From the NCBI GenBank assembly GCA_002794785.1, contig NBBA01000007.1:1240001-1304000 (forward strand): a stretch of DNA of 64,000 nt, read 5' to 3'. This document shows positions 1-64,000 of this stretch, in pieces. The notes beneath the pieces are model-generated. The model was not told where the DNA came from and did no database searches. It was given only the letters and a program-made list of their open reading frames with translations. The DNA is from Coniferiporia sulphurascens. Lineage: Eukaryota > Basidiomycota > Agaricomycetes > Hymenochaetales > Hymenochaetaceae. A program made the translations under genes and the position numbers. Numbering within the stretch: the stretch's first letter is position 1; the number at the start of each line of letters is the position of its first letter.

Positions 1-1074
1 AATAAGTCAGGCTCGGCCATTTGCGCCATGCTTGGCCATACCTGACTCCAGTCATGACAACTGGAGTCCCCCACCTGCGCCACAGCCACAGACACTGAGG
101 AATTCTCCCTCACCATGGCCCCAGGCTGGGTCGCACACTGCCTCCCAGCTCAACTGTGCGCCACATTGGATATCTTCTTTTTGTCCGATTCGCTGACTGC
201 TCTCCACCTTTTCTGCACCTGGGCCACCACCCCCGGCACCCACCTCCTCCACATTTGGAAAGCGGGTGTGGAGACTCTGCTAGACTCGTACCCCCAACTC
301 ACCGTTCACTTTGTATGGTGCCCTGGACACTCGGACATCCCCGGAAATGAATGGGCTGACAGGGAAGCTAAGCTGGCAACCGAGCTCCCTCCATCCGATC
401 TTAAACCCTCCATATCTGCACTAAAAGAAGTCACCATCCGCACTCTTATGGAAAGATGGACGCTCTCATTAGCCTGCCCCCTAGCCTCGACCGCTGACAA
501 ATACCTGGCAGTCCACAGCCTACCCTTGTGCCGACCTCGAAAGCTCCTCATGCATTCGGTCGACCACCCATGCAATGAGCTATCTGCAGTCACACAGGTC
601 CTCTGCCACACCGGTCCCTATGGGGGATACTGGCTGAGTTTTGACTCAGCCTACCACTGCAGGCATGGCCTGATCTCGCATTGCAGATGGCACAACCACC
701 CCCCCTGGCCCGTGCAGTCGACCACCCACATCCTCGGCGGCTGTAGCACCTTCCACTCATGGATACAGCGTGTGTGGCCACCTAGGGACCCTCTCCCAGT
801 CCACCACTCAGAGTGGGCTGACGAAAACTGCCTCCCGGTTTTGTGCCACTGGCTAAAGCTGACAGGGCACCTTAACTGCCTTTCCAACTGTGCTGCAGGC
901 GCCATCTGGCTGGCATTTGCCGTGATGGACCTGGATGGCCACCCTACCGATGAGGATATGGACCTGGACTTCCTAAGGGAATACATGCATTGTATGCTCA
1001 GACCCCGAACTCGGGACTTGGACCCAGCCCTCTTGGAGCTATCAGGTACGCTCCCCCCTTTTCCATCTGAATAA
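1..1074 (+). pseudogene. LINE A ORF2 C-terminus: RNase H and zinc-like tail
   Basis: This stretch encodes the C-terminal third of a LINE ORF2. RNase H removes the RNA strand of the cDNA hybrid after target-primed reverse transcription. Visible motifs are the EEFSL glutamate region, FLSDSLTAL (active-site Asp) and HFVWCPGHSDIPGNEWAD (His and final Asp). A conserved HGLISHCRWHNHPPW...HILGGC segment follows and resembles the zinc-binding C-terminus of fungal LINEs. The reading frame extends upstream of the first ATG to base 1. There it carries two TGA codons (43-45 and 55-57), both where copy F has CGA arginine codons. The natural stop is TAA at 1072-1074. It is a decayed fragment, open from 58 onward. 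Confidence 0.9.
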
Positions 1075-1324
1075 CACCTGCCTTTCGAATTCCCCATGAT
1101 ACATCTCGGCCGGTGCTCTCGCCCCCCCTTTCCACTTTGAAGCTTCTTACCTTAACCTGCCCTCACCAGCGTGGTTTGTTCGTAGTGATATGTATCCCTC
1201 CCTCTCAGGTTGTGTCTTACTAAATAGGGGCTCTTCACACTTTGGCACCTCTTGGGGAGCAGAGCCCCCACCCAGTTTTGTGCAATGCACAATGACAGGT
1301 GCCTCCGTTGTTATGTAGTTAGGG

Positions 1325-1341
1325 CCCCCCCTTCAGGGGGG
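1325..1341 (+). other. LINE A 3' UTR hairpin (C7-TTCA-G6)
   Basis: Seven C, a TTCA loop and six G form a strong hairpin about 50 bp before the 3' end. The same structure occurs in copies F, H, J and L, where F, H and J show the loop as TTCG closed by C-G. It probably serves as a recognition structure for the element's own reverse transcriptase, which is inference from its conservation and position. Confidence 0.75.
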
Positions 1342-1392
1342 CAGCTTGTAATTATGTAATACTGCAGGAATAATTTAAAAATAAATAAAAAA

Positions 1393-2721
1393 TCTCTCAC
1401 CAACCCGACTGGTATTCCAGTCCTCAATGTCCCAACCATCCCGGGATACATACCTGTCCTACCACTGGAGGTCCGCCCTCGGGTAGTCACATATGTATCC
1501 AGGGCCCTCCCCCCAACCTCATGGTCGATTCTCGGAGCCGCCTCTCATGGCACCAATGTACTGACAGTGGAGGTTCGATCCCAACTCACCCTCCAGGTGT
1601 GCAACTATTACAGCATGCACCCCCTGGACCATGAGAACGCCTCCCCCCAGTACCCAGGTGAGTCCTTCTTATTCTCACTCCCCTCAGTGCTCGCCACCAC
1701 TCTACTTGTGGTGGGCGACTTCAACCATTGCCACCACACATGGTCCGAATTCTCTGTCCCACAACAAGAGGACCTGGGGGCGCAACCCCTCGACAACTTC
1801 TTCTGTGGGCACAGCCTGGCGCCTGCCCATCTTCCTGACTCTGACTCATGGCCCAACGGTAATCACCGTCAGTGTCCCATTGACATGATCTGGGCCCCAC
1901 CTGTGGTCAACCCCAACTCTATTTTAGATTTGGCTACCTCTGACCCCTCCCCGTTGTCTGACCATGCAATCCTATGGTGGTCACTGCCATCTCGGCCCCC
2001 CCCTCCGGTCTTAAAGACCCACCGGCTGCTCCCAGCAGATAAGGAAGAATGGATCGACATAGCCTTCCCCCTCCTCGAATCAGCCTTCCGACTACCAGGG
2101 CTCGACACCCATGCCCTGGACATTAAAGCTAAGGCGGTCATTGATGCTTTGGTCGCTGCCCTACAGCCGTTCACTTGCCTATCGAAACCATCAAAAATGG
2201 AAGTCCCATGGTGGTCGCCCCACTGCAAGACCCTCCTTTCTGCTATCCAGACGGCCACCACCCCCCTCCAGCGATCATCAGCTCGATGCGCCTTCAAAAG
2301 GGGAGTCAGGACTGCCAAACAACAGTTCTACACCAACCAGGCAGCAGAAGCGGATGCCTCCAACGTCTGGAACTGGGCCAAACACGGCCTTGGGAACTGA
2401 CCAACCCCCATCCCCTCGCTCAAAAAGCAAGACAGATCCTTCACACAGACGGACGATGAGAAAGGTGAGCTATTCCGCAAAACTTTCTTCATGCCCCCCC
2501 TGCCCCAGGCAGTGGCCACTACCCCACTGCCACCACCTCAACCAGCTGCCCCACCTATACTCCTCACAGAGCTAATGGGAGCACTGTCCAACACCTCCAA
2601 CTTGTTGGCTCCGGGCCTCTCAGGGATAGGCTACCATCCCCTTAAATGGGTGGTGGATGCTTACCCTGATGAGATTCTCTCACTTTTCAATGACTGCCTC
2701 CACTTAGGGCACCACCCTGAG
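1393..2721 (+). pseudogene. LINE copy B: endonuclease to early reverse transcriptase fragment
   Basis: This is a subfamily 1 ORF2 fragment without 5' or 3' ends. It begins inside the AP-like endonuclease domain directly after the tail of copy A. It contains the VVGDFNHCHHTW and SDHAILWWSLP motifs of the endonuclease, then the linker, and stops in the N-terminal part of the reverse transcriptase (LSGIGYHPLKWVVDAY, then LGHHPE). A TGA at 2398-2400 sits where other copies read Arg in GLGNRPTP. The fragment ends abruptly at 2721 against the poly-T end of minus-strand copy C, so C probably inserted here. Confidence 0.88.
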
Positions 2722-2922
2722 TTTTTTTTTTTTTTTAAAATTATTCCTGCAGTATTACATAATTACAAGCTGTCCCCCTGAAGGGGGGGCCCTAACTACA
2801 TAACAACCAAGGCGCCCATCATCGCACAACGCATGAAACTGGGTGGGGGCCCTGCTCCCCGAAGGGTGCCAAGGTGGGAAGGGCCCCTATTAGTGAGTAA
2901 AGAAGGAAAGAGGGAGGAATAC

Positions 2923-3179
2923 TATTAAATAAATAGAATGAACGTACTAAATATAAAGGTGGTCATATGAACAACCACCTTACTAAGTGAACAATAACGC
3001 AATGATAATGCCATATGAATAGGAGCTATGATAGTTATAGTATATGTAGCTCATGGTAGATGTATATAAGGAGAGCTGGTCTCTACCATGAAATACATTG
3101 GTTTATGCTGATAACCCACCTTCACCTCAACTTCACCACTGCACCTCATTATCTATCACAACGTGCATAGATTTTAAGA
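2923..3179 (+). repeat. Copia 5' LTR
   Basis: A 257-bp LTR starting TATTAAATA and ending TTTTAAGA, so the usual TG...CA termini are absent. The ends are fixed by the target duplications of this element and of three solo LTRs. It differs from the 3' LTR at 8 positions, 7 of them CG versus TG or CA. A TATATAAG box at about 3063-3070 is the likely promoter element, with transcription expected to start shortly downstream. Confidence 0.95.
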
Positions 3180-3191
3180 GGTTATGAGCCT
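3180..3191 (+). other. Copia primer binding site (internal initiator tRNA-Met)
   Basis: GGTTATGAGCC directly follows the 5' LTR. It is complementary to GGCTCATAACC, the anticodon-stem and loop region of eukaryotic initiator tRNA-Met, rather than to the tRNA 3' end. Drosophila copia and yeast Ty5 use such a half-tRNA primer; here it is inferred from the match. Confidence 0.8.
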
Positions 3192-3248
3192 TGACTCTAC
3201 AACTAACGAAACAATTAACAAAATTATAAATCCTCGAATAACGAAACC

Positions 3249-6200
3249 ATGTCTGATGGACAGAAACCAAACACTCGTGAGCAAACACATTTGCAAAAAT
3301 TATCAGGATTACAAATAATCGCTAATGAACTAAAAATAACCTATACACAGTCATTAACTATTGAAGAACTCGAAGAAAAAATTCAAAAAGCCAAAGATAG
3401 CAAAAGGTTAGTTGACCTAATAGTTCAATGTAACCTTAGACAAATACCTATTAACGGAACGGAACAACAAATACAAGACTGAATCAACAGGTATGATAAC
3501 TCTAATAACAACGAAAAACTAAAAATAAAAACTGACTATAAAACTGAATTAATGATTCACGCTAAAGATTTAGGAATATCAGACCAAGGAAAATCATCTG
3601 AAATCAGATATCGAATCAGTATGTATTTGGGTATATCAGACCCAACAGAAAAAGAACAATTTAAAATTGACAATCCCTATATTAAGCCAGAAGAAGAAGA
3701 CGATAAAAAAGAAGACAACAATAAAAAAGAAGATAACACAGAAGAAAACATCGAAGAATCTAAAAATCCATCACGTGAGCCATCAGAACCTTCTGATCCT
3801 GATGATTCAGACACTAATGATACTGAGGAAGATGAACCGAGTATGGCAACTAAACTTGCGGAACTCCAGAAATTCTTCAATGGAATTGAGAAACTCAACG
3901 GGCACAGAAACTACAAACTCTGGAACTACAGAGTCCGAAGTGCAATCGAGAGTGCAGGTTACGGTAACTTGCTCACTAACTCCCCAGGAACTGGAGAGGC
4001 TGGTATATCAAGCGCTTTATATAACAGTATTATGCGCACTATGCCCAACAAAATATTGGCTTATTATCTTAATTTCTCTAAAGATATTCCAGCGCTACTC
4101 AAAGTGCTTGATGGACGATATAACATCCAGACAACAATTACAAAGGGCTTTAATGAGGCTGCCCTTTTTGATATCAGAGGTCATGTCAGCCATTTCGATG
4201 GAACGCTCGATAACCTCAGCAATAAATACAAGGAACTAATTGCCCAAGGGGTAAAAGTTTCAGAATCAATGTATATATCGGCTATTACGAGGGCAACGCC
4301 TGAACAATATCAATACGTACTCACACAGAGTGAGTTATATATTAAAACCATTAACGAAACGAACCCAGACAAAGATGAAATTGAACTAACCCCTCAATTC
4401 TTATTAACCGCATTACGCAACGCCTTCGAGGGGTGGCGGAAAAATCATCAAAGGACAGGAGCGGCAGCTAATCACCTGCCCAAGGACAAGCGGACTCACC
4501 CCTATTTTAGGGGCCGCGGACGTGGTTTTAGCCGCAGAGTACAGCCACGAGGTCGCAGCTATAGGGGCCGTGGCGGATACATACGAGGATGAGGATGAGG
4601 GGGATATTCCCCTAACCAACAATCACATGTTATCAAGTGCTACAATTGTAATAAGTTAGGGCACTTTAGTTGAGATTGCTGGGCACCAAAAACGGAGTGG
4701 ACAAAGGCAGCTCAGAAAAAGAAAGAGGACGCAAACAACGAAAAAGGAAAAGGGAAGGAAATGGGTGTGTCAGCGGCACTGACAACAACTGGGGCAAATA
4801 CGGCCCAGGCTAAACATACCGCAGCAGCAGCAGCAACAAACGTTGCATCGAGCTCTTGAATCGAGTTAAGTGCTGTAATTGGCCAAGGTGAAACCGCCTT
4901 TATAACTGAAATCAATGAAAACGACTTCGACATGGGAGAATTCCCAATTTATTCTTATAATGACTTCCTTGATGCCATAGGAAATCATGATAGCACAATG
5001 GAAGACGTGGATGGTAATAACCTAGACGTAAGTACAAACACTATAACAACAAAAAATATTGCTAACAATGTTTATTCCTCAATGGATATAATTGATACAG
5101 GTGCAACTATACATTTAACACCATATCTAAACCGATTACGAAATACTTACAAAACTGACATTATTACAATAATGGCCACAAACAAAACAACGTTTAATGC
5201 AAATATAGTAGGGGATCTTAAGCTTTACATCCCCAACAGACACTCGGTAAGTGTCATAACATTATCAAACATATATTACAATCCTAAAATGAATATGACA
5301 TTAGTCTCTCAAGGACTTCTATGTCAAGATGGTTACGAATTTATTTATAAAGAAAATGAATGCACAATAAAGTATCCTAATGGATCTTTATGCGGAAAAA
5401 TTAAAAACACAAATGGATTGTATAGTATATTTAATAACAATGTACAAGTGGCTACAAAAAATGTAACCTTATTTGAACTTCACAAAAAACTTGGACATAT
5501 AAGCTATGCTTATATAAAACGATTACTAAAAGAAGATCAAATTACAAATAATAAAATTTCAAATTACAATGAAACTCAATGTAAAATTTGCATAGAAGCA
5601 AATATAAAAAGAATGCAAATCCCAAAATTATGTATTTCAAAATTAGCAGAAAAATTTGGCGATCATATACATATGGACATATGGGGTCCAGCATCCACAC
5701 ATGCTATAGGAGGATATAAATATCTTCTAACACTCGTAGATGACGCTACAAGATGGATAAAAATGATTTTATTAAAAACAAAAGATGAGGGCTTAAACGC
5801 TTATATGACTTGGGCTACAATGCTCAATACTCAACATAATATAAAAATAAAAATATTACAAAGCGATAACGATACAGTGTTTCTAAGTAAACAATTCACT
5901 GAATATTTAGAAAAACAAGGAACAATACAAAAGCTGACTGTTCACAACACACCACAACAAAACGGAGTAGCAGAACGATCACATCAAACGATTTTAAATA
6001 ATACCTGAGTTAACCTGCTACAAGCGAAATTACCACCCAGCTTATGGGGAGAAGCTACAAAATACAGTACTTATGTTTACAATAGAATGCCAAAAAGCGC
6101 TATTGATTTTAAAACACCATATTTTAAACGATATAACGAAAATTATAATATTGACGATTTAAAAGAATTCGGCCAATATTGCATTATATGACAAGAAGAC

Positions 6201-8090
6201 ATTAACAAATTACAACCAAAAGGAATTTATGCACAATGGCTAGGATTTGATGAAGAAAGTAAAGGTCACAGAACCTATCATAACAGAAAAATTTCAGTCG
6301 AATGAAATTTACAATTCTTAGATTCTCCACCATCTAAAATTGAAGGGGAGAATATATTAGAAAAACATAACGAACAAATAAAAGAATTAACAAAAGAAAG
6401 ACCAAAAAGAACATTAAATCCAACAAAACAATCATTAGGTCTTAACTTTGACAAACAAAATACAGTCGCTTATCTTACGGAATTCAATCAATTCAATACA
6501 GAATTAATAGGCAATCCTAATTCATATCAACAAGTGATAAACAGAATTGATGCAAATCAGTGGATCACGGCAATGAAAGAAGAAATAAAAATGTTAATCG
6601 AAAGATCTACATGGACGATCATTGATCCACCTAAAGATGCAAATATAATAGGAACAAGATTTGTTTACAAAACAAAAAGATTAGCAAATGGAGAAATCGA
6701 ATGATACAAAGCAAGATTAGTAGTACAAGGATTCGCCCAAATGGAAGGCGTTGACTACTATTCAAACGATACATTCGCTCCAGTGGCAAGACTAGCCACA
6801 GTACGAACTATATTAAGTTGGAGTGCAACAAATAATTACGAAATTCACCAAATTGATATAAAATCAGCCTACTTATATGGTGAATTAGAAAAAGACGAAA
6901 ATATATACATAAAAACACCACCAGGAAATCTAATCGAAACAAAACCTGGACGAGTTTTAAAATTAAAAAAGGCCTTATACAGACCAAAACAAGCAGGCAG
7001 ACAATGGTACAAAAAATTATCCGAAATTTTAATTGGAATAGGACTAGTACAAGCAGTCCAAGACAACGCAGTATTCTTTAGAAAAGTAAAAGGAAAAACA
7101 ATCTTAATACTTTTCATACATGTTGACGACATAACAATATGTGGCTTAAATTTATTAATAATAAAAGCCTTCAAAGACAAAATCGGAAAACATGTAAAAT
7201 TTACAGACGGAAATAACGTACATTGGTTACTTGGTATTGAAATTGAATGCAATCGAGAAGAAAGAATAATCAAATTAAGACAGAAAAATTACATTGATAC
7301 AATTATCGAAAAATATAAATTAAAAGACACTGCAACAGTATGAACACCAATGACACCAGGACAAGTATTAAAATCACTTGAAAATCCAACTAATGAAGAA
7401 TTAAATTTCATGAAACAAATACCTTACATGAATATGGTTGGAGCATTACGATATGCAGCAGATTGTACAAGACCTGATATATCATTCGCAACAGGTCAAT
7501 TCACTAGGCATTTAAATAAACCTAGTATCAAACATTACAACACAGTAAAACACTGTTTTAAATATCTAAAAGGAATGAACAATTATTGGTTAATACTTGG
7601 GGGAAAAGAACCAATCGAGTTAATCAGATATACCGATGCTGACGGAATGACACAAGAAGGACATAAAGCAATATCTGGATATATATTCCAAATAGGAAAT
7701 GCAACAACATCATGGTCAAGTAAAAAACAAGAATTAGTGTCACTATCAGTATGCAAAGCTGAACTACAAGCTTTAACTCATGGAGTAAAAGAAGCTATAT
7801 GGCTAAGAAGACTGGTTGAAGAGGTACTGCAGACCTTGGATACACCTACAAAAATTTTATGTGATAATCAAGCAGCCATAACTATAGTAAACTCAACAGA
7901 ACAAAAATATATGCAATGAACAAAACATATTGATATATGAAAAGACTTCTTACAAGATTACATAAAAAATGAAACCATATCAGTTTCATATATTCCAACT
8001 GGACAGCAAAAGGCTGATATTATGACGAAAGCGCTAATGATCAAATTAATCAAACATTTTACAAGTCTACTCCACCTAGTAAAAGTTTGA
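3249..8090 (+). pseudogene. Copia gag-pol polyprotein with 12 internal TGA codons
   Basis: One frame of about 1,613 codons runs from ATG 3249 to TGA 8088. Gag (to about 4,900) ends with an RG-rich stretch and a CCHC zinc knuckle (CYNCNKLGHFS-x-DC, 4642-4679). The protease motif is DTGA at about 5094. Integrase follows with an HHCC finger (near 5480-5600) and the DDE core. Reverse transcriptase carries an HVDD box (about 7119-7130) and RNase H follows (YTDAD; KHIDI near the end). Internal stops are TGA at 3480, 4590, 4596, 4671, 4857, 6006, 6189, 6303, 6702, 7341, 7917 and 7938. There is no TAA, TAG or frameshift. Several lie at Arg consensus positions (the RG repeat, zinc knuckle, E-R-YKARLV, VE-R-N), so CGA to TGA is the best explanation. 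Confidence 0.92.
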
Positions 8091-8097
8091 AGGGGAG
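8088..8097 (+). other. Copia polypurine tract
   Basis: TGAAGGGGAG abuts the 3' LTR. A purine run here is the normal plus-strand primer of LTR retrotransposons. It overlaps the final TGA of the polyprotein. Confidence 0.8.
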
Positions 8098-8354
8098 TAT
8101 TAAATAAATATAACGAACATACTAAATATAAAGGTGGTCATATGAACAACCACCTTACTAAGTGAACAATAATGCAATGATAACGCCATACGAATAGGAG
8201 CTATGATAGTTATAGTATATGTAGCTCACGGTAGATGTATATAAGGAGAGCTGGTCTCTACCATGAAATACATTGGTTTATGCTGATAACCCACCTTCAC
8301 CTCAACTTCACCACTGCACCTCATTATCTATCACAATGTGCATAGATTTTAAGA
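8098..8354 (+). repeat. Copia 3' LTR
   Basis: A 257-bp LTR, about 97% identical to the 5' copy (8 differences, 7 at CpG sites). It ends TTTTAAGA and is followed by AATAT, the right-hand copy of the 5-bp target duplication. Confidence 0.95.
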
Positions 8355-8473
8355 AATATGTGTAACTACAGCCAGGCCAAACAGATGATATCAGGCAAAC
8401 AGGGGTAGTTTAGAATTGGAAAGGGAGGGCAAGAGCACCGGCCAGGACATACGTGGGAGGGTCTGAAAGGCAG

Positions 8474-11400
8474 TCATAGATCAGAGGAAAAGGGAGGAAG
8501 TGCACCTGAAAGCTCCAATAGAGCCGGGTCCAGGTCCTGGGTGCGGGGTCCAAGCATATGACTCATGTGGTCCTGAAGGAGGTCCAAGTCCATATCTTCG
8601 TTGGTTGGGTGGCCCCCCAGCTCCATCGTGGCAAAGGCCAGGCGGATGGCTGTGGAGGTGTGGTCGGAGAGGCGGTTAAGGTGCCCCGTCAGCTTAAGCC
8701 AGCGGCGCAGAACCTGGAGACAGTTCTCATTGGCCCACTCGGCATGGTGGGTCGGGAGAGGGTTGCAGGGGGGCCAGACCTTGCGGATCCAGGGTCGGAA
8801 TGCGAGACACCTGCCTAAAACGTGAGCAGTTGACTGGGCCGGCCAGGGTGGGTGGTTGTGCCATCTGCAGTGCAAGATCAGGCCATGCCTGTGCCGGTAG
8901 GCTGAGTCGAAGCTCAGCCAGTAGCCCCCATAGGGACTGGCACGACAGAGGACCTGGGCAACTGCCGATAGTTCATGGCGAGGGTGGTCCACCGATTGCG
9001 TGAGGAGCTTTCGGGGATGGCGGGAGGGGACCCCGTTGACGGCTAAGTATTTGTTGGCCATTGAGGCGAGTGGGCAGGCAAGTGAGAGGGACCAGTGCTC
9101 CATTAGAGTGTTGACTGCGGCCTCTTTCAGTGCGGAGGTGGAGGGTGCGAGTGGAGATGGGGGTAGGTTCATGGCGAACTTTGCCTCATGGTCTGCCCAT
9201 TCATTCCCAGGGATGTCGGAGTGACCCGGGCACCAGATGAAATGAACGGAGAGATCCGGGTATGAGTCCAATAGAGTCTGGACCTCTGCCTTCCATTGGT
9301 GAAGGAGATGTGCACCTGGAACTGGCGCCCATGTGCAGATGAGGTGGAGTGCTGTCAGTGAATCTGACAGAAAGAAGATGTCGGATGTGACAGGCAGGTG
9401 CTCCCAGAGGTGGTGTGCAGCCCAGCTTGGTGCGGAGGTGAGGGAGAAAATTTCCACATCGGTTGCTGTTGTGCAGGTGGGGGAGGCCAGCCGGCGAGAT
9501 TTGAGGCGGGTGAGGCCCTTCATGGTGCAGACAGCTGAACCAGACTTTGAGCCGATGTGTGAGCCATCAGTGAAAACCTGGAGATGAGGGAGGGTGCTCA
9601 GGGAGCTTGCAGTGCCCACAAATTCCTTGTGGGTGTCTTCGCTGACCGGAGTGATAGGGGTGGCAAATGAAACTCTTCCATATGTAAATGCCAGAGGATC
9701 TGTCCAGGGGGGATGAGTGTATGCAGGGACCGGCTGAACCTGGGGGACCTGGACCTGCAGAGAAGTGGAAAAGGGGCAGTTAGTTACTGTTTTGTAATAT
9801 TGTTTTCTACCGATGGAGTGTGGGGTGCACCAGAGGCGCAGAGAATGGAGGGTCTTAGCATATTCGAAATAATACGAAAGGGGGGGAAGGGAACAAAAAA
9901 ATTTGTGGAGAATGGGGAGGCACCTTTATAGATGCCCAGAATCCACCTGCAGGCGGTGTTTTGCACCGCTTGCAGGCGGCTTACTAATGTTTTTTGGCAT
10001 TGGCCATGGTACCATACTGGGGCGCCCCATGTCAAAACGGAGCAGACGCAGGCAGTGTATAGTCGATGGAGGAGGAGGGCCGAGATTCTGCATTCGGTAT
10101 TGCCGAGGATGCGGAGGGCAGTGAGTGTGGAGAGGCCCTTGGAATGCATGCGCTCTACATGGGCCTTGAAGGTGAGGGCGGGGTCCCACCATATTCCCAG
10201 CCAATGGAGTGGGATAGAGGGTCGGATAATCGTGGTGGGGGCGACCCACACTCTGGCAGTGTCCCAGTCGGTGTAGGCAGCTGAACATCGTCGGGGTGGG
10301 TGAAAGTGAAGGCACTCCGTTTTGGCAGCTTCAATGTTGAGACTGATGGCGCCAAAGTGGGCATTGAGTTGGTGGTAGGCATTAGACAGTTGCTGGCAGT
10401 TGGATGCCACACTGGGTCCGACGCACACTAGGGGGTGGTCATCGACATATGTGAGGGCAGTGGTGCCGGTTTGGTGAAATTTCCAGAGGACCATGCCCGC
10501 GAATATAGTCGAGAGGATCAGGGATACTGGTGACCCTTGAGGGGTGCCTAGGTCGGGTTTCTGGGCTGTTGGAAGGGTGGTGCCATCGAAAGCAATAGAC
10601 ACCTGCCGATCCATCATGAAGGACAGGCACCAGTCCGCCATGTCTGGCAGGCACTGGAGGTCCAACAGTTGCCGGTGGAGGAGTCGCAGGTGTACTGAGT
10701 CGAAGAACCCTTGTATGTCGACTGCTAGGACCGAGCATATGTGGCCCTCAGCATGGGCTTGCTCTGCAATCTGTAGGAGGTGTTGGGTGGCATCATAGAC
10801 GGAATGTCCTTGATGCCCCCCATATTGGTTAGGTGGCAGCCAATCTCTCGTGTTAGTGAGGAACTGGAGCCGGTTAGCTATAATCTTCTCGAGGAGTTTC
10901 CCTATGGTCTCCTCTAGGGTAATGGGCCGGTACGAGTGTGGCGAAAAGGGGTCCTTCTTGTTTGGCTTCTGGAGCATCACCACTTTTGCTGCCCACCAGC
11001 ACTTGGGGTGGTGCCCCATGCACAGACAGTCATTGAAAAGGGCAAGGATCTCCTTGGGGTAAGCATCTACTACCCATTTGAGAGGGTGGTATCCGATCCC
11101 TGAGAGGCCCGGAGCCGACAAGTTGGAGATGTCGGACAGTGCCCCCAAAAGCTCTGTGAGGAGGATGGGCAGGGCAGCTGGTTGGGGAGGGGGTGGTGGG
11201 GTGTCGGCTGCTTGTTGGGGTGGTGGGGGCATGAAGAAAGCCGTGCAGAAAAGCTCACCTTTCTCATTGTCCGATTGGGTGAAGGAGCCATCGCATTGTT
11301 TGAGCGAGGGGATTGGTGTGGGGCGGTTGCTGAGGCCTCGCTTGGCCCAGCTCCAGATGTTGGAGGCGTCTGCTTGGTCTGCCTGCTCAGCATAAAACTG

Positions 11401-11508
11401 TCACTTTGCTGCCCGGATGCCCCGCTTAAAAGCGTGATGGGCTGCTGACTGCTGAAGGGGGGTGGGGGCCGCTGAGATCGCTTGGAGGAGTGATTTGCAG
11501 GTCAGGGT
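8474..11508 (-). pseudogene. LINE C ORF2: reverse transcriptase and RNase H
   Basis: Reading from 11508 down, this holds the end of the endonuclease linker and the reverse transcriptase with motif A LAVDIQGFFDSV, TPQGSPVS and ALTYVDDHPLV (the catalytic YVDD). RNase H follows (QVFTDGSHIGSKSG, HFIWCPGHSDIPGNEWAD) with the conserved Cys/His C-terminus. The stop is at 8474-8476. The reverse transcriptase frame is open from 11232 to 9784 and RNase H from 9619 to 8474. An indel in the pyrimidine-rich stretch near 9,880 separates the two frames. No endonuclease or ORF1 is present, so this copy is 5'-truncated. Confidence 0.9.
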
Positions 11509-12041
11509 CACCCCACCCAGCTGCCCCGCCCATACTCCTTTCGGAGCTCATGGGGGCACTGTCCAACACCTCTAACTTGTTGGCTCCAGGCCTCTCAGGA
11601 ATAGGCTACTGACCCCTGAAATGGGTGGCCGACACCTACCCCGATGAGATTCTATCACTTTTCAATGACTGTCTGCACCTAGGGCACCACCCTGAGTGCT
11701 GGTGGGCAGCAAAGGTGGTGATGCTCCAGAAGCCTAACAAGAAAGACCCCTTCTCACCACGCTCATACCGGCCCATAACCCTCAAGGAGACCATAGGGAA
11801 ACTCCTTGAAAAGATCATAGCTAACCAGCTCCAGTACCTCATGAACATGCAGGACTGGCTGCCACCTAACCAATATGGGGGGCGTCAAGGCCATTCGGTC
11901 TACGATGCTGCCCAACACCTCTTACAGATTGCGGAACGTGCCCACTCCGAGGGCCTTGTCTGTTCGATCCTTGCAGTTGACATTCAGGGTTTCTTCGATT
12001 TGGTGCACCCCCAACTCCTCCACTGACAACTGTTAGACCTT
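11509..12041 (+). pseudogene. LINE copy D: reverse transcriptase fragment
   Basis: A subfamily 1 fragment of the reverse transcriptase, from PAAPPILLSELMGAL to LLHxQLLDL. It includes RPITLKETIGKLLEKIIANQLQ, NQYGGRQGHSVYDAAQHLL and motif A LAVDIQGFFD. TGA codons at 11610 and 12024 fall where other copies have Arg. It is bounded by minus-strand copies C and EG. It overlaps the last 180 bp of copy B in content, so it is a separate copy and not the rest of B. Confidence 0.85.
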
Positions 12042-12099
12042 TTTTAATTTTTTTAATTTTATTATTCCTGCAGTATTACATAATTACAAGCTGCCCCCC

Positions 12100-12355
12100 T
12101 ATTAAATAAATATAACTAATGATATAAATAAAGAATGGTCATATGAACAACCATCTTACTAAGTGAATGATAACGCAACGATAACGCCATACGATAGGAG
12201 CTATGATAGTTATAGTATATGTAGCTCACGGTAGATGTATATAAGGAGAGCTGGTCTCTACCATGAATATCATCGGTTTACACTGATAACCCACCTTTGC
12301 CTCAACTTCACCACTGCACCTCAACAGTCTACCACAAAGTGCATAGATTTTAAGA
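12100..12355 (+). repeat. Solo copia LTR in LINE EG 3' hairpin
   Basis: A 256-bp solo LTR (TATTAAAT...TTTTAAGA) flanked by CCCCC on both sides (12095-12099 and 12356-12360). It sits inside the C-run of the EG 3' hairpin. No internal copia sequence remains, so it arose by LTR-LTR recombination. Confidence 0.92.
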
Positions 12356-12619
12356 CCCCCCAAAGGGGGGGCCCTAACTACATAACAACAGAGGTGCCTG
12401 TCATCGCACAACGCACGAAACTGGGTGGGGGCCCTGCTCCCCAAAGGGTGCCAAGGTGGGAAGGGCCCCTATTAGTGAAGTAAGAATGGAAAGAGGGAGG
12501 AATACATATCACTACGGCCAAGCCAAACGGAAAACATCAGGCAAAAGGGGGTAGCTTAGAATTGGAAAGGGAGGGCGAGAGCACTGGCCGGGACATACAC
12601 GGGAGAGTCCGAAAGGCAG

Positions 12620-13704
12620 TCATAGATCAGAGGAAAAGGGGGGAAGTGCACCTGAAAGCTCCAAAAGAGCCGGGTCTGGGTCCTGGGTGTGGGGTCCAAG
12701 CATATGGCTCATGTAGTCCCTGAGGAGGTCCAAGTCCATATCTTCATCAGTCAGGTGGCCCCCCAGCTCCATTGCGGCAAAGGCCAAGCGGATGGCTGTG
12801 GAGGTGCGGTCGGAAAGGCGGTTAAGGTGCCCTGTCAGCTTAAGCCAGTGGTGCAGAACCTGGAGACGGTTTTCGTCAGCCCACTCGGCGTGGTGGGTTG
12901 GGAGAGGGTCACGGGGGGGCCAGACCTTGCAGATCCAGGGTTGGAATGTGAGACACCCGCCTAAGATGTGGGCGGTCGACTGGGCCAGCCAGGGTGGGTG
13001 GTTGTGCCACCTGCAGTGCGAGATCAGGCCATGCCTGTGCCGGTAGGTTGAGTCAAAGCTCAGCCAGTAGCCCCCATAGGGACCGGCGCGACAGAGGACC
13101 TGAGTGACTGCTGATAGTTCATGGCGAGGGTGGTCCACTGACTGCGTGAGGAGCTTTCGGGGGCGGTGGGAGGGGACCCCGTTGACGGCTAAGTATTTAT
13201 CTGCCATTGAGGCGAGTGGGCAGGCAAGTGAGAGGGACCAGCGCTCCATCAGAGTGTTGACAGTGGCCTCCTTCAGTGTGGAGGTGGAGGGTGCGAGTGG
13301 AGATGGGGGTAGATTCATTGTGAACTTCGCCTCATGGTCTGCCCATTCATTCCCAGGGATGTCGGAGTGACCCAGGCACCAGACGAAATGAATGGAGAGA
13401 TCTGGGTATGAGTCCAATAGAGTCTGGACCCCTGCCTTCCATTGGTGGAGGAGGTGTGCGCCTGGAACTGGCACCCATGTGCAGATGAGGTGGAGTGCTG
13501 TCAGCGAATCTGACAGAAAGAAGATGTCGGATGCGACAGGCAAGTGCTCCCGGAGGTGGTGTGCAGCCCAGCTTGGTGCAGAGGTGAGGGAGAAAATTTC
13601 CATGTCAGTTGCTGTTGTGCAGGTGGGGGATGCCAGCCAGCGAGAATTGAGGCAGGTAAGGTCCTTCATGGTGCAGACAGCCAAGCCAGACTTTGAGCCG
13701 ATGC
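12620..13704 (-). pseudogene. LINE EG ORF2 C-terminus (RNase H)
   Basis: This is the C-terminal part of the EG ORF2, reading from SGLAVCTMK to the stop at 12620. It keeps ATDMEIFSLTSAPSW, FLSDSLTALHL and HFVWCLGHSDIPGNEWAD, plus the HGLISHCRWHNHPPW tail. It is cut from the rest of the ORF at 13704 by insertion of LINE F. The GSKSG segment of the RNase H domain is shared across that break. Confidence 0.9.
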
Positions 13705-13763
13705 CAAAACCTTCTTGTCCAGTAACCACCACCATCAACTAGTGGGGCAGCTAAAACTCCCCC

Positions 13764-15819
13764 ATGTCGACCCACAGTGATTACCGGAACACCCCTTGTC
13801 ACACCCGACCCACCGTCCCCTCAACCTTGTCGGCTAGTCTAGCCGCCGCCCATGCCGCTGAAGCAGCCACCAACATGGCTGCCGAAGCCGCCGCCTCTGC
13901 TCAGCATGAGACGACCCCCACCCCCTACTCGCAAAACCCCCTCCTGGCCCCGACCTCCTCCCCAGACGTCCTCGCACCATCCCCTGCTATAGGCGACTCC
14001 CAACTAATCTCGGCCTACGACTTCACCGCCCAAGCGTGTGCAGAATCGAGGCAGACATCCCGAGCCGGCTCCCCAGCAGCCTCGGCAGGATCGACCCATG
14101 GCTCCAATGAATTCAGTGAGACAACCCCAGAGATGGCAGTTGACCCCCATACCCCCCCGCAACAGGTGGGAGGCGCAAGCCTCGGGCAGAAACGCTCCTC
14201 GGCCGCCATGTCACCTCTCACACCGAGAGGACCCCCCGCACACCGCACAACAGCATGAACAGCACACTGCAGGGTTCATGTACTCCCTCACCTGAGCCCT
14301 GGACAACTTCGACCAGCAAACCAGGGATGCCACCACCGAGACGATCAACATCAAGGCCGCGCAGTTTGTGGGAGACCTCCTATGGAACGTCCAACAAACG
14401 CTGGCCAACATAGAACAAGACAGGACATACCCACAGAACATCATCTTCCGCAACACAGTGATGGCCTATAACTTCGCAAGGGAGGGGGCGGTAATTGCCC
14501 TCCCGGAACCCTTCACCCCAGCTTGCCCCCCCCAAAGGGCCCCAGCCACCACCAGGACCCCCAGCACCACCCCCATGACCCCAGAAATGAGGGCGCTGAC
14601 TGAGGCAGTCAAGTGCCTGACTACTGATGTGGCTTCTATTTCATGCCAGATGTCTTCCATCAACTCTAGGCCTGCCCAACGCCAACAACAACAACAACAA
14701 CCGCAACAACCGGCCCCCCAAGCCGCCGTCCAGGCCGCTCCCACCTCCTACACCCAAGTGGCCGCAGCAGCGGCCCCCCCGACAACTGCCAACCCATCTC
14801 CAGTGGCTCCTGCCATGGGAGCGGTCATCAACCCAGCGCCAAAGAAGAAGAAATGCCAGTGGAAGGTGCCCCCACCCCCCACAATGTATGCCAAGGACCC
14901 AATCTTGGTGCTAACCCCCACAGTCGGCATACAGGCCGAAAACCAGAAGTCAGCAATGGCACTGACAAAAACGTCCTGTGAGTTCTTCACCTCCCTCCCA
15001 ACTGCAGACCAAGTCCCGGTCTTGTCCTCTTCATACAACATAAAAGGGAACATCGTGACCACATTTGCAGTGTGCCCATCCTCGGCAAACCCGACCACAG
15101 AAACGATCATTGATTGTCACTCCATGGCCTATGCCTCACACATGCGCACAGAGTGCATCACAACTGGAATTAACATTCCTGCCGCATTCTCCCTAACCCC
15201 CTCCAGAGTCCACCCCCGGTCCGCACTATGCATCTCTATGGTGCCCTGCAAGGACTTCCTGTTTGGCCAAAATGGACACACCATAAACGAGAAGGCCCTC
15301 ATGGCTGAAATCTGGCACAACCCGGCACTCCGCAACCTCGACTTTGTTGTCACCCCCCACTTTGCTGCCACCGAGGACCACCTGCCATTACTAGACAGGT
15401 GCCCAGTGGTTTTCTCCTTCGTCGACCCCGATGGATCCATCTGCAAATGCCTCCTCAAGAGGCCACGCGTGTGGATGTTCGGATCCGCCCTCCGGCTCTT
15501 GGTCCTGCCAGTTCACCCCACCCTCACCCAATGTGAGCGGTGCCAGGGCCTCGGTCATGGAACCAAGGGCTGCCGAGCCCAATCATGCTGCGCCGATTGC
15601 GCAGGAGCCCATCTCACCCACAACCACCACAAGTTGTGTGCCCACTGTGCAACCGACGCAGTGCCCGAAGGCGACACTTGTCCCCACCCCCACCTATGCA
15701 ACAACTGCAAGGGCGACCACCCCGCCACCCTGCTGGCCTGCCCTAAGAAGAGGTGTTACCGCCAAATCGAAGAGGCCCTTGCCGCCAACCCCTCTGATGA
15801 TCAGATGGAGGAAATATGA
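13764..15819 (+). pseudogene. LINE F ORF1 (Gag-like, CCHC zinc knuckles)
   Basis: The start ATG at 13764 corresponds to the ORF1 starts of L and EG. The protein of about 685 residues has an Ala/Pro/Thr-rich N-terminus, a conserved middle (FVGDLLWNVQQT, AYNFAREGA), a poly-Gln stretch (QQQQQQPQQ), a basic KKKKCQWK patch and a C-terminal Cys/His region. That region includes CERCQGLGHGTKGC and CNNCKGDHPATLLAC with a further cluster between. Such proteins bind element RNA. A one-base loss near 14,240 moves the frame, and TGA 14293-14295 replaces an expected Arg; the rest is open to the stop at 15817-15819. The last four bases overlap the ORF2 start (ATGA). Confidence 0.9.
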
Positions 15820-18800
15820 TAGAGAAGCTCTCTATCTTGCAGTGGAACGCCGCCCGCTCACTAGCGGCGATACATTCCCTCATCCCTGTCCTTACAACTG
15901 ACCCATCCCCTCCACACCTAATTCTTATACAGGAACCACCCTGGTACCAAATAGGACTACAACCCTCCCTCAACGACCCCACCGGCACCCCGGTATTTAA
16001 CATCCCAACCATCCCAGGCTACATACCTGTTCTACCACCAGAGGTCTGCCCTCAGGTAGTAACATATGTAGCCCGGGCCCTCCCCGCTACCTCCTGGTCG
16101 ATCCTCGGCGCCGCCTCACATGGCACAGACATACTGATGGTGGAGGTCCGATCCCAACTCACCATCCGGGTGTGCAACTACTACAGCATGCACCCCCCGG
16201 ACCGCGAGCACGCCTCCCCCCAGTACCCAGGTGAGTCCTTCCTGTTCTCACTCCCCTCGGTGCTAGCCACCACTCTACTCGTGGCAGGCAACTTCAACCA
16301 TTGCCACCACATGTGGTCCGAACTCTCAGCCACACGGTGAGATGACCTGGGGGCACAACCCCTCGATGACTTTTTCCATGGGCATGGCCTGGCGCCTGCC
16401 CACCTTCCTGACTCTGACTCGAGGCCCAATGGCAACCATCGCCGGTGCCCCATTGACATGATCTGGGCCCCACCTGCAGTCAACCCCGACTCTATTATAG
16501 ATACGGCTACCTCCGACCACTCACCATTGTCTGACCACGCCATCCTGCGCTGGTCCCTGCCGTCTCAGCCCCCACCACCTGTCCTAAAAACACGTCGGCT
16601 ATCACCAGCCGACAAGGGGGAATGGACCAATATCGCCTTCCCTCTCCTTGAAGAAGCCTTCCAACTCCCAGGGCTTGACACCCACACCCTGAACATCAAA
16701 GCAAAGGCGGTTATCGACTCAATGGTCACCGCACTCCAGCCGTTCACCCGCCTCTCGAAACCGTCAAAAACGGAAGTCCCATGGTGGTCACCCCACTGCA
16801 AGACCCTTCTATCCGCAATCATGACGGCCACCACCCCCCTACAGTGCTCTTCAGCACGATGTGCCTTCAAAAGAGGCGTTAGGACAGCCAAACAACAGTT
16901 CTATGCTGACCAGGCAGCAGAAGCAGACACCTCCAATATCTGGAACTGGGCCAAATGAGGCCTAGGCAACCGACCCACCCCCATCCCCTCACTCAGACGA
17001 CAGGATGGATCCTTCACCCAGACGGACGCCGAGAAAGGTGAGCTTTTCCAAGAAACCTTCTTTATGCCCCCCCCACCCCAGGCAGCGACCGACACCCCGC
17101 TACCCCCAACTCAACCAGCTGCCCCACCCATACTCCTAACGGAGCTCACAGGGGCACTGGCCGACACATCCAACTTGTCGGCTCCGGGCCTCTCGGGGAT
17201 AGGGTACCGCCCCCTGAAATGGGTGGTGGACACCTACCCCGGTGAGATACTCACACTTTTCAATGACTGTCTGTGCCTGGGCCACCACCCAGAGTGCTGG
17301 TGGGCAGCAAAAGTGGTGATGCTCAGGAAACTGAACAAGAAGGACCCATTCTCACCGCGTTCATACCAGCCCATCACCCTCGAAGAGACCCTAGGTAAAC
17401 TCCTGGAGAAAATCATTGCTAACCGGCTCCAGTTCCTCACCAACACGCAGGACTGGCTGCCACCTAACCAATACGGGGGGACGCCAGGGCCATTCAGTCT
17501 ATGACGCCGCACAACACCTCCTACAGATTGCGGAACGTGCCCACTCAGAGGGCCTCGTATGTTCGGTCCTAGCGGTCGACATTCAGGGCTTCTTCGACTC
17601 AGTACACCCCCACCTCCTCCACCAACAATTGTTGGATCTCAGTTGCACCCCTGACATGGCCAACTGGTGTCTATCCTTCATGACGGATTGGCGGGTAGCG
17701 GTCTCCTTCGACGGCACCACCCTCCCCACTGCCCCTAAACCAGACTTCGGCACCCCACAGGGATCGCCTGTCTCCCCTATTTTATCAACGATCTTCGCAG
17801 GGGTGGTCCTCCGGCGCTTTCACCAAGCTGGCACCACTGCACTGGCATACATTGATGACCATTTACTTATTTGTGTAGGTCCCTCCATGGCATCCAACTG
17901 CCACATGCTTGCCTGTGCATACCAACAACTCAACACCCTCTTTGGCACCATTGGCCTCAACATCAAAGCCGCCAAGACGGAATGCCTCCATTTCCACCCA
18001 CCCCAGAGACGAACTGGCTATGAAGGCTGGGACTCAGCCGGGGTTCAGGTTGACCCAAACACCCTGATCCACCCCTCAATCCCACTATGATGGTTGGGGA
18101 TATGGTGGGACCTGGGCCTCTCCTTCAAGCCCCATGTGGAGCGCATGTGCTCCAAGGGGCTCTCTACCCTAGCCGCCCTCCACATCCTGGGTAACACCCA
18201 ATGCGGCATCTCGGCCCTACTCCTCCACCACCTGTACACCTCCTGCGTCCACTCCATGCTTGCATGGGGAGTGCCAGTATGGTATCACAGTCACCGGCAA
18301 AAAACCCTGGTTACCCGACTACAGGCTGTGCAGAACATGGCTTGCAGATGGATTTTAGGTGTCTTTAAAGGTGCCTCCCCCCATTCCACAAACTTTCTAT
18401 GTTCCATTCCCCCTCTTTCTTTCTATTTTGAGTATATAAAGACGACCCATTCCCTATGCCTATGGCAAACCCCCCACGCTATTGGCCGAAAACTGTTTAA
18501 AAACGTAACTAATAGGCCTTTCTCCCTTTCTTTGCAGGTCCGAGCCCCCTGGGTTCAACAGGTCCCAGCATACACGCATCCCCCATGGACAGACCCTCTG
18601 GCCTTCACAAAAGACCGTGTTCACTTCACCACCCCCGTCACCCCAGTTAGCGCTGACACCCGGAAGTCATTTGTGGCGGCCACACGCCAACTAGGCCTCA
18701 CCCCGCATGTACAGGTATTCACTGATGGCTCCCGCATTGACAATAAGTCGGGCTTGGCCATCTGTGCCATGCTTGGCCACACCCGACTCCGGTCCCGACG

Positions 18801-19815
18801 ACTGGAGTCCCCCATCTGTGCCACAGCCATGGACACCGAGGAATTCTCCCTCGCCACGGCCCCGGGCTGGGTCGCACACCGCCTCCCAGCACAACTGCGT
18901 GTCACATTGGATATCTTCTTCTTGTCCAATTCGCTGACCGCCCTACACCTTTTCCGCACCTGGGTCGCCGCCCCTGGCACCCATCTCCTACACATTTGGA
19001 AAGTGGGTGTGAAGACTCTGCTAGACTCATACCCCCAGCTCACTGTCCATTTCGTATGGTGCCCCGGACACTTGGACATCCCCGGAAATGAATGGGCTGA
19101 CATGGAAGCTAAGCTGGCGACCAAGCTCCCTCCATCCGACCTTAAACCCTCCACCTCCACACTAAAAGAAGCCACTGTCTGCACTCTTATGGAACAATGG
19201 ACGCTCTCATTAGCCCGCCCACTAGCCTTGACCACCAACAAATACTTGGCAGTCCACGGTCTACCCTCATGCCGACCTCGAAAGCTCCTCATGCATTCGG
19301 TTGACCATCCACGCAGTGAGCTATCCGCAGTAGTGCAGGTCCTCTGCCACGCCAGTCCCTACGGGGGTTACTGGCTGAGCTTTGACTCAACCTACCGATG
19401 CAGGCACGGCCTGATCTTGCATTGCAGATGGCACAACCATCCCCCCTGGCCCACGCAGTCGACCGCCCACATCCTTGGCGGCTGCAGCACCTTCCACCCA
19501 TGGATACAGCGCGTGTGGCCACCTCGGGACCCTCTCCCAGTCCACCACTCAGAGTGGGCTGACAAAAACCGCCTCCCGGTTCTGCGCCGCTGGCTAAAGC
19601 TGACAGGGCATCTTAACTGCCTTTCCAACCATACTGCTGGAGCCATCCGGCTGGCCTTTGCCGCGATGGACCTGGATGGCCACCCCACTGACAAGGATAT
19701 GGACTTGGACCTACTAAGGGAATACATGCGCCATATGCTCGGACCACGAACTCGGGACTCGGACCTAGCCCTCTTGGAGCTATCAGGTACGCTCCCCCCT
19801 TTCCCATCTGACTAA
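15816..19815 (+). pseudogene. LINE F ORF2 (endonuclease, reverse transcriptase, RNase H)
   Basis: About 1,333 codons. The endonuclease (residues 1-240) has SILQWNA, LILIQEPPWYQ, CPIDMIWAPP and SDHAILRW; its usual GDFN is GNFN here. The reverse transcriptase (about 330-700) has LAVDIQGFFDSV, TPQGSPVSPIL and ALAYIDDHLLI. RNase H (about 965-1100) has VFTDGSRID, FLSNSLTAL (Asp to Asn) and CPGHLDIPGNEWAD. A Cys/His tail follows. Stops are TGA at 16338, 16956 and 18088. An inserted A at 17481 shifts frame just upstream of motif A, and copy H carries the same extra base. Translation is probably coupled to ORF1 through the ATGA overlap, as known for some LINEs and victoriviruses. Confidence 0.92.
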
Positions 19816-20066
19816 CGCCTGCCTTTTGAATTCCCCATGATACATCTCAGCCGGCACTCTTGCCCTCCTATTCTCACTTCTAAGCTTCTTACCTTAACCT
19901 GCCCTCACCCGCTTGGTTTGTTCGTAGCGATATGTATCCCTCCCACTCGAGTTGTTTCTTACTAAATAGGGGCTCTTCACACTTTGGCACCCTCCAGGGA
20001 GCAGAGCCCCCACCCAGTTTTGTGCAATGCACAATGATGGGCGCCTCTGTTGTTATGTAGTTAGGG

Positions 20067-20083
20067 CCCCCCCTTCGGGGGGG
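20067..20083 (+). other. LINE F 3' UTR hairpin (C7-TTC-G7)
   Basis: This is the intact form of the 3' hairpin: seven C and seven G around a loop that reads C(TTCG)G, a UUCG tetraloop in RNA. It sits about 30 bp before the A-rich tail. Confidence 0.8.
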
Positions 20084-20154
20084 CAGCTTGTAATTATGTA
20101 ATACTGCAGGAATAATAATTTAAAAATAAAAATAAAAAAACTTTGAGCCGATGC

Positions 20155-23077
20155 ATGAGCCATTGGTGAAAACCTGGAGGTGGGGGAGGGTGCTCAGGGA
20201 GCGCATGGCACCCACAAATTCTTTGCGGGTGTCTTTGCTGACCGGAGTGATAGGAGTGGCAAATGAAACTCTTCCATTTGTAAAGGCCAGAGGATCTGTC
20301 CAGGGGGGATGAGTGTATGCAGGGACCGGCTGAACCCAGGGGACCCAGACCTGCAGAGAAGTGGAAAAGGGATGGTTAGTTACTGTTTTGTAATAGCATT
20401 TTCTACTGATGGAGTGCGGGGTGTGCCAGAGGCACAGAGAGTGGAGGGTCTTAGCATATTCAAAATAATAAGAAAGGGGGGGAAGGGAACAAAGAAAACT
20501 TGTAGAGAAGGGGGAGGCACCTTTGTAGACGCCCAGGATCCATCTGCATGCCATGTTTTGCACAGCCTGCAGGCGGTTTACTAATGTTTTTTGGCATCGG
20601 CCATGGTACCATACCGGGGCGCCCCATGTCAGGACAGAGCAGACGCAGGCGGTGTATAGTCAACGAAGGAGGAGGGCCAAAATTCCGCATTCGGTGTTGC
20701 CAAGGATGTGGAGGGCAGCGAGCGTGGAGAGGCCCTTGGAATGCATGCGCTCTATGTGGGCCTTGAAGGTGAGGTGGAGTCCCACCATATTCCCAGCCAA
20801 TGGAGTGGGATGGAAGGTCGGATAAGCGTGGTGGGGGCGACCCACACTCTGGCAGTGTCCCAGTCAGTGTAGGCAGCTGAACATCGTCGGGGTGGGTGAA
20901 AGTGAAGGCACTCCATTTTGGCAGCTTCAATGTTGAGACCGATGGCACCAAAGTGGGCATTGAGTTGGTGGTAGGCATTAGACAGTTGCTGGCAGTTGGA
21001 TGCCACACTGGGTCCGATGCACACTAGGAGGTGGTCATCGACATATGTGAGGGCAGTGGTGCCGGTTTGGTGAAATTTCCGGAGGACCACGCCCACGAAT
21101 ATAGTCGAGAGGATCGGGGATACCAGTGACCCTTGAGGGGTGCCTAGGTCGGGTTTCTGGGCTGTTGGAAGGGTGGTGCCATCGAAAGCAATAGACACCT
21201 GCCGATCCGTCATGAAGGACAGGCACCAGTCCGCCATGTCTGGTGGGCACTGGAGGTCCAACAGTTGCCGGTGGAGGAGTTGTGGGTGTACTGAGTCAAA
21301 GAACCCCTGTATGTCGACTGCAAGGACCGAACATACACGGCCCTCAGCGTGGGCTCGCTCCGCGATCTGTAGAAGGTGCTGAGCGGCGTTGTAGACGGAA
21401 TGTCCTTGATGCCCCCCATATTGGTTAGGTGGCAGCCAGTCTCTCGTGTTAGCAAGGAACTGGAGCCAGTTAGCTATAATCTTTTCAAGGAGTTTCCCTA
21501 AGGTCTCCTCTAAGGTAATGGGCCGATATGAGTGCAGTGAGAAGGGGTCCTTCTTGTTTGGCTTCTGGAGCATTACCACTTTTGCTGCCCACCAGCACTT
21601 AGGGTGGTGCCCCATGTGCAGACAGTCGTTGAAAAGGGCAAGAATCTCCTCAGGGTGGGCGTCTACCACCCATTTCAGGGGGCGATATCCGATCCCCAAG
21701 AGGCCCGGAGCTGACAAGTTGGAAGTGTCGGACAGTGCCCCCGTAAGCTCCATGAGGAGGATGGGCAGGGCAGCTGGTTGGGGAGGGGGTTGTGGGGTGT
21801 CGGCTGCTTGTTGGGGTGGTGGAGGCGTGAAGAAAGTTGTGTGGAAAAGCTCACCTTTCTCATTGTCCGTTTGGGTGAAGGAGCCATCATGCTTTTTGAG
21901 CGAGGGGATTGGTGTGGGGTGGTTGCCGAGGCCTCATTTGGCCCAGCTCCAGATGTTAGAGGCGTCTGCTTGGTCCGCCTGCTCGGTGTAGAAATGTCGC
22001 TTTGCCGCCCAGATGCCCCGCTTAAATGTGCGGCAGGCTGCTGACCGCTGAAGGGGGGTGGGGGCCACTGAGATTGCCTGGAGGAGCGATTTACAGGTCA
22101 GGGTCCACCAGGGGACCTCGGTTTTGGACGGCTTGCTGATTCTGGTGAAGGGGGTGAGGGTGGAAATCATGGAGTCGACTACTGCCTGTGCTTTGATGTC
22201 GAGGGTGTGGGTGTTGTCCACTTGTAGTAGGAAGGCGGCTTCAAGTAGTGGGAAGGTGATGTCGGTCCATTCCTCCTTGTCAGCTGGTGTTAGCTGGTGG
22301 GTTTTGACAGTGGGAGGTGGGGGCTGGGATGGCAGGGACCAGTGTAGGATGGCGTGGTTGGACAGGGCGGAGGTGGTTGAGGTGCCCGAGTCGAGGATTG
22401 AATCCGGGTTTATTGCAGGGGGGGGACCAGATCATGTCAATTGGGCACCGCTGATGGTTGTTGACGGGTCTAGAGTCAGAGTCTGGGAGGTGAGCTGGCG
22501 CAAGGCTGTGCTCCTGGAAGAAGTCATTGAGAGGTTGCGCTCTCAAGTCCTCCTGCCATGCAGCGAGGAGTTTGGACCACAAGTGGTGGCAATGGTTGAA
22601 GTCACCTGCCACAAGGAGAGTGGAGGCCAAGGCCGGTGGGATTGTGAAAAGGAAAGACTCACCAGGGTAGAGGGGGGTGGTGGTGGTGCAGTCCGGCATG
22701 TGCATACCATAATAGTTGCAAAGGTGGATTGTCAGGAGTGAGTGGATTTCGATGGTGAGGACGTTGGTGCTGGAGGATGCGGTGCCTAAGACTGACCAGG
22801 CGGTTGATGGAATGGCACGGGATACGTACATGACTACCCTTGGCCGGGTGGCTGGGGGAAGAACAGCTATGTATCCTGGGAGGGATGGGACATTGAGTAC
22901 TGGCATGCCAGTTGGATCGGTGAGTGAGGGCTGGAGGCCAATTTGGTACCAGGGCAGTTCCTGAATCAAAATGATGGTGGGTGGGGATGGGTCAGTGGTA
23001 AGGATTGGAATAAGGGAATGGACTGTGGCTAAGGAGTGGGCAGCATTCCACTGAAGAATAGAGATGTCTCTATTCAT
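20155..23077 (-). pseudogene. LINE EG ORF2 N-terminal two-thirds
   Basis: ORF2 starts at ATG 23077 (MNRDISILQWNA), overlapping the ORF1 stop by ATGA. The endonuclease (23077-22280) keeps the IQELPWYQ, VAGDFNHCHH and CPIDMIW motifs. A frame change near 22,280 is followed by the linker and the reverse transcriptase (21753-20752) with LAVDIQGFFDSV, TPQGSLVSPIL and ALTYVDDHLLV. A second indel near 20,775 precedes the final segment, which runs into RNase H and is cut at 20155 by LINE F. The rest of the domain is at 12620-13704. Confidence 0.9.
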
Positions 23078-25142
23078 TGGTCCTCCATAAGTTTGTCATC
23101 GGGCCCCTCAACGGCCTCCAAAATCTGGCAGTAGTGCTGTTTCTTGGGACATTGAGGGAGGGTGGCAGGGTGGTTGCCTTTGCAGTTTGTGCAGTAGTGA
23201 GGGTGAGGGCAGTGGTCGCCCTCGATGGCTTCGGTGGTGCAGGATGTGCACGACTTACGATGGTTATGGGTTAGATGACCCCCTCCGCAGTTGGCGCAGC
23301 ATGGCTGGGCACGGCAGTCTTTCGTCCCATGGCCTAGGCCCTGGAAGTGTTCACACTGGGTGAGGCTGGGGCGGTAGGGAGGGACGGAGAGGGAGAGGGA
23401 GGCACCGAACAGCCAAACATGTGGGCGCTTGAGGAGCTGTGCACGAATTGATCCGTCGGGGTCGGAGAAGGAGAAAGCCACGGGGCACTTCTGGAGGGTC
23501 AGAAGGTGATCCTCCATGGCAGTGAAGTGAGGGTCGACGATGAAGTCGAGGGTGCAGAGTGCCGGGTTATTCCGGATTTCGGCCATGAGGGCCTTCAGGG
23601 AGATGGTGTGGCCATTCTGGCTGAAGAGGTAGTCCATGCATGGCACCATGGAGATGCAGAGGGCAGACCGGGGATGGACATGGACTGGGGTGAGGGTGAA
23701 ACGGGCGGAGATTTGATCGGCTGTCGCAGATAGGCACCTGTCGTGCATATGGGCCATGAACACTGCTGAGTGACAGTCTATGATCGTGTTGGTGGTGGGT
23801 GACAGTCTATGATCGTGTTGGTGGTGGGTGAGGCGGAGGAGGGTCGCTTGGCGAAAGAGGTCACAAGGTTTCCCTTCACATTGAATGAGGATGCAAGGAC
23901 TGTGACCTGGTCAGCAGTGGGAAGGGAAGCAAAGAACTCACGGATGGTGGCAGTAAGGCACATGGCTGGGAGCTGTAGTTCGGTTTTGGGGATGACGGCT
24001 GGGATGAGGACCAAGGTTGGGTCCTTGGCGTAAACCGGGGGCGGGGGTGGGACCTGGCGTTGCTTTTTCTTCTTCTTGTGGGTCACCATCATAAAGACCG
24101 TGCCCGGAGCCGGTGCCATGGGGTTGGGATTGGAGGCGGTAGGTGGGGCCGGGGCGGCTGCTACCTGGGCATAGGAGGTGGTCTGTGCCGCAGTGTTGGC
24201 AGTCAGGGCGGTGGTGGTAGTGGGGGCCTGGGCCTTCTGGGCCTGTGGGGCTCGTGGCACGGGCCAGTTGACAAGGGTTGAAACTTGCTGGGAGATGGAG
24301 GCGACTTCTGTGGAGAGCTGTTTGACAATAGTCATCAGCACTACCACATCAGGTGACATGTTAGTAGTTCCGGGGGTCCTGGTCAGGGCAGAGGGTTGGG
24401 GAGCGGTGGTCGGGGTCCTTTGTTGGGGGCGAGCTGGGGCAAAGGGCGCTGGCAGGGTGGCTTCCGCCCCCTCCCTAGCGAAGTTGTAGGCCATCTCCAG
24501 ATTGCGGGAGACGATGTGCTGGGGGTCCTTCTCGTCCCTAAAAACGCCGGCAATGGTCTGTTGGACGTTCCAAAGGAGGTCGCCCACAAACTGAGTGGCT
24601 GCTCGGTCAGTCTCTGCAGCACTGGAGCGATGGGTCTTCCGGTCGAAGTCCTCTAGTGCTCGGGAGATGGAGTACATGAACTTCGATGTGTGCGGCTCGA
24701 ATTGAGAGCGAGGGCGTGGTTGAGGTGTGTGTGGGGAGAGGTTTTCAGAAGAGCACTTGTTGGTGAGTGGTGGCGACGGTGTGTGTGGGTTCTCAAGGAT
24801 GTCTTCCATCTCGCTCTGTGCATTGGAGCTGGTGGGGGGGTTAGATCCTGAGGAAGGGGGGCGGCTGACATGCTCAAATGTGCAAGTGAACTCGGTGTTT
24901 GAGACTCTGATGACGGGGGATGGGGTGAGGCGGAGAGCATCTGGGGACGATGCTGGGAGGCCTGGGTCGATTTGGGCAGGGGTGGGGGTTGTGCTGTGCA
25001 TTGCAGCAGTGACGTTGCCGGCAGCCACCCAGTTGGCGGCGGCCCTGGCGGCCCTGTCGGCATCGGTGCTGGTCGATGAGGGGGGTGGGAGGGGTGGTCA
25101 AGTCGAACGTAGAGCATTCCCGTATCCACTGGGGTTCAACAT
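23074..25142 (-). pseudogene. LINE EG ORF1 (Gag-like)
   Basis: The start ATG lies at 25142 in the same context as in L and F. A TGA near 25,100 replaces an Arg codon kept in L. The middle (25028-23778) includes FMYSISRALEDFDRKTH, FVGDLLWNVQQT and a KKKKKQRQ basic patch. A 29-bp unit is repeated in tandem at 23770-23827 and shifts frame. The remainder (23763-23074) holds the Cys/His region (CEHFQGLGHGTKDC, CTNCKGNHPATLPQC). In the first knuckle the second Cys is Phe, so that motif is damaged. Confidence 0.88.
23770..23827. repeat. 29-bp tandem duplication in EG ORF1
   Basis: The unit beginning GTGACAGTCTATGATC occurs twice in direct tandem (23770-23798 and 23799-23827). Copies F, H and L have it once, so this is a local replication slip that frameshifts ORF1. 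Confidence 0.85.
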
Positions 25143-25197
25143 GGGGGAGTTTTAGCTGCCTGCACTAGCCAATGGTGGTGGTTACTGGTCAAGAAGG

Positions 25198-26284
25198 ATG
25201 CACCCCCACCTCCTATGCCCAGGTGGCCACAGCAGCGGCCCCCCCAACAACCGCTAACCCATCTCCGGTAGCCCCAGCCACTGGAGCAGTCATCAACCCG
25301 GTGCAGAAGAAGAAGAAGCGCCAGCGAAAGGTGCCCTCGCCCCCTACCATGTATGCCAAGGACCCAACCTTGGTCCTCACCCCGACAGTCGGCATACAGG
25401 CTGAAAACCAGAAGTCAGCAATGGCCCTGACAAAAGCATCCTGTGAGTTCTTTGCTTCCCTCCCCACTGCAGACCAAGTCCCAGTCTTGTCCTCCTCCTA
25501 CAATGTAAAGGGGAACATTGTGACCACATTTGTGGTGTGCCCATCCTTGGCTAACCCGACCATGGAGACAATCATTGATCGCCACTCCACGGCCTACACC
25601 TCCCACATGCGCACGGAGTGCATTGCGGCAGGAATCACCATCCCTACCGCTTTCTCCCTAACCCCCTCCAGAGTCCGCCCCCAGTCCACCCTCCGCATCT
25701 CCATGGTGCCCTGCAAGGACTTCCTGTTCGGCCAGAACGGACACACCATCACCGAGAAAGCCCTCATGGCTGAAATCCAGCACAACCCGGCACTCTGCAA
25801 CCTCGACTTTGTAGTCACCCCCCACTTCGCAGCCACCAAAGACCACCTGCCGACACTTGACAGGTGCCCTGTGGTCTTCTCCTTCATCGACCCCGACAGC
25901 TCCATCCGTGAGCACCTCCTAAAGAGGCCGTGTGTGTGGATGTTTGGATCCACTCTCCGACTCTCAGTCCCCCCTGTCCGCCCCACCCTCACCCAATGTG
26001 AGCGGTGCCAGGGCCTAGGCCACGGAACCAAGGGCTGCCGTGCCCAACCCTGCTGCGCTGACTGTGCAGGTGCCCACCTGACCCACAACCACTGCAAATC
26101 ATGCGCCCAATGCGCCACTGACACAGTACCCGAAGGCGACACATGTCCCCACCCCCGCCTCTGCAATAACTGCAAGGGAGACCACCCTGCCACCCTGCCG
26201 GCCTGCCCGAAGAAGAGGCGTTACTGCCAAATCGAAGAGGCCCTCGCTGCCAACCCCACTGACGATCAGATGGAGGAAATATGA
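25198..26284 (+). pseudogene. LINE H ORF1, 5'-truncated
   Basis: This is the C-terminal 360 residues of ORF1, open from 25172 to the stop at 26282-26284, though sequence before 25198 belongs to the neighbouring copy. It holds the KKKKRQRK basic patch, the conserved FASLPTADQVPVLSSSYN core, CERCQGLGHGTKGC and CNNCKGDHPATLPAC. The stop overlaps the ORF2 ATG at 26281 by four bases. Confidence 0.9.
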
Positions 26285-28511
26285 TAGAGACACTCTCTAT
26301 CCTACAGTGGAATGCCGCCCACTCACTAGCAGCAATTCATTCCTTAATTCCTGTCCTTACAACTGACCCCTCCCCCCCACACCTGATCCTCATACAGGAA
26401 CTGCCCTGGTACCAAATAGGGCTGCAACCATCTCTCACCGACCCGACCGGCACCCCAGTCCTCAACATCCCAAACATCCCAGGGTACATACCTGTCCTAC
26501 CACCAGAGGTCCGCCCTTGAGTAGTCATGTATGTATCCAGGGCCCTCCCCCCAACCTCATGGTTGATCCTCAGAGCCGCCTCACACAGCACTGACATACT
26601 CACAGTAGAAGTCCGATCCCAACTCACCCTCCAGGTGTGCAACTATTACGGCATGCACCCCCCGGATCGAGAGAATGCCTCCCCCCAGTACCCAGGTGAG
26701 TCCTTTCTATTCTCACTCCCCTCGGTGCTAGCCACCACTCTACTCGTGGCTGGCGACTTCAACTGTCGTCACCACACATGGTCCGAATTCCCAGTCCCAT
26801 GCAGAGACGACTTGGGGGCACAACCCCTCGATGACTTTTTCCATGGGCATGGCCTAGAGCCTGCCCACCTTCCTGACTCTGACTCACGGCCCGATGGCAA
26901 TCATCGTCAGTGCCCCATTGACATGATCTGGGCCCCACCCGCGGTCAATCCCGACTCTATTCTAGATTCAGCTACCTCCAACCCCTCCCCACTGTCCAAC
27001 CACGCTATACTACAGTGGTCGCTGCCTTTTCGGCCCCCCCTCCTGTCCTAAAGACACACCAGCTGTTACCAGCCAACAAGGAGGAATGGACCAACATTGC
27101 CTTCCCTCTCCTCGAAGCAGCCTTCCGCCTCCCAGGGCTCGACACCCACTCCCTGGATATGAAAGCAAAGGTGGTCATTGACTCCATGGTCACTGCCCTC
27201 CAGCCATTCACACGCCTCTCCAAGCCATCGAAAACGGAAGTCCCATGGTGGTCACCACACTGCAAGACACTCCTATCCACCATTATGACAGCCACCACCC
27301 CCCTCCAGTGTTCATCAGCTAGACACACCTTCAAAAGGGGCATTAGGACGGCTAAACGGCAGTTCTACGCTGATCAGGCCATGGAAGCGGACACCTCCAA
27401 CATCTGGAACTGGGCCAAGTGCAGCCTCGGCAACCGACCCACCCCTATTCCCTCACTCAAATGATGAGATGGCTCTTTCACCCGGATGGATGAGGAGAAA
27501 GGTGAGCTCTTCCATGAAACTTTCTTCATGCCCCCCCCACCACAGGCAGTGGCCAACATCCTGCTGCCACCCACCCAACCAGCTGCCCCACCCATACTCC
27601 CCTCGGAGCTTATGGGGGCACTGGCCGACACATCCAACTTGTCAGCTCCGGGCCTCTCAGGAATAGGCTATCGCCCTCTGAAATGGGTGGTAGATGCCTA
27701 CCCTGATGAGATACTCACACTTTTCAACGACTGCCTGTGGCTGGGACACCATCCCGAGTGCTGGCGGGTGGCAAAAGTGGTGATGCTCAGGAAGCCTAAC
27801 AAGAAAGACCCATTTTCACTGTGATCATACCAGCCCATCACCCTTGAGGAGACCTTAGGGAAACTCCTCAAAAAGATAATAGCTAACCAGCTCCAGTTCC
27901 TCGCTAACATGAGGGGATGGCTGCCACCTAATCAATACAGGGGGACGCCAGGGCCATTCGGTCTATGACACTGCCCAACACCTTTTACAGATTGCGGAAC
28001 GTGCTCATTCGGAGGGCCTTGTTTGTTTGGTCCTAGTGGTCGACATTCAGGGCTTCTTCGACTCAGTACACCCACAACTCCTCCACCAACAACTGTTGGA
28101 CCTCGGTTGCATGCCAGACATGGCCAACTGGTGCCTGTCCTTCATGATGGACTGGCAGGTCGCCGTCGCTTTCAATGGCACCACCCTCCCTATGGCCCCT
28201 AAACCCGACTTCGGCACCCCCCAGGGATCTCCAGTCTCCCCCATCTTGTCAACGATCTTTGTGGGGGTGGTCCTCTGGCACTTTCACCAAGCCAGCACCA
28301 CCACCCTGGCATACATTGACAACCATTTACTTATCTGTGTAGGTCCCTCAGTGGCATCCAACTGCCGTGCTCTTGCTCGTGCCTACCAACAACTCAACAC
28401 CCTCTTTGGCACCATTGGTCTCAACATCGAAGCAGCCAAGATGGAGTGTCTCCACTTTCACCCCCCTCGATGACGCACCGGCTATGATGGCTGGGACACT
28501 GCCGGAGTCCA
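26281..28511 (+). pseudogene. LINE H ORF2, left part (endonuclease and reverse transcriptase)
   Basis: ORF2 starts MIETLSILQWNA and runs through the endonuclease (VAGDFNCRHHTW) and the reverse transcriptase (VVDIQGFFDSV, TPQGSPVSPIL, LAYIDNHLLI). The catalytic YIDD has become YIDN, so the enzyme would be dead. TGA codons at 26518, 27462, 27465, 27822 and 28471 lie at Arg or near-Arg positions. A lost C near 27,040 and an extra A at 27945 shift the frame; the extra A is shared with F. The ORF is cut at 28511 by the DNA transposon and continues at 47033. Confidence 0.9.
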
Positions 28512-28541
28512 CATCAGGAAAACCCAAAATCCTATATAGTA
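28512..28541 (+). repeat. Left terminal inverted repeat
   Basis: It begins CATCAGGAAAACCCAAAAT and continues CCTATATAGTA. The reverse complement of the right end (47003-47032) matches over about 30 bp with roughly three differences and one gap. The flanking CA at 28510-28511 is repeated at 47033-47034. Confidence 0.85.
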
Positions 28542-28840
28542 TGGCAGGGGAGCTATATAGTGGTATATAGCAATATATATGACTATTTTTGTGCCCTATA
28601 TGTAGTATAGCATATATAGTACAATATAGTACTATATAGTCACCCAATGTTACTATATTGTACTATATAGTACTATATAGTACTATATATTCACTCAATG
28701 CTACTATATTGTAGTTTATAGCTTTATATAGTATTGCCACTGGTATATATGATTATACAAAGTATTTTGTCTATTTTATAATATTTCAACTATGGTCCAT
28801 CAGCAGTGGCAAAATGTACATGACAGGGCTAATACACTAA
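28542..28840. repeat. Left subterminal palindrome array, no gene
   Basis: An AT-rich region with many copies of TATATAG, CTATATAGTA and the self-complementary TACTATATAGTA, densest at 28600-28700. The right arm has the same motif. Subterminal repeat arrays are typical transposase-binding regions of CACTA-like elements. No coding region is seen before the transposase stop at 28841. Confidence 0.7.
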
Positions 28841-31800
28841 TTAGTAGGTATGAAGACTTCCCCAGTTGTTTATATAAAATGTATCACAGTCATCTAGGAC
28901 AGTATGTGATTTCCAAGATGGATTTACCTTTCTGTTCCCAAATACTGGCACCAACTGAATGCTATGGCGAATTTGAGATAAACAGATGATCCCACCTATT
29001 ATTTCTCCAGTGCCCCTTTCCTTGTGCTTTCTGATCTCGTAGAACCTCGAAGCTGCATCTGGCTCTGCTCTGGCTCTGGTGCACCATTCTACAAAGGCTA
29101 ATGGCTCACATGGCACACCAGGGCTATTGTCTGTGAATAACCTGGGAAGGGAGAATATAACCTTAACTCTTCCTGCTTGTGTACCTAAATCACCCATTAG
29201 TGGGGGAATCAAGACATAAATATAACTCTTACCATCAAGACTAGTATTGTCCTGGAAGTCTGATTCAGCTGGGTCCACCTCAACAAGCACTGTGTCAAAG
29301 CGTGCTGGAATGACTTTCCCTTGATTATCAACTCTTTCTGGGCATGCATGAAATGAGTCCATGACTTCCTTGTCCTTGTCAAGTCCCTGTATGTCCTGAT
29401 GGTGCAAGCGCACAGTTGTCCAAACATTGATGTTGGAGAAGGGAAGGGGATAGTCTTGAACCCTTTGGCCATAGGTATGCATAAGTCCATGTTTGTACAG
29501 GTACTCCTTGAGATACCAAGTGAACCATGGTGCTCTGTGTTCTTCCATCACCAGATCAATATTTCTATTGGGGAATGGTGCAGTCTTTGCCAACAGTATG
29601 GGTTGTCCCTGCCTTGCTTTAAGTAGTGGTGACAATGACTCTTCCTCATGAGTGTGTAAGGCCAAGAGTTGCTGGAATGAAGCAATTTTCTCCTGTCTGT
29701 CAAGCCATTTTAACATCTGTGGCCTTTCTTCCCTCTTATTTGATGCCCGAAAAGCTTGTTTTGCAAAGTTGATATGTAGGCGCTCAAATAGCTCTGTGCT
29801 ATAATTGTCTGTAGCACCAAAGTTCATGATAGATGACTTGTAATGAGGTAGGGATGCAAGTTTGGGGATTTCAAAGTCTGATCATATCCCAAGCTCAATA
29901 AAGATGGATTTGTGCTTGTGAAATGTTTCAAGAGCATCTTCCAAGTACCCTAGGGTTTCTTCACTGTGACTGGGATACTGTGCAATATATGTGAAGTCCA
30001 GGATGGCCCGTGTTGCAATCACCACTTTCTTGGGAACACCATTGGCAATGGCACCAAGTAATAGTTTCATCATTTGCTTGCGCTCTGTCCCAGACACATT
30101 TGTTAAGCTAGAGAGCCCTTTTGGAAAATGCCGGATACCATGGGAAGGAGGAAGTGATTTTATCTGCTGGTCAAATTCTTTCTGTGATAATGCTAGTTGA
30201 CCCCATCCCAATACATGTTTGCATACTCCTCCATGGAGCTGGTGGAGAATATCAGGTGTCATAGATGCATGGATGTTGAGATAAGGTAGGTTCTCCCAAA
30301 ATGGACTGTGGACATGACCATTGAGATTGTTCTCTGGATCTTGACAGACAGTATGGAATGCTCGTTTTGGATGGTTCAAAGCTTTGTCAATAATGTCCAA
30401 AGTTTTCTGGGATGTGCGAAGTTTGCCAGTTCCAGGATCTCCAACTTGCTTTTTCCCCTTGTCACATAGAATGCTCCCTCCATACTTGACACATGTAGCC
30501 AAGCACTGCTCAGGATAGTCGGCAGGATAGCATGCTACAATGGGGAAATTGCTTCAGATGTCACCATCAGCCCCAGTCATGTCCACGCCCTCCCTTCCAG
30601 CCTTCTCTAAGGGTTTTAATATGCATTTCATAGATTCATGGAAAAGGTGGTGTGTTTTGTGTCTGATTTCATCTGGGGAGAGATTGGCAGATGTTATTTT
30701 ATCTGTGGATAGGTATGCCAAGAGTACACAGGCTCTCTGGGTTGGCTTCTTCCGGATAGCACAGGGGATGTTGCCAATTGTTAGATAGACTGGATATGCC
30801 TGTTTGCTCCCACAGAAATTGGTTAATTGGGTTTTATCTGTTGAAATAATAACAAGAATGACTGTTGCCCCTACTGGCAGTAGCTCCTAAAAAGAAGCCT
30901 GCTTAGGTATTTTTGTGAAAATATTGTGAAGGTAGCTCACTTGCACTGTCCACCACCATTTACCAGTCCACATTTCATTGTACAATCTTGAGTCTCGGTC
31001 TGAATTTGCCCACATTTTTGTTGGTGCATAGACCATGTGCTTTGCATATGTAGGATTTTTCCATAGACTCTTGATAGCTTCAATAGGATCACGATACTGA
31101 ATGAGATGGGCTTCATCTGGTTCATCAGCAAGTCTGATGGTAGTTTCATGCCATGGAGCCATTCCTGGTAGCTTGTCTATTTTCTTGTAAAGATTGTCCA
31201 TGTTGTTGAAAGACAAACCAAGCCTGTCAACAAGCTTTTTGAAAAGTAGAGTTCACTATATTGGAAAAAGAATTGATACACTATACAACTTACCCCTGGG
31301 ATTTTAAGAAGCCTGTCTGATGCCGACTTTCCTGAACTATCCTGAATTAGCCACTTTGCCACCTTCCAGTCAAGCTCAGATACAAAGGGCTTGTAAAGAG
31401 TGACTGGCTCAGAACTTCTATCTGTTGGATGGGAATCCTTGTATTCTTGAGTTGTCTGTACATGTCCTACAACCTTTCCTGCAGTTGGATGAATGTCACA
31501 GACTGTGGGAGTTTCATCTGTACAGGGTCGTTTTGGTGGCCTGGGTAGGCCTTCATATAATGTTCCTGGCACATTGTCTGTGTGTGAGACATAAACTGGT
31601 GCATAATCATCCCCTTCCATTATAAACCCATCATCCCAGTTGAGGGGTTCAGCATTTTCACCTTCCATAGCATCTGGAGGGTCATCCTCAAGGTTTTCAC
31701 CTTGTGGAATATAAGCAGACATTAGTTCTGAAACATTCCCTTTATTGTACCATTTGCAGCTTTCAGCCCTGGAAAGGTGAATGTTCCTCCCATGGATGGA

Positions 31801-31881
31801 TGGGAAGTCAGTTCCACAAGCAGGACAGATTTGGTCAATTTTTGTTTGTTGGAGGAGTGTGGTTTGTTTGAAGTAGTTCAT
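28841..31881 (-). pseudogene. Plavaka-type transposase (two TGA codons)
   Basis: DDE (RNase H-fold) transposase that would cut the element at its termini. It starts at ATG 31881 with a Cys/His finger (CPACGTDFPSIHGRNIHLSRAESC, split by two residues more than usual). PFVSELDWKVAKW, GKWWW, the DKTQLT box, YPVYLTIGNIP, VDMTGADGDI, YPEQCL, PFWENLPYLNI and MTPDILHQLHGGVCKH follow, all matching the Plavaka family. Introns are visible at about 31294-31230 (donor GTAAGT) and 30945-30900. The frame is otherwise open to the stop at 28841, but TGA at 30554-30556 and 29882-29884 (plus coordinates) sit where the family has Arg. A very long C-terminal extension of about 330 residues follows LHINFAKQAFRA. 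Confidence 0.88.
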
Positions 31882-32018
31882 AATTGTGAAGGTAACAAAA
31901 AGGGATGATGGTGGTTCAAGATCAAGATAGGTGTGGGAAAATGGACTGAGTGGGGATGTATTTCAAAGGCAACATATGTCAGCATGATTATCTAATTATC
32001 TAACTCTTTTCAAATGTA

Positions 32019-34169
32019 TCATTCACCAAGCTGTGCTGCTTCTGCTATCAAATCCTCCAGCTCATCCTCCTCCATTTCCACAGGGCCCTCAGCATTATTG
32101 TTTCCAATTTTCTCAGCATCTAGTCCTTTCTTCCAGTCCACTTCTGCATCAACCAAATACAATCCTTTTTCAATGGATTCAACCAATGTCTTGGAACTTT
32201 CTCCCCTAAAATCATCACAAATATATCCATGGGGTCCTGTAAAAATACAAGATATTAGTATGCTAATGTATTGGAAAGACATACAATACCTTTATTGGCT
32301 CTGTACTCCATTTTCTTAATATATATACCCCCCTCTCCAGGATGTGCACTTTCAATGGCATCCCTAATAACATTCCTGATGCCTTCATTATTGTGGATGG
32401 CTTCATGGGTACGCAGGATTAAGGTGTGGAGTTGCATGGTGTCAAAATGGACCATATTCTGCAGTTTGAGCCTTTCATCATAGGTCATCTTCCTTTTGAT
32501 TTTGGATGCCAGCCTTCTCTGTTCTTTCTTGTTAAGAAGGCCTATTAGGAGATCTGCAAAATCTTTTGAGCCCTCCAGCTCCTTCTCCACCTTCTCCTTC
32601 TCCTCCATTGTCTTCAAAAGAACTGATTTGACACTCTCTACCTCTCCTTTGACTTTTTTAATCTCTTCCCTGGCCTTCTTGACATCTGCCCGAAGTTTAA
32701 TCTCTGTCTTGTGTGCTGCATACTTGGCAGATCTTTCAGCTCTATGCTTTAGAGTCTGGGAAAGTTATTAAATAAATATAACGAATGAACTAAATATAAA
32801 GGTGGTCATATGAACAACCATCTTACTAAGTAAATGATAACGCAATGATAACACCATACAATAGGAGCTATGATAGTTATAGTATACGTAGCTCACGGTA
32901 GATGTATATAAGGAGAGCTGGTCTCTACCATGAAATACATCGGTTTACGCTGATAACCCACTTCACCTGATCTACTACCACTGCACCTCATCGTCTACCA
33001 CAACATGCGTAGATTTTAAGAAAAGTGCTGTGTGTTCTGCATGAAATGCCACTGCTGACTTCTTCCCAGACCTAAGCAGGCGCTTAAATTGCCTCTTAGA
33101 GAGGCTGGACTTGTGCAGGGGTGCACTGATGTCCTGGGAACTTGGGGCCTGGCGAGGGTTTTTGGCTACCCAAGAAACAGCCTCAGAAATCGCATCCTTT
33201 ATACTAGCCTCCTGATCATCATCAAGGAATGTGGAGAGATGATAGGTGCTTGGGTCTCCAAGTCAAGCAAGGGCATATTTGCTGACACATTTAAAGTGCT
33301 GATAAATTGAGACAGTGGGTATGAAGCCCTGTTTTTACCTGGAATCAGTAGCTAAACACCAGAGAAAGAGAAAAGATAGCACAGACATCCACAGATCTTG
33401 ATCCTGGCATGTCCCGTGCCATGACTAGGTTACCAGGAATTATCTCCTTGTCTATTAAAATTAGAATATTCTCAAAGATCAGATATCAGATAGACTTACT
33501 AGCAAATGTACAATCATCATTTCCACAGAGAACTCTGCCACGAGATGGCTCCCAGCAGATAAATGTGTTTACAGAAGCTGTAATTTCTTTGGTCCTCTGG
33601 TTGTTATTCTCAGTGACTAGAGATTTCTGATCTGTCCGGCTCTTGGAAGCCTTAGGATGCTGCTGCTGTGCTGCACCATCATCTACAGCTTTAACTTGGG
33701 CAAGATGGCAACTTGCATGATAGTCCTTCTTCTCCTGTCTAGTCATTTCCTTCCAAAACATTTTAAGCTAACCCATTAGAATTTAAGAAGAATTAAAGCT
33801 CACCTGGAAGTCCTTCTGCTTTTTTTTCATAGCTTGGATTGACTCTGATTGATCTTCAGTGACTGTGGCACACCCGAAGATCAGGGATTAGTCAGCAACT
33901 GTAAGCACACTTTACAACGTACCAGGATTGGTCTCTATCACCGGTGTATGCTCTCCACTCGGCTTTGCGCTAGCTTCTTCTGCTGCTTTGTGGGCTTGTA
34001 GTGTCTCCCGTACACGACTTGGACGTGAAGCTGCAGCCTGTTTAGACCCAACAGTAGGCTCAAAAGTTGCATTAGCCATGGCTTTTGCAATAACCTCTTC
34101 TCGAGTTGGCAGTTTTGGTCTGCCATTCTTGTACTTGGTCACACCTGGGTCTCTAGCTGCTGGCGACAT
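32019..34169 (-). pseudogene. Accessory gene: AT-hook-like and coiled-coil protein, broken by LTR
   Basis: I do not recognise the family. Exon 1 (34169-33923) encodes a basic N-terminus with KYKNGRPKLP, an AT-hook-like GRP core. A second short exon (VTEDQSES) and a third (33761 to about 33497, KEMTRQEKKDYHASCH) follow behind GT-AG introns. A later coding part runs from about 33,250 through a basic SKRQFKRLLRSGKK segment. It then enters a charged coiled coil (KKAREEIKKVKGEVESVK) and ends in an acidic tail (32282-32019) after an intron at about 32284-32236. A solo LTR (32766-33021) splits the coil exon; removing it and one AAAGT restores the frame exactly. It lies 137 bp upstream of the transposase on the same strand and may be its DNA-binding partner. 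Confidence 0.65.
32766..33021 (+). repeat. Solo copia LTR in the accessory gene
   Basis: A 256-bp solo LTR with perfect 5-bp duplications AAAGT (32761-32765 and 33022-33026). This copy gives the cleanest definition of the LTR ends, TATTAAAT and TTTTAAGA. Confidence 0.95.
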
Positions 34170-34446
34170 GGTACTAGAACAAAAAGCGTATGGTGGTGGT
34201 GCTGACAGTGGTGGTCTCTGTTTGAGTCGGGCCAGCCGTTAAACAGGTGTTACACATGTGTAGTCGGCTATGTGGCATGAATTGTAAGCATATTCATCCA
34301 GATACCGTGTACCATCGGTGCCACTGTCATTTACAGCACTACTCTACATCCCCAGAAGTGAAGATAATGGGCTGGCCCTCCTTAAAAGAGTGAGAATTCC
34401 TTTGCCGTGTTTTGACAACTTCAGACCAAACAAACGCAGGCACCAT

Positions 34447-35850
34447 CCATCGTTGGCAGACGCGTATGTGCTTGGCTTACTTATCCACTACGTCTTCAAC
34501 CCCCAAGCACCCGCACCAGTGACTGCCGATCCGCCCCACCCTCCACCACAACCTTCATCATGCGGTGCAATCCCAACCACGCTTTTCAGTCCCTTCAAGA
34601 GGTTGCTAAACCCTAAAGCCAAAGCACGTCTATCTCCTGCTGCATTTTTGGAAATAAGCATGGCAGAGACAGGTGACGGCAATGGTTTCTTCGCCCACAA
34701 CTCGTTCGTCCATATCTGCCAGGGACTCAACCAATTCAGCTTGAGTGGAGAGGCTGAGAAGGCGATATTACTCAGGTATGCGTTAACTTGGTTCATCCCT
34801 TATTGTTATAAAGGCAACTTTGCACAGGTCGCTAAAAGATGCCACTCCAACCCTGCCGCCCGAGTTTGCCTCACATCGTGTGCTTGCATTGCTTGTATCC
34901 GCACTGGAGTTTGGCGGTGCAACTGCAAATGCTATCCTTCCGATTGTACTCCAGCTCGGTGTCCACGCCTCACCCACTGACTACCCGACCATTGTCCTTG
35001 CCCCTGTCACGAAGCTTTTTGTGAGCACAGACCGCGGTACGTGTATCGCCTTACTTGAACACCTCAGCAAGTACATCGACAAGCTAGACAACAAGACCGT
35101 TTCCGACAAAATGTGGCCCCATCTGCAAACTGGGTTTATGGATACCGTACCAGTGATCTGTGAGGTAATGGTGAAGGCGATCGGCCTTCTTCATACCAAG
35201 GTACTGAAGCTGTAATCCCTCTTTCTGCTACTTGGGCTTACAGCATGCAGTTCAGCGATAGAATCATAAATAACGACCTTTTATGACATCTGGCGAGGAT
35301 GCAAACGGACACAGAGGCGGCAATCCGGACGAACACCTGCATCCTCATTGGACGCCTTGGGCCATCGCTTGGCTACAACACAAAGCGCAAGGTACTCGTC
35401 CCATGCATGCGCTCTGAAGGACCCGTTCGCCTTCGCACGTGTTGCTGGACTTATGGCATTCATGGCGACGATTGACTGCTTCGACGTTGAAGACCTCGCA
35501 ACGAAGGTCCTCCTGTGCATTGCGTTCACCTTGATCAATAGAGAGAAGTATATCTATCCTATACTTCTCAACATCTGAAGTTGTCTCACAAAATACATCG
35601 GGCTAGTACGCAATCAAGCTTTCAAGGCGGTAGAGCTTTTCATCAAGAAACTAGAAACCCATGCCGCATCGATGGTATTATTTTTTCTTTGAGATTTACG
35701 TTTTGATTGCCGGTACTGATTAACTGCAACGCCCAAGACAGAGATGAACAAGAATGGCCAGCCGGATGTCATTCTTCCAATTACTGGCACCCAGAATGCG
35801 CTCGTCAACTCTGCGGCCGGTGCAACTGGTGCACTGGCAGGTCTTCTCCG
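34447..35850 (+). pseudogene. SCY1-like kinase (SCYL1/Cex1) gene fragment
   Basis: Fragment of a host gene for a SCY1-like pseudokinase, which in fungi acts in tRNA export and vesicle traffic. Visible blocks are the end of the kinase domain (DAYVLGLLIHYVFNP, then AIPTTLFSPFKRLLNPKAKARLS) and the HEAT-repeat region (PPEFASHRVLALLVSALEFG; KMWPHLQTGFMDTVPVICE; INNDLL; RTNTCILIGRLGPSLGYNTK; ALKDPFAFARVAGLMAFMAT; QAFKAVELFIKKLETHA). A GT-AG intron (about 34775-34828) is retained, so the copy came from DNA. A TGA at 35284-35286 replaces Arg, and an indel after 35,400 shifts frame. The catalytic N-terminal half is missing. A degraded trace of it may lie at 34318-34446. Confidence 0.88.
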
Positions 35851-35887
35851 GCAGTTCTGACAGCTTCGTTCGCAAAGTCGAAGGGCA

Positions 35888-36022
35888 TGATGCAACACCG
35901 ACCTGTGCCGCACGCAATGTCCTGTCCTTAATCGTGAAGCCGATTTTCTGACATTGGATGACTGTGCCGGGCGTCTTCCCAGGAATGGGAGCTTGATAGA
36001 ACGCTTCATGCCGGTTCATAGT
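35888..36022 (-). pseudogene. Mitochondrial GrpE (Mge1) fragment, C-terminal part
   Basis: Reading from 36022 down: NRHEAFYQAPIPGKTPGTV, then QKIGFTIKDRTLRAAQVGVA, the C-terminal beta domain of GrpE, the nucleotide exchange factor of mitochondrial Hsp70. It abuts the SCYL1 fragment in opposite orientation. The matching N-terminal part lies at 36655-36948, separated by a methyltransferase fragment. Confidence 0.85.
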
Positions 36023-36149
36023 CAAAGATATTTTGGGCTGTTCTCGTGGCCCTCTAAATCAATCTGCTAGTGCCTTCGCATAAATCAAGCTGCCGAAAAT
36101 CGTGTCTGTGGGTTGATCCATAACACTCCCCATAACACTCCCTCTAGAC

Positions 36150-36655
36150 ATGGATTCTCCCGTGTCCTCAGGTATGACTGAACCTGACCGCTTGGCGTGG
36201 TCTATTCCGCACATTCCTCACATGTTTCACAAGGACCCAGATTTCAATTACATTCTTCCTGTGGACGAACAAGAAGCCGAGAGGTCCGTCTGCCTGACTT
36301 GTGGTTCGGAATTGTCCTAAATGCTCTCGCACCAGGCTTGAACTCCAGCATAAAGTGTTTAAGGGGGCGTTCGAAGGCAGGCTTCTACTTCCTCCTTTCA
36401 AGAGCAGCTCCGGTTATGCTGTGCTTGATTCTGGCGTTGGGACCGGTACGTTGGCGACCTTTCATCGTCTTTAAAGAACTTTTTATAATACTTCTTATCT
36501 TGACAGCGGCATGGCTCCTAGATATAGCCTCCCAATTATCACCGTCAGCCATTCTGCATGGGATCGACATTGAAAGTACCTTTTTCCCAAGGGTGCGCCC
36601 TTTGAACATGTCGTTCTCGGTCAACTCGATCACAGTGCTTCCCGGAGAATGGAAC
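36150..36655 (+). pseudogene. SAM-dependent methyltransferase gene fragment
   Basis: This matches the start of a class I methyltransferase common in basidiomycetes. Exon 1 has IPHIPHMFHKDPDFNYILPV and DEQEAER. After a break, LQHKVFKGAFEGRLLLPP and VLDSGVGTG (the SAM-binding motif I) follow. A GT-AG intron at about 36456-36506 leads to AWLLDIASQLSPSAILHGID, then IESTFFP and MSFSVNSITVLPGEW. The coding match stops at about 36652 where GrpE sequence begins on the other strand. The C-terminal half is missing and the first exon is out of frame with the second. Confidence 0.8.
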
Positions 36656-36948
36656 GTGTCACCTGTAGGGTCAAACGGCTTCACGTTGTACTTGAAGAGG
36701 GTCTGCAGCAGTGGTCGGTGCGTCATCTCGACGCTGAGGTGCCGCTCTTTGAGATAATCCTGGGCGGACTTTGGGGAGCTCGGAGAGTCGGGGGATGTGG
36801 GCTCAGAGGTGGGTTGTGAGGTAGAGTCGGCTGGAGATGTCAGTGTGGAATCGGGAATGGACTTCAGTGCGAGGGATAACACATCGACTGTTTCTAACTC
36901 AGAGTCAGACAAGAATTGGACGTACTCGAGTGCGTAAGTCGACGCCAT
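36655..36948 (-). pseudogene. Mitochondrial GrpE (Mge1) fragment, middle part
   Basis: Reading from 36948: an altered QFLSDSELETVDVLSLALKS helix, a Ser/Thr/Pro-rich loop and MTHRPLLQTLFKYNVKPFDP with TGDTF. These are the dimer helices and the turn into the beta domain of GrpE. The protein should go straight on to the block at 36022, but 630 bp holding a methyltransferase fragment intervene. The N-terminal presequence region is absent. Confidence 0.85.
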
Positions 36949-37742
36949 TCCTCATTTCCGAAGCTACATGTAATGTCAACTCTTAGAATCTCACACAATT
37001 CTCTCCCCAGTCTCTTAAGTCCATCGAGCTTTCTCCCGACCTCATGCCTCCTGGCAGTCCCTATCTTCGTTCTGCGCCCCTGGGAGCTATTTCATTTACT
37101 ACAGCTTTGGCACAGTCCCCCCTGACAAGTGCTCATAGTGTTCAATTATCGTCTAGTAAATGCAAAACAAGGCGCCTCGTTCCGACCATACAGCAATTGC
37201 AGCCAGCGCGGCCGAGCGTGATGGAGATGGAGGATGAAGTGACGGCTGATCCTCCGATGTTTAGGCAACTGATGTTTGCAGGTGTGCCCAGCCCCGATGT
37301 GGATGGCTTCAATGGTACTAACAGACTAGATACAGCGATTAACTCTGTCCTGCTTAACAATATCGGGTGTAGGATTGCCTTCAAACGTGATGCTATATTG
37401 GGGAGGGTTCGGGCTCGGACGTTCCAGTGGGATAGCTTCGCGTGAAGCTGACGATGCCTCTGCCGTTCCATCCCTTTGTCCATGCGTCTGCCTCAAGAAA
37501 ACTGTCTGCCAGTCATGTGCCAATACAATCATGGGGGAAGATGGGTGGAGGACTGGCGACCTTATGGATGTGCATGCAGACAAGGGAGACTTCACCTGTT
37601 TGAGAGTGTGCCACCTGCTTCGGCATCTGTGCTAGTATTATAAAGAACTGATTATAAATAACTGAGAAGAGTTATGTGATAAATGTTTGTAATCCGATTT
37701 GTAAAGAAGGGGTTATAGGACTCGTAATAGAGGAAACTTTCA
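36949..37742. other. Unrecognised captured sequence
   Basis: A G+C-moderate stretch with ORFs on both strands, for example 37044-37445 plus (rich in Ser/Pro, including MEMEDEVTADPPMFRQLMFAG). I cannot assign any of them. The base composition resembles the neighbouring host fragments more than the AT-rich arms, so it is probably more captured host DNA. The last 100 bases are AT-rich and lead into the tRNA-like unit. Confidence 0.4.
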
Positions 37743-38035
37743 TGGCCTGGATGGCTCAGTGGTTGAGCGGTTTCCGAACCGTATGGAGGCTCGCATAGAG
37801 TCAGGTGCTTTCGGGTTTCCGAACCTTATGCACCCGCTACTGGGATTGGCAGCAGATACTGTGTAAGATAATCTATCTATGCATAAATGCAGCACATTTG
37901 GTACCGAGTAGGTGTGAAAACGCCACCCTCCTTTCCCATTTTTCTATATTTTATCTAATGTTTTTTGTGGTTTTCCTCCAGTCGCTGTGGGTGGAAGGGT
38001 TAAGTCCTGGGTTCGAGCCCAACAAAAGCAAGTGA
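37743..38035 (+). repeat. tRNA-like polymerase III unit (possible SINE)
   Basis: TGGCTCAGTGG at 37752-37762 matches a polymerase III A box in a D-arm-like context, and GGTTCGAGCCC at 38010-38020 is a canonical B box. The 248-bp spacing is too long for a normal tRNA. TTTCCGAACC occurs twice between them (37771 and about 37816), suggesting an internal duplication or insertion. A T-rich stretch follows. It could be a tRNA-derived SINE or a disrupted tRNA gene. Confidence 0.4.
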
Positions 38036-38222
38036 ATTTTTATTATTATTTCCTAATAAGTCATACAATTCCCTTGGCCACACATGCCTGTTTAATCCCA
38101 CGGCCCTCCCGAGCCCTGCACAGTCTTCAGTCGTCTCGGTCCTGATCTCACCTGCGTCGGCATTGTCTGGTCGTGGAAGAAACTCACTGATTTCCGGGTC
38201 GCCATCCTAGGTACCTCCACCA

Positions 38223-38930
38223 TTGGTCACTAACTTCTCTGGGTCCGAGAATGCGATTCCAGGAGGATTCTCCCCGATTGCTACGGCGGCGGCTGTGCTC
38301 ACAGGGACAAGTCCATCGTCCGTTGCGAGTGGGCCGACACGGTGCGAGAGCGCATCAAGCTCACCCAAGACCACAACCCTCGAGCATCCACCTAATCCTC
38401 TCCCACCCTTGCCCACCACTCCAATGGCAACGAATACGCTTTCAAACCAGCGCACGTCGCCACACCAGCCTTCCAGTCCTGCGTGTCACGGATCCCTTCC
38501 TTCACAATTGGCATATCAAGCCCAAAATAATGCACAGCTCTCGTCTCATCCGCCTTCCCCGTCAAACTCAGGGTACAAGCGCTTGTCTTTCATATCTTAC
38601 AATGATATGCTTGTGAGCACACCTGTGTCTACGCTTCCGCTCTCATCGCTCACGAGCCTGTGCAATGCCGACTCGCCGCCACACATTCCGAGTGTCTCCC
38701 TGTCGGTCAGCGTGGTCAGTGCCGGTGGTAATGTGGGCAGCCGCAGTGTCAGCACCGCTGCGAGCATTGCAGGAAGCGCACGCAATTCACTCATAATCGA
38801 TGGCATGGATCTGCGGCGGATGTAAAGGAGCCTGTGACGACCTTGGTGGCGAATAGGAGCACAAGGGGCTAGGCCGTGGACTTGAGGAGCATTTGGAGGC
38901 ACTTATGGCCGTGGGTCCTGGGAAGGCATA
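38223..38930 (+). pseudogene. Conserved basidiomycete protein fragment, unknown function
   Basis: It encodes a low-complexity Ser/Thr/Pro-rich region followed by YKRLSFISYNDMLVSTP, then LPLSSLTSL and PPHIPSVS. I recall these as a conserved C-terminal block of a basidiomycete-specific protein of unknown function. A stop at 38823 (TAA, from an indel) ends the open frame. The expected C-terminus (EEHLEALMAVGPGKA, stop 38928-38930) is still readable in another frame. Confidence 0.55.
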
Positions 38931-39460
38931 GACAGTCCTTCCGGCTCACATGCCACTTCCGTTCCCTTCAAGCAATTGGGCGCGAATTTATCACAATGTA
39001 ATGGTGGTCATTCACAGGAACATATGTGGACCCCATTCTGTTCCTCTTGATTTGTTCTTCTGTGTGTAAGTGTTTGCTCCTGTCACACTGTTTCTCTTTG
39101 TTTCGCTCCCTACACTACAGTTATAACCTAATGTGCCGTGCCCTATCCCGTTCTACTTTCCCAGTGCGCTTCCCGACTTTTTCTTTCTCCTTTCCTTTCC
39201 GATCCATTTGTGTTGGACAGGGTTTTGCGCTCCCGTGTCGCACCTCCTTTTTTCTTTTCCTGTCCTCATGTAGATAACCTTAACATTAACGATTGCAACG
39301 GCCCTTTCCCCCTACCTAGCCTCTTCCCCTACCTGTTTTCTATTTTCCGTGCCCCGTTCCACTTTCCGTTCCCGGTTATCACTATATATTCATACCATAC
39401 CATATCAAACATGCCAATCCACCATCATCACTGTCCCCTGTTTTCCCCCGGGCCCTCAGA
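38931..39460. other. Junction sequence, no gene
   Basis: A pyrimidine-rich stretch with no supportable gene. It contains a block at about 39037-39083 that is repeated at 41535-41580, including an identical 20-mer. The last part, ending in CAG at 39458-39460, looks like an intron tail in front of the fimbrin exon. Confidence 0.5.
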
Positions 39461-39945
39461 TTCCGATGTTCGAGAACATGAAAGACGGACTCATTATCCT
39501 CCAGGCATTCGACAAGGTTCTTCCCGGCAGCATCATCTGGCGTCGCATCAGCAAGCCCACCGGCAGTCGGCTTGGCGCTGTCCAGCGCGTGTTGGACGAT
39601 GAGGAAGGCGCAGAGCTCGAGGACACAATGCCGAAGCTGTCTCGTTTCAAGAGCATCGAGAACACGAACTATGCCGTCGAGCTCAGCAAGCAGAACAGTA
39701 TGCACCTTGTCAGAATCCAGGGGTCGGACATCGTCAACGGACGCAAGACGCTCGTTCTTGGTCTTGTCTGGCAGCTTATGCGTATGAACATCACGCAGAC
39801 ATTCACCTCGCTCTCTAAAACCGGAAAGGGCGGACCAATCTCCGACACGGAAATGGTCAAGTGGGCTAACGCAACCACTGCCAAGGGAAGCCCAGGCTCA
39901 CAACCCATCCGCTCGTTCAAGGACCCGTCGCTCACCACGGGTGTC
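39461..39945 (+). pseudogene. Fimbrin (Sac6) gene fragment
   Basis: Fragment of the actin-bundling protein fimbrin/plastin. The exon reads FENMKDGLIILQAFDKVLPG, SIIWRRISKP, LSRFKSIENTNYAVELSK, DIVNGRKTLVLGLVWQLMRM and SFKDPSLTTG, which cover the third calponin-homology domain. It begins after a CAG acceptor-like site and stops at a GT-rich boundary near 39,945, so it looks like a single exon lifted from genomic DNA. The frame is intact across the exon. No start codon or other exons are present. Confidence 0.88.
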
Positions 39946-40353
39946 TCCACCCCTATCATCATCACCTGCCAACCCATTCTTGCCCAGGTCCGTTTTGCAT
40001 ACGTATGTAGAACATTGTGTTGCCCATTAGTATATTCGTGCTGAAGATACCAAAGAAACAAAATTGTGTACAACAAAGATGAGCTTTTCTGCCAGTGAAT
40101 CTCTCCCGTCCGTCATGTGATGCATTGCTTGAGTCTACTTTAAACGAGAAATCAAGATGGCGATGTATGGTACAAAGATGGACTGACTCTATTGCGGCTG
40201 GACAGATCTGTTGCTTGTGCAAAGGGGGCCTGGGATCTGGAAACCCGGATGGTGCAGATAGACGCCCTTGAGATCCTACATGATGCAGTGTCTGACTGCA
40301 ACTACGAATCGACATCTCAAACTGCCCATGCTACTTTCTAGTGTGATGCCAGC
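39946..40353. other. Sequence between fimbrin and hydrolase fragments, no gene seen
   Basis: About 400 bp with intron-like and promoter-like composition. The first part may be the intron following the fimbrin exon. I see no conserved coding signal. Confidence 0.4.
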
Positions 40354-41500
40354 ATGCAGAGCATTCACCTTGACGACTGCGGGCCCCCGGGTGGCGTTGA
40401 CTTTGCGTACATTGACTCTGGCACACCTTTGGATAGCAGCGACTATACAACGGTCGTTTGTGTGCATGGGCACTCTTATCACGCCTGTGAGTAAGCTTTG
40501 TACCCATCAGCACAGCAGTACTAGAAGCGGCAGTGTCATCATCATCATTATCATCATCATTATCATTATTGTGATACAAACAAATGCTAATTTCCTCCTT
40601 TCTGCACACCCGCTCACTCAGTGGAAAACAGAAACCTTTGCACGTCTGCTGCCGCTAGGCACACAGCACAACCTCCAGATCATTGCGCTCAACAGACGGG
40701 ATTACGTTGGGTCCACACCGTTCACACCCACCAAGCTCGCTGCACTCACATCGGACTCTACGCCCATGCACAAGGCGTTCTTGTGTGCGTGCACACTTGA
40801 GGTCGCACGGTTCCTTGTGTGGGCCATTTGTGCGCTGGAGATACCGCATGCAGGCGCGGGTAAAGGCAAAGGCAAGGATGGCGGGAAGGGAGGACTGGCG
40901 TTGCTCGGCTGGTCACTTGGGAACATCACGACGTTTGCGTTCCTTGGACATCTCGGTGTGCTCCTGCCTGACGTGCGTGAGGCGCTTGAGCCGTATCTAC
41001 GGTGGTTCTTCATATACAGTTCGTCGGTCCTTCGGTTCTCATAACAGCTTTGCGGCGCATTTTCTGAGTTTAATACGCAGAATCAATGTTGGCGTTCATG
41101 GGTCAAACGCCCTCGCCCGGCGCGTATCACCCCCTGTGGGACCCCGACATCCCGGATCCCCTTATGGTGGCTACCACCAGCGTGTGGTTCATGGCATACT
41201 TCTCGCACCCGTATTTCTCGCGCCTTTCACCTCTCAATATGAATGTGATTTGGGAGGACAGGAAGAAAGGGAGCAAATCCAAAGGGGAACAGAAGAAGAC
41301 GTCGACGCTGGTGCTGACACTGACAACGGATGTGTTTGAGCTGCGTGTGCCACTGCTGTGTCCTGGTGAACCTGTCCCGACAATCACTGATGCGGAATGC
41401 CTAGATTTGGTGCCAAGTGTGCAGTCTGAGTATGCATTTTACAACAGTGTGTGGCGGAGGCGACTTTGTACGTGCAATACGAGGCTGGGCTGTCATTTGC
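40354..41500 (+). pseudogene. Alpha/beta hydrolase gene fragment
   Basis: Exon 1 (ATG 40354 to 40486) reads GGVDFAYIDSGTP and VVCVHGHSYHA, the strand and oxyanion HG region of the fold. A GT-AG intron (40487-40621) contains an ATC/ATT microsatellite. Exon 2 reads FARLLPLGTQHNLQIIALNR and RDYVGSTPFTP, then LLGWSLGN, the nucleophile-elbow region with Ser. A likely second intron (about 41024-41082) leads to exon 3 (MGQTPSPGAYHPLWDPDIPD). The C-terminus is degraded and ends at the repeated junction block near 41,535. The substrate is unknown. Confidence 0.8.
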
Positions 41501-41534
41501 TTCCGCTCCAAGTCCCTCCACCACCTTTGCTCCT

Positions 41535-41580
41535 GTTCTGTTTTTCTTGATTGCTTCTAGGTGTAAGTGTTTGCTCCTGT
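41535..41580 (+). repeat. Second copy of a junction block
   Basis: This segment resembles 39037-39083 over about 46 bp, and the 20-mer GTGTAAGTGTTTGCTCCTGT is identical in both (39064-39083 and 41561-41580). Each copy lies at a boundary between unrelated captured gene fragments. Confidence 0.7.
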
Positions 41581-42690
41581 TGTGCATCTGCTTGATGTCG
41601 TCACTATCAAGGGCAAATCTTGAAGGGCCCTGAGGTGATGTGTATGCTTTTCACCAGTCCTCACTAAGTTGTTAACTATGAGCTGTTCCATAGCGGGTTC
41701 AGTATTGGTATTGGTGACACTGTTGCGGCCAAGGTGACAATGGCTACATTACTGAGCAGATCGAGATATGCACAGGCCATCAAGGATGCACATAACGATT
41801 GGTCAAAGACAGCACAAGGCATGACAATCTGCAAGTCATCTGGAAGTCATGTGAAGCGCTGTGAGCTTAACTGGGTGTGTGATCACTCATGTCAGTACAC
41901 CCAGAAGAACCTAAAGGAGGAATTCAGTCCTGAAGCATGTGGATTTGGTGAGGACTTGTATATACATGCCTGACTCCTCAGGAATTCTTTTTCCACACTG
42001 TGGTGGGTCATGAGGGTTTGATCAATATTGCTGTCAAAACCACTGTAACTGGGTACATTCAATGACAGCTTGTAGAGCCATTGGAAGACATTGTGATTTG
42101 CTATGATGGTACAGTGATTGGGCAATTTGATCCTGTTTGTGTATGGTTGGTGCTTTCATTAAGAGGCAGCCTGAGACAATCAAGGTCTTTGGTTTGAACA
42201 ACTGTGAATTTGAACACCGTTACCAAGTGGACATTACCAATTCAAACAGCAAGTTCTTCCCAGATGTTCTTCAGGTTAGTGTTGACAACCCATCACTTGA
42301 GCTACAATGGAAGCCTGACCTACCTGTGAACCTTAGCCACATTGTACCAAATGCGACACAGTTCTTCCATATTGATCGCAAAAAACCAAGTGACTTGGAA
42401 CTGGCATGCATCATCAACTGGGTGCAACAGCTGGCGGAACGTTTGATTGACATGTGTGGTGATGACATGCTCACCAGGGAAGCTGTGGACAATGCATCAC
42501 TTGCCTTCCGCATGCATCTGCATGCAACATTTGTTGCACACCCCGTTCTCAAGGAGTTCCACTTGAATCATGAAGCTTTTGACTGGCCATGGGAGAAGTG
42601 GAGACAAAGTTTAATCACTCAGTTGCTCATCCTGGTGAAATCATGAAATGTATGGGTACACTCACATCACAGTCAATTGGTGAGCCATAA
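41581..42690 (+). pseudogene. RNA polymerase II largest subunit (Rpb1) gene fragment
   Basis: Fragment of RPB1. It contains [52 protein letters not shown] with [65 protein letters not shown] and AFRMHLHATFVAHPVLKEFH, ending in [11 protein letters not shown]. These follow the order of the active-site and funnel/cleft regions of the real protein, with at least one internal deletion (near 41,900) and several frameshifts. The bridge-helix FFFH region is readable. No introns are evident. The fragment joins a PP2A fragment within about 15 bp of the IGEP motif. Confidence 0.88.
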
Positions 42691-42876
42691 TTCCTGGAAA
42701 AGAATTCTGCACTCATGGAAGAGGTGCTTCTGAGGCTGATGAAGTATTGGCCAAAGGTGAACTCACTGAAGGAGGTCATGCTCCTCAACAATGTGGAGGA
42801 AGTGCTTAATGTGATTGATCCTGCCAAGTTCCTGAAGATCATTGGTGCTGTGTATAAATTCAAGATCACAAAGTGA
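42691..42876 (+). pseudogene. PP2A B56 regulatory subunit (Rts1-like) gene fragment
   Basis: The frame reads SALMEEVLLRLMKYWPKVNS and KEVMLLNNVEEVLNVIDPAK then FLKI, the conserved HEAT-like repeat of B56 subunits that direct PP2A to substrates. It is directly fused to the RPB1 fragment and closes with TGA at 42874-42876. Only about 55 residues are present. Confidence 0.7.
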
Positions 42877-43160
42877 ATGCTTGTCATCCTAATTACACTT
42901 TTTTGTGTTTCTTGTACTTGCTTACATCCTGGATCACCAGATATTGTAGCCTTAAGACTGACTCTAGGCATCAACCCTTTTGCTGTATGCTGTACTTGTA
43001 AGTAAATCACTTGTTGGAACAAGAATAGTGGCTTTCCAAATAAGGATATTAAAACTATACAGTTTTAAATCACACTTCATTTGCCTTTTTGGGAAGCACA
43101 CATCTTTATTGCTTACCATTACCTTCTTGCTTACCTCTACCTCTACTTCTGTACAACAGA
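42877..43160. other. Upstream region of the DUF6532-like gene
   Basis: About 280 bp of AT-rich sequence with no coding signal. It should hold the promoter of the gene starting at 43161. Confidence 0.4.
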
Positions 43161-45090
43161 ATGGCTGGACAAAAAAGGACAATCAGGGGCAAGAAGTCCA
43201 ATGGTGATAATAGCCTTACTTCATCCAATGAAGTGGCTAGGCTCCAGAAACAGCTTGAAGAGGCAAACAAGAGGTTGGCTGAGTCACTGGTAGAAAAATC
43301 ATCTAAGGCTTTAGAAGAGGCTAGAGCAAAAGGTAAATTGCAATTTGCTTTAAACATTTACTGTTCAGCAACTCTACTAATGAATTCTACACCTCTTAGC
43401 TGTGAGGGGAAGGGCAAAAAACCAGATGCAGTTGGAGGATGAAGATGACTTCCCTACCAATCAGTTCTCTGATGGGCTTGGTGCAGAAACTGGTCCCCTA
43501 GGTCAATTGGGTCCTGGAGAACAGGAAAATGGGCAACAGCTTTTGGATTCAGACCAGGATGAAGAGGTCAATGAAGATGGGTCCTTAGCTATCCCAAGTC
43601 CAGGTCCACAAGGTATCCTCACACTTAGGAGTTAGCTGTCACTATTTTTATTTCTATATCCACAGTCAAAAGAAAGCGGACTACTGCAACTTTTGCTGAG
43701 GACTCTGGAGATGGTCTAGACCTCATGCGCACACCCAAGATGCCTGCAAAAAGGCCTCGTAGTGATGTAAATCAGCTTTCCTTCCTAGTACACAGTATCT
43801 TACACACCTGTAGTTTATTATAACAGGTGAATCCTCCAACAGAAGCACCCCAATAGTGCCTAGTCAAATTCCTCAGACATCTGCCCAGGCTCTGTCCAGT
43901 CAGGTAGCAACACCAGCTGCAACAGAGGATAAACCAAAGGATCCAAATATGGATCTAATGGACAAGCCCACTGGCAGGAGCACCAGTGCTAGTAAAGGGG
44001 CAGTCCTCTCAGCTCTGGACCCCAGGAGCAGGTCCTGGGCACAGGCTGCTAGCAAAATATTTAGAGCATCTATTGCTCTAGAAATTGGTTTCCCTACAAA
44101 TGATGAAAAGATAGAAATGGTTTATTCTGCTTTTTGAGATGCTGCACCATCTGGCCTTGGGCCAGACAATGATGAACAGCTAAGAAAATGGAATTTGGAT
44201 GATCATTACAAAACCATTATATTACAAGTGGTAAGTACATATCAGGATAACAATACATTTTCAACTTATTTATCCCATTCAGGTTGGGAGAAACACTGCA
44301 AATGCAAGGCAGAACCTCAAGACAAAGGCCTTAGGGGCAGTTGTGACTGCTTTTCATCTGAACAATGGTGATCCAGCAAAAGTGGCCTCTCTTGTGAAAG
44401 CCCTTATTAGTAAGGGAGCATTTGCATATGGGGGTATACATTTGGATGTGAGCAGTCTATATGCAAGATTTATTGACTAATTTTGAGTCATATTCCTATC
44501 TACTATTCTCTCTAGCCATTTTTTTATGATAAACAGAAGCCATTTGCAAATCCTATTATCAGCCAGATTCTTCAAGCACAGTGGTTTTCTTCCAGAAAGG
44601 CAGATGGAATCAAATTCCAGGACAAGTTCAGTCCCATTCCTTTTCCTGTAATTGCACTAATCCTTACCTCAGTAAGTGATCTACTCCTACTAAGAATACA
44701 TGCTAAATAATTAAGTACAGATTGAGGCAATTTTAATGGATTATGAGTCAGGGACTTTTTTCCAGAAAAAATTTGAAGGGGAATCATTCAGAATTATCTG
44801 GCACAAGCATTTGAAAAGACTGAATGACATGGCTGATCCCAAGAGAGCTCCTACTTATATTGCAGCAATACAAAAGCAGCTTTATAAAGATGCATGGTGA
44901 GACAGATTGCCCTTAAGCCATGGAATTTAAATTAGCTTTTACTTATTGCTCTCAAGTATACATGCCAAACTTGGTATTCCTAATGATGGCAGTGGGGATG
45001 AGGATGCAGAGATAGACTATGCAGCACTTGAAAGATCAGTCACAGCATCTTGTGAGCCATTATTTCACATTTGTTGCTGCATTGTTTGAA
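43161..45090 (+). pseudogene. DUF6532-like transposon accessory gene
   Basis: An eight-exon gene with short GT-AG introns at about 43333-43399, 43613-43665, 43767-43826, 44231-44281, 44449-44515, 44671-44719 and 44896-44955. The N-terminus (MAGQKRTIRGKKS) is basic, then comes a coiled coil (VARLQKQLEEANKRLAE), an acidic stretch and a basic KRKRTT motif. The C-terminal half resembles DUF6532 proteins of agaricomycete elements: FRASIALEIGFPTNDEKIEM, PFANPIISQILQAQWF, FSPIPFPVIALILTS and YESGTFFQKKF. A TGA at 44135-44137 replaces the expected Arg after YSAF; the last exon ends at the stop near 45,090. The molecular function is unknown. Its position suggests a transposon-encoded partner of the transposase. 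Confidence 0.75.
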
Positions 45091-46430
45091 GACTGGGTTT
45101 GTTTATTTTCCAGAACCCATGTAAACTAATCAATCCATCTCTAATTTTGCAATTTTGCAATTATGTATCATATTAGCCAAATAGAACTAAGTGCACACTG
45201 AAGCTAGTGTCAAGTGGCTGCTGTTTGAACCCCCTTTCAAAGGTCTTGTGCTGGCCTCTGGCAAAACAGCAGAGGCAGAAACTAGAATAGGGAGGGGGAC
45301 AATGCCAAGAATCTTGCTATTTGTGGGATTTGGAGGTGATGGGGGTGTGGGGGATGGCAGTAGTGAAGAGAAGAGTTTTTGCACATTGTTCAGCTTTTGT
45401 CAAATTGAGATATATAGACACTTGTTATGCAGATAGTAAGGTCATGCAAATAATGCTTTACAAGGTGTAAACTTCAGACAAATGACACTCACAATGGCAA
45501 GGGCCTAATGATTACTAGCTGTTCAAATCAGTGACAGGCAGGCTTATAAGTAATTTTGTTTAGTATATATGCATGCCTATAAAAGGGATGTTTGTAGATA
45601 TTTGTTTGTCATGTGACCAGCTTCTTTAAAAACCATTTCAGGGTCTTCTGCTTCTCTTATTCCTACCATCATCTTGCCATTTGCAGATATCCACAATTGG
45701 CATTTTGTGTTATGGATTACAAATCTCCTGGGTAATGAAGAGGGGGATGATAGGATCCTACTACCTTCCCTCTCCCATACACACCCATATATCACACTCA
45801 CCCCTATACTAATGGCTGAGTGTCATATTGCTGCAACAAAACAATTATCTCTCATAAGGCTTCTTGCATCTCATGTGTCAGATGACTTGCATGACCCTAA
45901 AGAGTACATATAAACACATTTTCATTCCTCCACTATGGCCTTGCTTGCAGGTAGCCTTGCCATAGTTTCATTTCTTCTCAATTTATCTCACTATGGCTTG
46001 CAGGTGGCCTTGCCATAATTTCACTTCTTCTCAGTTTATCTCATGTCCCATAATGTATGGAAAGCTGACTAATCTGTCCATTCAGCTAGTGTATACTCAA
46101 ATGTTCTACCAGCACAGGTAAGCACTCACTTTCTATTATTTCAGTTAATGTCTCCTTCTAATCCTAGCTTAAATTTAACTGCCAGGGCATAGGCTGCATC
46201 TGTTATACTTTTTTGGTGACCTTGTATACAGTACTCAGAATATTCTCTTTTCTTCCACACTGGCTGTGTAACTGGGTATTATTCTACATTATACTTATAT
46301 ATGATTAGATGATTTCCTGCTTGTTCTAGTATTCATTGCTAATAGATATGAGAAAACTGGTTCTGTACTGTCCAAGCAGTGGTTGTGATCACCCTGTAAA
46401 CTGGTCATTTGTGAGATTTCTGCAGGCCAG
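45091..46430. other. Right arm of the DNA transposon, no gene
   Basis: About 1.3 kb of AT-rich sequence. A short ORF at 45191-45436 has no conserved features and I do not support it. A degenerate tandem duplication of about 54 bp lies at 45932-46039 (both units contain GCAGGT-GCCTTGCCATA). Confidence 0.6.
45932..46039. repeat. Two-copy 54-bp tandem repeat
   Basis: Two adjacent units beginning CACTATGGC and containing GCCTTGCCATA and TTCACTTCTTCTC or its variant, ending TTTATCT. Unit two lacks five bases present in unit one. Confidence 0.7.
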
Positions 46431-46592
46431 AGATAGCCATAAATAGTCAAATATAGTCAGAAATAGCCAAAAATAGCTGGAAAATAGTCATAAATAGCTA
46501 GAAAATAGTTGAAAGCTGTCCAAAAATAGTTGAAAATAGCCAAAATAGTCAGAAAATAGTAGAAAATAGTTAGAAAATAGTGAAAAATAGTG
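46431..46592. repeat. AAATAG-rich subterminal array
   Basis: About sixteen irregularly spaced copies of AAATAG, as AAATAGTC, AAATAGCC and AAAATAGT, at 9-12 bp spacing. It lies inside the right palindrome array and is a likely protein-binding array of the transposon. Confidence 0.65.
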
Positions 46593-46698
46593 GAGAAAGG
46601 AGGCTATATAGCAATATATAGTACTATATAGGAAGGAGGGGCTACTATATAGTACTATAAAGGACTATATTGGACTAAGAAGGGCTGGATTAACCTAT

Positions 46699-46956
46699 TT
46701 ATTAAATAAATATAACGAAACGATATAAATAAACGGATGGTCATATGAACAACCATCTTACTAAGTGAATGATAATGCAATGATAATGCCATACGACAAG
46801 AGCTATGATAGTTATAGTATACGTAGCTCACGGTAGATGTATATAAGGAGAGCTGGTCTCTACCATGAAATACATTGGTTTATGCTGATAACCCACCTTT
46901 GCCTCAACCTCACCACTGCACCTCATCGTCTACCACAACGTGCATAGATTTTAAGA
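46699..46956 (+). repeat. Solo copia LTR in right arm of DNA transposon
   Basis: A 258-bp solo LTR with perfect CTATT duplications (46694-46698 and 46957-46961). It lies in the subterminal region, so it is younger than the transposon. Confidence 0.95.
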
Positions 46957-47002
46957 CTATTTTACCTATGGGCCCTATTTGCATTATATAGTGTTATATA
47001 GT

Positions 47003-47032
47003 ACTATATAGTATTTTTGGTTTTTCCTGATG
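47003..47032 (-). repeat. Right terminal inverted repeat
   Basis: It ends CCTGATG. Its reverse complement starts CATCAGGAAAAACC and continues into ACTATATAGTA, matching the left end. The next bases CAGGTTGACC resume LINE H ORF2. Confidence 0.85.
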
Positions 47033-48801
47033 CAGGTTGACCCCAACACCCTGATCCGCCCCTCAATCCCACTCAGATGGCTGGGGATATGGTGGGACCC
47101 GGGCCTCTCTTTCAAGCCCCATGTTGAGTGCATGCGCTCCAAGGGGCTCTCCACCCTCGCAGCACTCCGCATCTTAGGCAACACCCAACGCGGCATCTCG
47201 GCCCTCCTCCTCCATCGCCTATACACCTCCTGCATCTGCTCTGTCCTGTCCTGGGGCACACTGGTCTGGTATCATGGCTGCTGCCAAAAAACACTGGTAA
47301 ACTGCCTCCAGGCCGTCCAAAACACGGCCTGTCACTGGATCCTAGGCATCTTTAAAGATGCCTCCCCCCACTCCACTAATTTTCTTTGCTCCATTCCCCC
47401 TCTCTCTTTCTATTTCAAGTATATAAAGACCACCCATTCCCTGCGCCTTTGGCGCACCCCCCACTCTATTGGTCGGAAATTATTTAAAAACATAGCTAAT
47501 AGACCTTTCTCCCTTTCTCTGCAGGTCCAAGCCCCCCAGGTCCAACAGGTCCCTGCATACACGCATCCCCCATGGACGGACCCCCTGGCCTTCACCAAAG
47601 GCTGAGTCCACTTCACCACCCCTGTCACCCCGGTCAGTGCCGACACCCGCAAACAATTTGTGAGTGCCGCACAGGCCCTGGGCTCCACCCCACACATACA
47701 AGTATTCACAGATGGCTCACACATCGACAACAGGTCGGGCTCTGCCATCTGTGCAATGCTGGGCCCCACCTGCCTCCGGTCACGTCGACTGGAGTCCCCC
47801 AACTGCGCTACAGCCACGGATGCCGAGGAGTTCTCCCTTGCCACAGCCCCGGGGTGGGTAGCACGCCGCCTCCCGGTGCAACTGCATGTCGCATCAGACA
47901 TTTTCTTCTTGTCCGATTCACTGACTGCCCGCACCTTTTCCGAACATGGATGGCCGCCCCCAGCACCCACCTCCTTCACATCTGGAAAGCGGGTGTGGAG
48001 ACTCTGCTGGACTCGTACCCCCAGATCACTGTCCATTTCGTATGGTGCCCCGGTCACTCAGACATCCCCGGTAATGAATGGGCTGACACGGAAGCGAAAC
48101 TGGCGACAGAACTCCCTCCATCTGACCTCAAACCATCCACCTCCGCACTAAAAGAGGTTGCTGTTCGCACCCTCATGGAGCAGTGGACACTCTCGCTGGC
48201 CTGCCCCCTAGCCTCAACCACTGACAAATACTTGGCAGTTCACGGCCTCCCCTCTCATCGACCTAGAAAGCTGCTCATGCATTCAGTCGACCACCCACGC
48301 AATGAGCTATCTGCAGTTGCCCAGGTCCTCTGCCATGCCGGTCCCTACAGGGGATACTGGCTGAGTTTTGACTCAACCTACCGGTGCAGGCATGGCCTGA
48401 TCTCACACTGCAGGTGGCACAACCACCCTCCATGGCCTGCGCAGTCGACCACCCACATCCTCAGTGGCTGCAGCACTTTCCACTCATGGATACAACGTGT
48501 GTGGCCACCTCAGGACCCTCTCCCAGTCCACCACTCAGAGTGGGCTGCAGAAAACTGCCTCCCGGTTCTGCGCCGCTGGCTAAAGCTGATGGGGCACCTT
48601 AACCACCTCTCTGACCATGCCACAGGCGCCATAAGGCTATCCTTTGTCGCTATGGACCTAGATGGCCACCCAACTGACGAGGATATGGACTTGGACCTCC
48701 TATGGGAATACATGCATCGTATGCTTGGACCCCGGACTCGGGACTCAGACCCAGCCCTTTTGGAGCTATCAGGTACGCCCCCTCCCTTCCCATCTGATTA
48801 A
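47033..48801 (+). pseudogene. LINE H ORF2, right part (end of RT, RNase H)
   Basis: Continues from 28511 with VDPNTLIRPSIPLRWLGIWW. It runs through the thumb and linker (FLCSIPPLSFYFKYIKTTHS), then RNase H (QVFTDGSHIDNRSGSAIC, FLSDSLTA, HFVWCPGHSDIPGNEWAD) and the Cys/His tail, to TAA 48799-48801. A TGA at 47603 replaces Arg and an indel near 47,925 shifts frame inside RNase H. Confidence 0.9.
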
Positions 48802-49051
48802 CGCCCGTCTTTTGAATTCCTCTCAATACGTCTTGGCCAGCACTCTCGCTCTCCCTTTCCAGTTCTAAGCTTCTTACTTTAACCTGCCCTTACCCACGTG
48901 GTTTGTTTGTAGTGATATGTATTCCTCCTTCTCGCATTTCTTCCTACTAAATAGGGGCTCTACACACTATGGCACCCCTTGGGGAGCAGAGCCCCCGCCC
49001 AGTTTTGTGCGATGTGCAATGATGGGTGCCTCCATTGTTATGTAGTTAGGG

Positions 49052-49068
49052 CCCCCCCTTCGGGGGGG
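49052..49068 (+). other. LINE H 3' UTR hairpin (C7-TTC-G7)
   Basis: The same C7/G7 hairpin with a C(TTCG)G loop as in F, followed by the conserved GCAGCTTGTAATTATG and the poly-A tail. Confidence 0.8.
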
Positions 49069-49119
49069 CAGCTTGTAATTATGTAATACTGCAGGAATAA
49101 TTTAAAAAAAAAAAAAAAA

Positions 49120-50644
49120 GAATTGTCTTCTCAGTTCCTAGGCAGCCAGTCTCAGAGGATGTATGCAGCCACTATGTCGCCCAAGCCCAGGCTCTCTGCA
49201 CTGACTCCTCCCTGCAGGTGTTTACAGATGGCTCTCGCATCGGTAACGCCTCAGGCTCCACCATCTGCGGTATGAAGGGCGATCTTTGCATTACCTCCCT
49301 TTGACTCGCCTCCCCCACTTGCGCTACAGCAACAGATGACAGATGCCGAGATCTTCTCGCTGGCAACTGCCCCAGGCTGGGCCGCACACCAATTACAACA
49401 ACAACTGCCAGACATCCAGGAGATCTATTTCCTCTCCAACTCTCTGACAGCCCTCGGCCTCTTTCGCACTTGGCCCTCTGCATCGGGGGCCCAGCTCCTA
49501 CCTCTCTGGAAGGCGGGGGTCGAGACCCTTCTTGACTCATTTCCAAATCTGACTATTCATTTCCGATGGTGCCCGGGTCATGAAGCTATCCCCAGAAATG
49601 AATGGGGGGACTCCGAGGCGGAGCTAGCAACTGAGCTTCCCCCATCGACCCTAGCTCCCTCTATCTCCGCACTGAAGGAAGTGGCGACTCACACCCTATG
49701 TGAGCATTGGTCCCTACAGCTGGCCCGCCCCCTCGCCTCAACTGCAGACAAGTACCTCACAGTCACCGGCCCACCAACCTGCCGACCTCGGAAAATCCTC
49801 ACCGTCTCAGTCGACCACCCCCACTCGGAGCTCACTGCAGTGGTGCAGGTCCTCTGTCGTGCTGGTCCCTATGGGGGCTACTGGCTGAGCTTTGACTCAA
49901 CCTACCAACGTAGACATGGCCTGATCTCCCACTGCAGGTGGCACAACCACCCACCCTGGCCAGCACAGTCAACCTCCCATGTCCTCGGTGGCTGCGAAAC
50001 CTTCCAGCCTTGGATACGCTGTGTCTGGCCCAAGAGCGACCCCCTCCCTGTCCACCATACCAAATGGGCGGACAAAAACCACCTCCTGGTCTTAAGGCGC
50101 TGGCTCCACCTGACAGGCCACCTCAACTGGATGTCCAACCACACTGCAGGAGCTATTCGCCTTGCATTTGTGGCCATGGAACTGGACAGACTCCTGACCG
50201 ATAATAACCTCGACTTGGACACCCTCCAGGGCTATGTGCATAGGTTGCTTGGACCCAGCTCTCTTGGAGCTTTCAGGTACACTCCCACCATTTCCCTCTG
50301 ACTCTTGACTGCCCTTCGGATTCCATATCAGATTCTTCTATGGCACTTGCAGCCACTCCTTTCCTCTTCTAAGGGACTCTCTTTTCCTGATCTCGCTTTT
50401 GCCTGGTCTGGCTTTCTGTAGTTGCGATATGTATACCTCCCTCTCGCTTTCCTCTATTTTCCTCAATAGGGTGTGTAAGTACACTAGGCCTCCCTTGGGA
50501 GGCATGCACCCCGCCCAGTTTCGCTCGATGAGTGATGACGGGCACCTCAGTAGTTGGGTAGTTTACAGGCGGCCCCTTCAGGGCCACAGGTGTATTGCAT
50601 AGCTCAGTAGGAATTTAAAAATTTAAAAAATTTAAAAAAAAAAA
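49120..50644 (+). mobile_element. LINE copy I: RNase H and 3' end of a third subfamily
   Basis: A 5'-truncated element starting right after the tail of H. The coding part begins before RNase H (LQVFTDGSRIGNASG near 49213). It carries a TGA near 49,304 and an indel near 49,330, then is open to a stop at 50299-50301. Motifs: DAEIFSLATAPGW, FLSNSLTALGLF, HFRWCPGHEAIPRNEWGD. The 3' UTR differs from the other copies, but its hairpin (50571-50585) has the same TTCA loop with a GGCCCC/GGGCC stem. The tail is AAATTT-rich (50614-50644). Confidence 0.88.
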
Positions 50645-51128
50645 CCTTGACTTTGTAGTCACCCCCCACTTCGCCACCACCAAGGACCACCTGCCGATGC
50701 TTGACAGGTGCCCAGTGGTCTTTTCCTTCATCAACCCTGACAGCTCCATCCATGAGCACCTCCTCAAAAGGCCCCATGTCTGAATGTTCAGATCCACCCT
50801 CCGACTCTCAGTCCCACCAGTCCGCCCCACCCTCACCCAGTGTGAGCGGTGCCAGGGCCTCGGTCATGGAACCAAGGGCTGCCGAGCCCAACCTTGCTGC
50901 ACTGATTGCACAGGTGCCCATTTGACCCACAACCACAGCAAATTGTGCGCCCACTGTGCAACCGATGCAGTGCCCAAAGGCGACACATGTCTCCACCCCC
51001 GCCTCTGCAACAATTGCAAGGGCGACCACCCTGCCACCCTACCAGCCCGCCTGAAGAAGATGTGTTACTGCCAAATCGAAGAGGCCCTTGCCGCCGACCC
51101 CACTGACGACCAGATGGAGGAACTATGA
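50645..51128 (+). pseudogene. LINE J ORF1 C-terminus
   Basis: Open from about 50784 to the stop at 51126-51128, with CERCQGLGHGTKGC and CNNCKGDHPATLPAR (last Cys to Arg). A TGA at 50780-50782 replaces Trp in V-W-MF, an exception to the Arg pattern. The stop overlaps the ORF2 start by ATGA. Confidence 0.88.
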
Positions 51129-54100
51129 TAGAGACACTCTCTATCCTGCAGTGGAATGCCACCCGCTCACTAGTGGCAATACATTCCCTAATCCCTGTCC
51201 TTACAACTGACCCCTCCCCACTGCACCTAATTCTTATTCAGGAACCGCCCTGGTACCAAATAGGCCTGCAACCCTCACTCACCGACCTGACCGGCACCCC
51301 GGTCCTCAACATCCCCACCATCCCAGGCTATGTACCTGTTCTACCACCAGAGGTCTGCCCTTGGGTAGTCACATATGTATCAAGGGCCCTCCCTCCCACC
51401 TCATGGTCGATCCCTGGAGCCGCATCCCACAGCACCGATGTACTGACAGTGGAGGTACAATCCCAACTCACCCTGACCCCTCACCACTGTCCGACCACGC
51501 CATCCTGTGATGGTCACTGCCATTTCAGCCCCCCCCTCCTGTCCTAAAGACATGCTGGCTACTCCCAGCCGACAAGGAGGAATGGACCGACATCACCTTC
51601 CCTCTACTTGAAGAAGCCTTCCGCCTCCCGGGGCTCAACACCCAAGCCCTGGACATCAAAGCTAAAGTGGTCATCGACTCCATGGTCGCCACCCTCCAGC
51701 CATTCACCTGCCTCTCCAAGCCATTGAAAACAGAAGTCCCATGGTGGTCACCCCACTGCAAGACCCTCTTATCCGCCATCTCGACAGCCATCACCCCCCT
51801 CCAGTGTGCATCAGCGAGACAAGCCTTCAAAAGGGGCATCAGGACGGCCAAATGGCAGTTCTACGCCAACCAGGCATCAGAAGCGGACACCTCCAACATA
51901 TGGAACTGGGCCAAGCACGGCCTCGGCAACCGACCCACCCCTATCCCCTCGCTAAAACGGCGAGACGGCTCCTTCACTCAGATGGACAACGAGAAAGGTG
52001 AGCTCTTCCGTGAGACTTTCTTCATGCCCCCCCCACCCCAGGCAGCAGCCGACACCCTGCTACCACCAACTCAACCAGCTGCCCTGCCCATACTCCTATT
52101 GGAGCTTACGGGGGCACTGGCTGACACATCCAACTTGTTGGCTCCAGGCCTCTCAGGAATAGGCTACCACCCCCTGAAATGGGTGGTTGATACCTACCCA
52201 GACGAGATACTCACGCTTTTCAACGATTGCCTCCGCTTGGGGCACCACCCCGAGTGCTGGTGAGCAGCAAAAGTCATGATGCTCAGGAAGCCTAACAAGA
52301 AGGACCCATTCTCGCTGCATTCATACTGGCCCATCACCCTCAAGGAGACCTTAGGGAAACTCCTTGAAAAGATAATAGCTAACTGGCTCCAGTTCCTCGC
52401 CAACATGAGGGGATGGCTGCCACCCAACCAATATGGGGGGCGCCAAGGCCATTTGGTCTATGATGCTGCCCAACACCTTTTACAGATTGCGGAATGCACT
52501 CATGCAGAGAACCTTGTCTGCTCAGTCCTAGCAGTCAACATTCAGGGCTTTTTCGACTCAGTGCACCCCCAACTCCTCCACCGACAACTGTTGGACCTTG
52601 GTTGCACACCAGACATGGCCGACTGGTGTCTGTCCTTCATGACGGACCAGCAGGTTGCCATAGCCTTCGACGGCACCACCCTCCCTATGGCCCCTAAACC
52701 CGACTTCGGCACCCCCCAGGGATCGCCAGTATCCCCCATCTTGTCAACAATATTTGCGGGGGTGGTCCTCCGGCGCTTTCACCAAGCCGGCACCACTGCC
52801 CTGGCATATGTTGATGACCACTTACTCATTTGCATAGGTCCCTCAGTGGCATCCAACTGCTGCGCTCTTGCCTGCACCTACCACCAACTCGACACCCTCT
52901 TTGGCACCATTGGTCTCAACATTGAAGCTGCCAAGATGGAGTGCCTCCACTTCCACCCTCCTTGACAACACACTGGCTATGATGGCTGGGACACTGCTGG
53001 AGTTCAAGTCGACCCTAACACCCTGATCCGCCCCTCCATCCCACTGCGATGGCTGGGGATATGGTGGGATCCGGCCCTCTCCTTCAAGCCCCACGTCAAG
53101 TGCATGCGCTCCAAGGGGCTCTCCACCCTCACCGCCCTATGCATCTTAGGCAACACCCAATGCGGCATATCGGCCCTCCTCCTCTGCCACCTCTATACCT
53201 CCTGTGTCTGCTCCATCCTGTCATGGGGAGTGCCAGTGTGGTACCATGGCCACCACCAAAAAACACTGGTAAACCACCTCCAGGCTGTGCAAAACACAGC
53301 TTGTTGCTGGATCCTGGGCATCTTTAAGGGCGCCTCCCCCCACTCCACCAATTTCCTTTGCTCTGTTCCCCCTCTGTCCTTCTATTTCAAATATATAAAG
53401 ACTACCCATTCTCTGCGCCTTTGGCACACTCCCCACTCAATTGGCCGTAAACTATTTAAAAACATAGCTAACAGACCTTTCTCCCTTTCTCTGCAGGTCC
53501 AAGCCCCCCAGGTCCAACAGGTTCCTGCATACACGCATCCCCCATGGACAGACCCCCTGGCCTTCACCAAAGGCTGAGTCCACTTCACCACCCCTGTCAC
53601 CCCGGTCAGTGCCGACACCCGCAAACAATTTGTGAGTGCCATGTGGGCCCTGGGCTCCACCCCACACATACAAGTATTCACAGATGGCTCGCGCATCGAC
53701 AACAGGTCGGGCTCTGCCATCTGCACAATGCTGGGCCCCACCCATCTCCGGTCACGACGACTGGAGTCCCCCACCTGTGCCACTGCCATGGATGCTGAGG
53801 AGTTCTCCCTCACAACAGCCCCTGGCTGGGTAGCACGCCGCCTCCTGGCTCAGCTGCGTGTTGCATCAGATATCTTCTTTCTATCTGATTTGCTGACTGC
53901 ACTGCACCTCTTCCACATGTGGGCTGCTGCACCAGGTGCCCACCTCCTCCACATCTGGAAAGCGGGTGTGGAGACTCTGCTGGACTCGTACCCCCAGATC
54001 ACCGTTCACTTCGTATGGTGTCCTGGCCACTCAGACATCCCCAGAAATGAATGGGCTGACAGGGAAGCGAAAATGGCAACAGAGCTCTCACCATCCGACC

Positions 54101-54774
54101 TCAAACCATCCACCTCTGCTCTCAAAGAGGTTGCAGTCCGCACCCTCATGGACCACTGGACCTTCTCCCTAGCCCATCCCCTAGCCTCAACTGCCGACAA
54201 ATACTTGGCAGTACATGGCCTCCCTTCCTGGTGACCTAGAAAGCTGCTCATGCACTTGGTCAACCACCCCCGAAGCGAACTATCCACAGTCGCTCAGGTC
54301 TTCTGTCGTGCCAGTCCCTACGGGGGCTACTGGTTGAGCTTCGACTCAGCCTACCGGTGCAGGCACAGCCTGATCTCGCATTGCAGGTGGCACAACCACC
54401 TCCCCTGGCCTGCACAGTCGACTGCCCACATCCTTGGCGGCTGCAGCACCTTCCACTCATGGATACGATGTATATGCCCACCTCGGGACCCTCTCCCAGT
54501 CCACCACTCTGAGTGGGTGGATGAAAACCGACTCCCGGTTCTGCGCCATTGGCTGAAGCTGATGGGGCACCTTAACCACCTTTCCGACCATACCATGGGC
54601 ACTATCCGGCTTGCGTTTGCTGTGATGGACCTAGACGGCCACCCCACCAACGAGGATATGGACCTGGACCTCCTAAGGGACTACATGCGTTGTATGCTCG
54701 GACCCTGAACCCAGGACTCGGACCCGGCCCTCTTGGAGCTCTCAGGTACACTTCCTCCCTTCCCCCTCGAATAG
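51125..54774 (+). pseudogene. LINE J ORF2 with endonuclease deletion
   Basis: It starts MIETLSILQWNA. The endonuclease loses the segment between SQLTL and SDHAI at about 51475, which removes the GDFN motif. The reverse transcriptase is otherwise one frame, with LAVNIQGFFDSV (motif A Asp to Asn), TPQGSPVSPIL and ALAYVDDHLLI. RNase H has VFTDGSRIDNRSG and HFVWCPGHSDIPRNEWAD. TGA codons at 51507, 52963, 53575, 54232 and 54705 fall at Arg positions; TGA at 52261 replaces Trp. The ORF ends at TAG near 54,772. Confidence 0.9.
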
Positions 54775-55067
54775 CGACTGCCTTTCGAATTCCCTTGAAT
54801 ACGTCTCGGCCGGCGCTCTCGCCCTCCCTTTCCACTTCTAAGCTTCTTACTTTAACCTGCCCTCAACCGCTTGGTTTGTTCATAGCAATATGTATCCCTC
54901 CTTCTCCCTCCTTTCCTTCCAAATAGGGGCTCTTCACACTTCGGCACCCTTCAGGGAGCAGCGCCCCTGCCCAGTTTTGTGTGATGCGCGATGATGGACA
55001 CCTCCGTTGTTATGTAGTTAGGGCCCCCCCTTCGGGGGGGCAGCTTGTAATTATGTAATACTGCAGG

Positions 55068-55097
<30 letters not shown>

Positions 55098-55098
<1 letters not shown>

Positions 55099-56444
55099 TC
55101 CCAACTCACCCTCCAGGTGTGCAACTACTACAGCATGCACCCTCTGGACTGAGTGAACACCTCCCCTCAGTACCCAGGTGAGTCCTTTTTATTCTCACTC
55201 CCCTTGGTGCTAGCCACCACTCTACTTGTGGTGGGCGACATCAACTGTCGCCACCACATGTGGTCTGAACTCTCAGCCACACGGCAAGACGACTTGGGGG
55301 TGCAACCCCTTGATGACTTTTTCTATGGGCATGGCCTGGCGCCTGCCCACCTTCCTGACTCTGATTCACAGCCCGACGGAAACTGTCATTGGTGCCCCAT
55401 TGACATGATCTGGGCCCCACCTTCAGTCAACTCTGACTCTATTTTAGACTTGGCTACCTCCAACCCCTCCCTGCTGTCCGACCACACCATTCTATGGTGG
55501 TCACTGCCGTTTCGGCCCCCCCTCCTGTTCTAAAGACCTGCCAGCTGCTACCAGCCGACGAGGAGGAATGGACTAACATCACCTTCCCTCTCTTCGAAGC
55601 AGCCTTCCGACTCCTGGGGCTCGACACCCATGCCCTGGACATCAAAGCTAAGGTGGTCATCGACTCTATGGTTGCTGCCCTTCAGCCGTTCACCCGCCTC
55701 TCTAAGCTGTCGAAAATGGAAGTCCCATGGTGGTTGCCCCATTGCAAGACCCTCCTGGCCACTATCTCGACAGCCACCACCCCCCTCCAGTGATCATCAG
55801 CACAATGTGCCTTCAAAAGGGGCATTAGGACAGCCAAATAGTGGTTCTACACTGACCAGGCAGCAGAAGCGGATGCCTCCAACATCTGGAACTGGGCCAA
55901 ACACGGCCTCGGTAACCGACCCACTCCCATCCCCTCGCTTAAACGGTGAGACAGCTCCTTCACCCAGACAGACAACAAGAAAGGTGAGCTCTTTCGCGAA
56001 ACTTTCTTCATGCCCCCCCCCCACCCCAGGCAGTGGCCTCCACCCTGCTGCCACCAACTCAACCAGCTGCCCTGCCCATACTCCTTTCGGAGCTTACAGG
56101 GGCACTGGCCGATACATCCAACTTGTCAGCTCCAGGCCTCTCAGGAATAGGCTACTGCCCCCTGAAATGGGTGGTGGAAGCCTACCCCAATGAGATACTC
56201 ATGCTTTTCAATGACTGTCTGTGCTTGGGGCACCACCCCGAGTGCTGGCAGGCGGCAAAGGTGGTAATGCTTAGGAAGCCTAACAAAAAGGATCCCTTCT
56301 TGCCATCCTCATACCGGCCCATCACCCTCAAGGAGACCTTAGGGAAACTCCTCGAAAAGATTATAGCTAACTGGCTCCAGTTCCTCGCTAACATGTGGGG
56401 CTGGTTGCCACCTAACCAATATGGGGGGCATCAAGGCCATTTGG
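55098..56444 (+). pseudogene. LINE copy K: endonuclease-RT fragment, left part
   Basis: Begins in the endonuclease (SQLTLQVCNYY) directly after the tail of J and runs to NQYGGHQGHL in the reverse transcriptase, where LINE L inserted. It resumes at 63781 after the 14-bp duplication TCAAGGCCATTTGG (56431-56444). It is subfamily 1. In-frame stops include TGA near 55,150, at 55791 and near 55,947, plus one TAG near 55,838 where other copies have Trp, Arg or Gln. A lost C near 55,525 shifts the frame. Confidence 0.88.
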
Positions 56445-56898
56445 CATCCTTCTTGACCAGTAACCACCACCATCGACTAGTGCGGGCAGCTAAAACTCCC
56501 CCATGTTGAACCCCAGTGGATACAGGAATGCTCTACATTCGACTCGACCACCCCTCCCACCCCCCTCATCGGCCAGCACCAATGCCGACAGGGCCGCCAG
56601 GGCTGCTGCCAACTGGGTGGCCGCTGGCAATACCACCACCACACTACACAGCACAACCCCCACCCCCGCCCAAATTGATCCAGGCCTCCCGGCATCATCC
56701 CCAGATGCTCTCTGTCTCGCCCCGTCCCCAGTCATCGGAGTCTTGAACACTGAGTTCAATTGCACGTTCAAGCACATCAGCCACCCCCCCTCTGTAGGTT
56801 CCAACCCCCCCACCGGCTCCAACGAGTTCGGCGAGATGGAAGATATCCTCGAGAACCTGCACACCCCCTCGCCACCACTTACCCACAAGCGATCGTCC

Positions 56899-57808
56899 TT
56901 TTATTTATTTATTTATTTATTATTCCTGCAGTATTACATAATTACAAGCTGCCCCCCAAAGGGGGGGCCCTAACTACATAACAATGGAGGTGCCCGTCAT
57001 CGCACAATGCACGAAACTGGGCAGGGACCCTGCTCCCTGAAGGGTGCCAAGGTGGGAAGGGTCCCTATTAGTGAAGGAGAAGTGAGGGAGAGGAATACAT
57101 ATCGCTATGATGAGACCAAGCGGGTGAAGGCAGGTAAAGGGGGTAGCTTAGAATAGGAAAGGGAGGGCGAGAGCGCCGGCCAGGACATACGTGGGAGAGT
57201 CCGAAAGGCAGTCACTGGACAGAGGAAAAGGGGGGGAGCATACCTGAAAGCTCCAAGAGAGCCGGGTCCGGGTCCTGGGGTCGGGGTCCAAGCATACGAC
57301 TCATGTATTCCCACAGGAGGTCCAAGTCCATATCTTCATCGGTGGGGTGCCCTTCTAGTTCCATCGCTGTGAAGGCCAGGCGGATGGTAGCCGAGGTGCG
57401 GTCAGATAGGCGGTTCAGATGCCCAGTCAGTTTCAGCCAGCGGCGCAGAACCTGGAGACGGTCTTCATCGGCCCACTCTGTGTGGTGGGTCGGAAGTGGG
57501 TCACGGGGGGGCCAGACCTTACGGATCCATGGCCGGAATGTGCGGCACCTGCCCAGGACATGGGCAGTGGATTGGGCTGGCCAGGGGAGGTGGTTGTGCC
57601 ATCTGCAGTGCGAGATCAGGCCGTGTCTGCACCGGTGGGCTGAGTCGAAGCTCAGCCAGTAGCCCCTGTAGGGACCAGCGCGGCAGAGGACCTGGGCGAC
57701 CGCCGAGAGCTCTTGGTGGGGGTGGTCGACCAACTGGTTAAGTAACTTCTGCGGTCTGTGGGAGGGGGCGCCGTTGACAGCCAAGTACTTGTCGGCTGTC
57801 AAGGCGAG
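56899..57808 (-). mobile_element. LINE copy M: short 5'-truncated minus-strand insertion in L
   Basis: A 910-bp insertion: T-rich tail (56899-56923), 3' UTR with hairpin (56952-56967) and the C-terminus of ORF2. It is flanked by 15-bp duplications (56884-56898 and 57809-57823, one G/A mismatch). It is the innermost, hence youngest, event of the K-L-M nest. Confidence 0.93.
57212..57808 (-). pseudogene. LINE M ORF2 C-terminal fragment
   Basis: The open frame covers the last 190 residues of ORF2, from ALTADKYLAVNGAPSHRPQK through SHCRWHNHLPWPAQSTAHVL to the stop at 57212. It lacks the RNase H catalytic motifs. The frame stays open upstream of 57808 only because it runs by chance into antisense ORF1 sequence of L. 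Confidence 0.85.
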
Positions 57809-59454
57809 CACAAGCAATCGTCCGAAGCCCTCTCCCTGCACACCCCTCGACCCCGCCCTCAAGACCAGTTTGAGCCGCACATGTCGAGGTTTATGTACTC
57901 CCTCTCCTGCGCATTGGAGGACTTCAACCGGAAGACCCATCATGCCAATGCCACAGAGACCGATCGGGCTGCCAGACAGTTTGTTGGCAACCTCCTCTGG
58001 AATGTCCAACAGACCATCACCGGTGTTTTTAGGGATGAGAAGGACCCCCAACACATCATCTCCCACAACTTGGAGATGGCCTACAACATCGCAAGGGAGG
58101 GGGCAGTAGCCTCCCTTCCAGCGCCCTTCACCCCAGCTCCCCCCCTGCAAAGGACCCCGGCCACCTCCAACCAACCCTCTGCCCCAACCAGGACCCCTGG
58201 AACTGCTAACATGTCACCTGATGTGGCTGCACTGACTAACATTGTTAAACAGCTCTCTACAGAAGTCACAACCATCTCCCAGCAAGTCTCAACGCTTGTC
58301 AACCGGCCAGCACCTCGTGCCCCACAGGCCCAGAAGGCCCAGGCCCCCACCACCACCACCCAGGCGGCCATCACCGCTGCACCAACCTCCTATGCCCAGG
58401 TGGCGGCTTCCCCGGCCCCCCCCACCGCCTCCAACCCCAACCCGGTCGCTCCAGCCCCTGGCACCGTCTTCACTACCATGATGCATAAGAAAAAGAAGAA
58501 ACAGCATCAGGTCCCGCCCCCACCCCCGATGTACACCAAGGACCCGACCCTGGTCCTTATCCCGACCATCACCCTCAAAGCCGAGATCCAACTCCCGGCT
58601 ATGCACCTCACCACCACGGCTTGTGAGTTCTTCTCCTCCCTCCCCACTGCTGATCAGGTCACAGTCCTGGCATCCTCCTTCAATGTGAAGGGAAACCTTG
58701 TGACCTCCTTCGCCAAGCGCCCCTCCTCTGCCTCGCCTGCCATGGACACGATCATTGATCGGCACTCCATGGCGTTTGCAGCCCACATGCATGACAGGTG
58801 CCTCTTGGTGGCAATCGATAAGATCCCTGCCCAGTACACCCTCAACCCAGTCTGCGTCTGTCCCTGGTCGGCACTCCGCATCTCTATGGTGCCCTGTGTG
58901 GACTACCTCTTTGGCCAGAATGGCCACACCATTTCCCCAAAGGCCCTCATGGTCGAAATCCGGAACAACCTGGCACTCCGCCCCCTCGACTTCATTGTCG
59001 ACCCCCACTTCACTGCCACCAAGGACCACCTCCCGACCCTCCAGAAGTGCCCTGTGGCATTCTCCTTCTCCAACCCTGATGGATCAATCCACGCTCAGCT
59101 TCTCAAGCACCTGTGAGTTTGGCTGTTCAGCTCCGCCCTCTCCCTCTCCGTCCCTCCCTACCGCCCCAGCCTCACCCATTGTGAGCGCTGCCAGGGCCTG
59201 GGCCACGGGACGAAAGGCTGCCGCACCCAGCCATGCTGCACCGACTGCAGAGGTCATCTAACACACAACCACCGTAAGTCGTGTACATCCTGCGCCACCG
59301 AAGCCATTGAGGGTGACCACTGCCCTCACCCTTGCTACTGCACTAACTGCAAAGGCGACCACCCTGCCACCCTCCTTCAATGTCCCAAGAAACAGCGCTA
59401 CCGCCAGATCATGGAGGCCGTTGAAGGGCCTGACGACGCACATATGGAGGACCA

Positions 59455-62400
59455 ATGAATAGAGACATCTCTATTCTTCAGTGGAATGCCGCCTGCTCTC
59501 TAGCTGCAGTCCATTCCCTTATCCTGATCCTTACCACTGACCCATCCCCTCCCACCATCATTTTGATACAGGAACCCCCCTGGTACCAAATTGGTCTCCA
59601 ACCCTCCCTCACAGACCCCACCGGTACGCCGGTCCTCAATGTGCCTTCCCTCCCAGGATACACAGCGGTTCTCCCCCCGGTCACATGGCCGAGGGTCATC
59701 ACGTATGTATCCCGCACCATCCCCCCAACTGCATGGTCAGTCCTCAGGGCCGCCTCCTCTGGCACTGATGTCCTCACCATCGAAATCCAATCCCATCTGA
59801 CAATCTGCCTCTGCAACTACTATGGCATGCACACCCCAGATCATACCACCACCACCCCCCTCTACCCCGGTGAGTCCTTTCTTTTCGCAATCCCACTGGC
59901 CTTGGCCTCCACCCTGCTAGTGGTGGGCGACTTCAACCATTGCCACCATTTGTGGTCCGAACTCCTCGCCTCACGGCAGGAGGATTTGAGGGCACAACCC
60001 CTCGATGACTTCTTCTGGGAGCACGGCCTCATGCCAGCTCACCTCCCGGACTCTGACTCATGGCCCATCGACAATCATCGGCAGTGCCCTATTGACATGA
60101 TCTGGTCCCCCCCTGCAATCAACCCTGACTCAATTCTAGACTCGGGTACCTCAACCATCTCCACTCTGTCCGACCACGCCATGCTACACTGGTCCCTGCC
60201 ATCCCAGCCCCCACCTCCCACCGTCAAAACCCGCCAGCTACTCCCAGCTGACAGGGAGGAGTGGACTGACATCGCCTTTCCACTACTGGAATCCGACTTT
60301 CTTTATCCGGTGGACAACACCCACACCCTTGATGTCAAAGTGCAGGCAGTGGTTGAATCTATGATCGCTGCCCTCGCCCCCTTCACCAGAATCGCCAAGC
60401 CATCCAAAACCGAGGTCCCCTGGTGGACTCTGACATGTAAGACTCTCCTCCAGGGGATCTCGATGGCCACCACCACCCTTCAGCGTTCAGCAGCCTGCTG
60501 CACATTCAAACACGGGGTGTGGGCGGCCAAGCGGCAGTTTTACTCCGATCAAGCTGACCATGCAGACGCCTCCAACATCTGGAGCTGGGCCAAGTGCAGC
60601 CTTGGCAACCAACCTACCCCAATCCCCTCGCTCAAGAAACACAATGGCACCTTCACCCAAACAGATGAAGAGAAAGGTGAGCTCTTTTGCACTACTTTCT
60701 TTGCGCCCCCTCCACCCCGCCAAGCGGCCGACACCCCACCACCTCCCCCCCAACCAGCTGCCCCACCCATACTCCTCATGGAGCTCACAGGGGCACTGTC
60801 CGACACCTCCAACTTGTCAGCTCCAGGCCTCTCGGGCATCGGCTACTGCCCCCTGAAATGGGTGGTGGACACTTACCCCAATGAGATTCTCACCCTTTTC
60901 AATGACTGCCTGCGCATGGGGCACCACCCCAAGTGTTGGTGGGTGGCAAAAGTGGTAATGCTCCAGAAGCCAAACAAGAAGGACCCATTCTCGCCACGAT
61001 TGTACCGGCCCATTACCCTTGAGGAGACCCTAGGGAAACTCCTTGAAAAGATTATTGCTAACTGGCTCCAATTCCTCGCTAACACGAGGGATTGGCTGCC
61101 ACCTAACCAATATGGGGGGCATCAAGGACATTCTGTCTATGACACTGCCCAGCACCTCCTACAGATTGCAGAATGAGCCCATGCTGAGGGCTGTGTATGT
61201 TTGGTCCTAGTGGTCGACATACAGGGGTTCTTTGACTCGGTACATCTGCAACTCCTCCACCAGCAACTGTTGGACCTCCAGTGCCCACCTGACATGGTGG
61301 ACTGGTGTCTGTCCTTCATGATGGACCGGCAGGTCACCATTGCCTTCAACAGCACCACCCTCCCAACTGCCCAGAAACCCGACCTTGGCACCCCACAAGG
61401 GTCCCCCGTCTCACCTATCCTCTTGACTATATTTGCAGGGGTGGTCCTCTGGAAATTTCACCAAACCAGCACCACCACCCTTGCATACATCAACAACCAC
61501 CTCCTCATGTGTGTCGGACCCAGCGTGGCATCCAACTGCCAGCAATTGTCCAATGCCTACCACCAACTCAATGCCCACTTCGGCACCATCGGCCTCAACA
61601 TCGAAGCCACCAAAACGGAGTGCCTTCACTTTCATCCACCCAGATGACACTTGGCTGCTTACACAGACTGGGACACCGCTGGGGTCTGGGTAGCCCCCAC
61701 CACACTTATCCGACCATCCATCATGCTCTGCTGGCTAGGGATATGGTGGGACCCCGCCCTCACCTTTAAGGCTCATGTCAAACATATGCGTTCCAAAGGC
61801 CTCTCCACCCTCGCTGCCCTCTGCATTCTTGGCAACACTGAATGCGGCATCTCAGCCCTTCTCCTCCATCAGCTGTACACAGCCTGTGTCCACTCAGTCC
61901 TCACATGGGGCGCGCTGGTATGGTATTACAGCCAACACCAAAAAACTTTAGTAAGCTGACTGCAGGCTGTGCAAAACATGGCATGCAGATGGATTCTCAG
62001 CATCTACAAGGGTGCCTCCCCTTTCTCCACAAATTTTCTTTGTTCCCTTCCCCCCTCTCTTATTATTCCAAATATGCTAAGACTCTCCATTCTCTGCACC
62101 TCTGGCGCACCCCGCACTCCATTGGTAGAAAACACTATAATAAAACCGTAACTAACCATCCCTTTTCCACTTCTCTGCAGGTCCGGGTACCTCGGGTTCA
62201 ACCAGTCCCTGTATACACTCATCCCCCATGGACAGATCCTCTGGCATTTATGAACGGCAGAGTCTCGTTTGCCACTCCTATCACTCCAGTCAGCGAAGAC
62301 ACCCACAAGGAGTTTGTGGGCACCACACGCTCCCTGAGCACCCTCCCCCACCTCCAGGTGTTTACCGATGGCTCGCACATGGGTACTAACTCCGGATCAG

Positions 62401-63461
62401 CCGTATGTGCAATGATGGGCCTTACCCACCTCAAATCCTGCCGGCTCGCCTCTCCCACCTGTGCCACAGCAACAGATGCAGAGATCTTCTCCCTCACCTC
62501 TGCACCGAGCTGGGCCGCCCACCAACTCCGGGACCTCTTGCCTGTCGCATCTGACATCTTCTTTTTGTCAGATTTGCTGATGTCACTCCACCTTATCCAC
62601 ACCTGGGCGCCAGTACTGGGTGCCCATCTCCTTCACCAATGGAAGGCTGGGGTCCAGACCCTTCTGGATTCATACCCAGATCTCTCTGTCCACTTCATGT
62701 GGTGCCCAGGTCACTCCAACATTCCCAGAAACGAATGGGCAGACTGAGAGGCGAAGTTTGCAACTAATTTGCCCCCGTCTTCGCTTGCACCCTCCACCTC
62801 TGCACTGAAGGAGGCCACCATCAACACTCTGATGGAGCACTGGTCCCTCTCACTTGCCCACCCCCTAGCCTCGACAGCTGACAAATACCTTGCTGTCAAC
62901 GGCATCCCTTCCTGCCACCCATGAAAGCTACTCACGCAATCGGTCAACCACCCCTGTTGGGAGCTGTCCGCAGTCGCCCAGGTCCTATGTCGCTCCGGTC
63001 CCTATGGGGGCTACTGGCTGAGCTTCGACTCAGCCTACCGGCGCAGGCACGGCCTGATCTCACACTGCAGATGGCACAACCACCCCCCTTGGCCGGCTCA
63101 GTTGACTGCCCATGTACTGGGTGGGTGTTGTACATTCCATCCCTGGATCCGCAAGGTCTGGCCCCCACATGACCCACTTCCGACCCACCATACCGAGTGG
63201 GCCAAGGAGAACTGCCTCCAGGTTCCACACCATTGGCTGAAGCTGACGGGGAACCTGAACCACCTCTCCAACCGCACCTCTGCCGCCATCCACCTGGCCT
63301 TCGCCATGATGGAGCTGGAGGGACACCCTACCAATGAAGATATGGACTTGGACCTCCTCCAGGAATACATGAGTCGTATGCTTGGACCCCATACCCAGGA
63401 CCCAGACCTGGCTCTATTGGAGCTTTCAGGTGCACTTCCCCCCATTTCCTCTGATCTGTGA
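59455..63461 (+). pseudogene. LINE L ORF2 (endonuclease, reverse transcriptase, RNase H)
   Basis: About 1,335 codons. It is open to 61176 through the whole endonuclease (SILQWNA, LIQEPPWYQ, VVGDFNHCHH, CPIDMIWSPP, SDHAMLHWSLP) into the reverse transcriptase. After TGA 61174 come VVDIQGFFDSV, TPQGSPVSPIL and LAYINNHLLM, so the catalytic DD is NN. TGA codons at 61645, 61957, 62745 and 62922 fit lost Arg codons. A C-run indel near 62,050 shifts frame. RNase H has VFTDGSHMG and HFMWCPGHSNIPRNEWAD. The Cys/His tail and stop (TGA, 63459-63461) are intact. ORF2 starts at MNRDIS inside the ORF1 stop (ATGA). Confidence 0.92.
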
Positions 63462-63705
63462 CTGCCTTTTGGACTCTCCCGTGTATGTCCCAGCTGGCAC
63501 TCTCACCCTCCCTTTCCTATTCTAAGCTACCCCATTTACCTGCCCTTGCCCATTTGGCCTTGCCATAGTGATATGTATTCCTCCCTCTTTCTTCTCTTAT
63601 ACTAATAGGGGCCCTCCACACCTTGGCACCCCTCAGGGAGCAGGGCCCCCACCCAGTTTTGTGTGCTGTGCAATGACGGGCACCTCTGTTGTTATGTAGT
63701 TAGGG

Positions 63706-63722
63706 CCCCCCCTTCAGGGGGG
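63706..63722 (+). other. LINE L 3' UTR hairpin (C7-TTCA-G6)
   Basis: Same hairpin as in A; the loop is TTCA where F, H and J have TTCG, one CpG transition away. Confidence 0.75.
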
Positions 63723-63749
63723 CAGCTTGTAATTATGTAATACTGCAGG

Positions 63750-63780
<31 letters not shown>

Positions 63781-64000
63781 TCAAGGCCATTTGGTCTATG
63801 ATGCTGCCCAACACCTCCTACAGATTGTGGAGTGTGCCCACTCGGAGGGCCTCGTCTGCTCAGCCCTAGCAGTCGACATTCAAGGTTTCTTCAACTCGGT
63901 GCACCCCCAACTCCTTCATCAACAATTGTTGGACCTCAGTTGTGCACCAGACATGGCCAACTGGTGCTTATCCTTCATGACGGACCGGCAGGTCGCTGTC
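63781..64000 (+). pseudogene. LINE copy K: reverse transcriptase, right part (runs off window)
   Basis: Resumes K with the second copy of TCAAGGCCATTTGG, then VYDAAQHLLQ, LAVDIQGFFNSV (motif A) and WCLSFMTDRQ. It continues past the end of the window. Confidence 0.88.

Follow-up and report, generated by a model that had tools for sequence, protein, structure and literature searches.

How did a single DNA transposon of Coniferiporia sulphurascens come to hold pieces of many unrelated host genes? The window, the whole 64,000-bp stretch that was analysed, contains a complete Plavaka-type DNA transposon (Table 1). Its termini are CATCAGGAAAA on the left and CCTGATG on the right (pattern CATCAGG...CCTGATG), and its joined flanks gave an unbroken alignment to LINE copies at 52857-53164 (88%) and 17908-18205 (86%). 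The Plavaka domain PF18759 was detected in two ORFs of the window copy (E = 2.5e-29 and 1.1e-24), and the C-terminal ORF of the transposase region was DUF6830-like, at 1.6e-4 and under its cut-off. In this genome six copies of the family were seen with both ends, and a seventh in part; roughly eleven further Plavaka loci are present, nine of them above the family cut-off. PF18759 was also matched in the other five copies with both ends, and the CATCAGG terminus was common to all six. The assignment to Plavaka (PlavakaB) rests on PF18759, on CATCA..TGATG termini in 6/6 copies and on a target-site duplication of 2 bp, where 2 or 3 bp are expected of the group, in 6/6 copies (C7 CA, C20 TA, C12 AA, C16 CA, C25 TT, C1 CA).

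Other readings of the element were considered. A Helitron, which would have RepHel and neither duplication nor terminal inverted repeat, was rejected since the window element has both; no helicase was present among the nine ORFs of the element scanned, and the Plavaka transposase was found instead. The two direct repeats of 256 and 257 bp were rejected as ends or structure of the element, being solo LTRs with their own 5-bp duplications. ARAGORN and Rfam gave no match on the element.

Table 1. Features of the element and its cargo, in window coordinates, with source loci and percent identity where assigned.
Feature	Position	Strand	Remarks
Target-site duplication CA, left	28510..28511		second CA at 47033-47034
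Complete Plavaka-type element, 18,521 bp	28512..47032		site: LINE reverse-transcriptase ORF
Left terminal inverted repeat	28512..28529	+	17/18 bp identical with right end
Transposase region	28841..31962	-	PF18759 in two ORFs; in-frame stops in window copy
Solo LTR of LTR retrotransposon, later insertion	32766..33021		many genome copies; 5-bp duplication AAAGT
SCYL1/Cex1 fragment	34349..35889	+	C19:283218-281463; 205-bp skip; five introns kept
Mge1/GrpE fragment, first part	35889..36017	-	C9:1173104-1173232, 98%
SAM methyltransferase fragment	36019..36652	+	C8:5410-4778, 96%; nested in Mge1, 5 bp of Mge1 lost
Mge1/GrpE fragment, second part	36652..36898	-	C9:1173238-1173484, 94%
S/P-rich protein gene fragment	36896..37364	+	C1:3385128-3385607, 89%
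Pantothenate kinase fragment	37365..37493	-	C1:3393659-3393790, 92%
SCYL1 resumed after ~1.6-kb insert	37492..37631	+	C19:281454-281313, 80%; 8 bp lost at insertion point
Multi-copy SINE-like segment, common to six copies	37654..38088		tRNA-like A and B boxes, by eye
C7 two-gene locus, first part	38105..39469	+	C7:228668-227309, 88%
Fimbrin fragment	39467..39946	+	C11:1488357-1487879, 94%; nested in C7 locus, 15 bp lost
C7 two-gene locus, second part	39944..41580	+	C7:227293-225644, 80%, then 49-bp match
RPB1 fragment	41623..42686	+	C1:1108646-1107325, 73-79%; two internal deletions
PP2A-B56 fragment	42689..42839	+	C13:935814-935664, 89%
Right-hand element module, common to six copies	42960..46700	+	
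Second solo LTR, later insertion	46700..46956		5-bp duplication CTATT
Right terminal inverted repeat	47015..47032	-	17/18 bp identical with left end

The cargo was searched against the organism's own 39.35-Mb genome. From 34349 to 42839 it can be tiled almost end to end from nine separate, mostly single-copy host loci at other genomic positions (73-98% identity): SCYL1/Cex1, Mge1, a methyltransferase, an S/P-rich protein, a pantothenate kinase, a two-gene locus, fimbrin, RPB1 and PP2A-B56. The captured pieces are thus copies of loci still present in the host genome. The claim of the initial annotation that one DNA transposon carries fragments of many unrelated host genes was borne out by these nine separate sources; the pantothenate kinase, the ninth, had been missed. 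The span first given (34318..42876) was corrected to 34349-42839, with two exceptions to host-derived sequence within it: 37632-38104, a multi-copy tRNA-like (SINE-like) segment with spacer, and 41581-41622, which has no assigned source. None of the nine sources lies within 15 kb: only one shares the contig of the element, at a distance of about 1 Mb, so that a cis bias is absent.

To verify the identities, the source genes themselves were examined. SCYL1 was matched to Cex1 (PDB 3vwa, E = 3.6e-7; the orthologues bear the name CEX1), GrpE/Mge1 at 3.1e-35, the methyltransferase at 7.5e-8, B56 at 4.1e-150 and the pantothenate kinase to Fumble (3e-54). The RPB1 source has five Rpb1 domains, and fimbrin was likewise verified. 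The names first given to Cex1, Mge1 (two pieces), the methyltransferase, fimbrin, RPB1 and B56 were therefore retained. The S/P-rich ORF had no Pfam match. A single source, the locus C7:225644-228668, covers 38105-41580 and contains two sets of ORFs that look like genes. The second set may be an alpha/beta hydrolase, a label that rests on a GWSLG motif and was without Pfam support.

Five intron-like gaps relative to the C. weirii protein fall within the captured SCYL1 stretch. The retention of these introns excludes a cDNA origin for SCYL1, and the intron retention claimed earlier was upheld for this piece. A single exon makes up the fimbrin piece. Besides the SCYL1 introns, the DNA between the two ORF sets was copied into the cargo. 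DNA-level capture by a Plavaka element, as originally proposed, is strongly supported by the tiling, PF18759, the inverted repeats with their duplication and the SCYL1 introns.

The fragments are not simply laid side by side. In the window element the methyltransferase lies within Mge1, which lies within SCYL1, and fimbrin lies within the two-gene locus, so that captures are stacked up to three deep; 8, 5 and 15 bp were lost at the three insertion points. Non-CpG divergence from the sources was 0.064 for SCYL1 and 0.032 for the blocks nested within it (P=8e-5), and 0.063 for the two-gene locus and 0.033 for the nested fimbrin (P=0.02). The methyltransferase block, on the other hand, was barely less diverged than the surrounding Mge1 (0.023 vs 0.032). 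Captures were added serially, the later within the earlier.

Direct meetings of blocks from different loci in the window cargo show 0-3 bp of overlap or 1-2 bp left over, and fimbrin overlaps by 3 bp at each of its two joins. Junctions across the copies were listed for block pairs at most 12 bp apart; neither the SINE-like segment nor the C8:589 block entered the list, and sister copies were counted once by leaving out C16 and C1. Only alignments longer than 40 bp were used here and in the divergence, codon and outgroup analyses. Removal of four same-locus joins from the 23 pairs left 19 inter-locus junctions. At 14 of the 19 the overlap was zero or more, with a sum of 22 bp vs 9.4 expected (P=0.002), and 11 of those 14 had at least 1 bp. 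With same-locus joins included, 17 of 23 pairs had an overlap of zero or more (sum 34 vs 15.4, P=0.001). The remaining 5/19 junctions hold 1-5 bp from neither parent and lie outside the microhomology test, which used the other 14. Two re-copies from the same template were also found beside main fragments: 112 bp at a GH5-like locus in the C20 and C16 copies and, a weaker case, a 49-bp match (83%) to C7:227718-227668 that ends the second part of the two-gene locus and was read as a back-jump copy.

These data probably reflect repeated templated break repair inside a Plavaka-B element, followed by transposition with the cargo. Each addition would start from a double-strand break or stalled fork within the element; repair synthesis would switch to unrelated chromosomal templates, usually at 0-3 bp of microhomology, and would sometimes re-engage the same template. 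Rejoining of the other end would then cost 2-15 bp. The enlarged element would be spread by the transposase, in cis or in trans, and silencing may let the cargo decay as if it were CpG-methylated.

The possibility was considered that breaks were instead patched by ligating pre-existing DNA fragments, without copying of a template in place. End joining also fits the 1-5 unassigned bases at 5/19 junctions, and the microhomology, short or absent, and the small target deletions are in keeping with it. However, the sources are still in place, cDNA is excluded for SCYL1, and the 112-bp back-jump, with the weaker one of 49 bp, is more natural for switching synthesis. Ligation of debris is accordingly considered unlikely. 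A still less probable explanation is that two neighbouring insertions fused by aberrant excision and took the intervening DNA with them. This model has been proposed for Pack-TYPE elements (PMC13317346, PMC8903248), and Plavaka is placed near CACTA/EnSpm in the cited text of PMC12730594. It predicts segments between element ends, whereas the fragments observed lie within fragments and are accompanied by small deletions. Moreover, CATCAGG occurs only at the terminus of the window copy, and the two further occurrences of CCTGATG are in the transposase region, away from fragment borders.

The sibling copies found in the proposed search for further elements allow the history of the cargo to be followed. 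The five others with both ends have cargo that is partly common and partly different. Together the seven copies draw on about 24 source loci. This figure is for assigned blocks, between which the siblings also have stretches with no assigned source; it does not include one short match at C11:1499621 or those at C4:995323, C16:769915, C21:548470 and C1:2279789. One source exists as two copies (C20:638409/C11:1497233), which leaves its origin ambiguous. In one sibling the 2,453 positions C1:3991563-3994015 were treated as N and lie outside the comparison, and the seventh copy (C6) was covered over 2.4 kb only, with the element ends outside. One pair among the 24 loci lies within 10 kb vs 0.14 pairs expected (C1:3385/3393 kb, adjacent in the cargo), a clustering too slight for the cargo to be read as a trace of the places the element had visited.

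The C20 and C16 copies have common cargo with duplications TA and CA, and the C25 and C1 copies have common cargo with TT and CA. Common cargo at different sites, each with its own duplication, indicates that cargo-laden elements moved. The C12 and C6 copies are a before/after pair of one site: an RPL24 fragment is intact in C12 and in C6 is split by a two-layer insert of 698 bp, in which C5:91591-91318, itself split by C3:1573426-1572983, replaces 2 bp of the fragment. Among 377 columns compared, 35 of the 72 that differ are common to both copies against the gene, which indicates one capture of RPL24 and insertion afterwards. The divergence gradient in the C6 copy is slight (RPL24 15/318, C5 9/203, C3 13/376), and its joins (0, 0, -1 and +3) were used in no junction test.

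Blocks of the C7 locus, DnaJ, the B56 region and L070 occur in the same order and orientation across copies with different neighbours, as would be expected if the cargo were mainly a mosaic from recombination between family members and serial capture only apparent. Recombination of this kind may contribute to the cargo. As the main explanation it is very improbable, since it leaves unexplained both the first acquisition and the RPL24 pair with its two-layer insert at a single site. Within the reading of templated break repair, one can tentatively go further: the family may be self-loading, with breaks from rounds of activity filled from host genes and every copy becoming a growing, ordered stratigraphy of capture that nesting and divergence make legible. 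Pieces of the C7 locus, of DnaJ and of the B56 region would then have been present in the common ancestor, and each descendant would have added its own.

The cargo itself is decaying. Parental CpG appeared as TpG/CpA in the cargo at 5-50% vs 0-11% in the other direction, in 14 aligned gene stretches of more than 100 bp; the range leaves out two stretches under 50 bp (0/4 vs 2/8 and 2/4 vs 0/0), as well as two comparisons made against C6, another copy rather than a parent (0/10 vs 6/22 and 2/10 vs 18/44). The pattern resembles that of silenced DNA, as would be seen were the cargo CpG-methylated. In seven gene blocks, 186 codons differed non-synonymously vs 155 synonymously and three cargo stop codons were found, one in SCYL1 and two in RPB1; these counts give no clear sign of coding constraint on the cargo. 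With C. weirii SCYL1 as outgroup, 47 residues were changed in the cargo only and none had cargo and outgroup agreeing against the parent; two more distant outgroups gave 30 and 36 cargo-only changes vs 1 and 2. The predominance of cargo-only changes identifies the cargo as the decaying partner. Exact 21-mers are common to the cargo and 7/9 source loci, so small-RNA cross-talk between them is possible, judging from the sequence; chimeric genes, the other consequence first suggested, are likewise hypothetical.

Non-CpG differences at codon positions 1, 2 and 3 were 4.5, 3.5 and 10.7%. This third-position excess is greater than one neutrally decaying copy and a constrained parent would simply give, and with the low identity of RPB1 it could be taken as a mark of horizontal transfer of element and cargo from another species. 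That origin was rejected, and is thought highly improbable, on the sharing of SCYL1 residues: at 13 the cargo agrees with the gene of its own genome and differs from C. weirii, and at 0 is the reverse seen. Furthermore, the cargo of the siblings has its sources in this genome too. An assembly chimera or segmental duplication has a negligible likelihood: nothing was found in its favour, the genome search gave separate parents and no contiguous parents in cargo order or co-linear source region, six copies have duplications, every block is diverged from its source (2-27%), and the flanks rejoin as a continuous LINE.

Repeated break repair with transposition can be compared with known systems. The Plavaka-B elements of Agaricomycotina have the same PF18759 transposase, CATCA..TGATG ends and 2-bp duplication (PMC12730594). 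In the cited text a TET/JBP dioxygenase is the only captured gene discussed, whereas the present family stacks many broken host-gene fragments; no report of a Plavaka with such cargo was found in the literature searched. The suggested likeness to Pack-type elements holds for the outcome, host gene fragments between inverted repeats (Pack-MULE, Pack-CACTA; PMC8903248, PMC13317346), and not for membership. Pack-TYPE elements are defined in the cited text as non-autonomous plant elements (PMC8903248); this family is fungal, has transposase sequence in 6/6 copies (with in-frame stops in the window copy) and was built by nested serial capture, an anatomy at odds with Pack-CACTA capture as modelled by tandem insertion (PMC13317346).

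The animal Pack-TIRs formed by gap filling or FoSTeST share internal acquisition, short microhomology, a small gap and a copied source with the present family (PMC8277862). As given in that source, their median microhomology is 2 bp, their median size 224 bp, and 56.9% of sources lie within 15 kb. Microhomology above chance was likewise found here; the preference for near sources was not, and captures are stacked up to three deep. Among fungi, transduplication in Dothideomycetes also placed host-type genes in DNA transposons, histone H3 in hAT and one ORF in a Tc1/Mariner family, the H3 capture of P. fijiensis being transcript-derived; it differs in that one captured gene is named per family and the cited text has no mention of nesting (PMC3538342, PMC6710886). 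The Helitrons of Pleurotus ostreatus, as described in PMC4289320, are likewise class II elements of a basidiomycete that carry additional genes.

The acquisition of genes by DNA transposons has been argued from plant and animal cases, usually from the finished product alone. Here the nesting order, the siblings before and after an insertion and the sources still in the genome make models of break repair and of tandem fusion directly testable. A fungal cut-and-paste family has sampled some two dozen host loci, where the literature cited names one captured gene per family, and in this relative of the wood-decay bracket fungi its copies preserve the captures layer upon layer.

Host DNA has been captured by a real transposon. 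The 18,521-bp element begins with CATCAGG and ends with CCTGATG, and the target duplication CA flanks it on both sides. When the LINE flanks were rejoined without the element, they aligned unbroken, at 88% and 86%, to LINE copies elsewhere in the window. The Plavaka transposase domain is encoded in minus-strand ORFs; PlavakaB, as described in the accessible text of PMC12730594, has ends of the form CATCA..TGATG and duplications of 2 or 3 bp. The transposase region contains two in-frame stops, shared with the copy on contig C16 and absent from those on C20 and C25, so the element itself appears no longer to encode a full transposase. The 3.7-kb right module, retained in six copies, may encode a second, intron-rich protein of the element; the sole ORF scanned there gave no Pfam match. 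Outside the element's family, about eleven further Plavaka loci were found genome-wide, nine of them above the family cut-off.

Features of the element, its cargo blocks in order, and their sources on contigs of the same genome
Feature	Window position	Source
Element	28512-47032	
Transposase ORFs	29882-31252	
Cargo 1, SCYL1		C19
Cargo 2, Mge1		C9
Cargo 3, methyltransferase		C8
Cargo 4, Mge1 again		C9
Cargo 5, S/P-rich protein gene		C1
Cargo 6, pantothenate kinase		C1
Cargo 7, SCYL1 again		C19
Cargo 8, multi-copy SINE-like segment	37730-38088	
Cargo 9, two-gene locus		C7
Cargo 10, fimbrin		C11
Cargo 11, two-gene locus again		C7
Cargo 12, RPB1		C1
Cargo 13, B56		C13
Right module	42960-46700	
Right-module ORF scanned	43053-43442	
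Further LINE copies around the element, both orientations	10090-10381, 17908-18205, 20686-20977, 52857-53164, 61554-61846	

Host-derived sequence accounts for 7,922 bp of the element. Where blocks of different loci abut directly, they share 0-3 bp or are separated by 1-2 bp; the exceptions are the spacer that flanks the SINE-like segment on both sides and the 42 bp ahead of RPB1. The initial annotation would have been overturned by parent genes lying contiguous elsewhere; a search of the element's own genome (39.35 Mb, 31 contigs) found no site where the cargo sources lie together. The annotation's claim of retained introns holds for SCYL1, where the captured stretch shows five intron-like gaps against the Coniferiporia weirii protein. 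Since, in addition, the C7 cargo spans the DNA between two sets of ORFs, it was DNA that was copied. The fimbrin block is one exon. The genome's SCYL1 gene is closest to C. weirii (85% over the query) and its fimbrin gene to Phellopilus and Fomitiporia (92-93%), which places the genome in the Hymenochaetales. The resident fimbrin gene shifts reading frame in a conserved stretch (C11 around 1488298) while the captured copy stays in one frame; the change is either an assembly base error or a real frameshift. The SINE-like segment, probably a SINE, occupies the same place in six elements and occurs at about 20 other loci; tRNA-like A and B boxes were spotted in it by eye.

Judged from the sequence, capture was serial and nested. 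The SCYL1 fragment ends at C19:281463 and resumes at 281454 past about 1.6 kb of other material; within that insert, Mge1 breaks off at 1173232, gives way to the methyltransferase piece and continues from 1173238. Likewise, the C7 locus breaks at 227309 and resumes at 227293, with fimbrin between. Non-CpG divergence was lower for the four sources inside SCYL1 (43/1,361) than for SCYL1 (89/1,396; P = 8e-5), and lower for fimbrin (12/369) than for the surrounding C7 locus (142/2,255; P = 0.02), and was nearly equal for the methyltransferase (13/561) and Mge1 (10/312). Constraint varies between regions, so these values give rough ages.

Five further copies with both ends were found, with 2-bp duplications TA (C20), TT (C25), AA (C12), CA (C16) and CA (C1). 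In the transposase region, non-CpG divergence between the element and four of these siblings is 0.075-0.100. The siblings have their transposase region, SINE-like segment and right module in common; much of the remainder tiles, with gaps, onto further host loci. These include G-alpha, RPL24, DnaJ and HMG-box genes above Pfam cut-offs, GH5-like and 4CXXC-zinc-finger-like genes below them, the stretch lying 5' of the B56 ORF, and more loci without a Pfam name. Taken together, the seven copies, one of them a partial copy on C6, draw on about 24 source loci. For one captured block, two sources match equally well (89% each), C20:638409-639388 and C11:1497233-1498215, and the fimbrin source lies about 9 kb from one of them.

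The partial copy (C6:772600-775000) carries an RPL24 fragment split between C7:861890 and 861887 by C5:91591-91488, then C3:1573426-1572983, then C5:91475-91318. The C12 copy has the same fragment without that interruption. Either copy departs from the gene at 72 of 377 columns: 35 identically in both, 23 in C12 only, 13 in C6 only and 1 differing. The simplest reading is one RPL24 capture followed by a two-layer 698-bp insert replacing 2 bp. Non-CpG divergence in the C6 copy falls slightly inward (RPL24 15/318, C5 9/203, C3 13/376).

Junctions were analyzed for 23 adjacent block pairs, sister copies (C16 of C20, C1 of C25) not being counted again. Different loci are joined in 19, of which 14 overlap by 0-3 bp (sum 22 vs. 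9.4 when the same loci are joined at random, P = 0.002) and five have 1-5 bp unassigned. Moreover, extra copies of the same template adjoin its main fragment: C20/C16 have one of 112 bp, and the element has a weaker one of 49 bp. Both features resemble the gap-filling of animal Pack-TIRs in the accessible text of PMC8277862, although the cis bias described there is absent here. We infer a repair mechanism behind the captures.

The cargo gave no sign, at the sequence level, of fragments being kept as proteins. In 14 aligned gene stretches longer than 100 bp (two below 50 bp and two C6-copy comparisons excluded), source CpG reads as TpG or CpA in the cargo at 5-50% of positions, and the opposite holds at 0-11%. 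Seven gene blocks had 186 non-synonymous and 155 synonymous differing codons and three stops in the cargo (one in SCYL1, two in RPB1). Non-CpG differences at codon positions 1, 2 and 3 were 4.5, 3.5 and 10.7% (ten gene blocks, three copies); silent drift of the sources may account for part of the third-position excess. With C. weirii as outgroup, 47 SCYL1 residues had changed in the cargo only, 13 had cargo and source agreeing against the outgroup, and none had cargo and outgroup agreeing against the source (1 and 2 with two more distant outgroups). Exact 21-mers common to cargo and source numbered 26-260 for seven loci and none for RPB1 or B56.

Many gene pieces can sit in plant Pack-MULEs and maize Helitrons. 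As the initial annotation had supposed, no Plavaka element with such cargo was found among the matches listed from the Plavaka and fungal gene-capture literature, a coverage that omits most subscription journals. Fungal precedents, in the accessible text of PMC3538342 and PMC6710886, are a histone H3 gene carried by hAT elements and a single ORF carried by a Tc1/Mariner family.

Cargo is common to C20 and C16 (transposase-region non-CpG difference 0.9%) and to C25 and C1 (1.6%); therefore, loaded elements moved. Furthermore, cargo shared among copies is arranged in a single order and orientation: SINE-like segment, C7 locus, DnaJ, B56 region, L070 (one shared block) and right module. This constancy points to an ancestral cargo load to which later additions and losses would have been made.
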